DNA of 64,000 bases from Mycoplasmatota bacterium (GCA_018394295.1 CP074573.1:310001-374000); one strand, 5' to 3'; positions 1-64,000 are shown, counted from the first letter of the stretch. Notes: generated by a model from the sequence alone, not told the origin. A program made the numbers and translations.

Positions 1-1
1 T

Positions 2-334
2 CCTCTAGCCAATCCAATACCTGAAATCTCTCGAGAAGATGCATTAGAAGCAGGTGCTGCAATTGTTGGTACCGGACGATCAGATTTTCCAAATCAAATT
101 AATAATGCATTGGTATTTCCTGGGGTTTTCAGAGGTGCATTAGATGTACGAGCGAAAGATATTAATGATGAAATGATGCTAGCAGCAGGCTATGCTATCG
201 CAAATTTTATTGATTCTGATGAATTAAGATCAGATTATATTATACCAAATGCTTTAAATAAAGACCTTCATCAGGCTATCGCAAAAGCAGTATCTGAAGC
301 AGCTATAAAAAGTCAGGTGTCCCAAGTTAAATAA
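2..334 (+). CDS. NAD-type malic enzyme, C-terminal part (5' end outside window)
   Basis: The window opens inside this gene; reading from base 2 gives about 110 residues up to the TAA at 332-334. The visible part has the malic enzyme C-terminal signatures PLANPIPEI, GTGRSDFPNQ and a block with FPGVFRGALDVRA. The family oxidatively decarboxylates L-malate to pyruvate and CO2 with NAD(P)+ in the cytoplasm. Which cofactor is used cannot be judged because the nucleotide-binding part is outside the window. A terminator follows about 100 bases later, so the gene ends its own transcript and is separate from the operon that starts at 777. Family assignment is firm; the exact subtype is inference. Confidence 0.9.
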   Translation, partial: PLANPIPEISREDALEAGAAIVGTGRSDFPNQINNALVFPGVFRGALDVRAKDINDEMMLAAGYAIANFIDSDELRSDYIIPNALNKDLHQAIAKAVSEAAIKSQVSQVK

Positions 335-435
335 ATGAATAATAATTATATTTTTTTAGAAGTATTTAGGTTAGTTTTTAGTATTGAGATATGGATAAAT
401 TATTAAAATCATCAAAATTGAATATAACATTAAAC

Positions 436-465
436 AACATGGTTCTTATTGAATCATGTTTTTTT
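436..465 (+). terminator. Intrinsic terminator after the malic enzyme gene
   Basis: A 10-bp stem (436-445 with 451-460, one G-T pair) with a 5-base loop is followed directly by a run of T. It lies 101 bases after the malic enzyme stop. Between it and the next promoter I see only AT-rich sequence. Confidence 0.8.
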
Positions 466-681
466 CTAGATAATACTTAATAATTTTAAGGTTTATTGAA
501 GATTATGTTTAGTATATAAACAAAAAGAAAGAGAATAAATGGATATCTAGTAATAATTAGTAAAGTATTCTATTCTTTATTATTTTACATAATTATGCAA
601 ATAATAAAAAATGAATATATATTTAAAATTAATATATTATTTGACAGAAATCGACAAAAAAATAAAAAAACGCTATCAATT

Positions 682-712
682 TTATTGCATAGTAAAAATT
701 AAAATGCTATAA
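682..712 (+). promoter_or_regulatory. Inverted repeat overlapping the promoter, candidate SorC operator
   Basis: TTATTGCAT at 682-690 and ATGCTATAA at 704-712 are inverted copies that match in 8 of 9 positions. The arms sit on the -35 and -10 elements. A protein bound there would block the polymerase, which fits autoregulation by the SorC-type protein encoded just downstream. That the regulator binds here is inference. Confidence 0.45.
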
Positions 713-713
713 T
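685..713 (+). promoter_or_regulatory. Sigma-A type promoter of the 777-8777 operon
   Basis: TTGCAT at 685-690, a 17-base spacer and a perfect TATAAT at 708-713 with an upstream TG (705-706). It is the only good promoter before the regulator gene. Transcription would start near 720 and leave a short leader. No SAM-type or other riboswitch is visible in the leader. Confidence 0.75.
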
Positions 714-776
714 ACTATTACATTAGGCGTTACAAAATTTCATATGATGAGCATATGTAACATAGGAGGGGGTAAA

Positions 777-1709
777 ATGAGTGCGAATAATCGAGAATTA
801 ATTAAGATTGCCTATTACTATTATAAAAAGGGATTAACCCAAGCAGAAATAGCAAAGAAAATGGTAATGTCTCGGCAACGAGTTAATAGATTACTGAAAA
901 AAGCACTAAATGAAAATATTGTCCAAATTAACATTGTTGATGTCGATAAACATCATTTTGATTTAGAAACAAAACTAGAAGAGAAATACAATCTGAAACA
1001 AGCGATTGTTGTATCTTCAATCGATGAAAAAATGATTCCAGTGAGCCTAGGTGAAGCAACAGCTGAGTACTTAGATGATATTCTGGTTAAAGATGATGTA
1101 ATTGGTGTAACTTGGGGAAGAACTTTATCTGAAGTTGCTAAAAAAATATCGTATAATCAACAATTGCAGTTACCTGTTATACAATTAGTGGGTGGTCTTG
1201 ATATCGCATATTCATCATTAAGACCAGATGATATTACTCGAACGATTGCTGATAAATTAGGTGGAAAGCCTTATTTATTATATGCACCAGCTGTTGTTGA
1301 AAATAAAGAAACAAAAGAAGCAATGCTAAAAGATGAATCATTCAAAAAAATTATTAAAAATATGGAAAATTGTAATATTATACTTGCTGGTATTGGTGAG
1401 TTAAAGAGTGATACGACACTTTATGAAAGCAGATTTAATAACGAGCAATATAAAGAACATTTGATGCGTCATCAATGTGTTGGAGATATTGGATTTAGAT
1501 GGTATGACATTGAAGGACGTGCAGTTGAACATGGTTTCAATGATCGAACCATTGGATACAATATTTTGAAAAACAAAGGTAATGCTTTAGTCATTGGAAT
1601 TGCTGGAGGTCATAAAAAATATGAAGCAATCACAGGAGCTTTAAATGGGAAATATCTTGATGTCTTAATAACTGATAGTGAGATGGCAAATAAACTCATT
1701 GAAAAATAG
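777..1709 (+). CDS. SorC/DeoR-type transcriptional regulator with sugar-binding domain
   Basis: A 310-residue DNA-binding regulator. The N-terminus holds a helix-turn-helix (LTQAEIAKKMVMSRQRV, about residues 20-40). The rest matches the SorC sugar-binding domain, with GVTWGRTLSEVA in the middle and GIAGGHKKYEAI plus DVLITD near the end, as in regulators that sense phosphorylated sugars. I start at the ATG at 777 because AGGAGGGG lies at 764-772; an in-frame ATG at 744 has no ribosome site. It is first in an operon for an aldolase, transporters, an MtnA-like isomerase and an MtnK-like kinase. The likely effector is therefore a phosphorylated methylthioribose or deoxyribose compound (inference). 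Confidence 0.88.
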   Translation: MSANNRELIKIAYYYYKKGLTQAEIAKKMVMSRQRVNRLLKKALNENIVQINIVDVDKHHFDLETKLEEKYNLKQAIVVSSIDEKMIPVSLGEATAEYLDDILVKDDVIGVTWGRTLSEVAKKISYNQQLQLPVIQLVGGLDIAYSSLRPDDITRTIADKLGGKPYLLYAPAVVENKETKEAMLKDESFKKIIKNMENCNIILAGIGELKSDTTLYESRFNNEQYKEHLMRHQCVGDIGFRWYDIEGRAVEHGFNDRTIGYNILKNKGNALVIGIAGGHKKYEAITGALNGKYLDVLITDSEMANKLIEK

Positions 1710-1749
1710 CTTATAGGTTATAGAAATAATGTATGAAAGGAGGTAGTAT

Positions 1750-2409
1750 ATGTTGTTTCAAAAAGAACGAGAATTGGTAGTGGAATACGGTAAAAAGTTA
1801 ATCGAAAAGAATTTAACCAAAGGTACTGGTGGTAATATAAGTGTGTTTATCAGAGATAAACAATTAATGGCAATATCACCAAGTGGAATCGATTATCTTA
1901 AAACACAACCCGAAGATGTTGTAATAATGGACCTTAAAGGAAATGTAGTAGATGGGAAACAAAAACCATCAAGTGAATATGATATGCATCGTATATTCTA
2001 TGAAAATAGAGAAGACATAAATGCAGTTGTTCATTTACACGCAAATTATACAACCGTATTATCTTGTATGAACTGGGAATTACCCGCTGTTCATTACTTA
2101 GTTGCCATTTCTGGAGGAAAAAACGTAAGATGTGCTGAATACGCCACCTTTGGAACAAAAGAATTAGCTCAAAATGCATTTGAAGCAATGAAGGATCGTT
2201 ATGCTGTTTTACTAGCTAATCATGGTCTTTTAACAGGAGCAAAGGATTTACCGAATGCCTTTAACAAAGCAGAAGAAATTGAGTATTGTGCAGAAATCTA
2301 TTATAGAACGAAAACTTTAGGTGACCCTGTCATCCTATCAGATCAAGAAATGCATAAAATGTTAGGATTATTTCAAAGTTATGGACAAGTAAAAGAAAAA
2401 AATAAATAA
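1750..2409 (+). CDS. Class II aldolase (L-fuculose-phosphate aldolase type), probable 5-deoxy- or 5-methylthio-ribulose-1-phosphate aldolase
   Basis: This 219-residue protein has the full class II aldolase pattern: GTGGNISVF near residue 30, the likely catalytic Glu76 in PSSEYDMH, and zinc ligands His95, His97 (HLHANY) and His158 (LLANHGLL). The family splits ketose-1-phosphates into dihydroxyacetone phosphate and an aldehyde. With an MtnA-like isomerase and MtnK-like kinase in the same operon, the expected substrate is 5-methylthioribulose-1-phosphate or 5-deoxyribulose-1-phosphate, as in the dihydroxyacetone phosphate shunt. A fuculose phosphate role is possible, but no other fucose gene is present. 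GGAGG at 1739-1743 precedes the ATG. Confidence 0.85.
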   Translation: MLFQKERELVVEYGKKLIEKNLTKGTGGNISVFIRDKQLMAISPSGIDYLKTQPEDVVIMDLKGNVVDGKQKPSSEYDMHRIFYENREDINAVVHLHANYTTVLSCMNWELPAVHYLVAISGGKNVRCAEYATFGTKELAQNAFEAMKDRYAVLLANHGLLTGAKDLPNAFNKAEEIEYCAEIYYRTKTLGDPVILSDQEMHKMLGLFQSYGQVKEKNK

Positions 2410-2423
2410 AAGGAGCGAAAATA

Positions 2424-3716
2424 ATGAAAAAAGGAAACTTCATCGGATTACTACCCTTAATCTTTTTCTTAGTACTGTATATGAGTACAGGAATCATTAC
2501 AGGTAAATTTGATAGTATGCCATTGTTATTAGGATTTGTATTATCAGCTGGGTTTGCCTTATTACTTGATAAAAAAGGTGAAAAAACATCATTAAATGAT
2601 AAGATTGATATCTTCGCTAAAGCAGGTGGAGATGGAACAATTATCTTAATGGTTGTTATCTTCTTATTAGCAGGTGCGTTTTATTCAATCGCAGATGCAA
2701 TGGGTGCAGTTAATTCAACTGTAAATTTAGGATTAACATTCTTACCATCAAACATGATATTACCAGGATTATTCCTAGTTGGATGTGTATTATCATTCTC
2801 AATGGGAACATCAATGGGAACAATTACAGCATTAGGAACAATTGGTGTAGGAATCTCAACACAAACAGGAATTAGTTTACCATTAGTAATGGCTACAGTA
2901 GTAGGTAGTGCATTATTTGGTGATAACTTATCATTCATCTCAGATACTACAATCGCAGCAATTAGAACACAAGGTGTAGAATCAAGAGATAAGTTTAAAG
3001 CAAACTTAATGACAGTATTACCGGCAGTAATCATTACAGTAATCATCTTAACATTCTTATCAACTGGAAATGCAGAAGAGTTAGAAAGAGATTTCAACTT
3101 AGTAAGAACGCTTCCTTATGTAGCAATCATCGCTAGTGCATTACTTGGTGTAAACGTAATGGTAACATTAGGACTTGGAATTGGAACTGGAGCAGTTATC
3201 GGTTTAGCATATGGTGATTTCAATGTAGTAGAATTATTTGGTGTATTACAACGTGGTATGGGATGGATGGAAGACTTAGCAATCATCGCAATCATCGTTG
3301 GTGGATTAGTTGGACTAATGACTTATTATGGTGGAATTGATTTCTTATTAGAAAAAGTTACATCAAGAGTTAAGACGAAAAAAGGTGCGCAACTTGGAAT
3401 GGCATCATTAGTAAGTTTAATTGACGTAGCAACAACAAATAATACAATAGCAATCCTTGCAGCAGGACCACTTGCAAAAGATTTATCAGAAGAATATGAT
3501 ATCGATCCAAAAAGAACAGCGAGTCTATTAGATGTATTCTCATCTGGTTTCCAAGGTATTACGCCTTATGCAGGACAATTATTAGTAGCAGCTGGAATTG
3601 CGGGAATTTCGCCAATGGAAATCGTACCATATTCATTCTATTCATTCTTAATGATTATATTTGGTTTAGTATTTATCTTCTTTGATATCTCAAAAATAAC
3701 TAAAAAAAATAAATAA
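2424..3716 (+). CDS. NhaC-type Na+/H+ antiporter family transporter, copy 1
   Basis: A 430-residue integral membrane protein with about 11-12 hydrophobic segments and the family motif GDNLSFISDTTIAA near residues 167-180. NhaC-family members include ion antiporters, and others are predicted solute transporters; MetT-like members are linked to methionine metabolism. Position 14 bases after an aldolase and in an operon with MtnK/MtnA-like genes suggests import of methylthioribose or 5-deoxyribose or export of a product (inference). It is nearly identical to the next gene. The ribosome site is AAAGGAGCG. Nothing in the sequence shows whether sodium or protons are coupled. Confidence 0.8.
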   Translation: MKKGNFIGLLPLIFFLVLYMSTGIITGKFDSMPLLLGFVLSAGFALLLDKKGEKTSLNDKIDIFAKAGGDGTIILMVVIFLLAGAFYSIADAMGAVNSTVNLGLTFLPSNMILPGLFLVGCVLSFSMGTSMGTITALGTIGVGISTQTGISLPLVMATVVGSALFGDNLSFISDTTIAAIRTQGVESRDKFKANLMTVLPAVIITVIILTFLSTGNAEELERDFNLVRTLPYVAIIASALLGVNVMVTLGLGIGTGAVIGLAYGDFNVVELFGVLQRGMGWMEDLAIIAIIVGGLVGLMTYYGGIDFLLEKVTSRVKTKKGAQLGMASLVSLIDVATTNNTIAILAAGPLAKDLSEEYDIDPKRTASLLDVFSSGFQGITPYAGQLLVAAGIAGISPMEIVPYSFYSFLMIIFGLVFIFFDISKITKKNK

Positions 3717-3856
3717 TAAAATATAAAATAAATAATAAAATATAAAATAAATAATAAAATATAAAATAAATAATAAAATATAAAATAAATAATAAAATAT
3801 AAAATATATAATAAAATATAAAATATATAATAAAATATAAAATATATAATAAAATA
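3712..3856. repeat. 19-bp tandem repeat (about 7.6 copies) between the duplicated transporters
   Basis: Five exact copies of AATAATAAAATATAAAATA (3712-3806) are followed by two copies of a variant starting TATAAT (3807-3844) and a 12-base partial copy (3845-3856). The array starts within the stop region of copy 1 and consists only of A and T. It ends about 60 bases before copy 2. There are no unique spacers, so it is a minisatellite, not a CRISPR. It probably arose by replication slippage at the duplication junction. Confidence 0.95.
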
Positions 3857-3919
3857 CCCTCTTAGAATATTCTCAAACGTAAAAAATTATGTCTATAATA
3901 ATTAAAAGGAGCGAGAAGG

Positions 3920-5209
3920 ATGAAAAAAGGAAACTTCATCGGATTACTACCCTTAATCTTTTTCTTAGTACTGTATATGAGTACAGGAATCATTACAGGT
4001 AAATTTGATAGTATGCCATTATTATTAGGATTTGTATTATCAGCTGGATTTGCCTTATTACTTGATAAAAAAGGTGAAAAAACATCATTAAATGATAAGA
4101 TTGATATCTTCGCTAAAGCAGGTGGAGATGGAACAATTATCTTAATGGTTGTTATCTTCTTATTAGCAGGTGCGTTTTATTCAATCGCAGATGCAATGGG
4201 TGCAGTTAATTCAACTGTAAATTTAGGATTAACATTCTTACCATCAAACATGATATTACCAGGATTATTCCTAGTTGGATGTGTATTATCATTCTCAATG
4301 GGAACATCAATGGGAACAATTACAGCATTAGGAACAATTGGTGTAGGAATCTCAACACAAACAGGAATTAGTTTACCATTAGTAATGGCAACAGTAGTAG
4401 GTAGTGCATTATTATTAACTGGTGATCACTTATCATCAGATACTACAATCGCAGCAATTAGAACACAAGGTGTAGAATCAAGAGATAAGTTTAAAGCAAA
4501 CTTAATGACAGTATTACCGGCAGTAATCATTACAGTAATCATCTTAACATTCTTATCAACTGGAAATGCAGAAGAGTTAGAAAGAGATTTCAACTTAGTA
4601 AGAACGCTTCCTTATGTAGCTATCATCGCTAGTGCATTACTTGGTGTAAACGTAATGGTAACATTAGGACTTGGAATTGGAACTGGAGCAGTTATCGGTT
4701 TAGCATATGGTGATTTCAATGTAGTAGAATTATTTGGTGTATTACAACGTGGTATGGGATGGATGGAAGACTTAGCAATCATCGCAATCATCGTTGGTGG
4801 ATTAGTTGGACTAATGACTTATTATGGTGGAATTGATTTCTTATTAGAAAAAGTTACATCAAGAGTTAAGACGAAAAAAGGTGCGCAACTTGGAATGGCA
4901 TCATTAGTAAGTTTAATTGACGTAGCAACAACAAATAATACAATTGCAATCCTTGCAGCAGGACCACTTGCAAAAGATTTATCAGAAGAATATGATATCG
5001 ATCCCAAAAGAACAGCGAGTCTATTAGATGTATTCTCATCTGGTTTCCAAGGTATTACGCCTTATGCAGGACAATTATTAGTAGCAGCTGGAATTGCGGG
5101 AATTTCGCCAATGGAAATCGTACCATATTCATTCTATTCATTCTTAATGATTATATTTGGTTTAGTATTTATCTTCTTTGATATCTCAAAAATAACTAAA
5201 AAAAAATAA
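3920..5209 (+). CDS. NhaC-type transporter, copy 2 (near-identical duplicate with altered motif)
   Basis: The 429-residue product matches copy 1 almost throughout; by eye I find about six other single-base differences, most of them silent. The exception is 4407-4432, where a 6-base gain and a 6-base loss compensate each other. They change the conserved segment from LFGDNLSFISDTT to LLLTGDHLSSDTT. This shortens the gap between the GD and SDTT groups of the family motif by two residues and lengthens the preceding helix by two, so the copy may have changed specificity or be inactive. The C-terminus is one residue shorter. The duplicated unit begins just before the ribosome site AAAAGGAGCGA. Confidence 0.8.
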   Translation: MKKGNFIGLLPLIFFLVLYMSTGIITGKFDSMPLLLGFVLSAGFALLLDKKGEKTSLNDKIDIFAKAGGDGTIILMVVIFLLAGAFYSIADAMGAVNSTVNLGLTFLPSNMILPGLFLVGCVLSFSMGTSMGTITALGTIGVGISTQTGISLPLVMATVVGSALLLTGDHLSSDTTIAAIRTQGVESRDKFKANLMTVLPAVIITVIILTFLSTGNAEELERDFNLVRTLPYVAIIASALLGVNVMVTLGLGIGTGAVIGLAYGDFNVVELFGVLQRGMGWMEDLAIIAIIVGGLVGLMTYYGGIDFLLEKVTSRVKTKKGAQLGMASLVSLIDVATTNNTIAILAAGPLAKDLSEEYDIDPKRTASLLDVFSSGFQGITPYAGQLLVAAGIAGISPMEIVPYSFYSFLMIIFGLVFIFFDISKITKKK

Positions 5210-5230
5210 GTAAACACAAAATAAATATTT

Positions 5231-5274
5231 AGGGTAAAGAGCTAGAAGTTATCGAGTTTCTAGCTCTTCCCCTT
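5231..5274 (+). terminator. Strong hairpin between transporter copy 2 and the isomerase gene
   Basis: A perfect 11-bp stem pairs 5237-5247 (AAGAGCTAGAA) with 5258-5268 around a 10-base loop; AGGG at 5231-5234 and CCC near 5270 can extend it. It is followed by CCCTTTAAATTT rather than a clean T run. It may act as a partial terminator or an mRNA-stabilising hairpin inside the operon; I cannot separate the two. Confidence 0.6.
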
Positions 5275-5300
5275 TAAATTTAAAGAAAGGATTGACAAAA

Positions 5301-6353
5301 ATGATTCGACAAGATCAAAATTTAGCATTTATGCTTCAATATGAAAATGTTGCTTGGTATGAGAATGCTTCTGTAAGAATACTAGACAGAAGGGTTTATC
5401 CAACTGAAGTAAAATTCGTTACTTGTCATACACACCAAGAAGTAGCAAAGGCAATAACAGACATGGTTACACAAAGTGCAGGACCTTATACAGCAGCTGG
5501 AATGGGAATGGCCTTAGCTGCTTATGAGTGTAGAAATTTATCAAAACAAGACCAAGTGACATATTTAGAAAAAGCAGCCTATACATTAGCAAATGCAAGA
5601 CCAACAACAGCAAATAGAATGACATTAGTAACAAAAGGATGTTTAAAAGCAGCTTATAATGCATTAGAAAAAGGTGAAAAAGTTGATTTAGCGATTTTTA
5701 ATCATACGATTAATTCATTAAATAACCGCTATTCAAGAATTAACACTGTAGCAAAATATTTAGTTGATATGTTTCCACAAAATGGTCATGTTATGACTCA
5801 ATGTTTTGGAGAAACTATTGTTGGTATGATGCTTAAAGAAGCAAATATACAAAATAAGAATATTAAATTATTCGTTCCAGAAACAAGACCTTATTTACAA
5901 GGAGCTAGACTAACGGCTAGTGTTGCTTATGACCAAGGAATTGATACAACAGTTATAACAGATAATATGGCAGCATTCACTATGAAAACAAAACACATAG
6001 ATGTATTTACCTCAGCAGCAGATTCAATTTGTTTAGATGGACATATCGTTAATAAAATTGGAACATTACAAATCGCAATTGTAGCTAAGAATTTTGGGGT
6101 ACCATATTTTGTAACAGGTATACCTGATAAAGATTATCAAACAATTTCACAAGTAAAAATAGAAGAAAGAGATCCTAACTTAGCATTAGAATGTAGAGGA
6201 ATTAAAAATACGATGGAAGGTGTTAAAGGATATTATCCATCATTTGATATTACACCTCCTCATTTAATTAGTGGAGTCGTGACAGATAAGGGAATTTATA
6301 GTCCCTATGATTTACATAGATATTTTGATACAAAAGTAGAAGACTATTATTAA
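5301..6353 (+). CDS. MtnA-like S-methyl-5-thioribose-1-phosphate isomerase (eIF2B-like fold)
   Basis: A 350-residue protein of the MtnA/eIF2B-alpha-like family, which converts 5-methylthioribose-1-phosphate to 5-methylthioribulose-1-phosphate; some members act on the 5-deoxyribose analogue. Conserved pieces are the segment around Cys168 (TQCFGET, matching the catalytic Cys region), ITDNMAA, and Asp241 in AADSICLDGHIVNKIGT. The usual RGAPAIG stretch is replaced by QSAGPYTAAG, so this is a divergent member. The ribosome site AAAGAAAGG at 5282-5290 is spaced for the ATG at 5301; a TTG at 5292 sits too close to it. Length fits the family. Substrate preference is inference. Confidence 0.82.
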   Translation: MIRQDQNLAFMLQYENVAWYENASVRILDRRVYPTEVKFVTCHTHQEVAKAITDMVTQSAGPYTAAGMGMALAAYECRNLSKQDQVTYLEKAAYTLANARPTTANRMTLVTKGCLKAAYNALEKGEKVDLAIFNHTINSLNNRYSRINTVAKYLVDMFPQNGHVMTQCFGETIVGMMLKEANIQNKNIKLFVPETRPYLQGARLTASVAYDQGIDTTVITDNMAAFTMKTKHIDVFTSAADSICLDGHIVNKIGTLQIAIVAKNFGVPYFVTGIPDKDYQTISQVKIEERDPNLALECRGIKNTMEGVKGYYPSFDITPPHLISGVVTDKGIYSPYDLHRYFDTKVEDYY

Positions 6354-6382
6354 AATAAGATTTTTAAAGGAGTGTATAAAAA

Positions 6383-7591
6383 TTGTCTAAATTTAATAAA
6401 CACTTTCGCATGGAAATTGAAGATGCTATTCTTTATGCAAAAGAAAAATTATCTATCTTTAACCAAGATGCAAAATTAAACGCAGTTGAGATTGGTGATG
6501 GAAATATTAATTACGTTTTTAAGGTTTGGGATGAAAATACAAAGCAATCCGTTGTTATTAAACAAGCGGATACGCTTCTTCGTTCATCTGGTAGACCACT
6601 TGACGTTGATAGAAACCGAATTGAAGCAGAAGTATTGATGCTTCAAGAAAAGTTAGCTACAGGATTAGTTCCAAAAATATATAAATATGATCCAGTAATG
6701 TGTGCTGTATCTATGGAAGATATATCTGACCATAGTAATTTACGTAAAGTCTTACTAGAAAGAAAAACCTATCCAACTTTAGCTGATGATATTACCACAT
6801 TTATTGTTAACACACTTCTACCAACAACTGATTTAGTCATGGATTCAGGAGAAAAAAAGGATAATGTTAAAAAATATATTAACAAAGACCTTTGTAAGAT
6901 TTCAGAAGATTTAGTTTTTACTGAACCATATATTGACTATAAAGGTCGTAATATTGTCTTAGATGAAAATATGGAGTTTGTTCGTAAAGAATTATACGAA
7001 GATAAAAAGTTAATTCTTGAAGCTGGAAAATTGAAAAATCAATTTATGAACAATGCACAAGCGTTAGTTCATGGGGATTTACATTCAGGTTCAATCTTTG
7101 TAAAAGAAAATTCTACTATCGTACTAGATCCAGAGTTTGCTTTTTATGGTCCAATGGGTTATGACCTAGGAAATGTAATTGGTAATTTATTTTTCGCTTG
7201 GGCAAATGCTTGTGTAACAGCTGATGCAAATGAAACTTTAGAATTTACTAATTGGATTTCAGAAACAATTGACAATATTGTTACGCTATTTAAAGAAAAA
7301 TTTATTAAACTTTACAAAGAGACTGTCACAGATGTAATGGCAAAAGAAGAATTATATATGCATTGGTATTTAGATACAATTCTAGCAGATACAGCAGGTC
7401 TTGCTGGTACTGAAATGCTTAGACGTGTTGTAGGTGATTCAAAAGTAGCTGACGTTACAAGTATTAAAGATATTGAGGCTAGAGTTAAAGCAGAACGTCT
7501 ATTAATTCGTGCTGCGAAAACCTTTATTTTAGAAAGAGAAAACATTAAGTATGGAAAACAATATGTAGATATCTTTAAAAGTAACATTTAA
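6383..7591 (+). CDS. MtnK-like 5-methylthioribose kinase
   Basis: A 402-residue kinase of the aminoglycoside phosphotransferase fold, close to the usual MtnK length. Visible motifs are IGDGNINYVFKV near the N-terminus (nucleotide loop), HGDLHSGSIF with His230 and Asp232 (catalytic loop) and LDPEFAFYGPMGYDLGN (metal-binding Asp). MtnK phosphorylates 5-methylthioribose at C1 with ATP. It starts at TTG 6383 behind AAAGGAG at 6366-6372; the next ATG (6411) has no ribosome site. It follows the isomerase gene by 29 bases and precedes the alcohol dehydrogenase by 13. Together kinase, isomerase and aldolase form a complete three-step shunt to dihydroxyacetone phosphate and an aldehyde. Confidence 0.88.
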   Translation: MSKFNKHFRMEIEDAILYAKEKLSIFNQDAKLNAVEIGDGNINYVFKVWDENTKQSVVIKQADTLLRSSGRPLDVDRNRIEAEVLMLQEKLATGLVPKIYKYDPVMCAVSMEDISDHSNLRKVLLERKTYPTLADDITTFIVNTLLPTTDLVMDSGEKKDNVKKYINKDLCKISEDLVFTEPYIDYKGRNIVLDENMEFVRKELYEDKKLILEAGKLKNQFMNNAQALVHGDLHSGSIFVKENSTIVLDPEFAFYGPMGYDLGNVIGNLFFAWANACVTADANETLEFTNWISETIDNIVTLFKEKFIKLYKETVTDVMAKEELYMHWYLDTILADTAGLAGTEMLRRVVGDSKVADVTSIKDIEARVKAERLLIRAAKTFILERENIKYGKQYVDIFKSNI

Positions 7592-7604
7592 GGAGAGATA
7601 TAAA

Positions 7605-8777
7605 TTGAATAGCTTTTATTACTATAATCCAACAAAACTTGTTTTTGGTACAGATTCTGTATCTAAAACAGTGGATAACTTTCAAAATTATAAAAAAATA
7701 GCATTGGTACACTATGGTGTAGATATTTTAAAAAAAGCAGGTCTATCAGGACTATACGATCAAGTTGTTGAATTATTAAAGAAAAACAATAAAGAATTTG
7801 TTGAAATATCTGGTGTTAAACCAAATCCAAGTATTGATCTTGTTCGTGAAGGGGTCAATATGTGTAAGGAACAAAATATTGACTTTATTCTTGCGATTGG
7901 TGGTGGAAGTGTTATTGACTCTGCAAAAGCAATCGCAGCAGGTGTTTTCTATGAAAATGATCCTTGGGATTTGTTCACACAAGATATTAATTTGGAAAAA
8001 GCTTTACCAATAGGTGTAATTCTTACAATTCCAGCAACAGGAAGCGAAAGTAGTTCAGCAACAATTATAGATAACGAAGAAACACAACAAAAACTAGGAT
8101 TAGAAAGTGATCTATTAAGACCACAATTTGCGATATTAAATCCAGAACTAACCTTGACATTACCAAGTAGACATACTTTTGCTGGAATTGTTGATATCTT
8201 ATCTCATGTAATTGAAAGATATTTTACAAATACAACAAATGTACATTTAACTGATCACTTATGTGAAGGAGCTATGAAATCAGTTATTGATAATGCTTAT
8301 ATATTACTTGATGAACCTAATAATCTTGCAGCAAGATCTGAAATTATGGTAAGTGGAACGATTGCTCATTCAGGAATTCTTGGATTAGGAAGAGAAGAAG
8401 ATTGGGCAAGTCACCGTATTGGTCATGAATTAACTGCAATCTATGGAACTACTCATGGGGTGACTTTATCGATTATCATGCCTGCATGGATGAGATATGT
8501 GTACAAAAACAATATTATGCGTTTTGTTCGTTTTGCTCAAAAGGTATTTAATATAGAAAACACTACTTTAACAAATGAAGAAATTGCATTATTAGGAATT
8601 GAGAAATTTGAACAATTCTTAAAGGATGTTCATATGCCAACTACTTTAAAGGAAGAAAATATTCCTTATGATGAATTCAATAAAATGGCAGAAAAATGTT
8701 GCGGTTCAAATACAGTGGGTCGATTCACTAAACTATCACAAGAAGATGTGATAAAAATATTTGAACTTGCAAAATGA
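7605..8777 (+). CDS. Iron-containing (type III) alcohol dehydrogenase
   Basis: A 390-residue NAD(P)H-dependent alcohol dehydrogenase of the iron-containing family, of the butanol dehydrogenase-like kind. The dinucleotide loop AIGGGSVIDSAKAIA is near residue 100. Likely iron ligands are Asp197, His201 (DILSHVIE), His270 (HRIGHE) and His284 (TTHG). It starts at TTG 7605 behind GGAGAG. As last gene of the operon it could reduce the aldehyde released by the aldolase (acetaldehyde or methylthioacetaldehyde) to an alcohol and regenerate NAD+; this substrate assignment is inference. It is only distantly similar to the alcohol dehydrogenase at 58618-59769. Confidence 0.88.
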   Translation: MNSFYYYNPTKLVFGTDSVSKTVDNFQNYKKIALVHYGVDILKKAGLSGLYDQVVELLKKNNKEFVEISGVKPNPSIDLVREGVNMCKEQNIDFILAIGGGSVIDSAKAIAAGVFYENDPWDLFTQDINLEKALPIGVILTIPATGSESSSATIIDNEETQQKLGLESDLLRPQFAILNPELTLTLPSRHTFAGIVDILSHVIERYFTNTTNVHLTDHLCEGAMKSVIDNAYILLDEPNNLAARSEIMVSGTIAHSGILGLGREEDWASHRIGHELTAIYGTTHGVTLSIIMPAWMRYVYKNNIMRFVRFAQKVFNIENTTLTNEEIALLGIEKFEQFLKDVHMPTTLKEENIPYDEFNKMAEKCCGSNTVGRFTKLSQEDVIKIFELAK

Positions 8778-8822
8778 TGAAATAACCTTTCCCTATTCCT
8801 TTCTCTCTCTATATATATTTTA

Positions 8823-8857
8823 TTAAAATACCTACATTTATAGTGTAGGTATTTTAA
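8823..8857 (+). terminator. Terminator of the methylthioribose operon
   Basis: A perfect 14-bp stem (8823-8836 with 8844-8857) with a 7-base loop lies 45 bases after the alcohol dehydrogenase stop. The arms are A-rich and T-rich, so it could work on both strands. Confidence 0.8.
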
Positions 8858-8886
8858 TCATATAGTCATTGTAAAATTTTAAAAAA

Positions 8887-8930
8887 GACAAATTGATTGA
8901 AATAAAATCGATTTGTCCCTTTTAATTTTG
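8887..8930 (+). terminator. Second, backup terminator
   Basis: GACAAATTGATT (8887-8898) pairs with AATCGATTTGTC (8906-8917), one T-G pair, followed by CCTTTTAATTTTG. The same tail follows the hairpins at 15564 and 58533. Confidence 0.7.
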
Positions 8931-8983
8931 TTTATAATTAAATAATATTCCTAATGACATTTCCTTAAATATTATGTAAAAGA

Positions 8984-9013
8984 GTATAAATTTGACTGCT
9001 AATTAAGATAATA
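8984..9013 (+). promoter_or_regulatory. Possible forespore (sigma-G-like) promoter of the ger cluster
   Basis: AGTATA at 8984-8989, a 17-base gap and GATAATA at 9007-9013 loosely resemble the sigma-G pattern that drives ger operons in Bacillus. No good vegetative promoter is seen at the right distance. The call rests on weak matches in AT-rich DNA. Confidence 0.3.
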
Positions 9014-9031
9014 TATTAAGAGGTGGATTAT

Positions 9032-10624
9032 ATGTTTAGGACAATATTTAGGAAATTTAATTATCTAAGATTGAATTCTATAAATAACTCTTCTAATAAT
9101 GACGCCCCCAAAAAGGAAAATATTCCAAAATCTATAAAAGTGGTTAAAGAAAAATTAACTCAAACCTTTTCTGAATGTAGTGATTTTGTTATTCGAGAAC
9201 TTGATATAGGTGAAAAAAGGGATTTAAGAGTTATTTTAGCCTATATAGATGGTCTAGTAAGAAAAGAAATAGTAGATACAGAACTCTTAAAAACAATACT
9301 AATAGACTCAAGACTCACGAACTTAAATCAAGAATTTAATAAGGAAAGCACACTTGTAATTTTAAAAGAAAATCTATTGGCCATAAGTGGGATTAGTGAT
9401 ATTGATGATTTTAATGAAAGTATCCAAAGTATTCTTTCTGGAGATACGATTCTTTATATAGACGGAAATAAAAAAGCATTAAAAGCAGATACAAGAGCTT
9501 TTGAATCTAGAGGAGTAGAGGAGCCAGATACTGAATCAGTTGTTCGAGGACCTCGTGAAGGGTTTACTGAATCAATTAGGTTAAATTCAGCATTGATCCG
9601 TAGGAAAGTAAAAAACGTCAATCTTAAATTTGAAACAATGACATTGGGGAAACAGACCAATACTGATGTCATGATATGTTATATAAAAGGGATTGCTCAT
9701 GAAGATGTAATTGAAACAGTAAAAAGAAGATTAAAGAAGATTAATACTGATGCTATTCTTGAGTCAGGCTATATTGAAGAATTTATTGAAGATGCACCTT
9801 ACTCTATTTTTCCAACAGTTGGTAATACAGAAAAACCTGATGTAACTGCTGGAAAATTATTGGAAGGTAGGGTGGCCATTTTATGTGATGGAACCCCTTT
9901 TGTCCTCACAGTTCCCTACTTGTTTGTTGAAACAATACAAGCAAGTGAAGACTATTACTCACGATTTATTTTCTCATCTTTCTTAAGAATTATAAGAGTA
10001 TTAGCGTTGATATTATCAACATTAACTCCAGCAGTATATGTTGCTTTAATTTCTTTTCATCATGATATTATTCCTGAGAAATTGATGTTAACTATCGCTG
10101 CATCAAGAGAAGGTGTTCCTTTTTCTACCTTTGTTGAAGCACTATTAATGATTTTAGCATTTGAAATGTTAAGAGAAGCAGGTGTCAGAATGCCTAGACC
10201 AGTTGGTCAAGCAGTAAGTATAGTAGGTGCATTAGTACTAGGACAGCAAGCTGTTGAGGCAGGACTAGTAAGTAATTTGATGGTTATTGTAATTGCATTA
10301 ACTGCTATTACTAGTTTTATTGTTCCTCCTATGGGTGGTACAATTCCTTTCTTAAGATATGCTTTGCTAGGAGCAGCTAATATATTAGGATTTATGGGTC
10401 TTTTTCTAGTAGGTGAAGTTATTTTAATCTATTTATGTTCATTAAGATCCTTTGGTGTACCCTACATGGCTCCATTTTCACCATTATATGGGATGGACTT
10501 AAAAGATACATTTATAAGAGTACCTACTTGGGCGATGTTTAAAAGACCAAAATCTTTAACAGCAAATAAAAATGGAGATAATTCATATAGGATGAAAGTT
10601 AATATTAGAAAGAAGGAAGATTAA
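9032..10624 (+). CDS. GerA-family spore germination receptor subunit A
   Basis: A 530-residue germinant receptor A subunit. The N-terminal soluble half carries the family block RGVEEPDTESVVRGPREGF near residues 160-180. The C-terminal half has several membrane segments (about 310-470) with REGVPFSTFVEAL and REAGVRMPRPVGQAVSIVG, both typical of GerAA. In spores this subunit sits in the inner membrane with B and C subunits and senses nutrients such as amino acids or sugars. Start: ATG at 9032, because GAGGTGG lies five bases before it; the GTG at 9023 is part of that site. The ligand cannot be told from sequence. Confidence 0.93.
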   Translation: MFRTIFRKFNYLRLNSINNSSNNDAPKKENIPKSIKVVKEKLTQTFSECSDFVIRELDIGEKRDLRVILAYIDGLVRKEIVDTELLKTILIDSRLTNLNQEFNKESTLVILKENLLAISGISDIDDFNESIQSILSGDTILYIDGNKKALKADTRAFESRGVEEPDTESVVRGPREGFTESIRLNSALIRRKVKNVNLKFETMTLGKQTNTDVMICYIKGIAHEDVIETVKRRLKKINTDAILESGYIEEFIEDAPYSIFPTVGNTEKPDVTAGKLLEGRVAILCDGTPFVLTVPYLFVETIQASEDYYSRFIFSSFLRIIRVLALILSTLTPAVYVALISFHHDIIPEKLMLTIAASREGVPFSTFVEALLMILAFEMLREAGVRMPRPVGQAVSIVGALVLGQQAVEAGLVSNLMVIVIALTAITSFIVPPMGGTIPFLRYALLGAANILGFMGLFLVGEVILIYLCSLRSFGVPYMAPFSPLYGMDLKDTFIRVPTWAMFKRPKSLTANKNGDNSYRMKVNIRKKED

Positions 10625-10631
10625 TACGTTT

Positions 10632-11810
10632 ATGAAACATTGTATTAAAAGGTATCTATTATTACCAATTTTTTGTATGATTTTAATATGTCTAACGGGA
10701 TGTTGGGATAACAGAGATATAACAGAATTAAGTGTTGTTTCTGCAGTAGGTATTGATAAAACGGATGACGATCAAATTGAAGTGACGATTCAAATAATCA
10801 AAATTGGAACTGTGAAAGCAAAAGAACAAGGTAGTAGTGATGAGGCATATTGGTCTATTTCTAAAACAGGTAATACTATCTTTGAAGCACTAAGAAATAT
10901 ATTAACTACTGTAGATCGTAAACCATTTTATACTTATAATGAATTGATTGTTATTGGTGAAGATATCGCAAAAGAAGGGATAATGGAAGTACTTGATTTC
11001 TTTGAGAGGGACCATGAAAATAGACGACAGGCACTCGTTCTAATAGCTAAAGGATTATCAGCGAAAGAAGTATTAAATGCTAAAACTGAGTTATCAACAA
11101 TACCATCATTACATTTATTGGAAGTAATAAGAAACTCGCAAGCATCAACTAAAATAATTGAAGTCGAACTTTTTGATCTTTTAAGAGATGTTTGTCATCC
11201 AGGAAAAAATGCTGTTGTTGGTATTATTGAAAAAATAGATAATGAAAAAGAAGAGTTAAAAATAAAAAATTTAAGAGTTGCTGGTGGAGCAGTTTTTACG
11301 AAAGATAAATTACAAGCTTGGTTAAAACCAAAAGATACGATAGGTTATCTTATAATAACTAATGAATTGAAAAATGGTATTATCAATATACCGGATCCAA
11401 CTGATGAAAATAAATTAGTATCTGTTGAATTGAAACGGGTAAAAAACAAAATAGAGGTAAAATTTAAGGATAACAAACCAACATTTTTATTGGAAATCAA
11501 GGCAGCAGGAAACATAGGTGAACAGCAAAGTACTAGTGATTTAACAACAAAAGAAATGGTCAAAAAATTAGATAAAGAAATAGAAAAATTGATTGAGGAT
11601 GAATTAAAAAAAATAATAAAATTGGCACAAGAAGAGTTAGAAAATGATATTTTTGGTTTAGGTGCGATTGTCCATATGAAAAATTTAAATTATTGGAAGA
11701 AAGTTGAGAATGATTGGGATAGTGTATTTAGCGAAACACAAATTGAAATAAAGGTAGATGCAAAACTTAAAGCACCAGGAACAGTAAAGAAAGCTCTAGA
11801 ACCAAAATAA
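10632..11810 (+). CDS. Ger(x)C family germination lipoprotein (subunit C)
   Basis: A 392-residue lipoprotein. The signal peptide ends in LICLTGC, with Cys24 as the lipidation site, followed by WDNRDITELS, the classic start of mature GerAC. The segment around residues 70-130 (AYWSISKTGNTIFEALRNI, then HENRRQALV further on) also fits. The C subunit is anchored to the outer face of the spore inner membrane and is essential for receptor function in Bacillus. It follows gerA by 7 bases. The order A-C-B differs from the B. subtilis order A-B-C but is common in other spore formers. Confidence 0.92.
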   Translation: MKHCIKRYLLLPIFCMILICLTGCWDNRDITELSVVSAVGIDKTDDDQIEVTIQIIKIGTVKAKEQGSSDEAYWSISKTGNTIFEALRNILTTVDRKPFYTYNELIVIGEDIAKEGIMEVLDFFERDHENRRQALVLIAKGLSAKEVLNAKTELSTIPSLHLLEVIRNSQASTKIIEVELFDLLRDVCHPGKNAVVGIIEKIDNEKEELKIKNLRVAGGAVFTKDKLQAWLKPKDTIGYLIITNELKNGIINIPDPTDENKLVSVELKRVKNKIEVKFKDNKPTFLLEIKAAGNIGEQQSTSDLTTKEMVKKLDKEIEKLIEDELKKIIKLAQEELENDIFGLGAIVHMKNLNYWKKVENDWDSVFSETQIEIKVDAKLKAPGTVKKALEPK

Positions 11811-11824
11811 AGAGGTGAACAAAT

Positions 11825-12037
11825 ATGGTTGTTGCTCTTATTGGCGTATTTTTATTAGTGATTATTATTGATATATCGGGATTAATGAAAACAAATCAAC
11901 GACTGAAAACAATGATTGTTTATTTCACATTGTTAACTTTGGGATTTATTATTAGTTTATTACAGGTAATTGACAAAAAACCCGTAAGTCCATCAATAAT
12001 TATTGAGAAGATTGTAAAATATTTTATAGCAAGGTGA
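11825..12037 (+). CDS. Small two-helix membrane protein, GerD-subunit-like germination modulator
   Basis: A 70-residue protein with two hydrophobic helices (about residues 2-18 and 30-48) and a short basic tail (IIEKIVKYFIAR). It lies between gerC and gerB with 14- and 4-base gaps and has AGAGGTG before its ATG. Several Bacillus ger operons contain such small D genes (about 55-75 residues, two membrane segments) that tune receptor activity. Position, size and topology fit that class; the primary sequence alone is too short for a firm homology claim. A decayed second copy lies at 13187-13275, which supports its being an old part of the cluster. Confidence 0.6.
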   Translation: MVVALIGVFLLVIIIDISGLMKTNQRLKTMIVYFTLLTLGFIISLLQVIDKKPVSPSIIIEKIVKYFIAR

Positions 12038-12041
12038 TAGG

Positions 12042-13121
12042 ATGTTAGATAAAGTAAAGATATCTAGTACTCAACTATCTTTAGTAATCATCGGATTTAT
12101 ATTTAGTGAATCTATTATATCTAATCCTGCAATTGCTACAGGTTCGGATGCTTGGTTGGTTATTATACTTAGTTTAATTAGCGGAATTGTGTTGATTGCG
12201 ATCTATTCTTATATATCTATTCTGAACCCTGGGAAAACACTTATCGATATTTTGATAGATGTGTTTGGTAAGATAGGGGGTAACATTATAGCTGTGCTTT
12301 ATATATGGTATTTTATTCATCTTATGTCTTTAGTTTTAAGAAAATATTTGGATTTTATATCATCTACTATATATACTCAAACACCAATAGTTTTTGTAGC
12401 AATTATTTTAATGGTAATAACCGCTTATCGTGTAAAAAGTGGTATAGAAGTGATGGTAAGAGTTGCTGAAATTTGGACTCCAATCATGATTTTTATCGCA
12501 ATTCTCTTGTTTTTTGCATTAATCAGTAAGTATGATATCAATTATTTTTTTCCTTTTTTAGAAAATGGAATTAAGCCAGTCCTAATGGCCTCTTTTAACA
12601 TGATGGCTTTTCCTTATGGAGAATTGGTTGTGTTTTTAATGATTTTTCCTCATTTGAATAAACATAAGAATATCTTTAAGGTAGCTAGCATTTCCACCAT
12701 TTTTGCTGCCTTTCTAATGTTGTTAGTGACAGTAAGAATTATCATGGTTTTAGGACCTATCATGATGGGAAGAATTTCTTACCCTAACTTTATAAGCGCA
12801 AAGTTTGTGCCAGATATTCATATAGAGGTTTTTATAGCGATAAACGTTCTATTAGGAGGGGCAACGAAAGCTTGTATAATATTATATTCTATAGTTATGG
12901 GAATATCTCAACTTTTCAAACTTGATGATTATAAACCACTTGTCATGCCTAGTACAGTCATCGTGATTGCTATAACATTATGGTTGTTCGATAGTATGTA
13001 TGAACATCTAAGTTGGGGAAAAGAAATATATCCATACTATGCACTTCCTTTTCAAGTTATTATACCGATTTATATATTATTTATCATAATAATAAAAAAC
13101 AAAATGAAGTTATCAAAATAA
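12042..13121 (+). CDS. GerB-family germination receptor subunit B, paralogue 1
   Basis: A 359-residue integral membrane protein of the spore germination permease family (GerAB, related to amino acid transporters), with about 10 membrane helices. Typical segments are NPGKTLIDILIDVFGK near residue 65, AFPYGELVVFLMIFPHL around 190-206 and SYPNFISAKFVPDIHIEVF near 245. The B subunit is thought to bind the germinant. It starts at ATG 12042 behind AAGGTGATAGG, 4 bases after the small gene. It is the first of three tandem paralogues of equal length; differences in the middle helices could give different ligand preference (inference). Confidence 0.9.
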   Translation: MLDKVKISSTQLSLVIIGFIFSESIISNPAIATGSDAWLVIILSLISGIVLIAIYSYISILNPGKTLIDILIDVFGKIGGNIIAVLYIWYFIHLMSLVLRKYLDFISSTIYTQTPIVFVAIILMVITAYRVKSGIEVMVRVAEIWTPIMIFIAILLFFALISKYDINYFFPFLENGIKPVLMASFNMMAFPYGELVVFLMIFPHLNKHKNIFKVASISTIFAAFLMLLVTVRIIMVLGPIMMGRISYPNFISAKFVPDIHIEVFIAINVLLGGATKACIILYSIVMGISQLFKLDDYKPLVMPSTVIVIAITLWLFDSMYEHLSWGKEIYPYYALPFQVIIPIYILFIIIIKNKMKLSK

Positions 13122-13186
13122 CTTGATTCCATACTACTTTATATAAATATAAAGTATTTGGTTTAGTAAAGAAAATATTTATCTGT

Positions 13187-13275
13187 GGGATTTGTCGTTA
13201 GTTTATTACAGGTAATTGACAAATAACCTGTAAGTTCATCAGTAATTATTGAGAAGATGGTGAAATATTAATTAA
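13187..13275 (+). pseudogene. Decayed C-terminal copy of the small D-type germination gene
   Basis: This stretch aligns with the last 80-90 bases of the gene at 11825-12037: in frame it reads GFVVSLLQVIDK, stop (TAA at 13224-13226), PVSSSVIIEKMVKY, stop, against GFIISLLQVIDKKPVSPS in the intact gene. It sits directly before the second gerB, just as the intact copy precedes the first. The simplest reading is that a D-B pair was duplicated and the small gene then lost its start and gained a stop. Only a faint trace is left before the third gerB. Confidence 0.8.
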
Positions 13276-13287
13276 CAAGGTGATACT

Positions 13288-14367
13288 ATGTTAGATAAAG
13301 TTAAGATTTCAAGTTTTCAATTATCTGTATTAATCATTGGATTTACGCTTGGTTCATCCACTATTTTTAATCCTGCTTTCATGGCAGGATCAGATGCTTG
13401 GATGGTTATTGTTCTTAGTTTATTAAGTGGTATTGTCTTGATTGCTATATTTTCTTATATATCTATTCTTAACCCTGGAAAAACACTAATAGGTATTTTG
13501 ACGGATGTTTTTGGTAAGATAATAGGAAAATTTATAGCTGGTCTTTATATATGGTATTTTATTCATCTCTTATCGTTAGTTATAAGAAATTTTATGGAGT
13601 TTATCTCGGCTACAATCTACTACGAAACACCTATGCTTTTTATTTCATCTATTTTAGTATTAGTATGCGCTTATAAAATAAAAAAAGGTTTAGAGGTAAT
13701 GGCTAGAGTTGCTGAATTACTGATTCCAATTATTATAATGATAATTTTCTTGTTACTTATTACATTAATAAGTAAGTATGATGTTAGTTATTTCTTCCCT
13801 GTTTTAGACAAGGGGTTAAAACCAGTTCTAAAGGCGTCTTTTTTAATGATGACTTTTCCCTATGGAGAATTGGTAGCTTTTTTAATGATATTTCCCCATT
13901 TAAATAAACAAAAGAATGTCTTTAAAATAGCTAGTATTTCCGTCATTCTAGCGGGCTTATTATTACTAGTAGTAACCCTTAGAACCTTATTGGTTTTAGG
14001 ACCGATGATGGTAAGTAGGATTATCTATCCTAGTTTTATAAGTGTAAAGTTTGTTCCAGAAATTCATATAGAGGTTTTGTCAGCTATAAACCTACTAATA
14101 GGAGGTGCAACTAAAGGTTGTGTATTATTTTATTCTATTGTGATGGGAATAGCACAAATACTTAAACTTGATGATTATAAACCATTTGTTCTCCCTATTT
14201 CAACAATCTTAGTTGGTTTATCATTGTGGTTATATGAAAGTTTTTATGAACAACTGAGCTGGGCAGAAGAAATATATCCATTCTATGCACTTCCATTTCA
14301 AATCATTATACCTATATATGTATTGATTATTTCTTATAAAAGAAATAAAAAAAATCTTAATAATTGA
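13288..14367 (+). CDS. GerB-family germination receptor subunit B, paralogue 2
   Basis: A 359-residue GerAB-type permease-like protein, clearly a tandem duplicate of the gene at 12042: same length, same NPGKTLIGILTDVFGKI block and TFPYGELVAFLMIFPHLNKQ block. Divergence at protein level is considerable, so the duplication is not recent. AAGGTG at 13278-13283 precedes the ATG. The upstream 100 bases hold the remnant of a small D-type gene. It may combine with the single GerA and GerC to form an alternative receptor; B subunits swapping partners is known in Bacillus, but here it is inference. Confidence 0.9.
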   Translation: MLDKVKISSFQLSVLIIGFTLGSSTIFNPAFMAGSDAWMVIVLSLLSGIVLIAIFSYISILNPGKTLIGILTDVFGKIIGKFIAGLYIWYFIHLLSLVIRNFMEFISATIYYETPMLFISSILVLVCAYKIKKGLEVMARVAELLIPIIIMIIFLLLITLISKYDVSYFFPVLDKGLKPVLKASFLMMTFPYGELVAFLMIFPHLNKQKNVFKIASISVILAGLLLLVVTLRTLLVLGPMMVSRIIYPSFISVKFVPEIHIEVLSAINLLIGGATKGCVLFYSIVMGIAQILKLDDYKPFVLPISTILVGLSLWLYESFYEQLSWAEEIYPFYALPFQIIIPIYVLIISYKRNKKNLNN

Positions 14368-14455
14368 TGATTTTGGTTAATTTTTCTAATTAATAAATTT
14401 GTAAAAGAGAAATGAATTCAGAATTTGATAAAATATGTATAAACAAGGTGATATT

Positions 14456-15535
14456 ATGCTAGATAAAGTAAGAATTTCTAGTTTTCAATTAGCTTTATTA
14501 ATAATTGGATATATTCTTGGTTCAGCTACTATATTTAATCCTGCTTTTATTGTAGCTTCTGATTCTTGGATGGTTGTAATATTTAGTTCAATAAGCGGGA
14601 TTGTATTGATTGGTATCTATTGTTACATATCTATACTTAACCCTGGGAAAACACTAATAGATATTTTAATAAGTGTTTTTGGTAAGACATTGGGTACAGT
14701 AATTGGTTTTCTCTATATATGGTATTTTATCCATCTTTTTTCTTTAATTGGAGATTCATTTATTGATTTTAATGCAACTGCTGTTTATGTTGAAACCCCA
14801 GCTTTATTTTTCGCAGTTGTTTTTGGTTTAGTGACTATTTATAGAGTAAAAAAAGGTTTAGAAGTTATTGCTAGATTTAGTGAAATAGTAATTCCATTAA
14901 TGATTTCTTTTACTTTATTAATAGTTTTCGCATTAATAGGTGAATATGATGTTAATTATTTCTTTCCTGTTTTGGAAAATGGATTTAAACCAGTCCTAAA
15001 AGCTTCTTTTTTTATGATGACTTTTCCATTTGGAGAATTAGTTGTTTTTTTAATGATCTTTCCACATTTGAATAGACAAAAGAATATCTTTAAAATTTCT
15101 AGTGTTTCTGTTATTATTGCAAGTTTTCTATTACTTTTATTAACCATAAGTACCATAATGGTTATAGGACCAGCTATGATAGGTAGAATTACTTATCCAA
15201 GTTTTATTAGTGCAAAGTTTGTACCAGAAATTAATATAGAAGTGTTAACAAGTATTAATCTATTAATTGGCGGGGCTATCCAATTTTCCGTATTACTATA
15301 TGCTACATGTATGGGAATTTCACAAATTTTGAAACTAGACGATTATAAACCATTTATAATACCAGTAATTATAATTGCGTATGCTTTATCTTTTTGGTTA
15401 TTTGAAAACACTTTTGAACATACGGTTTGGTCAGAAAAGGTATTTCCATACTATTCACTTCCTTTTCAAGTCTTCATCCCCTTATATATATTGATTTTTT
15501 CCATTATAAAAAATAAGATGAAATCTTCTAATTAA
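14456..15535 (+). CDS. GerB-family germination receptor subunit B, paralogue 3
   Basis: Third GerAB-type paralogue, again 359 residues when started at ATG 14456, which has AAGGTG at 14445-14450 and gives the same N-terminus (MLDKVRISSFQL) as its sisters; an upstream ATG at 14435 would add seven residues and lies before the ribosome site. It keeps NPGKTLIDILISVFGK and TFPFGELVVFLMIFPHLNRQ. It ends the cluster, and a terminator follows 28 bases later. Three B genes with one A and one C gene is unusual and suggests broadened nutrient sensing (inference). Confidence 0.9.
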   Translation: MLDKVRISSFQLALLIIGYILGSATIFNPAFIVASDSWMVVIFSSISGIVLIGIYCYISILNPGKTLIDILISVFGKTLGTVIGFLYIWYFIHLFSLIGDSFIDFNATAVYVETPALFFAVVFGLVTIYRVKKGLEVIARFSEIVIPLMISFTLLIVFALIGEYDVNYFFPVLENGFKPVLKASFFMMTFPFGELVVFLMIFPHLNRQKNIFKISSVSVIIASFLLLLLTISTIMVIGPAMIGRITYPSFISAKFVPEINIEVLTSINLLIGGAIQFSVLLYATCMGISQILKLDDYKPFIIPVIIIAYALSFWLFENTFEHTVWSEKVFPYYSLPFQVFIPLYILIFSIIKNKMKSSN

Positions 15536-15563
15536 TTGTAAAAAGTTAGTAAAAAGGTTAATA

Positions 15564-15608
15564 AAAGGTACACTGTTTTTCAAAAAAGACAGTGTATCTT
15601 TTAATTTT
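15564..15608 (+). terminator. Terminator of the ger cluster
   Basis: A 13-bp stem (15564-15576 with 15589-15601, one G-T pair) with a 12-base loop, then CTTTTAATTTTGG. It ends transcription after the third gerB. Confidence 0.82.
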
Positions 15609-15747
15609 GGATTATAGAAATATATAGTGACAATTTGTTGAATAATAAGCAATCTAGTGGGGAGGGATTCTTGTTTTTTATATACAGATATTAAATTTTT
15701 CCTACTATAAACTCATGTAAATTTATTTAATTTTATAAAAAAAAGAT

Positions 15748-15776
15748 TTGACAACGCTTTCTTCAGTTGTTATAAT
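15748..15776 (+). promoter_or_regulatory. Perfect-consensus sigma-A promoter of the nucleoside operon
   Basis: TTGACA at 15748-15753, a 17-base spacer and TATAAT at 15771-15776. The match to consensus is exact, so the operon should be strongly transcribed unless repressed. Confidence 0.92.
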
Positions 15777-15805
15777 AGGCTTAAATTATATGATAAAACG
15801 TTTTA
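15749..15805 (+). promoter_or_regulatory. Operators for LacI-family proteins around the nucleoside promoter
   Basis: Two sites flank the start of transcription. TGACAACGCTTTCT (15749-15762) overlaps the -35 box and matches the catabolite (cre) consensus in 12 of 14 positions. TAAAACGTTTTA (15794-15805) is a perfect 12-base palindrome just downstream of the expected start. One could be read by CcpA and the other by the LacI-type protein encoded at 19699, at the end of this gene group; which binds which is inference. Confidence 0.6.
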
Positions 15806-15819
15806 CTAAGGAGTTTGCT

Positions 15820-16242
15820 ATGAAAATTGTAGAAAATACTTTAACTTCTCAAATATTTAGTGAACTGCGAAATACAGGTCCATTTATGCCTTATGAAGAA
15901 GAAGATATAATATATGCTTTAGAACATTCTTTGTTTAATGTGGTAATTTACGATGAGCAAAAAGCTGTTGGAATTGCCAGATTAATTGGAGATAATCGTT
16001 TGACTTTTATTATTAAAGACGTTGTGGTATTGCCTAGGTATCAAAAAATGGGCGTAGGTGATTTATTAATGAAACAACTGTTAAAATATATTGATGCTAA
16101 TGCTTGTGCTAATGCTTATATTGGTCTAATGAGTACCCCACATAAGGAAGGATTTTATGAAAAGTATGGTTTTATTCGAAGACCAAATGAAAAGTATGGT
16201 GCAGGTATGGTGATGTTTTATGAAGGAGGAAAAAATAAGTGA
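15820..16242 (+). CDS. GNAT-family N-acetyltransferase
   Basis: A 140-residue acetyltransferase of the GNAT fold. The acetyl-CoA-binding motif A is VLPRYQKMGVGDLLMKQL near residues 70-90, and FYEKYGF near residue 118 is the usual C-terminal motif. I start at ATG 15820 behind AAGGAG; longer readings begin inside the promoter at 15748-15776 and cannot be translated. It overlaps the ribokinase gene by 4 bases, so it is co-translated with it. The substrate is unknown; a link to nucleoside breakdown is suggested only by the operon. Confidence 0.85.
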   Translation: MKIVENTLTSQIFSELRNTGPFMPYEEEDIIYALEHSLFNVVIYDEQKAVGIARLIGDNRLTFIIKDVVVLPRYQKMGVGDLLMKQLLKYIDANACANAYIGLMSTPHKEGFYEKYGFIRRPNEKYGAGMVMFYEGGKNK

Positions 16243-17168
16243 ATAAAATAATCGTCTTTGGTAGTGTCAACACTGATTTAGTGATATCATCCCCAAAGAT
16301 TCCTATAGAAGGTGAAACATTAAAAGGACATGATTTTTTTACAAGTCCTGGTGGAAAAGGAGCTAATCAAGCAGTTACTGCTTCTTTACTTGGTGGTTGT
16401 GTGGAACTGATCGGTTGTGTTGGTAACGACTACTTTGGTATTAAATCATTAGAAGTATTAAAAAATAGTGGAATAGAAACTAGTCACATCCATCAAATTG
16501 ATGGAGCCCAATCAGGAATTGCGATGATTATAACAGTTAATGGTGATAATCGCATCATCCTAGATAGTGGTGCTAACAAAAAATTAAAAGTACAACATTT
16601 ACAACAATATATTAATCAAAACAAAGTATTCGGTGATGTATTTGTTACACAATTAGAAAATGATGTAGATGAAACAATTGAAGCACTTAAAGTAGCTAAG
16701 AAACATGGAATGAAAACTATATTTAATCCCGCACCAGCAGTCAAAATCAACCCAGTTGTATATCAAAGTGTTGATATGCTTGTACTCAATCAAAGTGAAG
16801 CTCAGATTTTAACTAATACATATCCTACTGATCAAAGTGGGTGTCAAGCTGTTTATAAGCATTTATCTACATTAGGTGTTAAGATGGTCATTATCACGCT
16901 GGGTTCACAAGGAAGTGTACTGGTAGATGAAAAAGGGATTAAAGAAATGAAGGGTTATCAAGTTCCTGTTGTTGATACAACAGGAGCAGGAGATGCATAT
17001 ATTGGAGCACTAGCGTATGCTATATCAAACGGAATCAGTGTTTATGATAGTATGAAACTTGCTAGTCAAGTTTCTGCACTTGTTGTGACGAAAAAAGGGG
17101 CACAAATTGCGATGCCGACATTGAATGAAGTAAAAAATTATTTCAAGAAGGAGGATAAAAATGAATAA
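16239..17168 (+). CDS. rbsK: Ribokinase (PfkB family)
   Basis: A 309-residue sugar kinase of the PfkB family. It has FGSVNTDLV near the N-terminus, the first PfkB signature SPGGKGANQAV (about residues 37-48) and the second, VVDTTGAGDAYIGAL (around 245-260), with the catalytic Asp. Ribokinase makes ribose-5-phosphate from ribose and ATP. It starts at GTG 16239 behind GAAGGAGGA, overlapping the acetyltransferase stop. With the nucleoside hydrolase next to it, it would phosphorylate the ribose released from nucleosides. This links it to nucleosides rather than to free ribose uptake, since no rbs transporter is present. Confidence 0.92.
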   Translation: MNKIIVFGSVNTDLVISSPKIPIEGETLKGHDFFTSPGGKGANQAVTASLLGGCVELIGCVGNDYFGIKSLEVLKNSGIETSHIHQIDGAQSGIAMIITVNGDNRIILDSGANKKLKVQHLQQYINQNKVFGDVFVTQLENDVDETIEALKVAKKHGMKTIFNPAPAVKINPVVYQSVDMLVLNQSEAQILTNTYPTDQSGCQAVYKHLSTLGVKMVIITLGSQGSVLVDEKGIKEMKGYQVPVVDTTGAGDAYIGALAYAISNGISVYDSMKLASQVSALVVTKKGAQIAMPTLNEVKNYFKKEDKNE

Positions 17169-18081
17169 ACGTCCAATTATAATTGACACAGACCCTGGTA
17201 TTGATGATGCCGTTGCCATTGCCATCGCGTTATTTAGTGATGAATTAGATGTAAAACTAATTACAACAGTTGCTGGCAATGTTAGTTTAGACAAGGTAAC
17301 ATCTAATGCGTTAAAATTATTGAAGTTTTGGAATAAAAAAATACCTGTTGCTAAAGGAGCTAATGAACCGCTCATTAGACCTTTAGAAGATGCAAGTAGC
17401 GTTCATGGAAATAGTGGAATGGATGGTTATGAATTTGAAACAGGAGATTCATCACTTCTTCTAAAAGATAATGCAGTTGAAGCAATGTATAAAACCATTA
17501 TGTCTAGTGAAGAGAAAATTACCATTATGCCAATTGGTCCTTTAACAAATATCGCATTACTTTTAAAAGTATATCCACAAGTTAAAGAGAAAATTGAAGA
17601 AATTGTATTAATGGGTGGATCTGTCACTCGAGGAAATAAAGGGGTTATGTCAGAGTTTAACATAGCTATAGACCCAGAAGCAGCAAAAATTGTATTTTCA
17701 AGTGGTGTTCCAATTGTCATGGCAGGACTTGATGTAGGGTGGAAGGCTCTAGTATATCCAGAGGATAGCGCTAAAATAAAAACCTTTAATCGTACAGGAG
17801 AGATGATATACTCATTATTCCAACATTATCGTGGAAGAGGTTTAAGAAATGGCCTTAAAATGTATGATAGTTGTGCAGTTGCTTATTTACTAAAACCTGA
17901 GATGTTTGAAGTGGTTAATACATTTGTTGATGTAGAACTAAATGGTAGTCTAACCACAGGAACAACGGTTGTTGATTTGAAGGGATATTTAAAACAGCCA
18001 AATAATGCGAAAGTATGTGTAGATATTGATCAGGAAATTTTTAAAAATTGGTTGCTTAATGCATTGAAAAAGTGTATTTAA
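17161..18081 (+). CDS. Inosine-uridine type nucleoside hydrolase
   Basis: A 306-residue nucleoside hydrolase. The calcium-binding signature IDTDPGIDDAVAIA lies at residues 7-20, with GPLTNIALLL near 120 and EFNIAIDPEAA near 165, as expected. The family cleaves ribonucleosides into base and ribose. The ATG at 17161 overlaps the ribokinase gene by 8 bases and uses AAGGAGG at 17148-17154. The next gene is a transporter, so import, hydrolysis and ribose phosphorylation are encoded together. Whether it prefers purine or pyrimidine nucleosides cannot be told by eye. Confidence 0.93.
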   Translation: MNKRPIIIDTDPGIDDAVAIAIALFSDELDVKLITTVAGNVSLDKVTSNALKLLKFWNKKIPVAKGANEPLIRPLEDASSVHGNSGMDGYEFETGDSSLLLKDNAVEAMYKTIMSSEEKITIMPIGPLTNIALLLKVYPQVKEKIEEIVLMGGSVTRGNKGVMSEFNIAIDPEAAKIVFSSGVPIVMAGLDVGWKALVYPEDSAKIKTFNRTGEMIYSLFQHYRGRGLRNGLKMYDSCAVAYLLKPEMFEVVNTFVDVELNGSLTTGTTVVDLKGYLKQPNNAKVCVDIDQEIFKNWLLNALKKCI

Positions 18082-18116
18082 AGTGAATATATATTAAATT
18101 AAAGGGAGGAAAAATC

Positions 18117-19532
18117 GTGGAACAATTTATTATGTGGTCCGCTGCTTTTATTGCTGTAGCGTTAGTTGTTTATATGTTACTAATAAAAGCAGATATTAAA
18201 ATGACATTATTAGGAGTTGGATTGGCATTATTATATGTTGCTACCATATTGTTGGGAAATTCTGTTGCAGAAACTGGAAATGCAATTCTAGATCCATTCC
18301 AAGTTGTTGTTGATCAGTTCAAAAAAATCTTACCAAAAGCAGGGCTAATTATTCTAATTTTAGGTGGTTACTCAAGTTATATGAGTGCAATTGGCGCAAA
18401 TGAAGTGACTGTCGATGTATTAACCAAACCACTAAAAGGGATTAAATCAGCTTATGTTTTGGTACCATTTGTATTCTTACTAGGAAACCTATTATCACTT
18501 GTTGTGCCAAGTGCTTCAAACTTAGCAATTATTTTACTTGCTACTCTATATCCTGTATTAAAAAAATCAGGAATGTCTACATTAACAGCAGCTGCTGTCA
18601 TCGCTACAACAGCAACTGTTATGCCAACACCATTAGGTGGGGACAATGTAGCAATCGCAGAAGAATTATCTCAATATTCTGATTTCACTGGATTAACTGC
18701 TTCTGAATATGTATTCAGTTATCATGCACTTGTATCAATTCCAACATTAATCTTAATGGCAGTTGTTCATTACTTCTGGCAAAAATATCAAGATAAGAAA
18801 TTAATAGCTAAAGGAATCCAAATTGAAGAAGATGTAACAATAGATACAACAAAAGCAGTTGAAATTCAAGGTGGAGTGCTTTACAAAACAGTGTATGCAT
18901 TATTACCTATATTCCCAATCATTTTATTACTTGTCTTCTATATCTTAGGTACAAGTAATGTAGTTAATGTTAATTTATCAGTTGGATTATCAGTATTAGT
19001 CAGCTTTTTAGTCGCAATTATTGCTGAATTAATCCGTAGACGTTTTAATGGTAAAGAAGTGTTTAAACATACTGAAACATTCTTTAAAGGGATGGGGAAT
19101 GGTTTTGGAATCGTAGCGTTATTAGTAGCTGCCTCTGTATTTGTTTCAGGTCTAAAAGGAATTGGAATTGTTGATGCAATTAGAGAAATTATGCAAAATA
19201 ATCAAGGTCAAGGATTTGTATTGCCATTAATATTAGTTCTATTCACTGCTTTAATTGTTATCTTAAGTGGTAGTGGAACAGCATTATTCTATTCAATGGT
19301 ACCACTTATGTATCCACTAGCAGCTGCTGCAGGAATTAGTGCATTAGCAGTAACAATCCCAATGGGACTTGCAGGAAACTTATTACGCGCTGTATCTCCT
19401 GTTTCTGCCGTTGTAGTTATCGTTGCTGGTACAACAAAACAAAATCCATTTAATATCGTGAAACGTACGTCAGTTCCTATGATATCTGGTGTTATATTCA
19501 TGTTTATATTATCAATGATCATGTTCTTATAA
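18117..19532 (+). CDS. DcuC/C4-dicarboxylate-type transporter, probable nucleoside or related solute carrier
   Basis: A 471-residue membrane protein with about 12 helices. It resembles the DcuC family: LILGGYSSYMSAIGANE near residue 80, a conserved LVVPSASNLAIILLATLYPVL block near 125 and TPLGGDNVAIAEEL near 180, with a second matching half (GSGTALFYSMVPLMYPLA). Classical DcuC moves C4-dicarboxylates. Here the gene is 35 bases after a nucleoside hydrolase and shares its operon with a ribokinase, so import of nucleosides is a reasonable alternative (inference). It starts at GTG 18117 behind GGGAGGA. A terminator follows. Confidence 0.75.
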   Translation: MEQFIMWSAAFIAVALVVYMLLIKADIKMTLLGVGLALLYVATILLGNSVAETGNAILDPFQVVVDQFKKILPKAGLIILILGGYSSYMSAIGANEVTVDVLTKPLKGIKSAYVLVPFVFLLGNLLSLVVPSASNLAIILLATLYPVLKKSGMSTLTAAAVIATTATVMPTPLGGDNVAIAEELSQYSDFTGLTASEYVFSYHALVSIPTLILMAVVHYFWQKYQDKKLIAKGIQIEEDVTIDTTKAVEIQGGVLYKTVYALLPIFPIILLLVFYILGTSNVVNVNLSVGLSVLVSFLVAIIAELIRRRFNGKEVFKHTETFFKGMGNGFGIVALLVAASVFVSGLKGIGIVDAIREIMQNNQGQGFVLPLILVLFTALIVILSGSGTALFYSMVPLMYPLAAAAGISALAVTIPMGLAGNLLRAVSPVSAVVVIVAGTTKQNPFNIVKRTSVPMISGVIFMFILSMIMFL

Positions 19533-19560
19533 TTAAAATATATATATTATAAATAATTTT

Positions 19561-19602
19561 AAAAACTGCGCCTTTAAAATTTATAAGGAGCAGTTTTTAA
19601 TT
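19561..19602 (+). terminator. Terminator of the nucleoside operon
   Basis: AAAAACTGC (19561-19569) pairs with GCAGTTTTT (19590-19598); inside the stem CCTT/AAGG adds four more pairs after one mismatch. It ends in TTTTTAATTT. Confidence 0.8.
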
Positions 19603-19698
19603 TGCATATAATAACACTATTTATTAGAATTTTATTATTTATTTACTGAATTTTTATTCGATTTTTGATACAATTATAATTGAAGTGGGTGATGTTAA

Positions 19699-20712
19699 AT
19701 GACAACTATTAAAGATGTTGCAAAAGAAGTGGGGGTATCTGTCACAACTGTTTCTTTGGTTTTAAATCATAAATCAGTTCGTGTATCAGAAGCAACAAGG
19801 AAAAAGATATTTGAAGTGGCAGAAAAACTTAAATATACTCCAAATTTCGCTGCTAGAAGTTTAGTATCGAAAGAATCAAAGACTATAGGTCTTATAATTC
19901 CTGATATTGAAAATGCATTTTTTTCAAGCTTATATAAGTCGATTGAGGATTATGCTCGTTCTCTTGGTTACATGGTATTATTAATGAATAATAATGATTC
20001 TCATCAAACCAACCTTGAAGTGATTGATTTATTATTAAATAGACATATTGATGGTTTATTACTTGTTATTTCTAATGAGTCTTATCAAGAGCAGTATCAG
20101 GAAGAAATGAAACGTGTCCTATTAAATTTATCAATTCCTTTAGTTATGGTTGACCGTGTATTTGATGATTCCTATGTAAATAAGGTTCATTTTGATAATC
20201 AATTAGGAGGGTATTTAGCTACCAGGCACCTTATTGATCATGGTCATAAAAAAATTGCTTGTATTACTGGTCCGAAAGATACGAAAAGTTCAGAAAAAAG
20301 GTTAAAGGGGTACTATCAAGCAATGAAAGAAGCTAATTTAACGATTAATGAGGACCTATTGCTAGAAGGTGATTATCACTTTGATAGTGGTAGAATACGA
20401 ATGAATGAATTGTTAAATAAAGATTTAACTGGAATTTTTGCTTTTAATGATTTAATGGCTTATGGTGCGATTTTCTCTATATATGATGTAAATAAAGATA
20501 TCCCAGATGACTATTCAATTATTGGGTATGACCATTTTTTACTGGCAACTCTACTTAACTCACAATTAGATTCAATTGAACAAAATAGTAAAATATTAGG
20601 TGAGGAAGCGTGTAAAATTTTATTTTCAGAGATTAAAAATAAAACCGAAGACCGACAAAATATTTGTTTAGAACCAGTATTGTTTAAAAGTGGTAGTGTA
20701 AAAGAAATATAG
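19699..20712 (+). CDS. LacI-family transcriptional regulator
   Basis: A 337-residue LacI/GalR repressor. The helix-turn-helix TIKDVAKEVGVSVTTVSLVLN is at residues 3-23, followed by the hinge region and a periplasmic-binding-protein-like sensor domain (IGLIIPDIENAFFSSL near 68, FAFNDLMAYGA near 248, DYSIIGYDHF near 275). It lies 166 bases after the nucleoside operon and is separated from it by a terminator. It faces the carbohydrate locus from the other side. It could control the nucleoside operon or the GH35 operon, both of which carry AAACGTTT-type operators; the sequence does not decide. A TATAAT at 19675-19680 may be its -10 box. Confidence 0.92.
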   Translation: MTTIKDVAKEVGVSVTTVSLVLNHKSVRVSEATRKKIFEVAEKLKYTPNFAARSLVSKESKTIGLIIPDIENAFFSSLYKSIEDYARSLGYMVLLMNNNDSHQTNLEVIDLLLNRHIDGLLLVISNESYQEQYQEEMKRVLLNLSIPLVMVDRVFDDSYVNKVHFDNQLGGYLATRHLIDHGHKKIACITGPKDTKSSEKRLKGYYQAMKEANLTINEDLLLEGDYHFDSGRIRMNELLNKDLTGIFAFNDLMAYGAIFSIYDVNKDIPDDYSIIGYDHFLLATLLNSQLDSIEQNSKILGEEACKILFSEIKNKTEDRQNICLEPVLFKSGSVKEI

Positions 20713-20723
20713 TTGATAAAAAG

Positions 20724-20764
20724 AAAAAGTGATAAATCTAATCATATGATTTATCACTTTTTTA
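20724..20764. terminator. Bidirectional terminator between convergent genes
   Basis: A perfect 15-bp stem pairs 20724-20738 with 20748-20762; A and T runs on the two sides let it work for the LacI gene (+) and for the minus-strand gene ending at 20792. Confidence 0.85.
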
Positions 20765-20791
20765 AATGTATATAAAGTAAGGGTATATAAT

Positions 20792-22051
20792 TTATGCTTT
20801 TGTTAAACGTTCTGTGAAGAATGTTAAACCTCTTTTAAAAGCTGTTAATCCATAAATCATGCTACTCCAATCAATTACTGTAATTACTAATGGGTACCAA
20901 CGATTATTTTCTTTTAAATGAGACCAAGAATAACGATGTAATCCATACTGATAAGAAGAACGGAATTTAATTTCATCTTCTTTATCATGTGGATTTTTAT
21001 AATGATTATAAGGGATATGTTGATATAGGGCATATAAATCATAAATCCCTTCAGGGTATACTGGTAGGAAACCAGCTACGATATAGGCTGAAGCTATATT
21101 TCTTTTAGAATCATTAATTCTATCTGCATGATATTCATCATATAGTCCTTTATTTGATCCAGCCCCATATCCCCAGACAAAAGATGGAACATCTAATTCC
21201 TTCCATTTTAATCTATCAGCCATACAAGCATTTTTAAAATACTTTCTATAGACTGAACTAGTAGTATATTCTGGAACTAGATAAAAGGGAAATTGATGAA
21301 CAAATGAAGATAAAAAGTGATTTTCTCTATCGGTTAATACCTGAATATCACGATAAATTGATTTAGGAAGTTGATTTATTTTATCTAATGCAAAGGTATT
21401 ATCCCATAGGTTGATGATATCTTCGCTATCAGGTTGACATAATTTTGCTAGATAAGAGACTAAAACATATTCATTATAAGCAGGAAGTGGTGCTATCCCC
21501 TTTCCTTCTTTTGAAATCATATTGATAACCCCTTTATCTTTATCATTAACAACAATACGCCAATCAATTGAATGTAATAAATCGTTGGCTAATTCCATTA
21601 TTTCAGGATGTGTCTTTTTAAAGTGATTACCAGCAAAAAGAGCCCCTGCAACTAATAAAGAGGTATCGATGGTTGAAAATTCTGAATGGATATTTTCTCC
21701 TGTTTCACTATCAACAAAATGGGCAAAAAAACCTGATTTCAAATCACGTGAAACACAACATCCTTTCTTCTGTCCTAAAACAGTTTTCAGTGTGATTAGT
21801 ACTTTTTGTGCTGCTTCACTATCCCAGCCTTCCATATCAGAAACACAAAGTCCTATTAATCCAACACCAGTTGCAGCGATTGAACATCTTGTATCAGGAT
21901 TCTTGTCCATTGTCAGAAAAGAATCAGCATATAATCCTGTATTAGGATGTCTTGAAGCTTCTAGTAATCTAATAGAGTCTCGATATTGAGTATCGAAAAA
22001 TTGTTTGACATTGTAGGGTAAATTATTATAATGATTAGTTGTTTGCATCAT
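20792..22051 (-). CDS. Glycoamylase/GH144-like protein, probably cytoplasmic
   Basis: A 419-residue alpha-helical-barrel type protein related to the family annotated glycoamylase in Pfam, which includes GH144 endo-beta-1,2-glucanases. It shares with the lipoprotein at 37078-38391 the pattern S-x-IDT-(5)-GALFAG (here STIDTSLLVAGALFAGNHF near residue 145). No signal peptide or lipobox is seen, so it probably acts inside the cell. It is divergently transcribed from the main glycan operon. A glucoamylase name would be misleading; a beta-1,2-glucan-related activity is inferred from the family and the GH94/GH3 genes nearby. The exact start (ATG at 22051 or 22048) is uncertain because the ribosome site is weak. 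Confidence 0.68.
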   Translation of the reverse strand: MMQTTNHYNNLPYNVKQFFDTQYRDSIRLLEASRHPNTGLYADSFLTMDKNPDTRCSIAATGVGLIGLCVSDMEGWDSEAAQKVLITLKTVLGQKKGCCVSRDLKSGFFAHFVDSETGENIHSEFSTIDTSLLVAGALFAGNHFKKTHPEIMELANDLLHSIDWRIVVNDKDKGVINMISKEGKGIAPLPAYNEYVLVSYLAKLCQPDSEDIINLWDNTFALDKINQLPKSIYRDIQVLTDRENHFLSSFVHQFPFYLVPEYTTSSVYRKYFKNACMADRLKWKELDVPSFVWGYGAGSNKGLYDEYHADRINDSKRNIASAYIVAGFLPVYPEGIYDLYALYQHIPYNHYKNPHDKEDEIKFRSSYQYGLHRYSWSHLKENNRWYPLVITVIDWSSMIYGLTAFKRGLTFFTERLTKA

Positions 22052-22083
22052 ATAAACACTACTTTCTTTAAAAGGTTATCATT

Positions 22084-22112
22084 ATTATAGATTTATTTTA
22101 TGTAAAATTCAA
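22084..22112 (-). promoter_or_regulatory. Promoter of the minus-strand GH144-like gene
   Basis: On the minus strand, TTGAAT (22107-22112), a 17-base spacer and TATAAT (22084-22089). It points toward the gene whose start is at 22051. A small inverted repeat, ACTGAA/TTCAGT, lies just upstream near 22124-22140. Confidence 0.7.
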
Positions 22113-22365
22113 TCATTTTTTACTGAATTATTTTCAGTGAATCTGAAGATAACATAAAAACATTGTATACAAATTAAAAATTAGTCTTAACAGTATTAAA
22201 TATATTTTTAACTAATGAGTTAATTAAATGTTAATTTGATTCTATAATACTTCTTTTCATATACATCAAAACAATAACATTGTATTATTTCATCAGAAAA
22301 ACCTAAGAATAAAATAATTTTTATTAATAGGAAAAATTTGTAAAAATTAAAGTATTGGATTCATC

Positions 22366-22394
22366 TTGACAAAAAAAATGTCATATTGTATAAT
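22366..22394 (+). promoter_or_regulatory. Perfect-consensus promoter of the carbohydrate operon
   Basis: TTGACA at 22366-22371, exactly 17 bases, TATAAT at 22389-22394. Transcription should begin near 22401, inside the first operator, and leave a leader of about 155 bases. Confidence 0.92.
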
Positions 22395-22398
22395 TGAC

Positions 22399-22539
22399 TC
22401 AAACGTTTCAATAAAACGTTTACAAATCAATGTTGTTTATATAAATACTTATTTTGGTATTTATGGTTATTATTGGAATTATTTCTAATTAAAATAAAGA
22501 TTTAAAATTATTTTTTTAGATGCAACTGAAACGTTTCAG
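22399..22539 (+). promoter_or_regulatory. Three LacI-type operators (AAACGTTT cores)
   Basis: Cores AAACGTTT occur at 22401-22408, 22414-22421 and 22529-22536. The first two are 13 bp apart centre to centre and cover the transcription start. The third is part of the perfect palindromic 14-mer CTGAAACGTTTCAG (22526-22539), just before the ribosome site. The spacing between the close pair and the distant site (about 115-128 bp) would allow DNA looping. Such sites are read by LacI-family proteins or CcpA; LacI genes at 19699 and 40835 are the candidates here. Confidence 0.85.
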
Positions 22540-22555
22540 TAAAGTGGAGGACATC

Positions 22556-24892
22556 ATGATAGAGATTAAAAATCAGTGCGTATCTATTGATGGAGAACCT
22601 GTTATATTAAAGGGTGCTGAATTTCATTATTTTAGAAACGATGCTAGGAATTGGGAATCAATTTTAAATAAAATAAAAGCTTGTCACATAAATCTTGTTA
22701 GTACTTATATTCCATGGATGTGGCATGAACCTATTGAAGGAAAAATTGATTTAACCGGAAAACGTCGACCAGAAACTAATTTAGCTGCTTTTTTTCAAGC
22801 GGTTAAAGATGCTGGGATGTATTTACTCGTTCGACCAGGACCTTATATTATGTCAGAAACGATTAATTCCGGTGTTCCCATGTGGGTAAATGAGAAGTAC
22901 CCAGAAGTGATTTCTAGAAAAGCAAATGGTGAGTTTTCACCTAGTCAAGTGGCAAATTATTTGCATCCTAAATTTGTTGAATTAACAACTAAGTGGTATC
23001 AAGCGGTTTGTCAGGTGATAAAACAATATAGTGTTGAAAATGGTGGTAATATCATCATGTTCCAATTAGATAATGAAGTTGGGATGTTACAATGGGTAAC
23101 TAATCAACCAGATTTAAGTGATGAAGCCCTAGATCGGTTTAGCTTATACTTAGGAGAAAAGTTTAGTACCATTGAAAAGTTAAATAAATATTTAGATTTA
23201 GATTTAACACAATTTTCAGATGTTGCTAACTATATAAAATCACCTGTTGAAAGAAGTTGTTTAAAACTTCATGAATTGTTTGGTTATTTCTTGCGTGAAG
23301 ATTATGCAAATTATATAAAATCCTTAAAAGGATTGGCTATTCAAAATGGATGTAATATGCCTTTTATCGTAAATGTTCATGGATTTGACCAACATGATTA
23401 TTCAAAAAGAGGAAAACAATATCCTATTGGTCTATCTCAACTGTATGAGATAAGAAAAATTGAAGGTTGTCTTTATGCAGGGGATTATTATATAGGAAAT
23501 ATTGTTCCAGATAATTATTATGATGTTGTTTTGGCTAATGAATTTACAAAAGCGATTCAACCTAAAGAACAACCGCTATTCTCAGCTGAATTTCAAGGTG
23601 GATTTCAATATGGAATACCTAAATTACAGCCGACTACATACGATTTAAAAACAAGATTATGCTTCGCAAATGGTATGAATGCGATAAATTATTACATGTT
23701 TGTTGGTGGATATAATGATGAAGGGATTGGATTACTTGCCCCAAGACATGATTGGCAAGCGCCTATTTCAAGTGATGGAAGTTTAAAAATCCAGTATCAT
23801 TATATTCATGACTTAATGAAAGTATTTAAAGCATATGAATCAGAATTAATTAAAACAAAACCACGTCACTCTGTTTGTTTAGGATTTAATCCTGACTATT
23901 ATATGACTGAATTTGATAATCAATATACAAAACCTCGTAAAGACATGCTAGTGAATTATAGAAATGATTTTCTTTATGAAGGGGTAGGTAAAGCGATTGT
24001 TAATCAGAATATATATCCCAAAGGAATTGATTTACTTAGTTCTGACTTATCGAAGGAAAAACAACTAATTGTTTTTTCAACAGAATATATGAATCAATCC
24101 ATTCAATTAAAATTAATAGAATTTATTAAATCTGGAGGTAGTTTGTTCATTTATCCGCAAATACCAACGAAGGATATGAATGGAGAAGTGTGTACCTACT
24201 TGAAAGACTATCTTGATATTGAGATTGTTGATAAAGAGTGGTGGAAATTAACTAATATTCTGGATTATAAAGAGGTCAATGTTGCTTTCACAGAACATTA
24301 TCAGGTTAATGACGATTGGAAAGAATTAGGAAGTAATGAAAGCAGTAATTATCCACATACTTGTTTAAAGAAAATAGGCAAAGGACAAGTTCTAATCTTT
24401 GGATGTGCTATGAAAAATGATTACGCTTATAAAGATGACATTATTAAACGATTGCTTGAGTATATTCAGGTTTATCCATTATCAGAAGTAGATGAGTGGG
24501 TAACCATTAATATTAGAGAAGATAAAGATACATTATTATTCTTTATTAACAATCTTGATGAGTATGATAAAACCATCTGTATTAAAGAACTAGCTAATCA
24601 TCCAATTCATATTCCGATGAGAAAAGGACTTATATTACCAAAACAAATGAAAATAACAGATGAGATTACAATTCTTTATTCAACCCTTGAAATAAAAGAA
24701 AAGAAGATTGAGGACAAAAAATGTACAATAGAGTTTGGTTCTGAGAACAAAAACGGATTTGTTAAACTCGAAATTTTAAATCCTGATCTTAATATTTCAT
24801 CTATCGGTTTTGATCTTATTAAAAAAAATGATCAAACAATTTTATATAAAATCAAAGAAAATTCAAAAAATCTTACAATAATCATTGGTTAA
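22556..24892 (+). CDS. GH35 family glycoside hydrolase/transglycosidase, paralogue 1
   Basis: A 778-residue enzyme with a GH35 TIM-barrel at the N-terminus. Visible are FHYFRNDARNWESIL near residue 24, VRPGPYIMSE near residue 93, the proposed acid/base Glu174 in FQLDNEVG and the nucleophile Glu345 in FSAEFQGG. GH35 is best known for beta-galactosidases, but at least one member is a beta-1,2-glucosyltransferase acting on sophoro-oligosaccharides, which fits this locus better. No signal peptide, so cytoplasmic. It starts at ATG 22556 behind GTGGAGG; an earlier start at 22520 lies in an operator. A second GH35 gene is at 38393. Substrate is inference. Confidence 0.85.
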   Translation: MIEIKNQCVSIDGEPVILKGAEFHYFRNDARNWESILNKIKACHINLVSTYIPWMWHEPIEGKIDLTGKRRPETNLAAFFQAVKDAGMYLLVRPGPYIMSETINSGVPMWVNEKYPEVISRKANGEFSPSQVANYLHPKFVELTTKWYQAVCQVIKQYSVENGGNIIMFQLDNEVGMLQWVTNQPDLSDEALDRFSLYLGEKFSTIEKLNKYLDLDLTQFSDVANYIKSPVERSCLKLHELFGYFLREDYANYIKSLKGLAIQNGCNMPFIVNVHGFDQHDYSKRGKQYPIGLSQLYEIRKIEGCLYAGDYYIGNIVPDNYYDVVLANEFTKAIQPKEQPLFSAEFQGGFQYGIPKLQPTTYDLKTRLCFANGMNAINYYMFVGGYNDEGIGLLAPRHDWQAPISSDGSLKIQYHYIHDLMKVFKAYESELIKTKPRHSVCLGFNPDYYMTEFDNQYTKPRKDMLVNYRNDFLYEGVGKAIVNQNIYPKGIDLLSSDLSKEKQLIVFSTEYMNQSIQLKLIEFIKSGGSLFIYPQIPTKDMNGEVCTYLKDYLDIEIVDKEWWKLTNILDYKEVNVAFTEHYQVNDDWKELGSNESSNYPHTCLKKIGKGQVLIFGCAMKNDYAYKDDIIKRLLEYIQVYPLSEVDEWVTINIREDKDTLLFFINNLDEYDKTICIKELANHPIHIPMRKGLILPKQMKITDEITILYSTLEIKEKKIEDKKCTIEFGSENKNGFVKLEILNPDLNISSIGFDLIKKNDQTILYKIKENSKNLTIIIG

Positions 24893-24908
24893 TACCAACA
24901 ACTGTTGG
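24885..24908 (+). promoter_or_regulatory. Two overlapping small hairpins before the solute-binding protein gene
   Basis: TTGGT-TAAT-ACCAA (24885-24898) and CCAACA-AC-TGTTGG (24895-24908) share four bases (CCAA, 24895-24898), so only one can form at a time. They span the stop of the GH35 gene and the 47-base gap. An mRNA-processing or stabilising role before an abundant binding protein is possible but unproven. Confidence 0.3.
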
Positions 24909-24939
24909 ATTAATAATAAATTGGGAGGAAGAAGAAACA

Positions 24940-26379
24940 ATGAAGAAATTGGTTTACGTTTTAACACTATTTGTATTTGTTATGACTGTAGCAGCTTGTA
25001 ATACTGAAAAGAAATCTACAACAACTACAGAAGAAACTACAACTACAGAGGGAACTACAACTACAGAAGCAACTTGTCCAGGTGGTGTTGTTACAATTAA
25101 ATATGCTAACTGGAACTTAGGTACTGAAGAAGAAAACAATTTAGAAAGAAGAATGATTGCTGAATTCAATGCTCAAGATGAGTGTCGTCAAGTTGTTATC
25201 GATGAAAATATTGACCCAGGTGATTGGGCAGGTTCATTAAACGCAGCAGCAGCTGCTGGAACATTACCAGATGTATTTATGTTACAAACAGTTCCAGATG
25301 CAATCGCTAACGAATGGGTATTAGATATTTCATCATATGTTAAAGATGATGCTGAATGGGATGGTTTAGCAAGTGCTCTAACAGATTCAATTACTTATGA
25401 TAATGAAACATATGCTATTCCATTTGCGATGTTTATCCAAGGTTATTGGATTAACAATGATTTATTCAGACAACATAATGCTTATGCTCCTGAATTCGGA
25501 TTTACATGGGATGAATTTGATAGTGCAATTTCTGCAATGACAAAACCACTTGATGGTGTTGTTGGTCTATCTGAAGAAATATCAGTTGTGGACTATTATC
25601 CTGCACTTAAATCAGAAAATTTAGGTTGGTATTCATTTGATGGATCACAATATAATTTAAATTCATCTGTATTTATTGAAGGTGTAACTAAAGCCAAAAG
25701 TTATTTTGATAACGGATATGTACTAGATGCACAATCTCCTGAAACAAAAGAAAATTATTTTGATAGTCCAGGTTGGTGGGGAGAAGCATGGGACTCAGGT
25801 CATATTGCAATTGCTTGGGAAGCATCTTGGGCATTACCTCATATGATTAATGATTTAACATTTGATTGGGATTTCATTGGATTACCTGATGGTAAAGTTG
25901 TTTTAATTCCTGACTTTTTAGGAGTTTCAGCAGCGTCAGAGCATCCAGAAGTGGCTTATGAATTTGCTAAATGGATGAGTTTTTCAAAAGAAGGATATTT
26001 AAAACGTATTGAAATCGCTAACAACAATGAAGGAATAGTAGTCAATACATTACCATTAATTGATGATGAAGATGTAGTTGATGCTTACTTTGAAACTTTA
26101 GATGTTCGAGGATTACGTGCTGTTTATAATGATTTAGATGCATCAGCTATCGTTGAAGGTGTTAAAGTTATTCCTGGTTATCGTGATTCAAGATGGGATG
26201 CACCAACAGGTATCGCTATGGGAACTCCAGGCGAAGATGGTTATAAAGATAATGCAACAATAAATGACATTCTTTGGAATTCATTTAGAGGAAACTTAAA
26301 CTATAGTGACCATGCTGACGCTATAAACACAATAGCAAACCAAAAATATACAGATGCAAATGCATCTTTAGGTAAGTAG
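24940..26379 (+). CDS. Sugar ABC transporter solute-binding lipoprotein
   Basis: A 479-residue family 1 extracellular solute-binding protein. The signal peptide ends with VAAC (Cys20 lipidated), then a threonine-rich linker at residues 25-45 (TTTTEETTTTEG-like), then the two-lobed binding domain beginning VTIKYANWNLGTEEEN. Aromatic-rich segments (GWWGEAWDSG, WEASWALPH) are typical of oligosaccharide-binding proteins. It would be anchored to the outer face of the membrane and feed oligosaccharides to the permeases downstream. In Listeria innocua a comparable protein next to the GH94/GH3 pair binds sophoro-oligosaccharides; the same ligand is inferred here. GGGAGGAAG precedes the ATG. Confidence 0.9.
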   Translation: MKKLVYVLTLFVFVMTVAACNTEKKSTTTTEETTTTEGTTTTEATCPGGVVTIKYANWNLGTEEENNLERRMIAEFNAQDECRQVVIDENIDPGDWAGSLNAAAAAGTLPDVFMLQTVPDAIANEWVLDISSYVKDDAEWDGLASALTDSITYDNETYAIPFAMFIQGYWINNDLFRQHNAYAPEFGFTWDEFDSAISAMTKPLDGVVGLSEEISVVDYYPALKSENLGWYSFDGSQYNLNSSVFIEGVTKAKSYFDNGYVLDAQSPETKENYFDSPGWWGEAWDSGHIAIAWEASWALPHMINDLTFDWDFIGLPDGKVVLIPDFLGVSAASEHPEVAYEFAKWMSFSKEGYLKRIEIANNNEGIVVNTLPLIDDEDVVDAYFETLDVRGLRAVYNDLDASAIVEGVKVIPGYRDSRWDAPTGIAMGTPGEDGYKDNATINDILWNSFRGNLNYSDHADAINTIANQKYTDANASLGK

Positions 26380-26399
26380 ATTAATTGGAGGAGAATTAA

Positions 26400-29297
26400 A
26401 TGAAAAAGGTACTTAGTTTAGCATTAGTAACCTTTATAGTGATTATCACTTTGGTAGCCGCTATTAGAATCGCTAATGAAAAGAAACCTATTTCAACCTA
26501 TTCTCCTTCCTTTTTATTAAAAGGAAGTCACGAAATATTACCAAGTTCATATGAATTGTTTTACCAAATCAATCAAGAAGATAATGTTGAGGGCTATCAA
26601 ACAGAATTAAATCAATATGATTATGAAGGTAGTACTTTGTATTTGAATGATGGACAAACGGTTACATATGACTTGCATATTTTGGAAGAAGGAGAATATG
26701 AAATAGGTTTTGATTATATAACCCTAAATGATTCAATCGTTCCAATAGAAATTACTATCTTAATTAATGGTGAAAATCAATTGGATCGAAATCTAATTAT
26801 TGATAAATATTGGGTTAAAAACGATAAAGAAAAAAGATTTGACAGAAATAACAATCAAGTTTTACCTCAACAAACACATTATGAAGCTTGGATGACAAAC
26901 TTTTTTAAAGATTTAGATACATTAGAAGATGAAAATATAAAATTTCATTTAGATAAAGGAATAAATCAAATTGAAATCAAAGCAGTAAATGAAACAATTT
27001 TACTTGGAAATGTATATGTAGTAAAGAACAAAATGGTTAAAACATATGATGAATATCGTAACAAATTACCTGAAAAAAATAATGAACTCATCACAATAGA
27101 AGCAGAAGATGTTAGTTATAAAAATGATGTTGGTATAATTATGGGGGTTACTAGAGACCCAAATGTTTCACCTTCAAGCAGTAATTATAACTTATTAAAT
27201 CATTTACCTGATTATTCATTTAGTCAACATGGAAGTGAAGTAAGTTATCATTTTGAGGTAGACCACTCTGGTTATTACAATATTAGTCTAAAATACCAGC
27301 AGAGAAAAAAAGTTCATTCAAATATATTTTTGGATATAAAAATAGACAATGAATTCCCGTTTAAAGAATTAAATAATTACTGTATCAATCCTGCATCTAG
27401 TTGGACAAATACTGTAATAGGAAATCAATTTGGAGGATATCAAATTTATTTAGAAGAAGGACTCCATACACTTACTATCCAAAATGATGTATCTAATTAT
27501 CAAGAAGATTATAAATCGCTTCAACAAATATCAGAAGAGATTAATGATCTTACTTTAAAGATACGAAAAATCACAGGGAATCAAAATGATCCTTATCGTG
27601 AGTGGGACTTAGAAAAATACATTCCAAATATTAAAGATATATTAAGTGATTGGGAAAATGAAATAGCTGAAACCATTCAATCAATTAAGAGAATGAATCC
27701 CCAAGAAAAAAGTAATTATGAGATTAAAAATCTCCAATCTGCTTTAAGAAAAATCAAAGAATTAAAAAGTGATGTTGATAAAATACCGAATAAAATGACC
27801 TTATTATCAGAAGGTTCTAATTCGATTGCACAGACTTTAACCCTTGTTTCAAATTATATAATAGATCAACCTATCTCCATTGATAAAATCTATATTCATG
27901 GTAGTAAAGCTGAATTACCAAAGGCAAAACATAATTTCTTATACAATACCTATTTGAAATATGAAGGAATAATAGCGACGTTCTTTAAAAAAGGTGAGAT
28001 TGAGAATCAAGAGGAAATTAATGTATGGGTAAATCGTCCACGACAAATTGTTAATATCATGCAGCAAATGGTTGATACGACTTTTACAAAAGAGACAGGA
28101 ATAAAAGTTAATTTATCGGTTATGCCTGATGAACAAAAATTGATTTTAGCGAACGCTGCAAGTACACAACCAGATGTCGCCTTAGGTATCAGTAATTGGA
28201 TACCATATGAACTTGCGATAAGGGGGGCCTCTGTTGACTTAAGACAATTTGAAGGTTTTGGAGAATTATTAAATAACTTTCAGTCTGGTGCTATTTTACC
28301 TTATGTATTAGATGATGGGGTTTATGGATTGCCAGAAACACAAGATTTTCAATTAACCTTATATCGTAAAGATATTATGGAGTCATTAAATTTAGAGATT
28401 CCAGAAACTTATGAAGAAATAAAATATATATTACCAACCTTACAACGATATGGGATGAATTTTTTCCTACCATTATCATCAGCAGGAGGATTAAAACCTT
28501 ATGCAGCTACATCCCCGTTTATTTATCAGTATAGTGGAGATTTTTATTCTAGTGATGGATTAAATTCTACTATTAATACCGAGGAATCTTATAAAGCATT
28601 AAAGATGATGACTGATTTATATACCATTTACTCATTACCACAACAAGCACCAAGTTTCTATGAATACTTTAGAAATGGAAAACTTCCAATCGGAGTTGCT
28701 AATTTTTCAGAATATAAAAAACTTTTATTTGCTTCACCAGAATTAGCTGGAAAGTGGAATATAGCACTTCATCCAGGTGTTGAAAATGAAAATGGTGATA
28801 TTGATAGATGGGCTACAGGTTCTGCTCAATCAGTCGTTATGTTTAAAAAATCTTATAAACAATTAGAGTCTTGGGAGTTTATTAAATGGTGGATGTCTAA
28901 AGAAACACAAGTTGATTTTATGCATACTCTCCAATCAGTTCTTGGCTCTGAATATTTATGGAATACTGCCAATGTTGAAGCCTTTAAAGAATTACCAATA
29001 CCTGATGAACATAAGGAAGTAATCTTACAACAATGGCAACATCTAAGAGAAGTTCCACGTGTACCAGGTGGCTATATGGTAGAGCGTGAAGTAAGTAATA
29101 TATGGAATAAAGTTGTATTTGATGGCGTTAATTTACGTTTAGCAATTGATGATGCAACCTTGACTATAAATCGTGAACTTAGAAGAAAGCAAAAAGAATT
29201 TGGTTATATAGAAGGTGATAAAGTGGTCAACAAATACATTGTTCCGACTATTGAACAAGTCGAGTCTTGGAAAGTGAAACCAAAATATAATGAATAG
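26400..29297 (+). CDS. Membrane-anchored fusion: carbohydrate-binding-like domains plus solute-binding domain
   Basis: A large 965-residue exported protein. An N-terminal hydrophobic helix (residues 7-24) without a lipobox should anchor it. Two beta-sandwich regions follow, about 45-205 and 230-365; the second begins TIEAEDVSY and contains [19 protein letters not shown], as in CBM6/35-type modules. A helical, charged region spans about 370-470. The last 420 residues form a family 1 solute-binding domain ([38 protein letters not shown]). Fusion of glycan-binding modules to an ABC binding protein is unusual; it could hold a long glucan at the transporter. It overlaps the next gene by 8 bases. 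Confidence 0.8.
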
Positions 29298-30174
29298 ATT
29301 AAAAAAAATAAATTCAGCTTATTTATTTATATTACCTTATGTAACCATGTTTTTAATCTTTATTGTCTTACCAGTATTTATTGCTTTCATATTAAGTTTC
29401 ACCTATTTTAACGCAGTAGAAGCACCTGAGTTTAATGGTGTACAAAATTATATTTATATCTTGACACAAGATAAAGTATTCATGCAAACAATATTGCCTA
29501 ATACCATTAAGTTTTCTTTAATCGTTGGTCCTGGTGGGTATATCTTATCTTTTCTCCTTGCTTGGATTTTAGCACAAGTTCCTCATAAGCCAAGAACAAT
29601 CTTAGCTTTAATGATATACTCACCTTCTATGACCGCTGGAGTTGCCATAACTGTTTTATGGCAAATCATCTTCAGTGGTGATGAAAAAGGATTAATTAAT
29701 GGATTTTTAATAAATTATAATTTCATAAGTGAACCCATTCAGTGGTTACAATCTCCTGATCATTTGATGATGGTAATGATTATTGTCTCCTTGTGGAGTA
29801 GTATGGGCGTTGGATTTTTGGCAATGCTTGCAGGTGTATTAAATATTAACACTGAAGTATATGAAGCAGCTTATATTGATGGGTTAAGAAATAAATTTCA
29901 AGAAATATTTTATATTACCATGCCATCAATGAAACCACAAATGCTTTTTGGAGCAGTAATGTCAATTGTGGGTACCTTTAGTGCAGGAGCGATTGGGGTT
30001 CAGTTATCAGGAGCTAATCCTACCCCACAAAATTCAGGACAATTAATTGTTAACCATATTGAAGACTATGGTATCTTAAGGTCTGAAATGGGGCTCGCTG
30101 CAGCATTTTCAGTTGTTTTATTAATTATTATTTATGGTATTTCAAAATATGTCAATAAATTATTAAATGATTAG
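29290..30174 (+). CDS. Sugar ABC transporter permease, MalF type
   Basis: A 294-residue permease with six predicted membrane helices and the EAA loop [21 protein letters not shown] near residue 197, which contacts the ATPase. MalF-type proteins pair with a MalG-type partner, here the next gene, to form the channel. The ATG at 29290 overlaps the end of the fusion binding protein. The substrate is inferred from the locus. Confidence 0.92.
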
Positions 30175-30186
30175 GAGGGAAAAGGC

Positions 30187-31056
30187 ATGTCTTATTTTGG
30201 AACAAAAATAAACCCTAAATATCATCATAGAAGTCAAATTAAATTTTACCTATTTGTCTTACCCTTAGCCATCTTTATGGTTTTACCAATTATCTATATT
30301 TTTGTAACAGCATTTAAACCAATTGATGAACTATTCGCCTTCCCACCTCGGTTTTATGTGATTAACCCAACATTAGATAATTTTAGAGATTTAGCTTATA
30401 TGAGTGATAGTAGTGGGTTACCGATGGGGCGTTATATTTTAAATAGTATCTTAGTGACTGGTTTTGTATTAGTTCTATCATTATTATTCAGTACAATGGC
30501 AGGTTTTGCCTTATCAAAAAAACATTTTAAAGGGAAATCTTTATTATTTGAAATTAATACACTAGCGATTATGTTTGTGCCTATTGCCGTTACAATTCCA
30601 AGATTTTTAATCATTAGTAAATTGGGTATTATCAATACCTTTTCAGCACATATTCTACCATTACTAGCTGTTCCTGTTGGATTGTTTTTGGTTAAACAAT
30701 TTATTGATCAAATACCAAATGAATTAATTGAAGCAGCCTATGTGGATGGTGCTAATGATTTTTATATTTATAAAAAGATCATTATTCCTTTAATTAAACC
30801 AGCGATTGCAACCGTTGCAATTTTAGCGTTTCAGTCTACTTGGAATAATGTAGAAACCTCAACTTTGTTTGTAAATAATTCAGAGTTAAAAACATTTGCG
30901 TTTTATTTAAACACATTTGTGACCCAATCAAATGCGGTTGCAGGAGCTGGGATAGCAGCAGCTTCTTCAATGATCATGTTTTTACCTAATTTAATTATAT
31001 TTATCTTTTTACAAAGTAAAATTATGAATACAATGGCTCATTCAGGAATTAAGTAA
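30187..31056 (+). CDS. Sugar ABC transporter permease, MalG type
   Basis: A 289-residue permease with six membrane helices, the EAA loop [21 protein letters not shown] near residue 180 and a C-terminus typical of MalG-like proteins (NTMAHSGIK). It follows the MalF-type gene by 12 bases and has TAGGAGGG before its ATG. The two should form one transporter. No ATP-binding subunit is encoded anywhere in the locus, so they probably share a multi-use MsmX-like ATPase encoded elsewhere. Confidence 0.92.
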
Positions 31057-31067
31057 GGGGGAGAATA

Positions 31068-33077
31068 ATGAAAAAATTTACAGAAATCTTAATTATATTT
31101 TTCCTCTTATTTACCCCTTTAGTAAAAGTAAAGGGAGAATCTGCTTACGATACATTTACAATTGATGCAAAAGGGAATTTTGTACCAACCCAAGAAGCTT
31201 TTACAGCGATTGATATTATAAATCTTGATTTAAAAAATCCCAGTGACTTATTTATAGATCAAAACAATAATTTTTATATAGCTGATACAGACAATCATCG
31301 GATTGTTAAATATGATCAGTCAAGTGAAGAAATTACCTATTTAGGTGATTCTGTTTTAGAAAGTCCTACAGGGGTTCATGTAACACAGGATAATCTTATA
31401 TATGTAGCTGATTTTATAAAAGAAGAGATTGTTGTACTTGATACAAAAGGAAATTTAATAAAATCTTTAGCACGACCAGATGAAATCTATTATGGTGAAG
31501 ATATTAAATTTAAACCTCGAAAAGTTGTTGTTGATGAAAATGAAAACATTTATGTAATAACAGAAGGGGGAGTTAACGGGATTGTTCAATTGAACAGTAA
31601 TGGAGATTTCCTAGGTTACTTTGGAGCGAATTCAACAAAACCAACCTTAAAGATGATTATTCAACGGGCAATATTTTCTGAAAAACAATTATCCCAATTA
31701 GCTCAATTAATTCCACCTTCTCCTACGAATATCGCAATAGATAAAGAGTCCATTGTTTATCCAATCTATAAAGGTCAATCAAGTGAAGCACTTAGAAAAT
31801 TAAACTTAAATGGGACAAATGTATTGTTTATGGATTATAATTCTGACTCATTAATTGATATTACAGTTGATAACGATGGGAATATCTATACTATTGATGA
31901 AAATGAGGAAGGAAATATTAGCATTCATGATAGTTTTGGAAACTTATTGTTTCGTTTCGGTGAAAAAAATACCTTGTCGATGCGATTAGGTCAATTTATT
32001 AATCCTAGTAGTATCGCTGTTGATACAAATGGTAATATTTCAGTACTTGATTATCGTACCGGTTCTATTCAGATTTTTACAAAGACTGAATTTGGTGATT
32101 TGGTATTTCAAGGTGTCAAACTATTTAAAGATGGAAAATATACGGAAAGCCAAGGTATATGGGAAGATGTACTAAAACAAAATCCCCGTTTTGCTTTAGC
32201 CCATGTAGGATTAGGAAAAGCGTATTTGAAAAATTCTTTATATCATGATGCCTTAAGAGAATTCAGATTAGGAAATTCAATGAGCGATTATTCTGAAACT
32301 TATTGGGAAATTAGAAATATATGGTTACAACATAATATCATGTATTTTATTGGAATCCTTATCATATTTATTTTTATCAAAAAATGGTTTAATCGTCATA
32401 AACAATCATATGAGCTTTATAAGAAATATCTGAAAACAAGAAATAAGATTCTAAATACTACTTTATTTAAGGAATTATTTTATCTTAAACATATATTGAA
32501 ACATCCTGTGGATACATTTTATGATATAAAGAATAAACGTAAGGTATCGGTAAAAACAGGTCTGCTATTGTATGTGGTTTTATCACTAGTAGTCGTTCTT
32601 TCTACGGTAATAAAAGGGTATCTATTTAGAGGTGAACTTGAACAATTATCCTTACTCAATTTAGCACTATCCTTTACAGCTCCTCTCCTAATTTTTACAG
32701 TGGCAAATCACTTAATGAGTTCTTTACAAAATGGGGAAGGATTTTATCGTGATATTTTTATTGGAGCAATCATTAGTTTTTCACCAATTATTTTGTTTAG
32801 TTTACCGCTTTCGTTGATCACAAATTTCTTAACATTAAATGAAGGATTTATCTATACATTTGCTTATAATATTTTATTTATTTGGTCAGTAATAAATCTT
32901 ATTTTAATGGTCAAAGAGATCCATAACTATAAAATGAAGACATTGATATTAAATCTATTACTAACATTGTTTACAATCATCATTTTAATTGTTTTATTTG
33001 TGATAATTAATATTTTAACAACACAAATGATTCAATTCTTTGAAGGGATTATAAAGGAGGTAAGGCTCAATGCGTAA
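31068..33077 (+). CDS. Exported NHL beta-propeller, TPR and Yip1-like membrane protein
   Basis: A 669-residue protein with a clear order of parts: signal peptide (1-25), an NHL-type beta-propeller (about 50-345; repeats such as NPSDLFIDQNNNFYIADTDN and NPSSIAVDTNGNISVLD), a TPR-like pair of helices (about 345-405), one membrane helix near 415-433, and a C-terminal Yip1-like bundle of about five helices (500-660). The propeller and TPR should lie outside the membrane. It is inside an ABC sugar import operon and overlaps the next gene by 8 bases. Such YIP1-family proteins are often seen next to DUF5696 proteins in Gram-positive sugar loci, but their task is unknown. A scaffold or sensor role is only a guess. 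Confidence 0.75.
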   Translation: MKKFTEILIIFFLLFTPLVKVKGESAYDTFTIDAKGNFVPTQEAFTAIDIINLDLKNPSDLFIDQNNNFYIADTDNHRIVKYDQSSEEITYLGDSVLESPTGVHVTQDNLIYVADFIKEEIVVLDTKGNLIKSLARPDEIYYGEDIKFKPRKVVVDENENIYVITEGGVNGIVQLNSNGDFLGYFGANSTKPTLKMIIQRAIFSEKQLSQLAQLIPPSPTNIAIDKESIVYPIYKGQSSEALRKLNLNGTNVLFMDYNSDSLIDITVDNDGNIYTIDENEEGNISIHDSFGNLLFRFGEKNTLSMRLGQFINPSSIAVDTNGNISVLDYRTGSIQIFTKTEFGDLVFQGVKLFKDGKYTESQGIWEDVLKQNPRFALAHVGLGKAYLKNSLYHDALREFRLGNSMSDYSETYWEIRNIWLQHNIMYFIGILIIFIFIKKWFNRHKQSYELYKKYLKTRNKILNTTLFKELFYLKHILKHPVDTFYDIKNKRKVSVKTGLLLYVVLSLVVVLSTVIKGYLFRGELEQLSLLNLALSFTAPLLIFTVANHLMSSLQNGEGFYRDIFIGAIISFSPIILFSLPLSLITNFLTLNEGFIYTFAYNILFIWSVINLILMVKEIHNYKMKTLILNLLLTLFTIIILIVLFVIINILTTQMIQFFEGIIKEVRLNA

Positions 33078-35244
33078 AGGTTTCAAAATTGGTTTAACAT
33101 TGTTTATTCTATTTATTACAATAACAACTTTTAGAACATTTGCTTACACTGAACCAGTTGTTCATGATAATTTACCAAATCAATCCCAAAACAATTTGTT
33201 GAAATCGAGCTTCTTTACTCATCCTTTAGATCATCTTGTTTATAATCAACCAGAAGTAGAATTATCTAATTATGATATTTTACTCGAAAATGATAGTTTA
33301 AGGGTCTATATTGATGATGAATCATTGGCATTAAGAGTACTTAATAAGGAAACACAATATGTTTGGATGTCTGATTTAGACAATATATACGATGAACGAT
33401 TGAATAGAGACTGGGTTAATTTTGTTCGCTCAGCTGTATCATTTAGCTATTTTAATAGTAAAGAAGTCGTTAAATACGATGATCTCATTAAATCTAAACG
33501 AGACATTACAATAGAGAAAACAGTTCAATCTGATCAAGTACGTTTTGACCTTGATTTTACCTATACTAAAATCAAATTAAGCTTAATCATCAAATTAGAT
33601 GGTAATGCCTTAAGTATAAAGATTCCAAAAGAATCAATTGAAGAATATGGAAAAAATAAATTATTTAAATTACAATTATACCCATTTTTAGGAGCAACAA
33701 AATTTGATGAAATACCAGGATATTCTTTTATTCCTGATGGTAGTGGCGCTTTAGTTCGCTTTCAAAAAAATAATATCATGAAATCAAGTTTTAAGACTCG
33801 TTTCTTTGGTAACGACATCTATTTAAATCCTGTGAATAATGATATTTTACCATTTAATTTACCTGTTTATGGGATGGTTCATGGACATAATCAAAACGCT
33901 ATTTTTTCAGAAGTCACCAGTGGTGCTCAATTTGGTGAGTTTATCATGCAGTTTGCTGGAAATACCACTGACTTTAATTTTAATTATGTTAATTTTCTAT
34001 TAAGAGAAAAATACTTTCATCGTTTAATAGATGATCAAGGAATATCAAAGATAACAGAAGATAGATATCTTTATGATATTGAGGTTATACATAATTTTTT
34101 GAGTAATGAAAAAGCGAATTATATTGGTATGGCACAAACTTACCAAGATAGTTTATTCTATAATGATGAAAAACTGAAAACTGATACAAAAGACATACCT
34201 ATGCATTTAGATGTAATCGCAGCGGATTCTTATCAATCAATTTTGTTTCAAAAATATGTCAAAATGACAACATTAGATGAATTGGTTTCAATTAATAATG
34301 AATTAAAAGATGAAAACATCAATGAGTTATTATTCACTTATAAAGGATATAATAAGGGCGGATTGTCTAAAATCAATTTAAACAACTATCAATTTGATAG
34401 AAGACTAAGAAATCAATCTAGTTTAGATAAATTAGATAATATGTATCTATATTATGAACCTTCTTTAGTCTATGAGAAAGAAGCAGATAAGAAATATCTA
34501 TTACAACAAATTAATCAAAATTATGTATTGATAGATGACTATTATTATTATAATAACAATAAAAGTATCTTAAAAGGAATTCAACATGCTAAAGAATATG
34601 CTACTGATATAGGCACAAATATTGCACTTGATGGCGTGAGCAACCTCTTGTATTCTGATTTAAAAAATAACATCACAAGAGAAGAAATGATTAAACGTCT
34701 CAATGAAAAAATTGTTGATGATATCCCAATGTATAAACCAGCGAGTTATTTATTAAATAAAACCAGTGATTATTTAAATACTGCGAATAGTTCGAATCAA
34801 TATCTTTTTATCACCGATTCAGTTCCATTTGTTCAGACCCTTTTACGAGGATATGTTAATTATTATTCAGAAAACATTAATAATAGTGGTAACAGAACAT
34901 CAGAAATATTAAGATGCGTCGAATATGGAACCTATCCATCTTATCTGATTTCCAATAAATCAAGCTATTATTTAAAGAATGAAATATTTAATGACATATT
35001 TGGGATTGAATATGATTTGTATCGAAATTTGATTGCTGATGAATATCATTATGTGAATGAAGCTTTAAAACATGTTATAGATAGTAAAATTATTTCACAT
35101 CACATCGTACATGAAGGATTAGTCGAAGTGACTTATGATAATGGGATAATAATCATCGTGAATTATAATAATCAAGAAATGAATTACCTAGGAAAGGTAA
35201 TTGAAGGAAAAAATTATATTGTGATAGGTGATCAAAATGAATAG
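33070..35244 (+). CDS. Exported DUF5696-like protein of unknown function
   Basis: A 724-residue protein with a signal peptide (about residues 1-27) and no lipobox or membrane helix after it. The middle segment PGYSFIPDGSGALVRF (near residue 217) and the block LPVYGMVHGHNQNAIF are characteristic of DUF5696 proteins. The second half (about 370-660) has the strand-helix rhythm of a TIM barrel, with acidic-aromatic segments such as LLFTYKGYNKGG and LFITDSVPF. I suspect a degenerate or uncharacterised glycoside-hydrolase-like fold; this is inference from pattern only. The gene has an almost perfect ribosome site, AAGGAGGTAAGG, inside the end of the previous gene and overlaps the following permease gene. 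Confidence 0.7.
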   Translation: MRKGFKIGLTLFILFITITTFRTFAYTEPVVHDNLPNQSQNNLLKSSFFTHPLDHLVYNQPEVELSNYDILLENDSLRVYIDDESLALRVLNKETQYVWMSDLDNIYDERLNRDWVNFVRSAVSFSYFNSKEVVKYDDLIKSKRDITIEKTVQSDQVRFDLDFTYTKIKLSLIIKLDGNALSIKIPKESIEEYGKNKLFKLQLYPFLGATKFDEIPGYSFIPDGSGALVRFQKNNIMKSSFKTRFFGNDIYLNPVNNDILPFNLPVYGMVHGHNQNAIFSEVTSGAQFGEFIMQFAGNTTDFNFNYVNFLLREKYFHRLIDDQGISKITEDRYLYDIEVIHNFLSNEKANYIGMAQTYQDSLFYNDEKLKTDTKDIPMHLDVIAADSYQSILFQKYVKMTTLDELVSINNELKDENINELLFTYKGYNKGGLSKINLNNYQFDRRLRNQSSLDKLDNMYLYYEPSLVYEKEADKKYLLQQINQNYVLIDDYYYYNNNKSILKGIQHAKEYATDIGTNIALDGVSNLLYSDLKNNITREEMIKRLNEKIVDDIPMYKPASYLLNKTSDYLNTANSSNQYLFITDSVPFVQTLLRGYVNYYSENINNSGNRTSEILRCVEYGTYPSYLISNKSSYYLKNEIFNDIFGIEYDLYRNLIADEYHYVNEALKHVIDSKIISHHIVHEGLVEVTYDNGIIIIVNYNNQEMNYLGKVIEGKNYIVIGDQNE

Positions 35245-37075
35245 AAGAAAAAGTAGGGTAGGTTTATTATTTATTTCACCTTGGATTATCGGATTTAGTA
35301 TCTTTACACTCTATCCATTATTATATTCCTTATACTTAAGTTTTCATAAAGTAAAAATTACAGCTCATGGAATTGTACTAACTAAAGTTGGATTTCAAAA
35401 CTACAGTGACATGTTTATAACTGATGTATTATTTCTTGATTACTTAACTGATGAATTAATAACAATGGTTATTATGACAATTGTAATAACGGTATTTTCA
35501 CTAATATTTGCTTTAATATTAAATATGAAAATCCGTTTTAAAGGACTGATTAGAACCATTTTCTTTATCCCTGTTGTTATTATTTCAGGTCCTGTTATTT
35601 CAGAATTAATCGAACAAGGGGCAACACAAGTTATTGATATTTCTAATTTCAATATTATAACCTTAATTACAAATGCTCTTGGTGATAAATTTTCACTTAT
35701 TATCACTACGATATTTGATAAATTAATTTTAATTACTTGGTATTCAGGAATTCAAATTCTAATCTTTCTTGCTGCTTTACAGAAGTTAAATGGTGAATTA
35801 TATGAAGCAGCAGCAATAGATGGTTCTAGTCCTTGGGAATCCTTTTGGAAAATTACGTTACCTTCATTAAAACCAATGATATTAGTTAATATGATTTATA
35901 CTTTCATTTTCTTATCAACATTTTCATTAAATAAAGTAGTCAATCTTATTATAGAAAAGAGATTCAAGCTAGGTGCAGGATTTGGTTATGCATCAGCTAT
36001 GTCATGGTTATACTTTGTCATTATCTTTCTAATGGTTTTAATATTAGTTCTTATTTTTAGAATCGATGTCAAATTTTCAATTAATAAACATAAACAATTT
36101 GGAACATTTAGTTTATTGCATCCAGAGCGATATGAAAATAAGGAGTTCTTATTTTTACAAAAACCTAAGGCTCGAAAAGTTAAGAGAATTGTATTTGGAA
36201 AATTAGGTACCGATGGATGGTTGTTTAAAATATTTATCTACATTTTAGTCTTAAGTATCTTATTTGTTTATCTTTACCCATTAATATTTATGTTACTAAC
36301 AAGTTTACAATCAATGTCTGACTTGAGAAATCCAGGGGTAAATTTGATACCAAGCTCACTTTATTGGGATAATTTTGCGAAAAGTCTTGAAGTTCTCGAT
36401 TATTTTAATACTTTAAAATCGTCCTTCTTTATTTCAGTTGTCCCATCAATCTTATTGGTATTTTCATGTAATTTAGTAGGATACGGGCTAGCGAGATTTA
36501 ACTTTAAAGGTAAAAATATTGTATTTGCTTTAATCTTAATGACCTTTATTGTTCCTTCACAAGTCTTAACAATACCGACCTACCTAATGCTTAAAAAAAT
36601 TGGTTTATTAGGAAATGTTTTAGCGATTATATTACCTGCAACATTTGCCCAAGGGTTAAAACATAGTATTTTCATCTTAATCGCCTACCAATTTTATAAA
36701 TCAATTCCAAAAGTGTTAGATGAGGCAGCAGAAATTGATGGTGCTTCTCCACTTAAGATATTCCTTAGAATTGCCTTACCATTATCAGTTCCAGCATTAC
36801 TTGTCTCATTCCTATTCTCATTTGTTTGGTACTGGAATGAAACATCTACAATATCACAATACTTAGAAAATTATAAAACACTTCCGATTCAATTATCCAA
36901 ATTTGCTGCAACATTTGAAAAACTTTATCCTATGAGTGATTATGTTGATCAAGCAAACAGAAGTATTAAAATGGCAGGAACACTACTTACAATACTACCC
37001 GTTCTAGGTGTATACTTCATTCTACAAAGATGGTTTGTAGAAGGTATCGACAGAACAGGGATAACAGGAGAATAA
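35237..37075 (+). CDS. Fused MalF-MalG type ABC permease
   Basis: A 612-residue protein that contains two complete permease domains in one chain. The first (residues 1-280) has the MalF-type start VGLLFISPWIIGFSIFTLYP and EAA loop EAAAIDGSSPWESFWKITLP near 190. The second (about 330-612) has MalG-type helices and EAA loop EAAEIDGASPLKIFLRIALP near 495. About 50 charged residues link them. Usually these are two genes. The chain is a second channel besides the pair at 29290-31056. The ATG at 35237 is used because AGGTG ends seven bases before it; a GTG at 35228 belongs to that site. Confidence 0.88.
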   Translation: MNRRKSRVGLLFISPWIIGFSIFTLYPLLYSLYLSFHKVKITAHGIVLTKVGFQNYSDMFITDVLFLDYLTDELITMVIMTIVITVFSLIFALILNMKIRFKGLIRTIFFIPVVIISGPVISELIEQGATQVIDISNFNIITLITNALGDKFSLIITTIFDKLILITWYSGIQILIFLAALQKLNGELYEAAAIDGSSPWESFWKITLPSLKPMILVNMIYTFIFLSTFSLNKVVNLIIEKRFKLGAGFGYASAMSWLYFVIIFLMVLILVLIFRIDVKFSINKHKQFGTFSLLHPERYENKEFLFLQKPKARKVKRIVFGKLGTDGWLFKIFIYILVLSILFVYLYPLIFMLLTSLQSMSDLRNPGVNLIPSSLYWDNFAKSLEVLDYFNTLKSSFFISVVPSILLVFSCNLVGYGLARFNFKGKNIVFALILMTFIVPSQVLTIPTYLMLKKIGLLGNVLAIILPATFAQGLKHSIFILIAYQFYKSIPKVLDEAAEIDGASPLKIFLRIALPLSVPALLVSFLFSFVWYWNETSTISQYLENYKTLPIQLSKFAATFEKLYPMSDYVDQANRSIKMAGTLLTILPVLGVYFILQRWFVEGIDRTGITGE

Positions 37076-37077
37076 AA

Positions 37078-38391
37078 ATGAAGCGATTTTCAATAGTATG
37101 TATATCTATTATCACAATGATTTTATTAGTAGGATGCACAGAAAAAAAAGTTACAACTAAAACTACAACGACAACCACAACAACGACAAATACACCATTA
37201 GATGATGTTTTATCTTATGAAATGAAAGGATCATTTGATTTTTTCTGGAATGAAACGATGACAACAGAAAGTCTTAAAAGTTATGGGCTAACGAAGGATA
37301 GAACGAATGGACCAGTTGCCAGTATCGCATCAAGTGGTTTTGCCTTATCCGCTATTCCAATTGGGATTGAAAATGGGTATATCACTTATGATGAAGGATA
37401 TGAACGGGCATTAAAGACATTAAAAAGTTTAAAAGAATTAGAACGTGAGCATGGTTTCTATTATCATTTCTATACCTATTTGACTGGTAAGAAAAGAGAT
37501 GGTGTTGAACTTTCAAATATTGATACAGCAATTTTCATATCAGGTGCTTTATTTGCTGGTGAATATTTTGGTGGAGAAGTAACCACTGTCGCAAAAGAAA
37601 TTTATGATGAAGTAAATTGGCAATGGTTTTATAATGATTCTAAAAATCAATTTTATATGGCATGGTATCCTGACAAAGGGTTTCAAGGTGCTTGGGATTT
37701 CTATGCTGAGCAGTTGATGATGTATGTTTTAGCTGCTGGGTCTGATACTTATCCAGTTGGAAAAGAGGCATATGATGGTTTTATAAAACATGTTGCAACT
37801 TATAAAGATCATACATTCATCCATTCTTGGTTTGGGTCATTGTTTACTTATCAATTCTCCCATGCTTGGATAGATTTTAGAAATATTACAGATAGTAAGG
37901 GAATTAATTGGTTTGATAATTCAGTAGAAGCATCGCTTGCCAATTATGAATATACCCAAAGTCAATCTAGTCGCTTTGAAACATTTAATGAAAATGTCTT
38001 TGGAATGACAGCATCTGATGGACCATTTGGTTATAGTGGTTATTATGGGGCTATGCCATCAGGATATGATAATAAAGCCCATAAAAATGATGGAACAATT
38101 CCACCATGTGGTGCCTTAGGATCAATTGTCTTTACCCCTGAATTATCAATAAACGCTGCAAATTATTTTTATAATGAAATTGGTGAAAAAATTAAAGGGA
38201 AATATGGCTTTACCGATGCTTATAATTTAGATGAAGATTGGTATGCCTCTAGTCATATTGGAATAGATAAAGGAATTACACTTCTTATGATTGAAAATTA
38301 CCGCAATGAAACAATATGGACTCATTTTATGAAAAATGATCAAGTACAAAAAGGATTAGAAACCCTTGGTTTCACTGAAAGTGGGGAATAA
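37078..38391 (+). CDS. Lipoprotein with glycoamylase/GH144-like domain (probable endo-beta-1,2-glucanase)
   Basis: A 437-residue surface lipoprotein: signal peptide with LLVGC (Cys20), threonine-rich linker (about residues 26-38), then a glycoamylase/GH144-like domain. Typical segments are ASSGFALSAIPIGIENGY, SNIDTAIFISGALFAGEYF, WDFYAEQLMMYVLAAG and ASDGPFGYSGYYGAMPSGY. GH144 members with known activity cut beta-1,2-glucan internally by inversion. An outer-surface enzyme of this type would supply oligosaccharides to the binding proteins encoded upstream. ATG 37078 follows AGGAG at 37066-37070, 2 bases after the permease stop. Activity is inferred from family and context. Confidence 0.78.
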   Translation: MKRFSIVCISIITMILLVGCTEKKVTTKTTTTTTTTTNTPLDDVLSYEMKGSFDFFWNETMTTESLKSYGLTKDRTNGPVASIASSGFALSAIPIGIENGYITYDEGYERALKTLKSLKELEREHGFYYHFYTYLTGKKRDGVELSNIDTAIFISGALFAGEYFGGEVTTVAKEIYDEVNWQWFYNDSKNQFYMAWYPDKGFQGAWDFYAEQLMMYVLAAGSDTYPVGKEAYDGFIKHVATYKDHTFIHSWFGSLFTYQFSHAWIDFRNITDSKGINWFDNSVEASLANYEYTQSQSSRFETFNENVFGMTASDGPFGYSGYYGAMPSGYDNKAHKNDGTIPPCGALGSIVFTPELSINAANYFYNEIGEKIKGKYGFTDAYNLDEDWYASSHIGIDKGITLLMIENYRNETIWTHFMKNDQVQKGLETLGFTESGE

Positions 38392-38392
38392 T

Positions 38393-40801
38393 ATGTCCAT
38401 CGTTATAAAAGGTAAGAAAATATATATAAATGGTGAGCCAACACTTATTCAAGCAGGAGAAATTCACTACTACAGATTAAAACAAAGTGAATGGCAAAAA
38501 AGAATTGATGATTTAAAAAGCACAGGGATGAATGCGGTAGCATCGTATATCCCTTGGCTTTGTCATGAAGAAGAAGAAAATCAATTTGACTTTGAAGGAA
38601 AAACACATGAAGAGTTAAATTTAATTAAATTCCTAAAAATGGTAGAAGAGAATGGATTATATTTTATCGCAAGACCAGGTCCATTTGTCATGGCAGAGAT
38701 GAAAAATGATGGAATTCCTTATTGGGTAAGAGAAAAATATCCACATCTAATCCCAAAAACTTGGGATGGGAATAAGGCTACAACCGTTACCCTTGATTAC
38801 TTAAATGAGGATTTTCTACACGTTGTAAAAAAATGGTATGGAAAAGTTATTCCTTTATTAAAAGAATATTCGATTAATGAAGGTGGAAATCTAATCGCTT
38901 GCCAATTAGATAATGAAATTGGAATGTTGTCATGGGTAAGTAATAATCCTGATTTAACTGATACTGTTTTACAAGCATTTAGAACATATCTTAGGGATAA
39001 ATATGAAAATCCATGTCAATATTATGATTTTATTAATGAAGATTTTTCAATATTTGTTGAAAAAATCCGCAAACCTGAAGAGTCATATGTAACTAATTTA
39101 CATGTTGATTTAGGGGAATATATGCGGATAAGAACGATACAGTATGTGAATATATTAAAAGAATATGCAGAAATGTTTGGTTTAAAGGATATTCCATTTT
39201 TAATAAATATTCATGGGACTGGTGGAGGTCGCGCAATGACCTACCCCATTGGAATATCCCAATTATATAAAACTTATCACCAAGATAATTCATTTATTGC
39301 TGGAAGCGATGTTTATTTTGATGATTTAACCGTGCCAAGACTTGTTGATAGTTATATGGCTAATATTTTAACTAATTGTGTAAATAATGAGGATCAACCG
39401 TTAACTTCATTAGAATTTAATGCAGGAAGTAATAATTTTGGTGATGATTATGGTGGAAGAGTAAGAGCTAGTTCAAATAATCTTCGTGTAAGATTATTCA
39501 TTGCCCAAGGCAATCGCTTGCTTAATTATTATTTATTTAATGGAGGCACCAATTATCGTTTTAATAAAAAACGCAATGATGGAAATGACCGTATCGCAAC
39601 AACAGGTGAAGAACATGGATATGCCGCTCCAATCGGACCAAAAGGTGAAAAGACGTATTTATTTGATAAACTAAGTCAAGCAACAAAACTTGTTAATACC
39701 TACAAAGACAAGTTAGCAAGTGCCGTTGTTTTACATGATACAATCAGTTTTGCATTTATTCCTGATTACTTTATGACGGAGTTTAGTTATCCTAAGAGTC
39801 AAAAAATACGAAAAATTCATGATAATATTGCTCGTAATCGAGCTAATTTTGCTTGGGATAGTGTGTGTCGAGCAATGTTATTGTTAAATTATCAATTTAA
39901 TGCAGTTAATATTCAAGATAATGAAATTGATAGTAAGCATACAAAAGTCTTAATATTACCATCTAGTCTATATATGGCTAAAAAGATTCAAGAAAAAATA
40001 GTGAAATACTTAGCCTCAGGAGGAAAAGTTTTACTTTATGGAGAAGTTCCAATGTATGATTTAGAAGGTAATGCCTGCTCTATCTTAGCTAATGTATTAG
40101 GTGTTAAGTTTAACAAAGTCATCACAGATAACCAATCTCATTATATCCCATCGGTAGAATGTGCTAACTTTTTGAAAGGATTAAAAGCCTATCATGTCTA
40201 TTATAATTTAGCTTATCATTTAACCAAGGGACATCCGATTCTAAAGTTATATGATACTGATGAAACAGTTGGATTTGAAATCAATAATTCAAGTGGTCAT
40301 TTAATTGGTATTACTTGTCAATATCCTTGTCATTTAGATGCTTTCGAACGCATCTTTAACAGATTTGGTATTCAAAATAGAGTAAGACATACCGATTCCT
40401 ATCATGGGGTATATATATTATCGACTAAAAATGAGATAGAAGAAAAATTCATCCATGTTTTAAATTTAGATGATGTTAAAAAGAAAGTCCAAATAATTGA
40501 AGACGATGAAGTTTTATTTGAAGGAAATAGAATTGAAATTGAAGAAAATGATGGGTTACTTTTACCAATGAATATGAAATTAAAACAAGCTCATATTTAT
40601 TATTCAACCAATGAAATTATTGAATTTGATGAAGATACCATTACCTTTAGATTAACAGGTAGTCAATTAGTTTGTAAGTTAAAATCAAATCGTAGGATTA
40701 TGCCGGGACCGTTTAAAATTCATTATGAAAATGATTATATTTATATATTTAAAGAATCTAGACTTTACAATGAACATACATTGGTTGTACAATTTAAATA
40801 A
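38393..40801 (+). CDS. GH35 family glycoside hydrolase/transglycosidase, paralogue 2
   Basis: An 802-residue GH35 enzyme related to the one at 22556. It has IHYYRLKQSEWQKRI near residue 24, ARPGPFVMAE near 93, acid/base Glu175 in CQLDNEIG and nucleophile Glu341 in SLEFNAGSN. No signal peptide. It starts one base after the stop of the GH144-like gene, with GTGGGGA overlapping that gene's end, so the two are co-translated. Both GH35 copies keep their catalytic residues but differ widely elsewhere, which suggests different chain-length or linkage preferences. Beta-galactosidase is the default name; in this setting action on beta-1,2-linked glucosides is more likely (inference). Confidence 0.85.
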   Translation: MSIVIKGKKIYINGEPTLIQAGEIHYYRLKQSEWQKRIDDLKSTGMNAVASYIPWLCHEEEENQFDFEGKTHEELNLIKFLKMVEENGLYFIARPGPFVMAEMKNDGIPYWVREKYPHLIPKTWDGNKATTVTLDYLNEDFLHVVKKWYGKVIPLLKEYSINEGGNLIACQLDNEIGMLSWVSNNPDLTDTVLQAFRTYLRDKYENPCQYYDFINEDFSIFVEKIRKPEESYVTNLHVDLGEYMRIRTIQYVNILKEYAEMFGLKDIPFLINIHGTGGGRAMTYPIGISQLYKTYHQDNSFIAGSDVYFDDLTVPRLVDSYMANILTNCVNNEDQPLTSLEFNAGSNNFGDDYGGRVRASSNNLRVRLFIAQGNRLLNYYLFNGGTNYRFNKKRNDGNDRIATTGEEHGYAAPIGPKGEKTYLFDKLSQATKLVNTYKDKLASAVVLHDTISFAFIPDYFMTEFSYPKSQKIRKIHDNIARNRANFAWDSVCRAMLLLNYQFNAVNIQDNEIDSKHTKVLILPSSLYMAKKIQEKIVKYLASGGKVLLYGEVPMYDLEGNACSILANVLGVKFNKVITDNQSHYIPSVECANFLKGLKAYHVYYNLAYHLTKGHPILKLYDTDETVGFEINNSSGHLIGITCQYPCHLDAFERIFNRFGIQNRVRHTDSYHGVYILSTKNEIEEKFIHVLNLDDVKKKVQIIEDDEVLFEGNRIEIEENDGLLLPMNMKLKQAHIYYSTNEIIEFDEDTITFRLTGSQLVCKLKSNRRIMPGPFKIHYENDYIYIFKESRLYNEHTLVVQFK

Positions 40802-40812
40802 TTAGGTATAAT
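40785..40812 (+). promoter_or_regulatory. Possible internal promoter before the second LacI gene
   Basis: TTGTAC (40785-40790), 16 bases, TATAAT (40807-40812). It overlaps the end of the GH35 gene and would give the regulator and the catabolic genes after it a separate start. No operator palindrome is visible beside it. Confidence 0.45.
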
Positions 40813-40834
40813 TATCACACAAGGAGGAGTAGAT

Positions 40835-41812
40835 ATGGCTACCTTAAAAGATATTGCTCAAAAATCCGGTTTTTCGATATCAACTGTATCATATGCACTA
40901 AATGATCATAGTAGTATACCTGAAGAAACGAAAAAGAAAATATGGGAAGTTGCGAAGGAAGTTAATTATTATCCAAATGCTTCTGCCCGAAACTTAAAAA
41001 AGAATCATACAGATGTAGTGGGCGTTTTTATTAGTGGTTTTGAAGGACCTGCTTATCATCAAGTGTTAGATGGAATCAATATTGCCCTAACGAATACACC
41101 TTATACGTTATTTGTATTAAATGGAAGAGAAGCAAAGAAAATGGCTTATCAACGTCAAGTTGATATCGCAATTACGTTTGATGATACAATATCAGATGAA
41201 GATTTAATAGGAATTGCTGATTCAGGGACACCAGTATTAACCTTAGACCGCATTTTAAATCATAAAAATATGTACCATCATATTATAAATAACCAATTGG
41301 GTATGTTACTTATCACGAATTATTTATTAGAACAAGGATATCAAAAATTTGCTTATTTAAGTGGGCCAGTCTTATCACATGATAGTAATAATCGTTATAA
41401 AAGTTTTTTAGATGTCTTAAAAAGTCATCATATCGATTTTGATGAAACAAAATATAAATTTATTGGTGAATTTACGATTCAAAGTGGTTACCAATCTTTT
41501 ATGGATATTTATAAAAAAACAGGATTAGATTTTGAAGTATTAGTATGTGGTAATGATGAGATGGCAATTGGAGCCATTCAAGCAGCTAATGATTTAGGTA
41601 TAAAAATTCCAGAAGATTTATCAATTACCGGTTTTGATAATATTTTATTAACAGAATATTTTTCTCCTAGAATTACAACCATAGCGATTGATAGGGTTAA
41701 TTGGGGAAAAGAAGTAGCGAAACTCGCTATGAATATATTAAATAATAAATATGTAAACAATGATACTTATGAAGAAATTTCCTTAATAATTGGGGCAACA
41801 ACGAAAAGCTGA
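40835..41812 (+). CDS. LacI-family transcriptional regulator within the glycan locus
   Basis: A 325-residue LacI/GalR repressor. The helix-turn-helix TLKDIAQKSGFSISTVSYALN is at residues 3-23, and a sugar-sensing domain follows (VGVFISGFEGPAYHQVLDG near 65, LVCGNDEMAIGA near 236, LSITGFDN near 263). It is flanked on the same strand by GH35 and GH94 genes, making it the prime candidate for the local regulator reading the AAACGTTT sites at 22399-22539. A good ribosome site (AAGGAGGAG) precedes the ATG. The inducer is probably an oligosaccharide or sophorose (inference). Confidence 0.92.
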   Translation: MATLKDIAQKSGFSISTVSYALNDHSSIPEETKKKIWEVAKEVNYYPNASARNLKKNHTDVVGVFISGFEGPAYHQVLDGINIALTNTPYTLFVLNGREAKKMAYQRQVDIAITFDDTISDEDLIGIADSGTPVLTLDRILNHKNMYHHIINNQLGMLLITNYLLEQGYQKFAYLSGPVLSHDSNNRYKSFLDVLKSHHIDFDETKYKFIGEFTIQSGYQSFMDIYKKTGLDFEVLVCGNDEMAIGAIQAANDLGIKIPEDLSITGFDNILLTEYFSPRITTIAIDRVNWGKEVAKLAMNILNNKYVNNDTYEEISLIIGATTKS

Positions 41813-41824
41813 AAGGAGTCTGGC

Positions 41825-44800
41825 ATGAAATTGGGGAAGGATATAAAAACAATAGAAGTAAAAAAGGATGGAATCACTTTTAGATTATTAGAATCTGGTG
41901 ATATCCTTTCTATTAATAAAGACAATATTCAGTTAAATCAATATAGAGGTAATTATATTGATGGAACAGTTACGAATATATATTTGCGAGTTAAAAAGAA
42001 TAATCAGTATAAATATACACCCTTAATAGGGGTAAAATCACCGAGTGAGTTTAAAACTTCTGATAACGAAGTAATTTATCAGGGTGTATTTGAAGAGATA
42101 AAATACCAACTTAAATTAACTGTCTTCAATGCCTCTTGGTTTTATCAAATAACACTAAAGAATCAAACAAATGAAAAAAAGATAGTCGATGTATTTTATG
42201 GGCAAGATGTTAATTTAGCTCCAGCTGGTGGTAATGAAGCATATATTAGTCAATATATTGACCATCAAGTGTTTGATAATGAGAATGGTTTTGTCGTTTG
42301 TTCAAGACAGAATATGTTTCAACCAGCTTATTTACAAATTGGTTCAATGACAAAAAATATAGCTTATGCGACAGATGGTTTTCAATTTTTTGGAAAAGGT
42401 TTTAAAACAAAAAGACAACCTGCTGCACTTAATCAAAAAGAATTATCTAGTCAAGTATATCAATATGAGTTTGCCTATACTTGTTTACAATCAGAATCAA
42501 TTGATTTAATTGATGAAGAGAATATAGTTTTTTATGGTTTATATAAAGACGATCATAAAGAAGCAGTCACTCAAATTGAATATACTGAAGAAGTGTTAAA
42601 TGACTATCATCAATTGACCACCAATGATTTCATAGGTAACTTTTCAAAGGTCTCATTATCTATTGATGTAGATGATGTGATTAATGGTTGTGATTTACAA
42701 CTTGAAGAGGTAAATACTTTATTTCCTAATCGTTATCATGAAGAGTGTGATGAAGGATTATTATCATTCTATCTAAATAATAAATCACATGTTGTATTAA
42801 AAAGAAAAGAACAACTTGTTGAACGTCCTCATGGTCACATCTTGTTAAATGGTAATGTAAATGAAATAAAAGATAATGTTTATTCAACAACAAATTTTAT
42901 GTATGGTATTTTTAATTCACAAATTGTTTGTGGAAATACTTCATTTAATAAAATGATTTCAAATGCGAGAAATGCGCTTAATCTACTAAAGACAAGTGGA
43001 CAAAGAATATATGTTAAATTAAATGGATGCTATCAAATCTTAAATATGCCATCCGCTTATGAAATGGGACTTAATTATACGAAATGGTATTACAAACTAT
43101 CAAATGAGATGATTATTGTTACCGTTTATACAAACTTTAATGGGCAAACCATTGTAATGGATATCGAGTCAACTAATCAACATGATTTTATGATTACAAA
43201 CCACATGGTCATGGGAGTAGATGAATACGCTCATCAGATTGAGTATCTTAAAGAAGGAAATAGCTTAACCTTTAAAGTTGATTCTGATACATTTACAGCG
43301 AATCAATATCCTAACTTAACTTTTAAACTAGAATCAACACAAGATTTTACTGTTGTCCATGATGAAATTTTTTATGAAGACAAGTTAGATAGATGTGAAC
43401 CTTTAGTGAATTTACTATTTAATCAAACTAAAAAGATTAGTTTACAAATAAAAGGTGATGTACATGGACAAATTGATGATAATAAAGTTAGTGATTTAAG
43501 TAGTGAATTAACTCAATTTATTAACTATTATCAAGAAAATGTGAATCATTTTAATATCAGTATTAATAATGAATCTAGCCAAGAAATCGATAAATTTAAT
43601 TATTTAATATATTGGTATACACATAATGCTTTAATTCATTATGCTTCACCTCATGGATTAGAACAATATGGTGGAGCAGCTTGGGGAACTCGTGATGTTT
43701 GTCAAGGTCCTTTTGAGTATTTCTTAGCGACACAAAAATTTAGTATTTGTAAAGCAATTTTAAAGAAAGTTTATGCCCATCAATTCTTAGAAAATGGCGA
43801 CTGGCCACAATGGTTTATGTTTGATAAATACAGTAATGTACAAGCAAGTGAAAGCCATGGAGATATTATTGTTTGGCCACTTCGATCATTAGCATTGTAC
43901 TTAAAAGCAACAAGTGATTATTCGATATTAGATGAAGAAATGCCTTATGTAACCCTAAAGAATATGACATTTACAGAAGAAAAAGAAACCTTATTAAGCC
44001 ATGTCAAAAAACAAATTGAACATATGACTGATAATCTTATTCAAAATACCCATTTATCGATCTATGGTGATGGTGATTGGGATGATACTTTACAACCAGC
44101 TAATCCTGAATTGAGAAAAAATATGGTGTCTGGTTGGACGACTGCTTTGACCTATGAAGCATTTCATTTATTAAGTGAATACTTAAATGAAGAGAATCTA
44201 GAATTAAAACAACTGTTAAAAGAGTTATCGATAAAAATTAAAGAAGATTATTTAGCATATGTCATAAAAGATAAAGTACCAGCTGGTTTCTTATTATTTG
44301 ATCAAGATAAAATTAAATACATTGTTCATCCTGAAGATAAAAAGACAGGTGTTAAGTATCGTTTATTACCGATTAATCGTTGTTTTATTAGTGGTTTATT
44401 TGATAAAGAAGATGTTAATCATTACTTTGAATTAGTAAAAGAACATTTATATCATCCAGATGGTGTAAGATTAATGGATACAACAGTAAACTATCAGGGT
44501 GGAGTGAATACTTATTTTAAAAGGGCTGAACAAGCAGCGAATTTCGGTCGTGAAATTGGTTTACAGTATGTTCATGCACATATCCGTTTTGTTGAAGCAA
44601 TGGCTAAAATTGGTTATAAAGATGAAGTTTATAAAGGATTAATGCGAATAAATCCAATTAATATACAAAAACATGTACCTAATGCTGAAATAAGACAAAG
44701 TAATTGTTATTTCTCTAGTTCTGATGCTAAATTCAACAATCGATATGAGGCAATGAAGAATTTTGATAAATTAAGAACAGGTGATGTTGCAGTAAAAGGT

Positions 44801-45139
44801 GGATGGAGAGTTTATTCTTCAGGTCCTGGGATTTATTTATATCAATTGATATGTAATTTTCTAGGAATAAGAATTGAACAAGGTGATTTATTATTAGACC
44901 CGCAAATTCCAACGTATTTAAATGGTCTTACTTTCCAATATAGATATATGAATAAAATAATTAATTTCCATTATCAAATGAAAGAAAATCAAAAAATCAA
45001 CCAAATAACTATCAATGGAAATGAAGTTAAGTTTTCTAATATAGTTAATCCTTATCGAGTTGGAGGAGCTATCATCAAAAAAGAAGTATTAGAGAAATAT
45101 TTAACAGAAGATATCAATAAAATTAATATTATGTTGTAA
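41825..45139 (+). CDS. GH94 family phosphorylase, probable 1,2-beta-oligoglucan phosphorylase
   Basis: At 1104 residues this is a long GH94 enzyme, the size of 1,2-beta-oligoglucan phosphorylases and longer than cellobiose phosphorylases (about 800). The catalytic barrel shows AAWGTRDVCQGPFEYFLAT, GDWPQWFMFDKY, ESHGDIIVWPL and GDWDDTLQPANPELRKNMVSG; Asp754 aligns with the general acid of the family. It lacks a signal peptide. The reaction would be phosphorolysis of beta-1,2-oligoglucosides to glucose-1-phosphate and a shorter chain, saving ATP. In Listeria innocua the homologous gene is also next to a GH3 gene and a binding-protein operon. Substrate is strongly suggested but not proven by sequence. 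Confidence 0.85.
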   Translation: MKLGKDIKTIEVKKDGITFRLLESGDILSINKDNIQLNQYRGNYIDGTVTNIYLRVKKNNQYKYTPLIGVKSPSEFKTSDNEVIYQGVFEEIKYQLKLTVFNASWFYQITLKNQTNEKKIVDVFYGQDVNLAPAGGNEAYISQYIDHQVFDNENGFVVCSRQNMFQPAYLQIGSMTKNIAYATDGFQFFGKGFKTKRQPAALNQKELSSQVYQYEFAYTCLQSESIDLIDEENIVFYGLYKDDHKEAVTQIEYTEEVLNDYHQLTTNDFIGNFSKVSLSIDVDDVINGCDLQLEEVNTLFPNRYHEECDEGLLSFYLNNKSHVVLKRKEQLVERPHGHILLNGNVNEIKDNVYSTTNFMYGIFNSQIVCGNTSFNKMISNARNALNLLKTSGQRIYVKLNGCYQILNMPSAYEMGLNYTKWYYKLSNEMIIVTVYTNFNGQTIVMDIESTNQHDFMITNHMVMGVDEYAHQIEYLKEGNSLTFKVDSDTFTANQYPNLTFKLESTQDFTVVHDEIFYEDKLDRCEPLVNLLFNQTKKISLQIKGDVHGQIDDNKVSDLSSELTQFINYYQENVNHFNISINNESSQEIDKFNYLIYWYTHNALIHYASPHGLEQYGGAAWGTRDVCQGPFEYFLATQKFSICKAILKKVYAHQFLENGDWPQWFMFDKYSNVQASESHGDIIVWPLRSLALYLKATSDYSILDEEMPYVTLKNMTFTEEKETLLSHVKKQIEHMTDNLIQNTHLSIYGDGDWDDTLQPANPELRKNMVSGWTTALTYEAFHLLSEYLNEENLELKQLLKELSIKIKEDYLAYVIKDKVPAGFLLFDQDKIKYIVHPEDKKTGVKYRLLPINRCFISGLFDKEDVNHYFELVKEHLYHPDGVRLMDTTVNYQGGVNTYFKRAEQAANFGREIGLQYVHAHIRFVEAMAKIGYKDEVYKGLMRINPINIQKHVPNAEIRQSNCYFSSSDAKFNNRYEAMKNFDKLRTGDVAVKGGWRVYSSGPGIYLYQLICNFLGIRIEQGDLLLDPQIPTYLNGLTFQYRYMNKIINFHYQMKENQKINQITINGNEVKFSNIVNPYRVGGAIIKKEVLEKYLTEDINKINIML

Positions 45140-45148
45140 GGTGGAAAG

Positions 45149-47356
45149 ATGAAAGAATTACAGATTAAAGAGGAAATGAGATCAATTAAACGTGATCCAT
45201 TACCAAAGCGCACAAATGAAGAAATTAATCAATTAGTTAATGATTTAATGTCAAAAATGACATTAAAAGAAAAAATTGGTCAACTTTATCAAACCACCCA
45301 TGATGGAGCAGCGATAACTGGACCTAGTTATGATGCCTCACAAAATAAAAAATTAATCAATGAAGGATTGATTGGTTCTTTTCTAGGGTTGTATGATAAT
45401 ATGGAAATTTATCGATTACAAAAGGAAGCAGTAGAAAATACGAGATTAGGTATCCCACTTTTCTTTGCTAATGATATTATTCATGGTTGTAGAACAAGTT
45501 TTCCACATAACTTAGCGATGGCTTGTTCGTGGGATCCAAAATTAATCGAAGAAGCATCTTCTGTTGCTGCTTATGAATCTAGTCATAGTGGGATTAATAT
45601 GACATTCTCCCCTATGTTAGATATTGTTAGAGATCCTAGATGGGGAAGAGTAATGGAGAGCTTTGGAGAAGACCCTTATTTAGGTCAGTTATATGCTAGA
45701 GCCTACGTAGATGGTTATCAACAAGATGATTTAACGAGTTATGATAGTGTCGGGGCTTGTGCTAAACATTTTGTTGGGTATGGTCAAATTGAAGGTGGAC
45801 GAGATTATAATACCGTTGATATGTCAGAACGAGTACTACGACAATTTTATTTACCACCATTTGAGGCTGCAGTTGATGCTGGGTGTGAAGCAGTCATGTC
45901 TTCTTTTAATGTGTATGATAGTGTACCAGCAACAGCGAATAAATTTTTATTAAGAACTGTTTTAAAAGAAGGAATGAATTTCTCTGGATTTATAATTTCT
46001 GATTATACATCAAGTGGTGAAATCATTAATCATAAAATCGCAAGTGATATGAAAGAAGTTGCAAAAAAGTGTATTGAAGCAGGCCTAGATCATGAAATGG
46101 TTTCTAATTCTTATATTAATCATTTAGAAACATTAGTAAATGAAGGTAGTATTTCAGAGTCTTTAATTGATGATAGTTGTAGACGAATGTTAACATTTAA
46201 ATATAAAATTGGATTATTTGATAATCCATATAAAAACATCTATTTAAATTTTGAAGATTATTGGTTAAAGGATGAAGATAGACAAAAAGCAAAAGAAGTA
46301 GCATTAAATTCTGTTGTATTATTAAAAAATGAAAAAGTTTTACCTCTAAAGACGAAAAAGATTGCCCTAATTGGACCTTTAGCGAAATCAAATCAGGTCA
46401 TCGGTCCATGGTGTGGTAAGGCTAGAGATGAAGATTGTGTTTCATTGTATGATGGTCTAAAGAGAAAATTTGGAGACGCTATTGAAATTAATTATTCATT
46501 AGGTGTTGATTACAATTCTCATGATGAATCATTATTTAATGAAGCAATAGAAGCAGCAAAACTTTCAGATGTTATCGTACTTGCAATGGGAGAACAGCAA
46601 TGGATGAGTGGGGAAGCTCAATCACGTGCTAGCATCGAGGTACCTGGTGGACAATTAAAATTATTAAAAGAATTACGTAAGCTAGGAAAAGAGATTGTTT
46701 TTGTCCTATTTACTGGCCGACCACTAGATTTACGTGAAGTAGAAAAAAATAGTGATGCCATTGTCTGTGCCTGGTTTTTAGGAAATGAAAGTGGGAATGC
46801 CCTAGCAGATATATTATATGGTGATTATAATCCATCTGGCAAATTAACAATGTCGTTTCCTTATGTGGTTGGACAAATACCAATTTATTATAATCATTTA
46901 AATACAGGTAGACCGTATGTTCCAGAAGATTTCTATCGAAGTAAATATAGTGATATTCCAAATAATCCGCTTTATCCATTTGGTTATGGATTAAGTTATA
47001 CTGAGTTTTCCTATACCAATATTTCTTTTAATCAAGAAGAAGATGAGGTAAGCGTTCATTTTACCATAACAAATGAGGGAGATTTTGACGGAGTTGATAT
47101 TCCTCAAGTCTATATTGAGGCAAAATCTTTTAGTGTTTCAAGACCGGTGAATGAATTAAAAGGCTTTAAGAAAGTTTTTCTTAAAGCAGGTGAGTCAAAA
47201 GAAATTATAATTAAGGTTAAAAAGAAAGAATTTGCTTACTATAATATTGAGATGAAAAAAGCTGTAGAATCTGGAGAATATTTAGTTAAATTAGCTAGAA
47301 ATGCAGAAGATATCGTTTCAACAAAAACAATTTCATTTAGAGAGGAAATTAAATGA
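45149..47356 (+). CDS. GH3 family beta-glucosidase
   Basis: A 735-residue cytoplasmic GH3 enzyme. It has the N-terminal barrel with CAKHFVGYGQIEGGRDY, the nucleophile Asp285 in FIISDYTSSGE, an alpha/beta sandwich domain (from about 390, GEQQWMSGEAQSRASIEVPG) and a C-terminal fibronectin III-like domain ending near 720. It follows the GH94 gene by 9 bases and overlaps the GH31 gene by 4. In Listeria innocua the GH3 neighbour of the GH94 phosphorylase hydrolyses sophorose and related short beta-1,2-glucosides, which is the likely role here. AAGGTGG precedes the ATG. Confidence 0.9.
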   Translation: MKELQIKEEMRSIKRDPLPKRTNEEINQLVNDLMSKMTLKEKIGQLYQTTHDGAAITGPSYDASQNKKLINEGLIGSFLGLYDNMEIYRLQKEAVENTRLGIPLFFANDIIHGCRTSFPHNLAMACSWDPKLIEEASSVAAYESSHSGINMTFSPMLDIVRDPRWGRVMESFGEDPYLGQLYARAYVDGYQQDDLTSYDSVGACAKHFVGYGQIEGGRDYNTVDMSERVLRQFYLPPFEAAVDAGCEAVMSSFNVYDSVPATANKFLLRTVLKEGMNFSGFIISDYTSSGEIINHKIASDMKEVAKKCIEAGLDHEMVSNSYINHLETLVNEGSISESLIDDSCRRMLTFKYKIGLFDNPYKNIYLNFEDYWLKDEDRQKAKEVALNSVVLLKNEKVLPLKTKKIALIGPLAKSNQVIGPWCGKARDEDCVSLYDGLKRKFGDAIEINYSLGVDYNSHDESLFNEAIEAAKLSDVIVLAMGEQQWMSGEAQSRASIEVPGGQLKLLKELRKLGKEIVFVLFTGRPLDLREVEKNSDAIVCAWFLGNESGNALADILYGDYNPSGKLTMSFPYVVGQIPIYYNHLNTGRPYVPEDFYRSKYSDIPNNPLYPFGYGLSYTEFSYTNISFNQEEDEVSVHFTITNEGDFDGVDIPQVYIEAKSFSVSRPVNELKGFKKVFLKAGESKEIIIKVKKKEFAYYNIEMKKAVESGEYLVKLARNAEDIVSTKTISFREEIK

Positions 47357-49737
47357 ATCAATATATTTTAAAACAATTTGAAATGAAGACAAACCCTCAA
47401 GGAAATATTGAAAATATCATCCAAGGGAATAATTATCGCTTTACACTGTTAAATCACAAGGTAATCCGTATGGAGTATTCACAGAATAATCAATTTGAAG
47501 ATAGAGCGTCACAAGTTGTTTTAAATCGATTTTTCCCAAAAGTTGATTTTAAACTAGTTGAAACGGATACTAGACTTGAAATTATTACGGATGATTTTCA
47601 TTTATATTATCAAAAAGGAAAAGCATTTAATAAAGATACATTAAAGATTCGCTTACTAGAAAACAATGAATATTATCAATTCGGGATAAAAGATAACAAT
47701 AATTTATTGTCAACATCAAGAACACTTGATGGGGTTGATGGTAAAATGGAACTTGAAGAGGGGTTAATTTCTCGAAGTGGTTATGCAGTGATTGATGATT
47801 CAAAAACTTTATTATTTAATGAAGATTCTTGGGTAGAGCCTAGACAAAATGATAATCTTGATTTTTATTATTTTGGATATGGACATAATTATAAGGCTTG
47901 TATTCAATTCTTTCATGAAATGAGTGGGAAGACACCTTTATTACCAAGGTATGTATTTGGTAATTGGTGGAGTCGATATTATGAATATACAGAAGATAGT
48001 TTAAAAGGTTTAATTGAATCATTTGAGAAGAATGATATTCCCTTATCAGTTTGTGTCATTGATATGGACTGGCATGTAACAGATATCCCTAAAGAATTAG
48101 GAAATGGATGGACAGGTTATACTTGGAATAATAATTTATTTCCAAATCCTAAAGGCATGTTAGATTATTTAAAAAATAAAAATTTAAAGGTGACACTAAA
48201 TTTACATCCAGCACTTGGTATAAGAGCACATGAGGATTGTTATAATGATGTAACTGAGTTTATGGGTGTGGACCCTAAAACAAATGAAGCTATTGAATTT
48301 GATTGTGCTGATCCTAAATTTATGAATGCTTATTTTAATTTAGTCCATCACCCACATGAAACTATGGGAGTTGATTTTTGGTGGATTGATTGGCAACAAG
48401 GTGAAACGACTAAAATTGAAGGATTAGATCCTTTATGGATGTTAAATCATACTCATTATCTTGATATAACTCGTAATAATAATCGCTCGATAATCTTCTC
48501 ACGCTGGGCAAAACTTGGCTCACATCGTTATCCAATTGGATTTTCAGGCGATACCCTTGTAACTTGGGATTCACTTGATTTTCAGCCTTATTTTACAGCG
48601 AATGCCGCGAATATTGGGTATAGTTATTGGTCCCATGATATAGGGGGACATTTCTTAGGTAAAGAAGAAGCAGAGTTATATACTAGATGGGTTCAATTTG
48701 GGGTATTCTCTCCAGTATTTAGACTGCATAGTTCGAAAAATCCTTTTACTAGAAGAGAACCATGGAACTGGAATGAAAAGACGTTTAAAATCGTTAAAGA
48801 CTTTATGCAGTTAAGACATAAACTGGTTCCTTACTTGTATACAATGTCTTATAGAAACTATGAAGAGAACTTACCAATGATTGTCCCAAGTTATTATGAA
48901 TGCGATGATTACCATGCCTATGTTTATAAAAATCAGTATTATTTTGGTACAGAGTTCTATGTTGCTCCTATCACTAAACCAATGAATAAAGATATTCAAT
49001 ATTCCCTTCATAATGTTTGGTTACCAAAAGGAAAATGGTATGATTTCTTTAATTATCAGGCATATGCTGGTGAGAAAGTATATCAATTACCTTATCAAGT
49101 AAATGATTATCCAGTATTCGCCAAAGCAGGAGCAATTATTCCATTATCAAACGATAAAGGAAATACTTATGATAATCCAAAAGATTTAGAAATAAAGATC
49201 TTTCCAGGAGAAAATAATACATTTACAATGTTTGAAGATGATTCAACTTCAAACGGCTATTTAAAAGGTGAATTTACGAAAACACAATTTGAACTAACAT
49301 GTATAAAAAAATCAATGAATTTATCAATTATCTTTGATGAACATTATGAAAATTTTATTCAAGATAGAAACTATACCTTACATTTTGTGAATATAAATGA
49401 TGATTTTACGATCAATTCGAATATATCATATGATTATCGTTATGAAGATCATCAATTATATCTAACATTTACAAAAGGTACAGATCAAATTAATTTTGAA
49501 ATTGTACATGAGGATCAAATTGAATATAAACAAAAAATTGATATTAATCAATTGATTCATAAAGTATTGTTTGAAGCTGAAGTAGATATGTTATTTAAGG
49601 AACAAGTATATAGTGCAGTTTTATATTCTAAAGATGTAAATGAGCAGATCTCTAAGTTGATTTCAATAAGAAATAATGAAAATACTGAGTTTATTGATTT
49701 CGTTATCGCTATTTTAGTTAATTTAAATAATAATTAA
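47353..49737 (+). CDS. GH31 family alpha-glycosidase
   Basis: A 794-residue GH31 enzyme with an N-terminal beta-sandwich, a catalytic barrel and C-terminal beta domains. The nucleophile is Asp346 in FWWIDWQQG and the acid/base Asp400 in GFSGDTLVTWDS; WSHDIGGHF is also typical. GH31 acts on alpha-linkages (alpha-glucosidase, alpha-xylosidase and others), so it is a surprising partner for beta-glucan enzymes. It may remove an alpha-linked branch or closing bond, or the locus may serve a mixed glycan. It overlaps the GH3 gene by 4 bases (ATGA), so it is translated together with it. No signal peptide. A terminator follows 2 bases later. Confidence 0.88.
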   Translation: MNQYILKQFEMKTNPQGNIENIIQGNNYRFTLLNHKVIRMEYSQNNQFEDRASQVVLNRFFPKVDFKLVETDTRLEIITDDFHLYYQKGKAFNKDTLKIRLLENNEYYQFGIKDNNNLLSTSRTLDGVDGKMELEEGLISRSGYAVIDDSKTLLFNEDSWVEPRQNDNLDFYYFGYGHNYKACIQFFHEMSGKTPLLPRYVFGNWWSRYYEYTEDSLKGLIESFEKNDIPLSVCVIDMDWHVTDIPKELGNGWTGYTWNNNLFPNPKGMLDYLKNKNLKVTLNLHPALGIRAHEDCYNDVTEFMGVDPKTNEAIEFDCADPKFMNAYFNLVHHPHETMGVDFWWIDWQQGETTKIEGLDPLWMLNHTHYLDITRNNNRSIIFSRWAKLGSHRYPIGFSGDTLVTWDSLDFQPYFTANAANIGYSYWSHDIGGHFLGKEEAELYTRWVQFGVFSPVFRLHSSKNPFTRREPWNWNEKTFKIVKDFMQLRHKLVPYLYTMSYRNYEENLPMIVPSYYECDDYHAYVYKNQYYFGTEFYVAPITKPMNKDIQYSLHNVWLPKGKWYDFFNYQAYAGEKVYQLPYQVNDYPVFAKAGAIIPLSNDKGNTYDNPKDLEIKIFPGENNTFTMFEDDSTSNGYLKGEFTKTQFELTCIKKSMNLSIIFDEHYENFIQDRNYTLHFVNINDDFTINSNISYDYRYEDHQLYLTFTKGTDQINFEIVHEDQIEYKQKIDINQLIHKVLFEAEVDMLFKEQVYSAVLYSKDVNEQISKLISIRNNENTEFIDFVIAILVNLNNN

Positions 49738-49739
49738 GC

Positions 49740-49783
49740 AAATATCCTATAAGATAGACAATTATCTTATAGGATATTTTTTT
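49740..49783 (+). terminator. Terminator of the carbohydrate locus
   Basis: A perfect 16-bp stem (49740-49755 with 49764-49779), 8-base loop and a T run. It marks the 3' end of the large locus. Confidence 0.93.
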
Positions 49784-49953
49784 ATCAGCACCATTTCATT
49801 ATTTGAATAAAAAAAGAAAAAAGATAAACATAGTATATTATCACTACAATATTTCCCAAATTATGGTAAAATAAAAAGATAAGGGGATTCTAAGTTAAAA
49901 ATAAATTTTAACAAAATGATAGAAAACTAAGAAATGTAGGGGGATGATTTATT

Positions 49954-50283
49954 ATGTCATTACCAATGTGTCAATATTGTTCTAATGAATTTACGTGGAA
50001 AATAATTATAAAAACGATATGGTGGAATAAACCAGTTTTATGTGTTAAATGTCATACTATGCATAAAATTACTTTTCCATCAAGAATGTTTTTATCTTTT
50101 TTTACGTTTTTACCAATCTATATATTTATATATTTTTATTGGAACTATTTTATTCCTAATTTAAATGCAATTTGTTTTGTATGGCTTTTCACCATTCTAC
50201 TAGCCTTTATTTTAATGTGGAATACTGTATCTATATTTATTTCACCGTTTTATGTTAAATATAAAATAATAAGCAAGAATTGA
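49954..50283 (+). CDS. Small membrane protein with CxxC-x20-CxxC motif
   Basis: A 109-residue protein. Cys6-x-x-Cys9 and Cys30-x-x-Cys33 are exactly 20 residues apart, matching the family named for the cxxc_20_cxxc pattern, probably a zinc ribbon. Two hydrophobic helices follow (about 50-70 and 77-98). Members are common in Gram-positive genomes and uncharacterised. The gene is alone, with AGGGGG before the ATG, between two terminator-bounded regions. Confidence 0.75.
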   Translation: MSLPMCQYCSNEFTWKIIIKTIWWNKPVLCVKCHTMHKITFPSRMFLSFFTFLPIYIFIYFYWNYFIPNLNAICFVWLFTILLAFILMWNTVSIFISPFYVKYKIISKN

Positions 50284-50470
50284 TGGATAGTAGTTATTTG
50301 ATAATTAGTATTATGGGTAATCAAAATTGGTTTACATTTATTTGTTAACCCTAATTCACTTAAGGTATATAGACTTGACTATGTATAGATGTAATAAAAT
50401 ATGTTTTAATAGTTATTATTACAAATTCATTATAAGATAATTTAAAATAGATATTTGAGAGGGGATATAA

Positions 50471-51670
50471 ATGATAAATTTAATAATTGATATGTTACTT
50501 ATCTACTTAATTCAATTAGGTGGCGCATTATTCTATGCTCACTTAACCAAAATAAAAGTTTTTAATCCAATATTTATTGGCTGTGAAGTTTTTATCACAA
50601 TAATATTTATAGGACTATTGGTTTATAACCTATTCAAAAAGTTACCTTCATACGCAATAGAACATTTTAGGAATAAATGTTTTTTAATATTCCTATTTGT
50701 ATCTTTTATTCCGTTATTTTCTAATATATATATGAATTATAGAGTGGTTAATATTAATTCAATTGATGATTTTATGAAAATTAAATGGAATACACATGGG
50801 AAATATATTTTAAATAAAGATTTAGATTTTAAGGATTATTCAAATGATGAAGGATTTGTTATTGAATCATTTAGTGGAACATTAGATGGAAATGGGAAAT
50901 CAGTAAATAATTTGAAGTTGCCTTTATTTAAAAATCATCAAGGTACCGTTAAAGATTTATACCTCGAAGATGTGAATATTAAATCTAGTGGGTCATTTGC
51001 ATTTTATAATTCTGGAAAAATAAAAAATGTTCATGTAAGTGGAAAAATTGAAGGTGGATTTTGGGTTGGTGGATTAGTTATGGTTAATAACTCGACTATT
51101 GAATATTCTTCATTCAATGGAAGTATTATAGGTGATTATGTAGTTGGTGGACTAGTAGCTTTTAACAATTCAATGATAAAATCAAGTTATGCCCAAGGAG
51201 AAATTAGTGGCAACTTTAAAGTAGGAGGGATTGCTGGTCAGTTGGGTGAGGAAGCAATAATAAAAGATTGTTATACAAAACAAGAAATTAGTGGTAAGAA
51301 AATAATAGGTGGGATTGCTGGAGCAATTGATGATGGAGGTATTATAAAGACATCTTTTGTATTAGGTAATATAACAGGTGATGAAGTTATAGGTGTATTA
51401 TCTGTTGATGATAAAAGAGCTTTTAAAAGTTTTATAGTAGGTGAAATACATTGCGATTCTTATATAGTCGAGTCAAATATTTTTTATTTATCGACTACTT
51501 ACAATGAGGTAGAAAATGAACAGAGTATTAATTCTAAGATAATGACAAAAGAGTGGTTCATAAATATATTGAAATTTGATGAAACCATTTGGGACTTTTC
51601 TCCACTAAAAAATAATGAAGCACCTATTTTAAAAGGTATTACTGATCAACCTCGGGTTAAGCTTAATTAA
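50471..51670 (+). CDS. Membrane protein with GLUG-type repeats
   Basis: A 399-residue protein. Three hydrophobic segments lie in the first 90 residues (about 3-20, 32-55 and 68-88). After them comes a beta-helix of repeats of about 25-28 residues with the GLUG pattern: GGFWVGGLVMVNNSTIEYSSF, then GDYVVGGLVAFNNSMIKSSYA, GNFKVGGIAGQLGEEAIIKDCYT and KKIIGGIAGAIDDGGIIKTSF. GLUG repeats occur in surface adhesins and some proteases. The repeat part is probably outside the cell. There is no sortase motif. GAGAGGGGA precedes the ATG. Directly after it lies a fragment of an unrelated repeat protein. Confidence 0.7.
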   Translation: MINLIIDMLLIYLIQLGGALFYAHLTKIKVFNPIFIGCEVFITIIFIGLLVYNLFKKLPSYAIEHFRNKCFLIFLFVSFIPLFSNIYMNYRVVNINSIDDFMKIKWNTHGKYILNKDLDFKDYSNDEGFVIESFSGTLDGNGKSVNNLKLPLFKNHQGTVKDLYLEDVNIKSSGSFAFYNSGKIKNVHVSGKIEGGFWVGGLVMVNNSTIEYSSFNGSIIGDYVVGGLVAFNNSMIKSSYAQGEISGNFKVGGIAGQLGEEAIIKDCYTKQEISGKKIIGGIAGAIDDGGIIKTSFVLGNITGDEVIGVLSVDDKRAFKSFIVGEIHCDSYIVESNIFYLSTTYNEVENEQSINSKIMTKEWFINILKFDETIWDFSPLKNNEAPILKGITDQPRVKLN

Positions 51671-51820
51671 TATATTATAATAAATACTAAAATACCACCA
51701 TCATTAACTGATACTGGAATTTCAGAAATTAACATAAAAATTTATGTCCCATCTAATTATGTTATTCTTTATAAAACTGAATGGCCACAGTATGCTAGTA
51801 TTATTTATCCAATTCAATAA
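51671..51820 (+). pseudogene. C-terminal fragment of a BspA-like repeat protein
   Basis: Open but startless frame ending at TAA 51818-51820: IKIYVPSNYVILYKTEW then QYASIIYPIQ. It matches the end of the lipoprotein at 62294-63424 (LKIYVPSDYVSLYKTEW, SYASIIYPISES), preceded in both by PPS. It begins right after the stop of the GLUG gene, so an LRR-type gene was probably cut by recombination here and only its tail remains. Confidence 0.8.
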
Positions 51821-51929
51821 TTGATTTGAAATGATTACTTTATAATTACATTTTTAGGGTAGAATGAAAACATGAGTAATATAATAATCATTTTATAATT
51901 CTAGATTAAATTTTCAAGAATATAAATTT

Positions 51930-51969
51930 AAAATCCTCAACTAAGATAATCTAATTGAGGATTTTTTTT
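51930..51969 (+). terminator. Intrinsic terminator
   Basis: AAAATCCTCAA (51930-51940) pairs with TTGAGGATTTT (51955-51965) and a T run follows. It closes the GLUG/fragment unit. From here to the ABC gene at 52129 I see AT-rich DNA with two TTGTCA copies and TATAAT boxes at 52092 and 52104, but no well-spaced promoter. Confidence 0.85.
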
Positions 51970-52128
51970 CATTCTCGTAATGTCACTACGCCTACTTAAG
52001 AATAGTAATGATAGTAGAATTTAAACCAAGATATTTGTATTTTTTAATCCAAATTTGTCAAATTATGGTAGAAATTGTCAAACTTTTCATTTATAATTGA
52101 AAGTATAATTCATTATGAGGAGGATTTG

Positions 52129-53961
52129 ATGGAGGAGAAGAAGAAATTTAAGCTTAAAACCCTATTTTTTATGATACGAAGTATTTTAAATGCTTCACCT
52201 ATCCTTTTTCCACTGATGGTCATACTGAGTATTATTTCTATAGGGATTTCAGCATATGCACTCTTTGTTTTAAAAGATGCTACAAATGCGGTAGTTGATT
52301 TAGTAAGATTAAATACGACATTCAATCAAGTTATATTTTTTGTATTGTTGTATTTACTGATTGAAATACTTTTCAATCAATTTCTACAATATATCTCTGA
52401 TATTACTGAAAGACATTATTATAAGCAAGCAGACAGATATTTTAGAACAGTATTATTGTATAAACTAGGCAAATTACCTCAAGTAAATATGTATGATAGT
52501 GAGGTCTATAATAAATATCAATATACATACACCTATTTATACATGTTTCAACAACTTCCTTGGCATTTAATACGTTTTTTAATTAATTTTTCATTATCCA
52601 AACTTCTTTATTTAGGGATTATATTTTCCTTTAATCCAATAGTTGGATTATATTGTACGTTTTTATTTGCGATAAACATTATGACAAGTATATTTGTGAC
52701 AAGTAAGCAAGCAGAGGTTGATAAGGAACAAGTCTTACCAACTAGAACTAAAAATTATTACCATTCTTTAGTATCAACTAAAGCAACAATCAAAGAAACT
52801 AAAATTAATCGGTTAGAATCTTATTTTTTTAAGCGATTTAAAGAACTTTATTTATCTGTTAGAAATGCTCACTTTAAAGTGAATAAAACTGATACTTGGA
52901 TCAATCAAATCATTAGTACGTTTAATTTTCTTTTTAATAATGGATTAACCTTTTTACTGTTATACATGGTTTTTAAAGATAAGATTAATATTGGTGAAGT
53001 GACATTGATTCAAGCAGCAGGGACTTCTTTAATTTATGCTGCTTGGCAATTTAAACGTCCAACTAAATATATTGTTCAATTTGTTAAATATGCACCAACC
53101 ATGTTAGAAATGTTGTATCCTTTAACTAAAGAAGAAAGAAAGGATATGAAAGAAAAAGATTATCCTCCATTTGAATTAAAATATGGGGAATTAAAAAATA
53201 TTGTTTTAGATAATGTTAGTTATCAATATCCATCGAGTGAAGAAAATGTGGTTAAAAGTATTTCTTTGTCAGTTAATCAAGGTGAAGTGATTTCTATTTT
53301 AGGTTACAACGGTAGTGGTAAAACAACAACATGTAAATTAATTAGTGGAATTTTAACACCTACAGAAGGTAAGGTATACTTTAATAATCAAGATATTGAA
53401 ACATTAGATAAAGATGACTATTACAATTATTTTGGAATTGGCTTTCAAGATTATGCAAAATACAGTTTATCGTTAAAAGATAACATAGGTTTTGGAAGAA
53501 TTGAGGATTTAGATAATAAAGATATGCTTGAATCTGCCGTTAAGAAAACGAATCTTACGAATATTATTGATAAACTTCCAAATGGTATCGACACATTTTT
53601 GGGGAAAGAGTATGACCATCAAGGGCAAGACTTGAGTGGTGGACAGTGGCAAAGAATTATTTTAGCTAGGGCCTATATGGGAAGTCCTGAAATCTTAATT
53701 TTAGATGAACCAACAGCTTCTATTGACCCATTTGAAGAAGAAAGAATGCTTGATGAGTTTCGTTTAGCATTAGAAAATAAAACTGCCATTTTGATTTCTC
53801 ATCGAATTTCATTTGCACGATTAGCTGATAAAATAGTGATGATGAAAGAGGGGGAAATTGTTGAGATGGGAAGTCATGAAGAATTAATTTTGAAAAAAGG
53901 TTATTACTATGAACTCTTCTCTTCACAACAAGAGCTTTATCAAAGTGAGCTAACTATTTAG
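52129..53961 (+). CDS. ABC exporter (membrane and ATPase domains fused), half 1
   Basis: A 610-residue ABC transporter with a six-helix exporter domain (about 1-330) and a C-terminal ATPase. The ATPase has Walker A GYNGSGKTT (near 397), Q-loop GFQD, signature LSGGQWQR, Walker B ILILDEPTASIDP with the catalytic Glu, and switch ISHR. ATG 52129 is chosen because GAGGAGG ends five bases before it. A similar but distinct exporter is at 55520; the two probably formed a heterodimer operon before the IS element landed between them. The substrate is unknown. Confidence 0.88.
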   Translation: MEEKKKFKLKTLFFMIRSILNASPILFPLMVILSIISIGISAYALFVLKDATNAVVDLVRLNTTFNQVIFFVLLYLLIEILFNQFLQYISDITERHYYKQADRYFRTVLLYKLGKLPQVNMYDSEVYNKYQYTYTYLYMFQQLPWHLIRFLINFSLSKLLYLGIIFSFNPIVGLYCTFLFAINIMTSIFVTSKQAEVDKEQVLPTRTKNYYHSLVSTKATIKETKINRLESYFFKRFKELYLSVRNAHFKVNKTDTWINQIISTFNFLFNNGLTFLLLYMVFKDKINIGEVTLIQAAGTSLIYAAWQFKRPTKYIVQFVKYAPTMLEMLYPLTKEERKDMKEKDYPPFELKYGELKNIVLDNVSYQYPSSEENVVKSISLSVNQGEVISILGYNGSGKTTTCKLISGILTPTEGKVYFNNQDIETLDKDDYYNYFGIGFQDYAKYSLSLKDNIGFGRIEDLDNKDMLESAVKKTNLTNIIDKLPNGIDTFLGKEYDHQGQDLSGGQWQRIILARAYMGSPEILILDEPTASIDPFEEERMLDEFRLALENKTAILISHRISFARLADKIVMMKEGEIVEMGSHEELILKKGYYYELFSSQQELYQSELTI

Positions 53962-54020
53962 AATGCAAGTGTTTTTTAATAAAAATTTTAAAAAATATTT
54001 TCTAAATAAATAAGTATGCT

Positions 54021-54048
54021 AAAAAGAACTCAAGGAACTTTGAGTTTT
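54021..54048. terminator. Hairpin between the ABC gene and the transposase
   Basis: AACTCAA (54027-54033) pairs with TTGAGTT (54040-54046); A and T runs flank it on both sides, so it may end the minus-strand transposase transcript and the plus-strand ABC transcript. Confidence 0.6.
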
Positions 54049-54060
54049 AGATCTTTGATA

Positions 54061-55375
54061 ATTTAATATGTTAATGATTAGTTACATAAGCTGTATTATA
54101 TTTCAATATAGAATATATGGTTCTTATAACTTTCTTTCCTACATGGCTTAATGCAACAAAATGGTGTTTACCTTCATTAATCTTTTTTTGATAATATTTA
54201 GAGAATTTTTCATCTGAATGAATGATTCTATTAGATACATGATGTATTGCATAACGCATGTATTTTGAGCCTCGTTTTGACATTTTCGAATTACTAGATT
54301 CAAATTCACCAGATTGATAAATAGATGGTTCAGCACCAATAAAAGCAACTAGTTTATCTTCACTAGAAAATAATGAAATATCGCCAATACCGGCAATTAA
54401 TATTGCTCCTGTTGTATATCCAACGCCAGGAATAGAAAGAATTATAGAAAAGTGTTTATCCATTATTTCTTTTATGTAGTTATCGTATTGATCTAGTTGT
54501 GAATTTAAAAACTGAATTTTCTCAACAATTAATCGGATTTCAAAAGCATAATATGAAGCATCATCGCCAATAGATTCTTTCGCTAATTGTTTAATTAATT
54601 TCGCAGTGGTTAAATAGTGATGGCCCTTAGAATGCTTAAGAAGATTAGATAACGCATCTATACGTGTGTTTTTGATTACAGAAGGAATAGAGTAGGTTTT
54701 TAATAATTCTAATGAACAATTTATATATAAGTTACTAAATACAGTTTTATATTCTGGAAAAGCATAGTCAATTAGATTAGATAATTGAATTTTAGTTTGA
54801 GAAATCTCTTTAGTTAATCTAATTCTGTGACGTGTTAATGACTTTAGTTCTTCGGCATGGTATAATTTTCTTGTATAGGGTTGGAAGTCTTTCCAATTTC
54901 CTTGTAGAAATTTACAGATGGCTTTTGCATCGGTTTTATCTGTTTTAGTTTTACGAACAGATGAAGCTTTCTTAGCCATACTGGTTAAAAGTGGATTAAA
55001 TAAGTAAACATCAAATTGTTGGTCAAAAAGATAATTCAGTATGTTCTTAGAATAATGCCCTGTAGACTCTAATCCTATACGCACATAATTATCATTAACT
55101 AACTCTTTAAAGTCATTAATAACTTTAGAGAGTTTTTTAAAACCCTCAATATCATTAGTAATCGTAAATACATCACAGGGAACTACTCCGTTGTGATCAG
55201 TAATAAAGCAATCATGTTTTTTCGAAGCAACATCAATACCTACATAAATCATGATATATAAATCCTCCCATATAAATAGCTATTACTAGTAGCGTGTCAC
55301 TACAAACTTTATAAATGTAACCTCGCTATTGATAAACAGTCTATTCGCTGTAACTAACTAATTAACATATTAAAT
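54061..55375 (-). mobile_element. IS110-family insertion element (ends uncertain)
   Basis: A transposase gene of the IS110 family is bounded by an exact 15-bp inverted repeat: ATTTAATATGTTAAT at 54061-54075 and its reverse complement at 55361-55375, with further similarity inward (ATTAGTTAC versus GTTAGTTAC). The left copy overlaps the last codons of the transposase gene. IS110 members often make no target duplications and I found none. The non-coding DNA up to about 55505 may also belong to the element, so the right border is open. It separates two ABC exporter genes and is oriented against them. Confidence 0.6.
54071..55252 (-). CDS. IS110-family transposase (RuvC-like and serine domains)
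   Basis: A 393-residue recombinase. The N-terminal RuvC-like DEDD domain starts MIYVGIDVASKKHDCFI with Asp6, and has LESTGHYSKN near 63-72 and KTDKTDAKAI near 100-110. The C-terminal Transposase_20 domain has SIPGVGYTTGAILIAGIGD near 275-293 and SSNSKMSKRGSKYMRYAIH near 325, with the expected serine region. Full length, no frameshift, so it may be active. GGGAGG (55264-55269, minus strand) precedes the ATG. IS110 enzymes use an RNA encoded in the element to choose their targets. Confidence 0.93.
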   Translation of the reverse strand: MIYVGIDVASKKHDCFITDHNGVVPCDVFTITNDIEGFKKLSKVINDFKELVNDNYVRIGLESTGHYSKNILNYLFDQQFDVYLFNPLLTSMAKKASSVRKTKTDKTDAKAICKFLQGNWKDFQPYTRKLYHAEELKSLTRHRIRLTKEISQTKIQLSNLIDYAFPEYKTVFSNLYINCSLELLKTYSIPSVIKNTRIDALSNLLKHSKGHHYLTTAKLIKQLAKESIGDDASYYAFEIRLIVEKIQFLNSQLDQYDNYIKEIMDKHFSIILSIPGVGYTTGAILIAGIGDISLFSSEDKLVAFIGAEPSIYQSGEFESSNSKMSKRGSKYMRYAIHHVSNRIIHSDEKFSKYYQKKINEGKHHFVALSHVGKKVIRTIYSILKYNTAYVTNH

Positions 55376-55505
55376 AAAGCTGTAGCTATAAACTCACTAA
55401 AACAGTCTTATAAGCTGTAAGGTGACAGAAAATAGTCTACTAGTTATTAAATATAATTATAATATAAAAAATGTAGTTACAGCAAATTATGACTGTAATT
55501 ACATT
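55270..55505 (-). ncRNA. Candidate bridge-RNA region upstream of the IS110 transposase
   Basis: About 235 non-coding bases upstream of the transposase start. They contain a 10-bp inverted repeat 127 bases apart end to start (55347-55356 with 55474-55483, GCTGTAACTA/TAGTTACAGC) and a repeated pattern AAACAGTCT-(4 or 5 bases)-GCTGTAA at 55334-55353 and 55400-55420. In IS110-group elements the bridge RNA is encoded in this position. Whether this part lies inside the element is not settled, and I could not fold it by computer. Confidence 0.35.
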
Positions 55506-55519
55506 ATACGAGGTGATAG

Positions 55520-57310
55520 ATGATGAAAAATAAAAAATCCAATTTTTTGAAACTATTACCAATGGTTTTTAAACAAGGAATTAAAGATGGTAAAACAGGA
55601 TTTGTTCTTTTACATCTATTAGGAATAATTGTTAGTGCTTCCTGGTATTTTAGTTTAAGAGTACCAGAAATTACCACAAACATTGCCTACAAGTTCATTA
55701 CTAAAGAAAACCTAGACTTTGTTGAAACCATAAAGCCTTTATTTATATTAATTAACATCCTATTAAGTTTTCATTTTGTATCAATTATTAAGCGATTGCT
55801 TAGTATTTATGTTACACGAAATATAAAAACAAATTATGAGCTTGGCCTAGCAAGAAAATTATCTAAAATGACTTGGGAAAGTTATGAAACACATGAAGTC
55901 AACTTGAAAATTGAAATGGTTAAAAGAGATGGTGTTAATTCCTATATGGCTATCTCACTTGATTTAATCACTTGGCTTATAAATACAGTTTGTGCTTTTA
56001 TTATTTATGTGTTAGTTGTTATTCGAATTAGTTGGTTAATCGGTTTTCTTTTTCTTTTAGCTTCAATCATTTATATAATAATAGGCGTATACTGCGGAAA
56101 TATAGTTTATAAAACCCATCGTAATAATGATGGAATCTATAAAAGAAGATCTTATTTATATGGATGTAGTAAAAGTAAAGAGGCTCATCAAGATGGGATT
56201 GTTAATAGACTTTATCACCATTTATCAAAAAGATGGCGTAAAATGAACGATGACTGGATGAATGATACAATAAAAGCACAATCAAAAATTGAAATTTATA
56301 ATTTAATCCCAAGTTTTATATTTGCTTTAATCGCTGGTAGCTTACTGTTTATTGTTGTTAAAGAAATTCAAGCAGGAAGACAAGAAATAGGTTATTTCAC
56401 TTTGATTATCACAACTATAATAAACTTTCGAGGGACACTTTACAGTTTATCCACAAATATTCAGTGGTATCAAAAATATTTTAATGTATTTCAAGATTAT
56501 TTAACGCTTATGAAAGTTGAAGAAGAATTACCAAATACTAATAAATTATTAAGGAATAATTTTGAAATAACTTTTAATAATGTATCGTATGTTTACCCAC
56601 AATCTGAACATAAAGCATTAAATCATCTTAATATTGATATTAATTCTCATGAAACAATCGCAATTGTTGGTGTTAATGGAAGTGGGAAAACAACCTTTGT
56701 AAATATATTGATGGAATTATCTAAAAAATATCAGGGGGATATTTTTGTTAATGATCAAAATATTAATGACACAATTGGTATTTTACGAAATAGTTGTAGT
56801 TGTATTTTCCAAGATTTTTTAGAGTATCAGTTTAGTATTAAAGAAAATATTGCTCTTGGTGATCTATCTAGAGACTTAACTGATGAAGAAGTATGGCGTA
56901 TTTTAAATGATGTTGGTTTAGCTGAATCTGTTAAGAAATTACCAGATGGTATTCATTCAATGTTAGGTCAAATTAATAAAGGAACGGAATTATCTAAAGG
57001 ACAGTGGCAACGTTTAGCTGTTGCAAGATTATTAGCTAACAAAAATTCAAAGATTTGGATACTCGATGAACCAACAGCTTATCTAGACCCAATTGGAGAA
57101 ATTGAGATGTATAATTTCATCTATAAACTTAAAGGTAATAGAACGGTCATTTTTATTTCACACCGTTTAGGATTTGCGAAGAAAGCTAACAGAATTATTG
57201 TATTTAAAGATGGATCTGTGATAGAAGATGGAACACATAGTGAATTAATGAAAGATTCAACTAGTGAATATGCGATAATGTATGACAAACAAAAGAAATG
57301 GTATGAATAA
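55520..57310 (+). CDS. ABC exporter (membrane and ATPase domains fused), half 2
   Basis: A 596-residue ABC transporter with an exporter-type membrane domain (about 1-340) and an ATPase: Walker A GVNGSGKTT near 390, Q-loop IFQD, signature LSKGQWQR (a change from the usual LSGGQ), Walker B IWILDEPTAYLDP and ISHR. The altered signature and the complete partner upstream are what one expects from the degenerate half of a heterodimeric exporter (inference). GAGGTG at 55510-55515 precedes ATGs at 55520 and 55523; either may be used. A terminator follows. The IS element now separates it from its presumed operon partner, so its transcription may have changed. Confidence 0.85.
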   Translation: MMKNKKSNFLKLLPMVFKQGIKDGKTGFVLLHLLGIIVSASWYFSLRVPEITTNIAYKFITKENLDFVETIKPLFILINILLSFHFVSIIKRLLSIYVTRNIKTNYELGLARKLSKMTWESYETHEVNLKIEMVKRDGVNSYMAISLDLITWLINTVCAFIIYVLVVIRISWLIGFLFLLASIIYIIIGVYCGNIVYKTHRNNDGIYKRRSYLYGCSKSKEAHQDGIVNRLYHHLSKRWRKMNDDWMNDTIKAQSKIEIYNLIPSFIFALIAGSLLFIVVKEIQAGRQEIGYFTLIITTIINFRGTLYSLSTNIQWYQKYFNVFQDYLTLMKVEEELPNTNKLLRNNFEITFNNVSYVYPQSEHKALNHLNIDINSHETIAIVGVNGSGKTTFVNILMELSKKYQGDIFVNDQNINDTIGILRNSCSCIFQDFLEYQFSIKENIALGDLSRDLTDEEVWRILNDVGLAESVKKLPDGIHSMLGQINKGTELSKGQWQRLAVARLLANKNSKIWILDEPTAYLDPIGEIEMYNFIYKLKGNRTVIFISHRLGFAKKANRIIVFKDGSVIEDGTHSELMKDSTSEYAIMYDKQKKWYE

Positions 57311-57319
57311 TGGCTAATA

Positions 57320-57352
57320 AAACCCTCATTTAGAAATCTAAATGAGGGTTTC
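57320..57352 (+). terminator. Terminator after the second ABC exporter
   Basis: A perfect palindromic 15-bp stem (57320-57334 with 57337-57351, AAACCCTCATTTAGA and its complement) with a short T tail. From here to 57600 I see no gene, only a TATAAT at 57418-57423 without a good -35 box and a GGTGGGGG stretch near 57508. Confidence 0.85.
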
Positions 57353-57600
57353 TTATAAGAAATAATTTATTTAAACAATAAATTGAATTATTTACTGCAT
57401 GATAATTAAAACTAGTGTATAATGTAACTATATGGTAGATATTTTTGATTAGAAAAGATTTGAATAACATCAAAAATAGATGTTAACAAATATAATAATA
57501 AAAGAAAGGTGGGGGAATCTGTTATCAATTTAAGTATAAAAAAGTAAATAGTTGAATAGGGAATATAATAAGAGTTGATGTCTTTTTGGTAACGGATACA

Positions 57601-58425
57601 ATGAATATGATTAACAAATTAAATATTTTTTTAAAGAAAGCTTTTATATATATACTTTATATTATTATTGCTATTATTTCTATTGTAATGATAAAGGTAA
57701 AATATAATCAGGGGGATTGGCAATACCCATTTAATATATTTACTGATGCAACAGTGGGAGCAGCTTTATTGTTATTTTCGTTAGTAGGTATTTTAATTGA
57801 ATTATACATATCTAAGAAATTATCACTAATTATATCCAAAACAAAGATTTTGATATCAAGATTTCGATTCGAATTAGTAGTTTTATGTATTTATATATTA
57901 TTGTTTTATTTGACTTTCAAATTTTCATTCTTAGTAAATTTGATAGTAGTCGGAATTGTTTTGATTAGTAGAGTTACATTTATTGGAATCAAGGAAAAGG
58001 AGAAAATTTATTTTTTTCTTCCAATCGTTATCATTGTTTTATTGATTAATACCTCGTGGCTTTTTCCTACAGTTGAAGTTGATTCAAGTGTTCAAAGTTT
58101 TGAAACTATTTTATTCACTATACTCATGATGATTTCTATTTATGGACTGATTATATACAGTATTTATATTGTTATAAGAACGATTATTATTAAAAAATCT
58201 ATATTAAAGAAAATTATAGTCTTTTCACATATTTTTCTTTTAATTATCTCATTAGATACTTTGACAAATCAGACTACATATCACTGTTCAAATTTTAATA
58301 ATAATTGTGAAGTTGTATATGACAATTCATTTAATTATGTAATTTTAATGATATACATGATTGATTATACATTTATGATACTAAAGAGTGTAATTTATTC
58401 AAGAAAAGTGTTGAAAAAATCTTAA
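57601..58425 (+). CDS. Hypothetical multi-pass membrane protein
   Basis: A protein of about 274 residues with six or seven hydrophobic helices (for example IYILYIIIAIISIVMI near the start, LVVLCIYILLFYLTFKF, YFFLPIVIIVLLINTSW) and short basic loops. I recognise no family. Start is uncertain: ATG 57601 or 57607, both with poor ribosome sites, so translation may be weak. Two cysteines (HCSNFNNNCEVV) lie in a loop near residue 230 and could form a disulfide outside the membrane. No functional neighbour: it stands alone between terminators. Confidence 0.55.
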   Translation: MNMINKLNIFLKKAFIYILYIIIAIISIVMIKVKYNQGDWQYPFNIFTDATVGAALLLFSLVGILIELYISKKLSLIISKTKILISRFRFELVVLCIYILLFYLTFKFSFLVNLIVVGIVLISRVTFIGIKEKEKIYFFLPIVIIVLLINTSWLFPTVEVDSSVQSFETILFTILMMISIYGLIIYSIYIVIRTIIIKKSILKKIIVFSHIFLLIISLDTLTNQTTYHCSNFNNNCEVVYDNSFNYVILMIYMIDYTFMILKSVIYSRKVLKKS

Positions 58426-58525
58426 ACAGTAAGAAATTGCAACAATATAAAAAGTTGTTAGAGGTAGAAATCACAAAAAGAATACGATAAGAAAAAGAAA
58501 GAATAATTAGAATAAATATAAAGTT

Positions 58526-58582
58526 AAAAAAACCTCATTTAGAAACTTAAATTAGTTTCTTTTTGAGGTCTTTTAATTTTGG
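58526..58582. terminator. Terminator of the alcohol dehydrogenase gene (works on minus strand)
   Basis: Read on the minus strand: CCTCA, 3 bases, AGAAACT, 6-base loop, AGTTTCT, 3 bases, TGAGG, then seven T. On the plus strand the same hairpin is followed by TCTTTTAATTTTGG. The 100 bases between the membrane protein gene and this hairpin hold nothing I recognise. Confidence 0.85.
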
Positions 58583-58617
58583 ATAGAAGTTATATATACA
58601 ATAAATTGAATAATAAA

Positions 58618-59769
58618 CTACATATCAATTCCATAGAATGCTGCTTTATAAATAGCTTTAACATCTTCTACAGTAGGGTTTCCTGGATTTGTTAATGTAC
58701 ATGGATCAGCTAATGCATTTTTAGACATACGATCTAATACTTCAACAAATTTTTCTTCAGTAATTTCAACTTCAGTTACTTCTTTGAAAGTTAAAGGAAT
58801 ATTTAATTTAGTGTTTAAAGCTTTTAATGCTGTAGGTAAATCTTCAACACCTAATTGTTTTTCAATATCTTTATATTTATCAGTGTATTTACGGTTGTAT
58901 TGGATAATATATGGCATTAAGATAGCGTTAGCTAATCCATGAGTAACACCAAACTCTCCACCGATTTTATGAGCTAAACTATGAACTAATCCTAAAGAAG
59001 CATTAGTGAATGCCATTCCTGCTAATGCAGATGCATTATGCATAGCAAATCTTGCATCCATGTCATCTCCGTTTTCAAATGCAACAGGTAATTTTTCATA
59101 AACTAATTTGATTGCTTCCATAGCATATGGGTCTGTATAACTTGAAGCATTAGTAGAAGCATAAGCTTCACATGCATGAGCCATTACATCCATACCAGTA
59201 TTTGCTGTGATATGAGCTGGCATTTTTTGAGGTAATGCTGGATCTATAATCGCAATATCAGGTGTAATTTCACCAGATACAATTGGATATTTAATATGGT
59301 TTTTAGTATCAGTAATAACAGAGAAAGCTGTAATTTCTGATGCTGTACCACTAGTAGAAGGAATAGCAATAAATTTAGCTTTATTTCTTAACTCAGGTAA
59401 AGATCCTGGAGTAATAATTTCTTCAAATTTTAATTCAGGATATTCATAGAATGCCCACATAATTTTAGCTGCGTCTAATGCAGATCCACCACCGATTGCT
59501 ACAATCCAATCAGGTTCAAAATCTTGCATTGCTTTTGCACCGTTTTCTACTGTTTCAACAGATGGGTTAGGCTCAACTCCATCAAATAACGCAACTTCCA
59601 TTCCTGCTTTTTCTAAATAACCCTTTGCTTGGTCTAAAAATCCGAAACGTTTCATTGAGCTTCCACCAGTAACAAGCATTGCTTTTGTTCCTTTAAGTGT
59701 AGATAGATACTCTAATGTTCCTTCTCCAAATACTATATCTTTTGGTACTCTAAACCATTGTAAATTCAT
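58618..59769 (-). CDS. Iron-containing alcohol dehydrogenase
   Basis: A 383-residue type III alcohol dehydrogenase. The N-terminus is FRVPKDIVFGEGTLEYL, the dinucleotide loop AIGGGSALDAAKIMW is near 95, FIAIPSTSGTASEIT near 140, and the iron-ligand segments DVMAHACEAYAS, LVHSLAHKIGG and VTHGLANAILMPY are all present. It resembles the alcohol dehydrogenase half of AdhE and 1,3-propanediol-type enzymes, reducing aldehydes to alcohols with NADH. Its codons are more uniform than its neighbours', which hints at high expression. AAGGAGGAC precedes the ATG. It is monocistronic with its own terminator and a promoter that overlaps a Rex-like site. Confidence 0.93.
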   Translation of the reverse strand: MNLQWFRVPKDIVFGEGTLEYLSTLKGTKAMLVTGGSSMKRFGFLDQAKGYLEKAGMEVALFDGVEPNPSVETVENGAKAMQDFEPDWIVAIGGGSALDAAKIMWAFYEYPELKFEEIITPGSLPELRNKAKFIAIPSTSGTASEITAFSVITDTKNHIKYPIVSGEITPDIAIIDPALPQKMPAHITANTGMDVMAHACEAYASTNASSYTDPYAMEAIKLVYEKLPVAFENGDDMDARFAMHNASALAGMAFTNASLGLVHSLAHKIGGEFGVTHGLANAILMPYIIQYNRKYTDKYKDIEKQLGVEDLPTALKALNTKLNIPLTFKEVTEVEITEEKFVEVLDRMSKNALADPCTLTNPGNPTVEDVKAIYKAAFYGIDM

Positions 59770-59799
59770 ATGAAGTCCTCCTTATATGTTTGTTATTTT

Positions 59800-59840
59800 T
59801 TTCACAAGTACATGATACCACATTGTGAAATAATTAGCAA
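59800..59840 (-). promoter_or_regulatory. Promoter with Rex-like redox operator
   Basis: On the minus strand: -35 TTGCTA (59835-59840), 17 bases, -10 TATCAT (59812-59817) preceded by TGG. TTGTGAAATAATTAGCAA (59823-59840) matches the Rex consensus in about 15 of 18 positions and covers the -35 region. A second half-site TTTCACAA (59800-59807) forms an inverted repeat with TTGTGAAA (59823-59830). Rex would repress when NADH is low and release when NADH rises. Rex itself is not in the window. Confidence 0.6.
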
Positions 59841-60126
59841 CGATTTTGATAACAATTTTCGACGTTTTTTGACATAAAAATAAGGTGGAAAAATTATCAA
59901 AATATGACTACATATATTTATAGTATATCCTCAATTTGTTTTTGCTAAATCAAAAATGTTTTAATTTGATGATAGTTAAAAAAAGGAAATTAATCATTAA
60001 CAGATTTATAAATTTAATTGAATTATTGATGTTTTAGATTTATAATAATTACAAGGAAAATGAAAGAAGAAGTAATTAAATATAAGATTATTCTTAAAGA
60101 TGGCTGATAAAATGTTAGGGAAAAAG
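59841..60126. other. AT-rich stretch without recognised genes
   Basis: Between the alcohol dehydrogenase promoter and the broken protease start I see only AT-rich sequence with frequent stops in all frames and no convincing hairpin or promoter. Confidence 0.5.
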
Positions 60127-60195
60127 ATGAAATCTACAAGAAACATTCTGTTAACCATTTTTTGATTTTTACCTATTTAATAATATGCGAAATGG
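60127..60195 (+). pseudogene. Broken signal peptide of the M6-like protease
   Basis: From ATG 60127 the frame reads MKSTRNILLTIF, then TGA (60163), FLPI, TAA, TAA, and continues in the same frame into the protease. The basic-then-hydrophobic start is what a signal peptide should look like. Three stops in the hydrophobic core would prevent export. Confidence 0.6.
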
Positions 60196-61977
60196 ATGAT
60201 AAATAAATATATTGTAGAATTTATAGATTATGATAATACCATTATTGACACAATAGAAGTGGAGTATGGGGAGAGTGTAGATGCACCTGATAATTTACAA
60301 AGAGAAGGTTATATTTTTACTGGTTGGGATAAATCCCTTAAAAATGTCTATACAAATACTAAAGTACATGCAACCTATATTCCAAATAATCTATTACAAG
60401 CGATTGAAGCCTTTGAATTTATTTTTGAAGAAGGAGATACAGCTTTAGGAGTTAAGGGTCAAGTAATAAAGTTTAATCAATCATATAGTGAATATATTAA
60501 GTATCATTGTATTAGTAGTGATGATTCAATCATTAGCTTTAATCCATTAGAAAATGAAGGCGTAGTAAACCATACTAGCGAAGATCAAGTCGTAAAAGTA
60601 ACGGTATATGCTTCTATTGATTTAGGTAATGATTCTTATTATGAATTATCAAAAGAGATTAATATTACCGTTTTAAAAAATGAATCAATTGATTTAAAAG
60701 TTGATAAAGACCAGTTAATAGTAGAAGTAGATGAATCAATGCAAGATGCAGTTGATAAAATGTATCATTATTATGGAGAATCAGAAACGTCCTATTTATT
60801 ACCATCTAAAGGAAATGTGAATTTATTAGTTATCCCAATACAGTTTCCAAATGATAAATTTACAAATAATGAACTAGCTAGAATTAATTATGGATTTTTC
60901 GGTGATGGGGACCGCTATGAAACCTTGAAATCATATTATTATAAAAGTTCATATGGTACACTTAATTTATCAGGTGATGTTCTAAAGCCTTATACAGCCC
61001 AATATAACTATAATTATTATCAGAACTATACTAGTCAAGCCAATGAAGATGCCAGTGGCGTTGACTTATTAATTGAAGAATCAGTTAGGTATTATTTACA
61101 AAATAATCCCAATCTTGATTTATCGATTTATGATTCTGAAGGTGATGGCTATATTGATGGAATTCATTTAGTTTATTCAGCGCCAATTGATTACAATTCT
61201 GAGGATATATTTTTCTGGGCAATTCAATATTACTACTTTGCGACGGCTGGTTATGAAGATTCAGATTATGTATCTTGGGATAACTATGAGATTAATTCTT
61301 ATGTATTTTCTAGTGTGGATTTTTTCTATGAAGGGCATACAGAAAATGCATGGACGATTATTCATGAAACAGGACATTTATTAGGATTAGAAGATTATTA
61401 TGACTATACACCTAATGAGGACCTTAATGAAGGGGGATTAGGGAGTGCTGATATGATGGATTCAAATAGTGGAGACCATAATCCATTTAGTAAGTTAATT
61501 TTAGATTGGATTGACCCAATTGTTGTTACTAAATCATGTACTGTTACGATAGATAAATTTGATACATCAGGAGATACGATAATCGTTTCAAACCAATTTG
61601 ACAGTATTTTTGATGAGTACTTTATCATGAGTTTTTATACCCCAACTGGACTAAATGAGGAAAATCAATATTTAACTAAAAATGGATTGTTAATGTATCA
61701 TGTGGATGCTAAACTTCCAACAAATTATGATGATTTATCAGAATACTCTTTGTATTTAGAATATAATAATTCAGACTCTGTTCATAAGTTAATTAAGATT
61801 GAAGAAGCAGATGGAAATAACAGTATTTCAAATCAATTATCAACAGCATCAAATCGTGATTTATTACAAATTGGTGATTCTTACAACTTAAAAATGTATA
61901 ATGAAACGTCTTTTTGTGAAGTTAAAGTACTTTATATAACAGATGATACAATTACTCTATCATTCACTTTTCAGTAA
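60196..61977 (+). CDS. M6-like metalloprotease with InlB B-repeat domain, probably missing its signal peptide
   Basis: The open frame is 593 residues. It starts with a Listeria-Bacteroides (InlB B-type) repeat: VEFIDYDNTIIDTIEVEYGE to GYIFTGWDKSL (residues 4-60). A beta-sandwich-like region follows, then an M6-type peptidase with the zinc motif HETGH at residues 390-394 (IIHETGHLLGLEDYYD). The family is secreted and includes immune inhibitor A-like proteases. Here the ATG at 60196 has no ribosome site and the protein lacks a signal peptide; an in-frame signal-like start at 60127 is cut off by three stops. It is probably a recent pseudogene or a sequence-error case. Its C-terminal end is duplicated at 63431-63535. 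Confidence 0.7.
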   Translation: MINKYIVEFIDYDNTIIDTIEVEYGESVDAPDNLQREGYIFTGWDKSLKNVYTNTKVHATYIPNNLLQAIEAFEFIFEEGDTALGVKGQVIKFNQSYSEYIKYHCISSDDSIISFNPLENEGVVNHTSEDQVVKVTVYASIDLGNDSYYELSKEINITVLKNESIDLKVDKDQLIVEVDESMQDAVDKMYHYYGESETSYLLPSKGNVNLLVIPIQFPNDKFTNNELARINYGFFGDGDRYETLKSYYYKSSYGTLNLSGDVLKPYTAQYNYNYYQNYTSQANEDASGVDLLIEESVRYYLQNNPNLDLSIYDSEGDGYIDGIHLVYSAPIDYNSEDIFFWAIQYYYFATAGYEDSDYVSWDNYEINSYVFSSVDFFYEGHTENAWTIIHETGHLLGLEDYYDYTPNEDLNEGGLGSADMMDSNSGDHNPFSKLILDWIDPIVVTKSCTVTIDKFDTSGDTIIVSNQFDSIFDEYFIMSFYTPTGLNEENQYLTKNGLLMYHVDAKLPTNYDDLSEYSLYLEYNNSDSVHKLIKIEEADGNNSISNQLSTASNRDLLQIGDSYNLKMYNETSFCEVKVLYITDDTITLSFTFQ

Positions 61978-62293
61978 TAAATCTTAGGATTATTCACCTA
62001 ACTCAGTAATGAACCAAGTTACAAATTGCAATTAATAAATATCAAATACAATAGTCACATAAATCAGAATAAACCCAGGGTTGTGCCTTTGTCTTCTGGA
62101 ATTTGAAGTGATTATCTCAAGGCACACTGAGTTAAAAGGACAATTATAATACATATTATTACCAAAAATTATATAATACATTTTTTACTTTTTCTCCAGT
62201 CTATAAGTATATTAAAAAAACCATTAAATATAATTGAATTCGCTGCTTTTTATGTTAATATATATTTAATAGTATTGTACGAGGAGATTTATT
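61978..62293. other. Intergenic region with a GC-richer hairpin
   Basis: TGTGCCTT (62082-62089) pairs with AAGGCACA (62119-62126) around a 29-base loop that has its own CTTC/GAAG stem; the small palindrome AACCCAGGGTT (62072-62082) abuts it. No T run follows. It is clearly richer in G and C than its surroundings and could be a structured RNA or a remnant of a mobile sequence. I see no gene here. Confidence 0.35.
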
Positions 62294-63424
62294 ATGAGAA
62301 AAATTTTAGTAATTATTTTTGTTAGTTTTTTATTCACGATTATTGTTGGGTGTAATGATTCAACAGACAATCAATACACTATAACATTTAATAGTAACGG
62401 TGGAACAGAAGTGTCTTCAATCACTCAAGATTATAATACTCAAGTAACAAAACCGGATGACCCAACTAAAGCAGGATATGATTTTGGTGGATGGTACAGC
62501 GATAGTGATTTAACACAAGAATATTCATTCACAATAATACCAAAAGAAAATATCACATTATATGCAAAGTGGATAGAATTTTCTACTGAAGGTTTTGAAT
62601 TTACTGTAGCAGGTAATTATTCATTTTCAGTAAGTGGATATAACGGATCAGACACTAATATTGTGATTCCTAAATATTACAAAGGCTATATAGTGGATTC
62701 AATAGGTTCTTATGCATTTAATGAAGCAACAAGTTTAACAAGTATAACAATACCAAATAGCGTAACAAAAATAGGTTCTTATGCATTTAATGAAGCAACA
62801 AGTTTAACAAGTATAACAATACCAAATAGTGTAAAAACAATAGGTGATTATGCATTTAGCGAAGCAACAAGTTTAACAAGTATAACAATTCCAAACAGTG
62901 TTGAAAGAATTGGACATAACGCATTTTCAATGGCCGAGAATTTAACAAGCATAAATGTTGATATTGACAACTCTCAATATAGTTCTAAAGATGGAGTTTT
63001 ATTTAATAAAAATCAAACATTAATTATTAAATATCCAGAAGGTAAAAAAGAAGACACCTATGTAATTCCTGACAGTGTAACAATAATAGGTCTTTATTCA
63101 TTTTCCATAGCAACAAGTTTAAAAAGTATAACAATTCCAAATAGTGTAATAAAAATAGATCATGGCACATTTGCATTTGTAGAAAGTCTATCGACGGTAA
63201 TATTTGAAAAAAACAGTCAATTAATAACAATACGTGATCTAGCATTTTTAGGTACGAAAAATTTAACAAGCATAATATTAACTGCTACGACTCCACCATC
63301 CATAGATGGTCTTTGTGTTTACAAAGATAAGTTAAAAATCTATGTTCCATCTGATTATGTTAGCCTTTATAAAACTGAGTGGAAATCTTATGCTAGTATT
63401 ATTTATCCAATTTCAGAATCTTAA
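62294..63424 (+). CDS. BspA-like leucine-rich-repeat lipoprotein
   Basis: A 376-residue surface lipoprotein. The signal peptide ends FTIIVGC (Cys20). An InlB B-type repeat follows (YTITFNSNGGTEVSS to GYDFGGWYSDSDL, LYAKW; residues 28-93), then BspA-type leucine-rich repeats of 23 residues with the pattern IGSYAFNEATSLTSITIPNS from about 135 on. Such proteins bind host or surface partners in several commensals and protists. Three repeat units are almost identical in DNA (see the 69-bp repeat). The C-terminus IYVPSDYVSLYKTEW is typical of the class. GAGGAG precedes the ATG. It shares its B-repeat type with the protease upstream. Confidence 0.88.
   Translation: MRKILVIIFVSFLFTIIVGCNDSTDNQYTITFNSNGGTEVSSITQDYNTQVTKPDDPTKAGYDFGGWYSDSDLTQEYSFTIIPKENITLYAKWIEFSTEGFEFTVAGNYSFSVSGYNGSDTNIVIPKYYKGYIVDSIGSYAFNEATSLTSITIPNSVTKIGSYAFNEATSLTSITIPNSVKTIGDYAFSEATSLTSITIPNSVERIGHNAFSMAENLTSINVDIDNSQYSSKDGVLFNKNQTLIIKYPEGKKEDTYVIPDSVTIIGLYSFSIATSLKSITIPNSVIKIDHGTFAFVESLSTVIFEKNSQLITIRDLAFLGTKNLTSIILTATTPPSIDGLCVYKDKLKIYVPSDYVSLYKTEWKSYASIIYPISES
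62702..62908 (+). repeat. Three tandem 69-bp repeats encoding leucine-rich-repeat units
   Basis: Units at 62702-62770, 62771-62839 and 62840-62908. The first two differ at only a few bases near their 3' ends; the third has more changes. 69 bases equals one 23-residue LRR unit, so copies can be gained or lost without a frameshift. Confidence 0.95.
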
Positions 63425-63430
63425 TGAGTT

Positions 63431-63535
63431 ACAATTGATGTTTCATTTAACTTAAAATTGTTTAATGAAACGTCTTTTTGTGAAGTTAAAGTGTTTGATG
63501 TAACAGATGATACGATTAGCTATCGTTCACTTTTT
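63431..63535 (+). pseudogene. Displaced C-terminal fragment of an M6-like protease
   Basis: In frame this reads NLKLFNETSFCEVKVFDVTD, then DTI, matching the last 30 residues of the protease ending at 61977 (NLKMYNETSFCEVKVLYITD). About 30 bases are identical. After DTI one base is missing, so the frame runs past the old stop to 63643. There is no start or ribosome site. It lies 7 bases after the LRR gene. Confidence 0.82.
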
Positions 63536-63643
63536 ACTAATAAAATATTCACTAAATCTAACAATAAACCATGGAGTCAGCCTTTTGAGGGAGATGACAT
63601 GGTTTATTTTATTAATTCAAAAAAACAAATGATGATGATTTAA

Positions 63644-63860
63644 TTGGATTAAGAACAAATTAATTTTTATGGTTTGATCTACATCACACTACCCGGATAA
63701 TTATTGGTTTAGTGTTGAAAATATAAATAAATTAGGTAAGATTGCCATATAACAATTTCTTAGTTTACAACGAATATCACTTTTCAAAAAAATGTATTTA
63801 CAGTTAGTTCAATTTTGTTTATTATATTAAGGGTGTATAAAAAGATAAGGAGTTAAAAGT
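63644..63860. other. Intergenic region before the ABC-F gene
   Basis: I see no gene. An AT-rich segment near 63810-63830 (ATTTTGTTTATTATATTAAG) may hold the promoter of the next gene, but the boxes are poor. Confidence 0.4.
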
Positions 63861-64000
63861 ATGAGCGTTTTAACAGTAAAAAATGTAACCCATGGATATG
63901 GAGCACGATCAATTTTAGAAGATGTTTCTTTTAGATTATTAAGGGGGGAGCATGTTGCCTTAGTTGGTGCGAATGGAGAAGGAAAATCAACATTTTTAAA
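63861..64000 (+). CDS. ABC-F family ATPase, N-terminal part (3' end outside window)
   Basis: The first 46 residues of a soluble twin-ATPase: MSVLTVKNVTHGYGARSILE, then Walker A GANGEGKST at residues 36-44. The GEGKST form and the lack of membrane segments fit ABC-F proteins, which act on the ribosome in translation or antibiotic resistance rather than transport. AAGGAG at 63847-63852 precedes the ATG. The window ends inside the gene, so the subtype is open. Confidence 0.85.
   Translation, partial: MSVLTVKNVTHGYGARSILEDVSFRLLRGEHVALVGANGEGKSTFL

Follow-up and report, generated by a model that had tools for sequence, protein, structure and literature searches.

Examination of a 64,000-nucleotide stretch of Mycoplasmatota bacterium DNA (CP074573.1:310001-374000, hereafter the window) raised the question of what role a protein of the DUF5696 family plays among the genes of a sugar importer. 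Judged by its predicted genes (Table 1), this is a beta-1,2-glucan locus, carrying GH94, GH144-type, GH35 and GH3 genes as well as a large solute-binding protein (SBP) resembling Lin1841, which we take to be the sophorooligosaccharide-binding protein of Listeria innocua. The EAA coupling motif is kept in all four permease units of the module, and exactly one OB_MalK-type ATPase turned up in the genome, at a distance of about 1.85 Mb. A protein of L. innocua binds sophorooligosaccharides, and the GH35 protein of the window resembles the beta-1,2-glucosyltransferase 7vkx (PMC8861115).

Table 1. Genes of the window locus and features of the DUF5696 protein (positions counted from the first nucleotide of the window; residues numbered on the protein).
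Feature	Position	Strand	Evidence
Second solute-binding lipoprotein	24940..26379	+	Pfam SBP_bac_1
Large SBP; SBP domain ~540-920 like Lin1841, long N-terminal region	26400..29297	+	SBP_bac_1; 5ysb E 6e-12
ABC permease 1, EAA motif	29290..30174	+	BPD_transp_1
ABC permease 2, EAA motif	30187..31056	+	BPD_transp_1
NHL repeats, TPR, then Yip1 membrane domain	31068..33077	+	Pfam NHL E 3.7e-18, Yip1 E 3.1e-11
DUF5696 protein, 724 aa, GH129/GH101-type fold	33070..35244	+	PF18952, AlphaFold, Foldseek
N-terminal hydrophobic helix, residues 2-26, signal peptide or uncleaved anchor	33073..33147	+	Model helix; sequence MRKGFKIGLTLFILFITITTFRTFA
Beta-rich (beta-sandwich) domain, residues 60-345	33247..34104	+	Model secondary structure
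Family signature GYxFIPDGSGAL, residues 217-228	33718..33753	+	Homologue alignment
(beta/alpha) barrel, residues 346-632, strand-helix alternation	34105..34965	+	AlphaFold model
Asp521, aligned to GH129 nucleophile NagBb D435	34630..34632	+	Profile alignment; Asp in 39/78 homologues
Tyr555, at position of GH129 acid/base Glu (NagBb E478)	34732..34734	+	Profile alignment
Fusion of ABC permeases 3 and 4 in a single ORF	35228..37075	+	BPD_transp_1, two stretches; EAA at residues 193, 499
Exported GH144-type endo-beta-1,2-glucanase relative	37030..38391	+	PF10091; 5gzh E 6.7e-49
GH35, beta-1,2-glucosyltransferase-like	38366..40801	+	7vkx E 2e-60
GH94 1,2-beta-oligoglucan phosphorylase relative	41825..45139	+	5h3z E 4.6e-274
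GH3, beta-glucosidase type	45149..47356	+	Pfam

The open reading frame runs from an ATG at 33070 to a stop at 35244 and codes for 724 amino acids, of which residues 150-716 match PF18952 (DUF5696) with an E-value of 1e-122 and 411 bits, above the Pfam cut-off of 25.6 bits. Comparison with a 72%-identity ortholog from a genome of the same family gave a dN/dS of about 0.14 at a dS of about 1.2, indicating purifying selection. Overlaps of 8 nt with the upstream NHL/Yip1 gene and of 17 nt with the downstream fused permease gene agree with the original prediction, made from the sequence alone, that the gene is coupled to sugar import. Export of the protein, also part of that prediction, is suggested by a single feature, the N-terminal hydrophobic helix MRKGFKIGLTLFILFITITTF; no lipobox was found in the protein. 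Among 78 DUF5696 homologues drawn from public genomes, conservation is strongest in the signature GYxFIPDGSGAL of the beta domain, where G217, Y218, P222, D223, G224 and G226 are invariant, and is stronger there than in the barrel. An NCBIfam scan of the protein returned no informative match, and the open literature, a scope that excludes most subscription journals, yielded no mention of DUF5696 and no paper combining the annotation terms of the module.

With the alignment of these 78 homologues as input, AlphaFold produced a model with a pLDDT of 91.4 and a pTM of 0.90; the pLDDT of a single-sequence run was 32. The model contains an N-terminal beta-sandwich, a (beta/alpha)8-type barrel and, in residues 633-724, C-terminal helices and a small beta domain, an architecture of the GH129/GH101 type according to AlphaFold and Foldseek. 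A strand-helix alternation in the second half and a beta-sandwich-like first half had been read from the sequence, and correspond to the modelled barrel (346-632) and beta-rich domain (60-345), respectively. The guess of a hidden glycoside-hydrolase-type fold, which depended on the presence of a barrel, was borne out by the model and can now be specified as GH129/GH101-type from structure and sequence profiles.

The best match of a Foldseek search against the PDB, and the best over the whole protein, was the alpha-1,3-(3,6-anhydro)-D-galactosidase ZgGH129/DagB (5opq, 8rzk; for 5opq E 2.5e-31, TM 0.63/0.68), with which both the barrel and a strip of the N-domain align, residues ~68-101 resembling residues 19-52 of the ZgGH129 N-domain. 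It was followed by the GH129 alpha-N-acetylgalactosaminidase NagBb (5wzn; E 1.7e-20 to 3e-20), a GH101 endo-alpha-N-acetylgalactosaminidase (5a59; E 3.5e-18), GH36 and GH31; a comparison with viral proteins gave no structural relative at E <= 0.001. A phmmer search of the PDB with the single 724-amino acid sequence gave no match, GH129 being reached by the family profile only: with hmmsearch, the DUF5696 profile finds ZgGH129 and NagBb at E-values of about 2e-6. In addition, hhalign of DUF5696 against four NagBb-like GH129s of the same bacterial class (L124-L127), located via a GH101 model and used as controls, gave an E-value of 1.2e-11 and a collinear alignment over residues 338-707 at about 12% identity. 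One of these controls matches NagBb at E 4e-147 and is scored at 69.5 bits by PF18952. The Pfam GH129 family (PF11308) had no match in the genome searches, which is no sign that such enzymes are absent, since a true NagBb-like GH129 of the class falls below its cut-off. GH101 has the same fold class and is much larger and multidomain; its profile similarity to DUF5696 is weak, and direct alignment of the two was too weak for use. Since structure and profile both match GH129, the DUF5696 protein is homologous to GH129, with a GH129/GH101-type fold. Two other identities were rejected, that of a GH144/GH162-like beta-1,2-glucanase, which has the wrong fold and whose GH144 representative is a separate gene of the locus, and that of a solute-binding protein, as the SBPs are encoded by separate genes.

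Homology to GH129 does not extend to a conserved catalytic set. E478 of NagBb, which we take to be its second catalytic residue (the acid/base), is the first Glu of an SSEE motif in the printed sequence. Two catalytic residues of NagBb are known, and one of them, D435, is equivalent to D486 of ZgGH129 (PMC5698469); through D435, D486 corresponds to Asp521 of the DUF5696 protein. E478 is replaced: the window protein carries Tyr555/Lys556 at this position and has no acid/base Glu, and across the 78 homologues position 555 holds Tyr 39 times and Glu 14 times. The original prediction had proposed looking for a conserved acidic pair in a DUF5696 alignment, and the GH129 pair did not turn out to be one, with a strict Asp+Glu pair in only 3/78 homologues (9/78 with generous tolerance) and in no member of a set of mostly longer-form relatives. 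The same alignment procedure recovered both catalytic residues in all four control GH129s. The acid/base assignment is only as secure as its profile alignment, in which identity is about 12%.

The positions altered in the NagBb quadruple mutant 5wzq, probably metal ligands, also differ: His and Asp of beta2 correspond to T423 and K425 and His of beta3 to Y461, the beta1 position not being reliably aligned. If this ligand role is correct, most GH129 metal ligands would be absent from DUF5696; the Trp398 loop of NagBb is missing too. Judged by its alignments, the family has mostly lost the GH129 cutting machinery, and an enzyme function is unsupported. The exported hydrolase that the original prediction implied, perhaps acting on beta-1,2-glucan, fares poorly on further grounds as well: the locus already has, two genes downstream, an exported endo-beta-1,2-glucanase of the GH144 type, the known fold relatives cleave alpha-glycosides, and the gene tracks a transporter and no single substrate.

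This last point emerged from comparison of loci across genomes. The module has the order large SBP, permease 1, permease 2, NHL/TPR(-Yip1), DUF5696, permease 3 and permease 4. Of 80 named loci spread over Bacillota, Chloroflexota, Thermotogota and Spirochaetota, 77 have an NHL gene upstream of DUF5696 and 76 a permease gene downstream; both neighbours were seen in 73, the other seven being cut by contig ends, and no locus contradicts the arrangement. As these loci were those nearest to the window protein, a further sample was drawn within the class with diversity as the aim, and all 18 of its DUF5696 genes lie in the module, several contigs or stretches ending before the full upstream part. 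Reciprocally, DUF5696 adjoins all 30 NHL-Yip1 loci examined. The glycosidase genes around the module differ between loci, and the genome of the window itself has three DUF5696 copies, each beside different catabolic genes: the second is next to genes for NamZ, GH3, a BadF-type kinase and AnmK (peptidoglycan-sugar salvage) and the third is next to NAGPA and two GHL10 proteins. DUF5696 is therefore encoded with an SBP and EAA-motif permeases and follows this importer gene set, not the beta-1,2-glucan substrate; the linkage is obligate. Physical association of the protein with the importer is read indirectly, from gene order.

Taken together, we consider it reasonably probable that the DUF5696 protein is an extracytoplasmic GH129/GH101-type homologue serving as a core subunit of a carbohydrate ABC importer built with two pairs of permeases, most likely without GH129-type hydrolysis. 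From the data above we infer the physical complex, the glycan binding, the lack of activity and the cargo alike. A former or sister glycosidase would have been recruited as an extracytoplasmic importer subunit, anchored by its N-terminus (or secreted) and placed with the large binding protein on one side and the permeases on the other, where its remodelled barrel cleft may bind oligosaccharide and/or the protein may prop and gate the importer. ATP hydrolysis would be provided by an ATPase encoded elsewhere. The cargo in the window is most likely beta-1,2-glucooligosaccharides, which the GH144-type enzyme would make outside the cell and GH94, GH3 and GH35 would degrade inside, and the four membrane units may form a pair of translocators or a single larger assembly. 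Type I carbohydrate ABC importers with a shared MsmX-type ATPase likewise combine an SBP, EAA-motif permeases and an ATPase encoded elsewhere, but normally have two membrane units (PMC7658222); the present module adds to this a second permease pair, the NHL/TPR-Yip1 protein and the DUF5696 subunit. A glycosidase-fold ectodomain on one N-terminal helix that serves a transporter, as proposed here, is found in 4F2hc and rBAT of the heteromeric amino-acid transporters, whose ectodomains have been called fake or orphan alpha-glucosidases (PMC8537225). These belong to the alpha-amylase fold family and to another transporter type, so that the likeness is one of analogy only.

The alternative for which most can be said, and which we regard as unlikely, is that the protein works as a glycoside hydrolase or transglycosidase through a rewired active site, formed by Asp521 and a further acid, for example D223, D386, E463, D583 or E618, and trims oligosaccharides at the importer mouth. 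Asp521 occupies the nucleophile position of GH129. Where loci carry beta-1,2-glucan markers, 23 of 30 members retain it, compared with 11 of 32 elsewhere (Fisher p 0.001, uncorrected for phylogeny); its retention in the window protein and in most members at such loci would be compatible with catalysis by a modified mechanism. Several other acids are near-invariant among the 78 homologues (D223 100%, D386 and E618 Asp/Glu 100%, D583 Asp/Glu 91%), and the segments following the barrel strands are conserved above the barrel average (permutation p 0.006, the segments having been picked with conservation in view). ZgGH129, an active soluble dimeric exo-enzyme from a Bacteroidota carrageenan cluster with which DUF5696 shares about 14% identity, needs four acids, one of them from the N-domain (PMC5698469). 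Only one NagBb catalytic residue is common to both enzymes, so acid/base residues do migrate within the fold. Yet Asp521 is missing in half of the family while the gene stays in the module, and D386 and E618 exchange Asp and Glu freely, which is unusual for catalytic residues and argues against classical catalysis at both. Moreover, ZgGH129 is an enzyme acting, like the other known relatives, on alpha-glycosides, whereas the window locus handles beta-1,2-glucan and DUF5696 is importer-linked.

The strongest conservation of the family, that of the PDGSG signature, lies in the beta domain and not in the barrel, as might be expected if the protein served only to assemble or stabilise the importer and made no contact with glycan. 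Such a role, following the logic of 4F2hc/rBAT, has their precedent (PMC8537225), the modelled N-terminal helix with its glycosidase-fold ectodomain and the obligate permease linkage across differing catabolic contexts in its favour. We nevertheless think it quite improbable: the conservation of barrel strand ends above average suggests a retained pocket, and the identity of residue 521 differs according to the catabolic genes nearby, again by the Fisher test uncorrected for phylogeny (p 0.001). Predicted export and a position within a glycan-utilisation locus would also suit a free secreted or surface protein that binds or degrades glycan and shares the operon merely for co-expression, but the overlap of the gene with both neighbours in the window and its constant place after the Yip1 gene and before permease 3 in four phyla, whatever enzymes are nearby, make this very hard to believe.

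Interpretation of DUF5696 as a probably non-catalytic importer subunit turns a family annotated as unknown into a testable importer component with a known fold. The fold as such was already known; its linked, probably non-catalytic part in an importer is, to our knowledge, new. More tentatively, and with somewhat more doubt than confidence, DUF5696 may mark an undescribed class of glycan importers, found in four phyla and handling many cargoes, in which two pairs of EAA-type permeases, a domain-fused large SBP, an NHL/TPR-Yip1 membrane scaffold and a pseudo-glycosidase ectodomain would work as a single machine; the layout is called undescribed provisionally. Its four permease units depart from the textbook two, and, if the barrel only binds, DUF5696 would exemplify, in bacteria, a glycosidase fold in the service of a transporter. 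The module is a common one, with a beta-1,2-glucan version in culturable relatives of Bacillus and Paenibacillus that allows genetic testing. On a plasmid of Paenibacillus, the module has an adjacent ugpC ATPase gene of its own and lies beside genes for LLM flavin-dependent oxidoreductases.

The window carries one of three copies of the DUF5696 importer module in its genome. Adjoining the second copy are genes for NamZ, GH3, a BadF-type kinase and AnmK, which suggests peptidoglycan-derived sugars as the imported cargo. The third lies beside genes encoding an NAGPA phosphodiester glycosidase, two GHL10 glycosidase-like proteins and a DUF624 protein. A complete module is also carried by a Paenibacillus cellulosilyticus plasmid (NZ_CP054609.1; stretches L119/L121), where several adjoining LLM-class flavin-dependent oxidoreductases hint at a cargo other than an ordinary glycan.

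Features of the DUF5696 modules and extended DUF5696 proteins
Feature	Location or sequence	Detail
Solute-binding protein	window:26400-29297	965 aa, unusually large
Fused permeases 3 and 4	window:35228-37075	one 615-aa ORF, two EAA motifs
Second module, same genome	L118 (G000:C1:480000-499900)	1266-19886
Third module, same genome	L117 (G000:C1:262000-281900)	1150-19138
DUF5696 ORFs	L128, L129	1322 aa
DUF5696 ORFs	L130-L134	1017-1194 aa

About 500 residues N-terminal to the binding-protein domain of the module's solute-binding protein gave no good match to a Pfam family. Fusion of permeases 3 and 4 into a single ORF recurs in some relatives (e.g. sequences L138 and L143), and the two are unfused genes in other genomes.

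NagBb-like GH129 enzymes (L124-L127) are also encoded by genomes of the window organism's class. The one scanned among them, L124, scored under the Pfam cut-off for GH129 but over those for DUF5696 and GH101, so that Pfam labels are misleading in this case. Some DUF5696 proteins are lengthened to more than 1000 residues.
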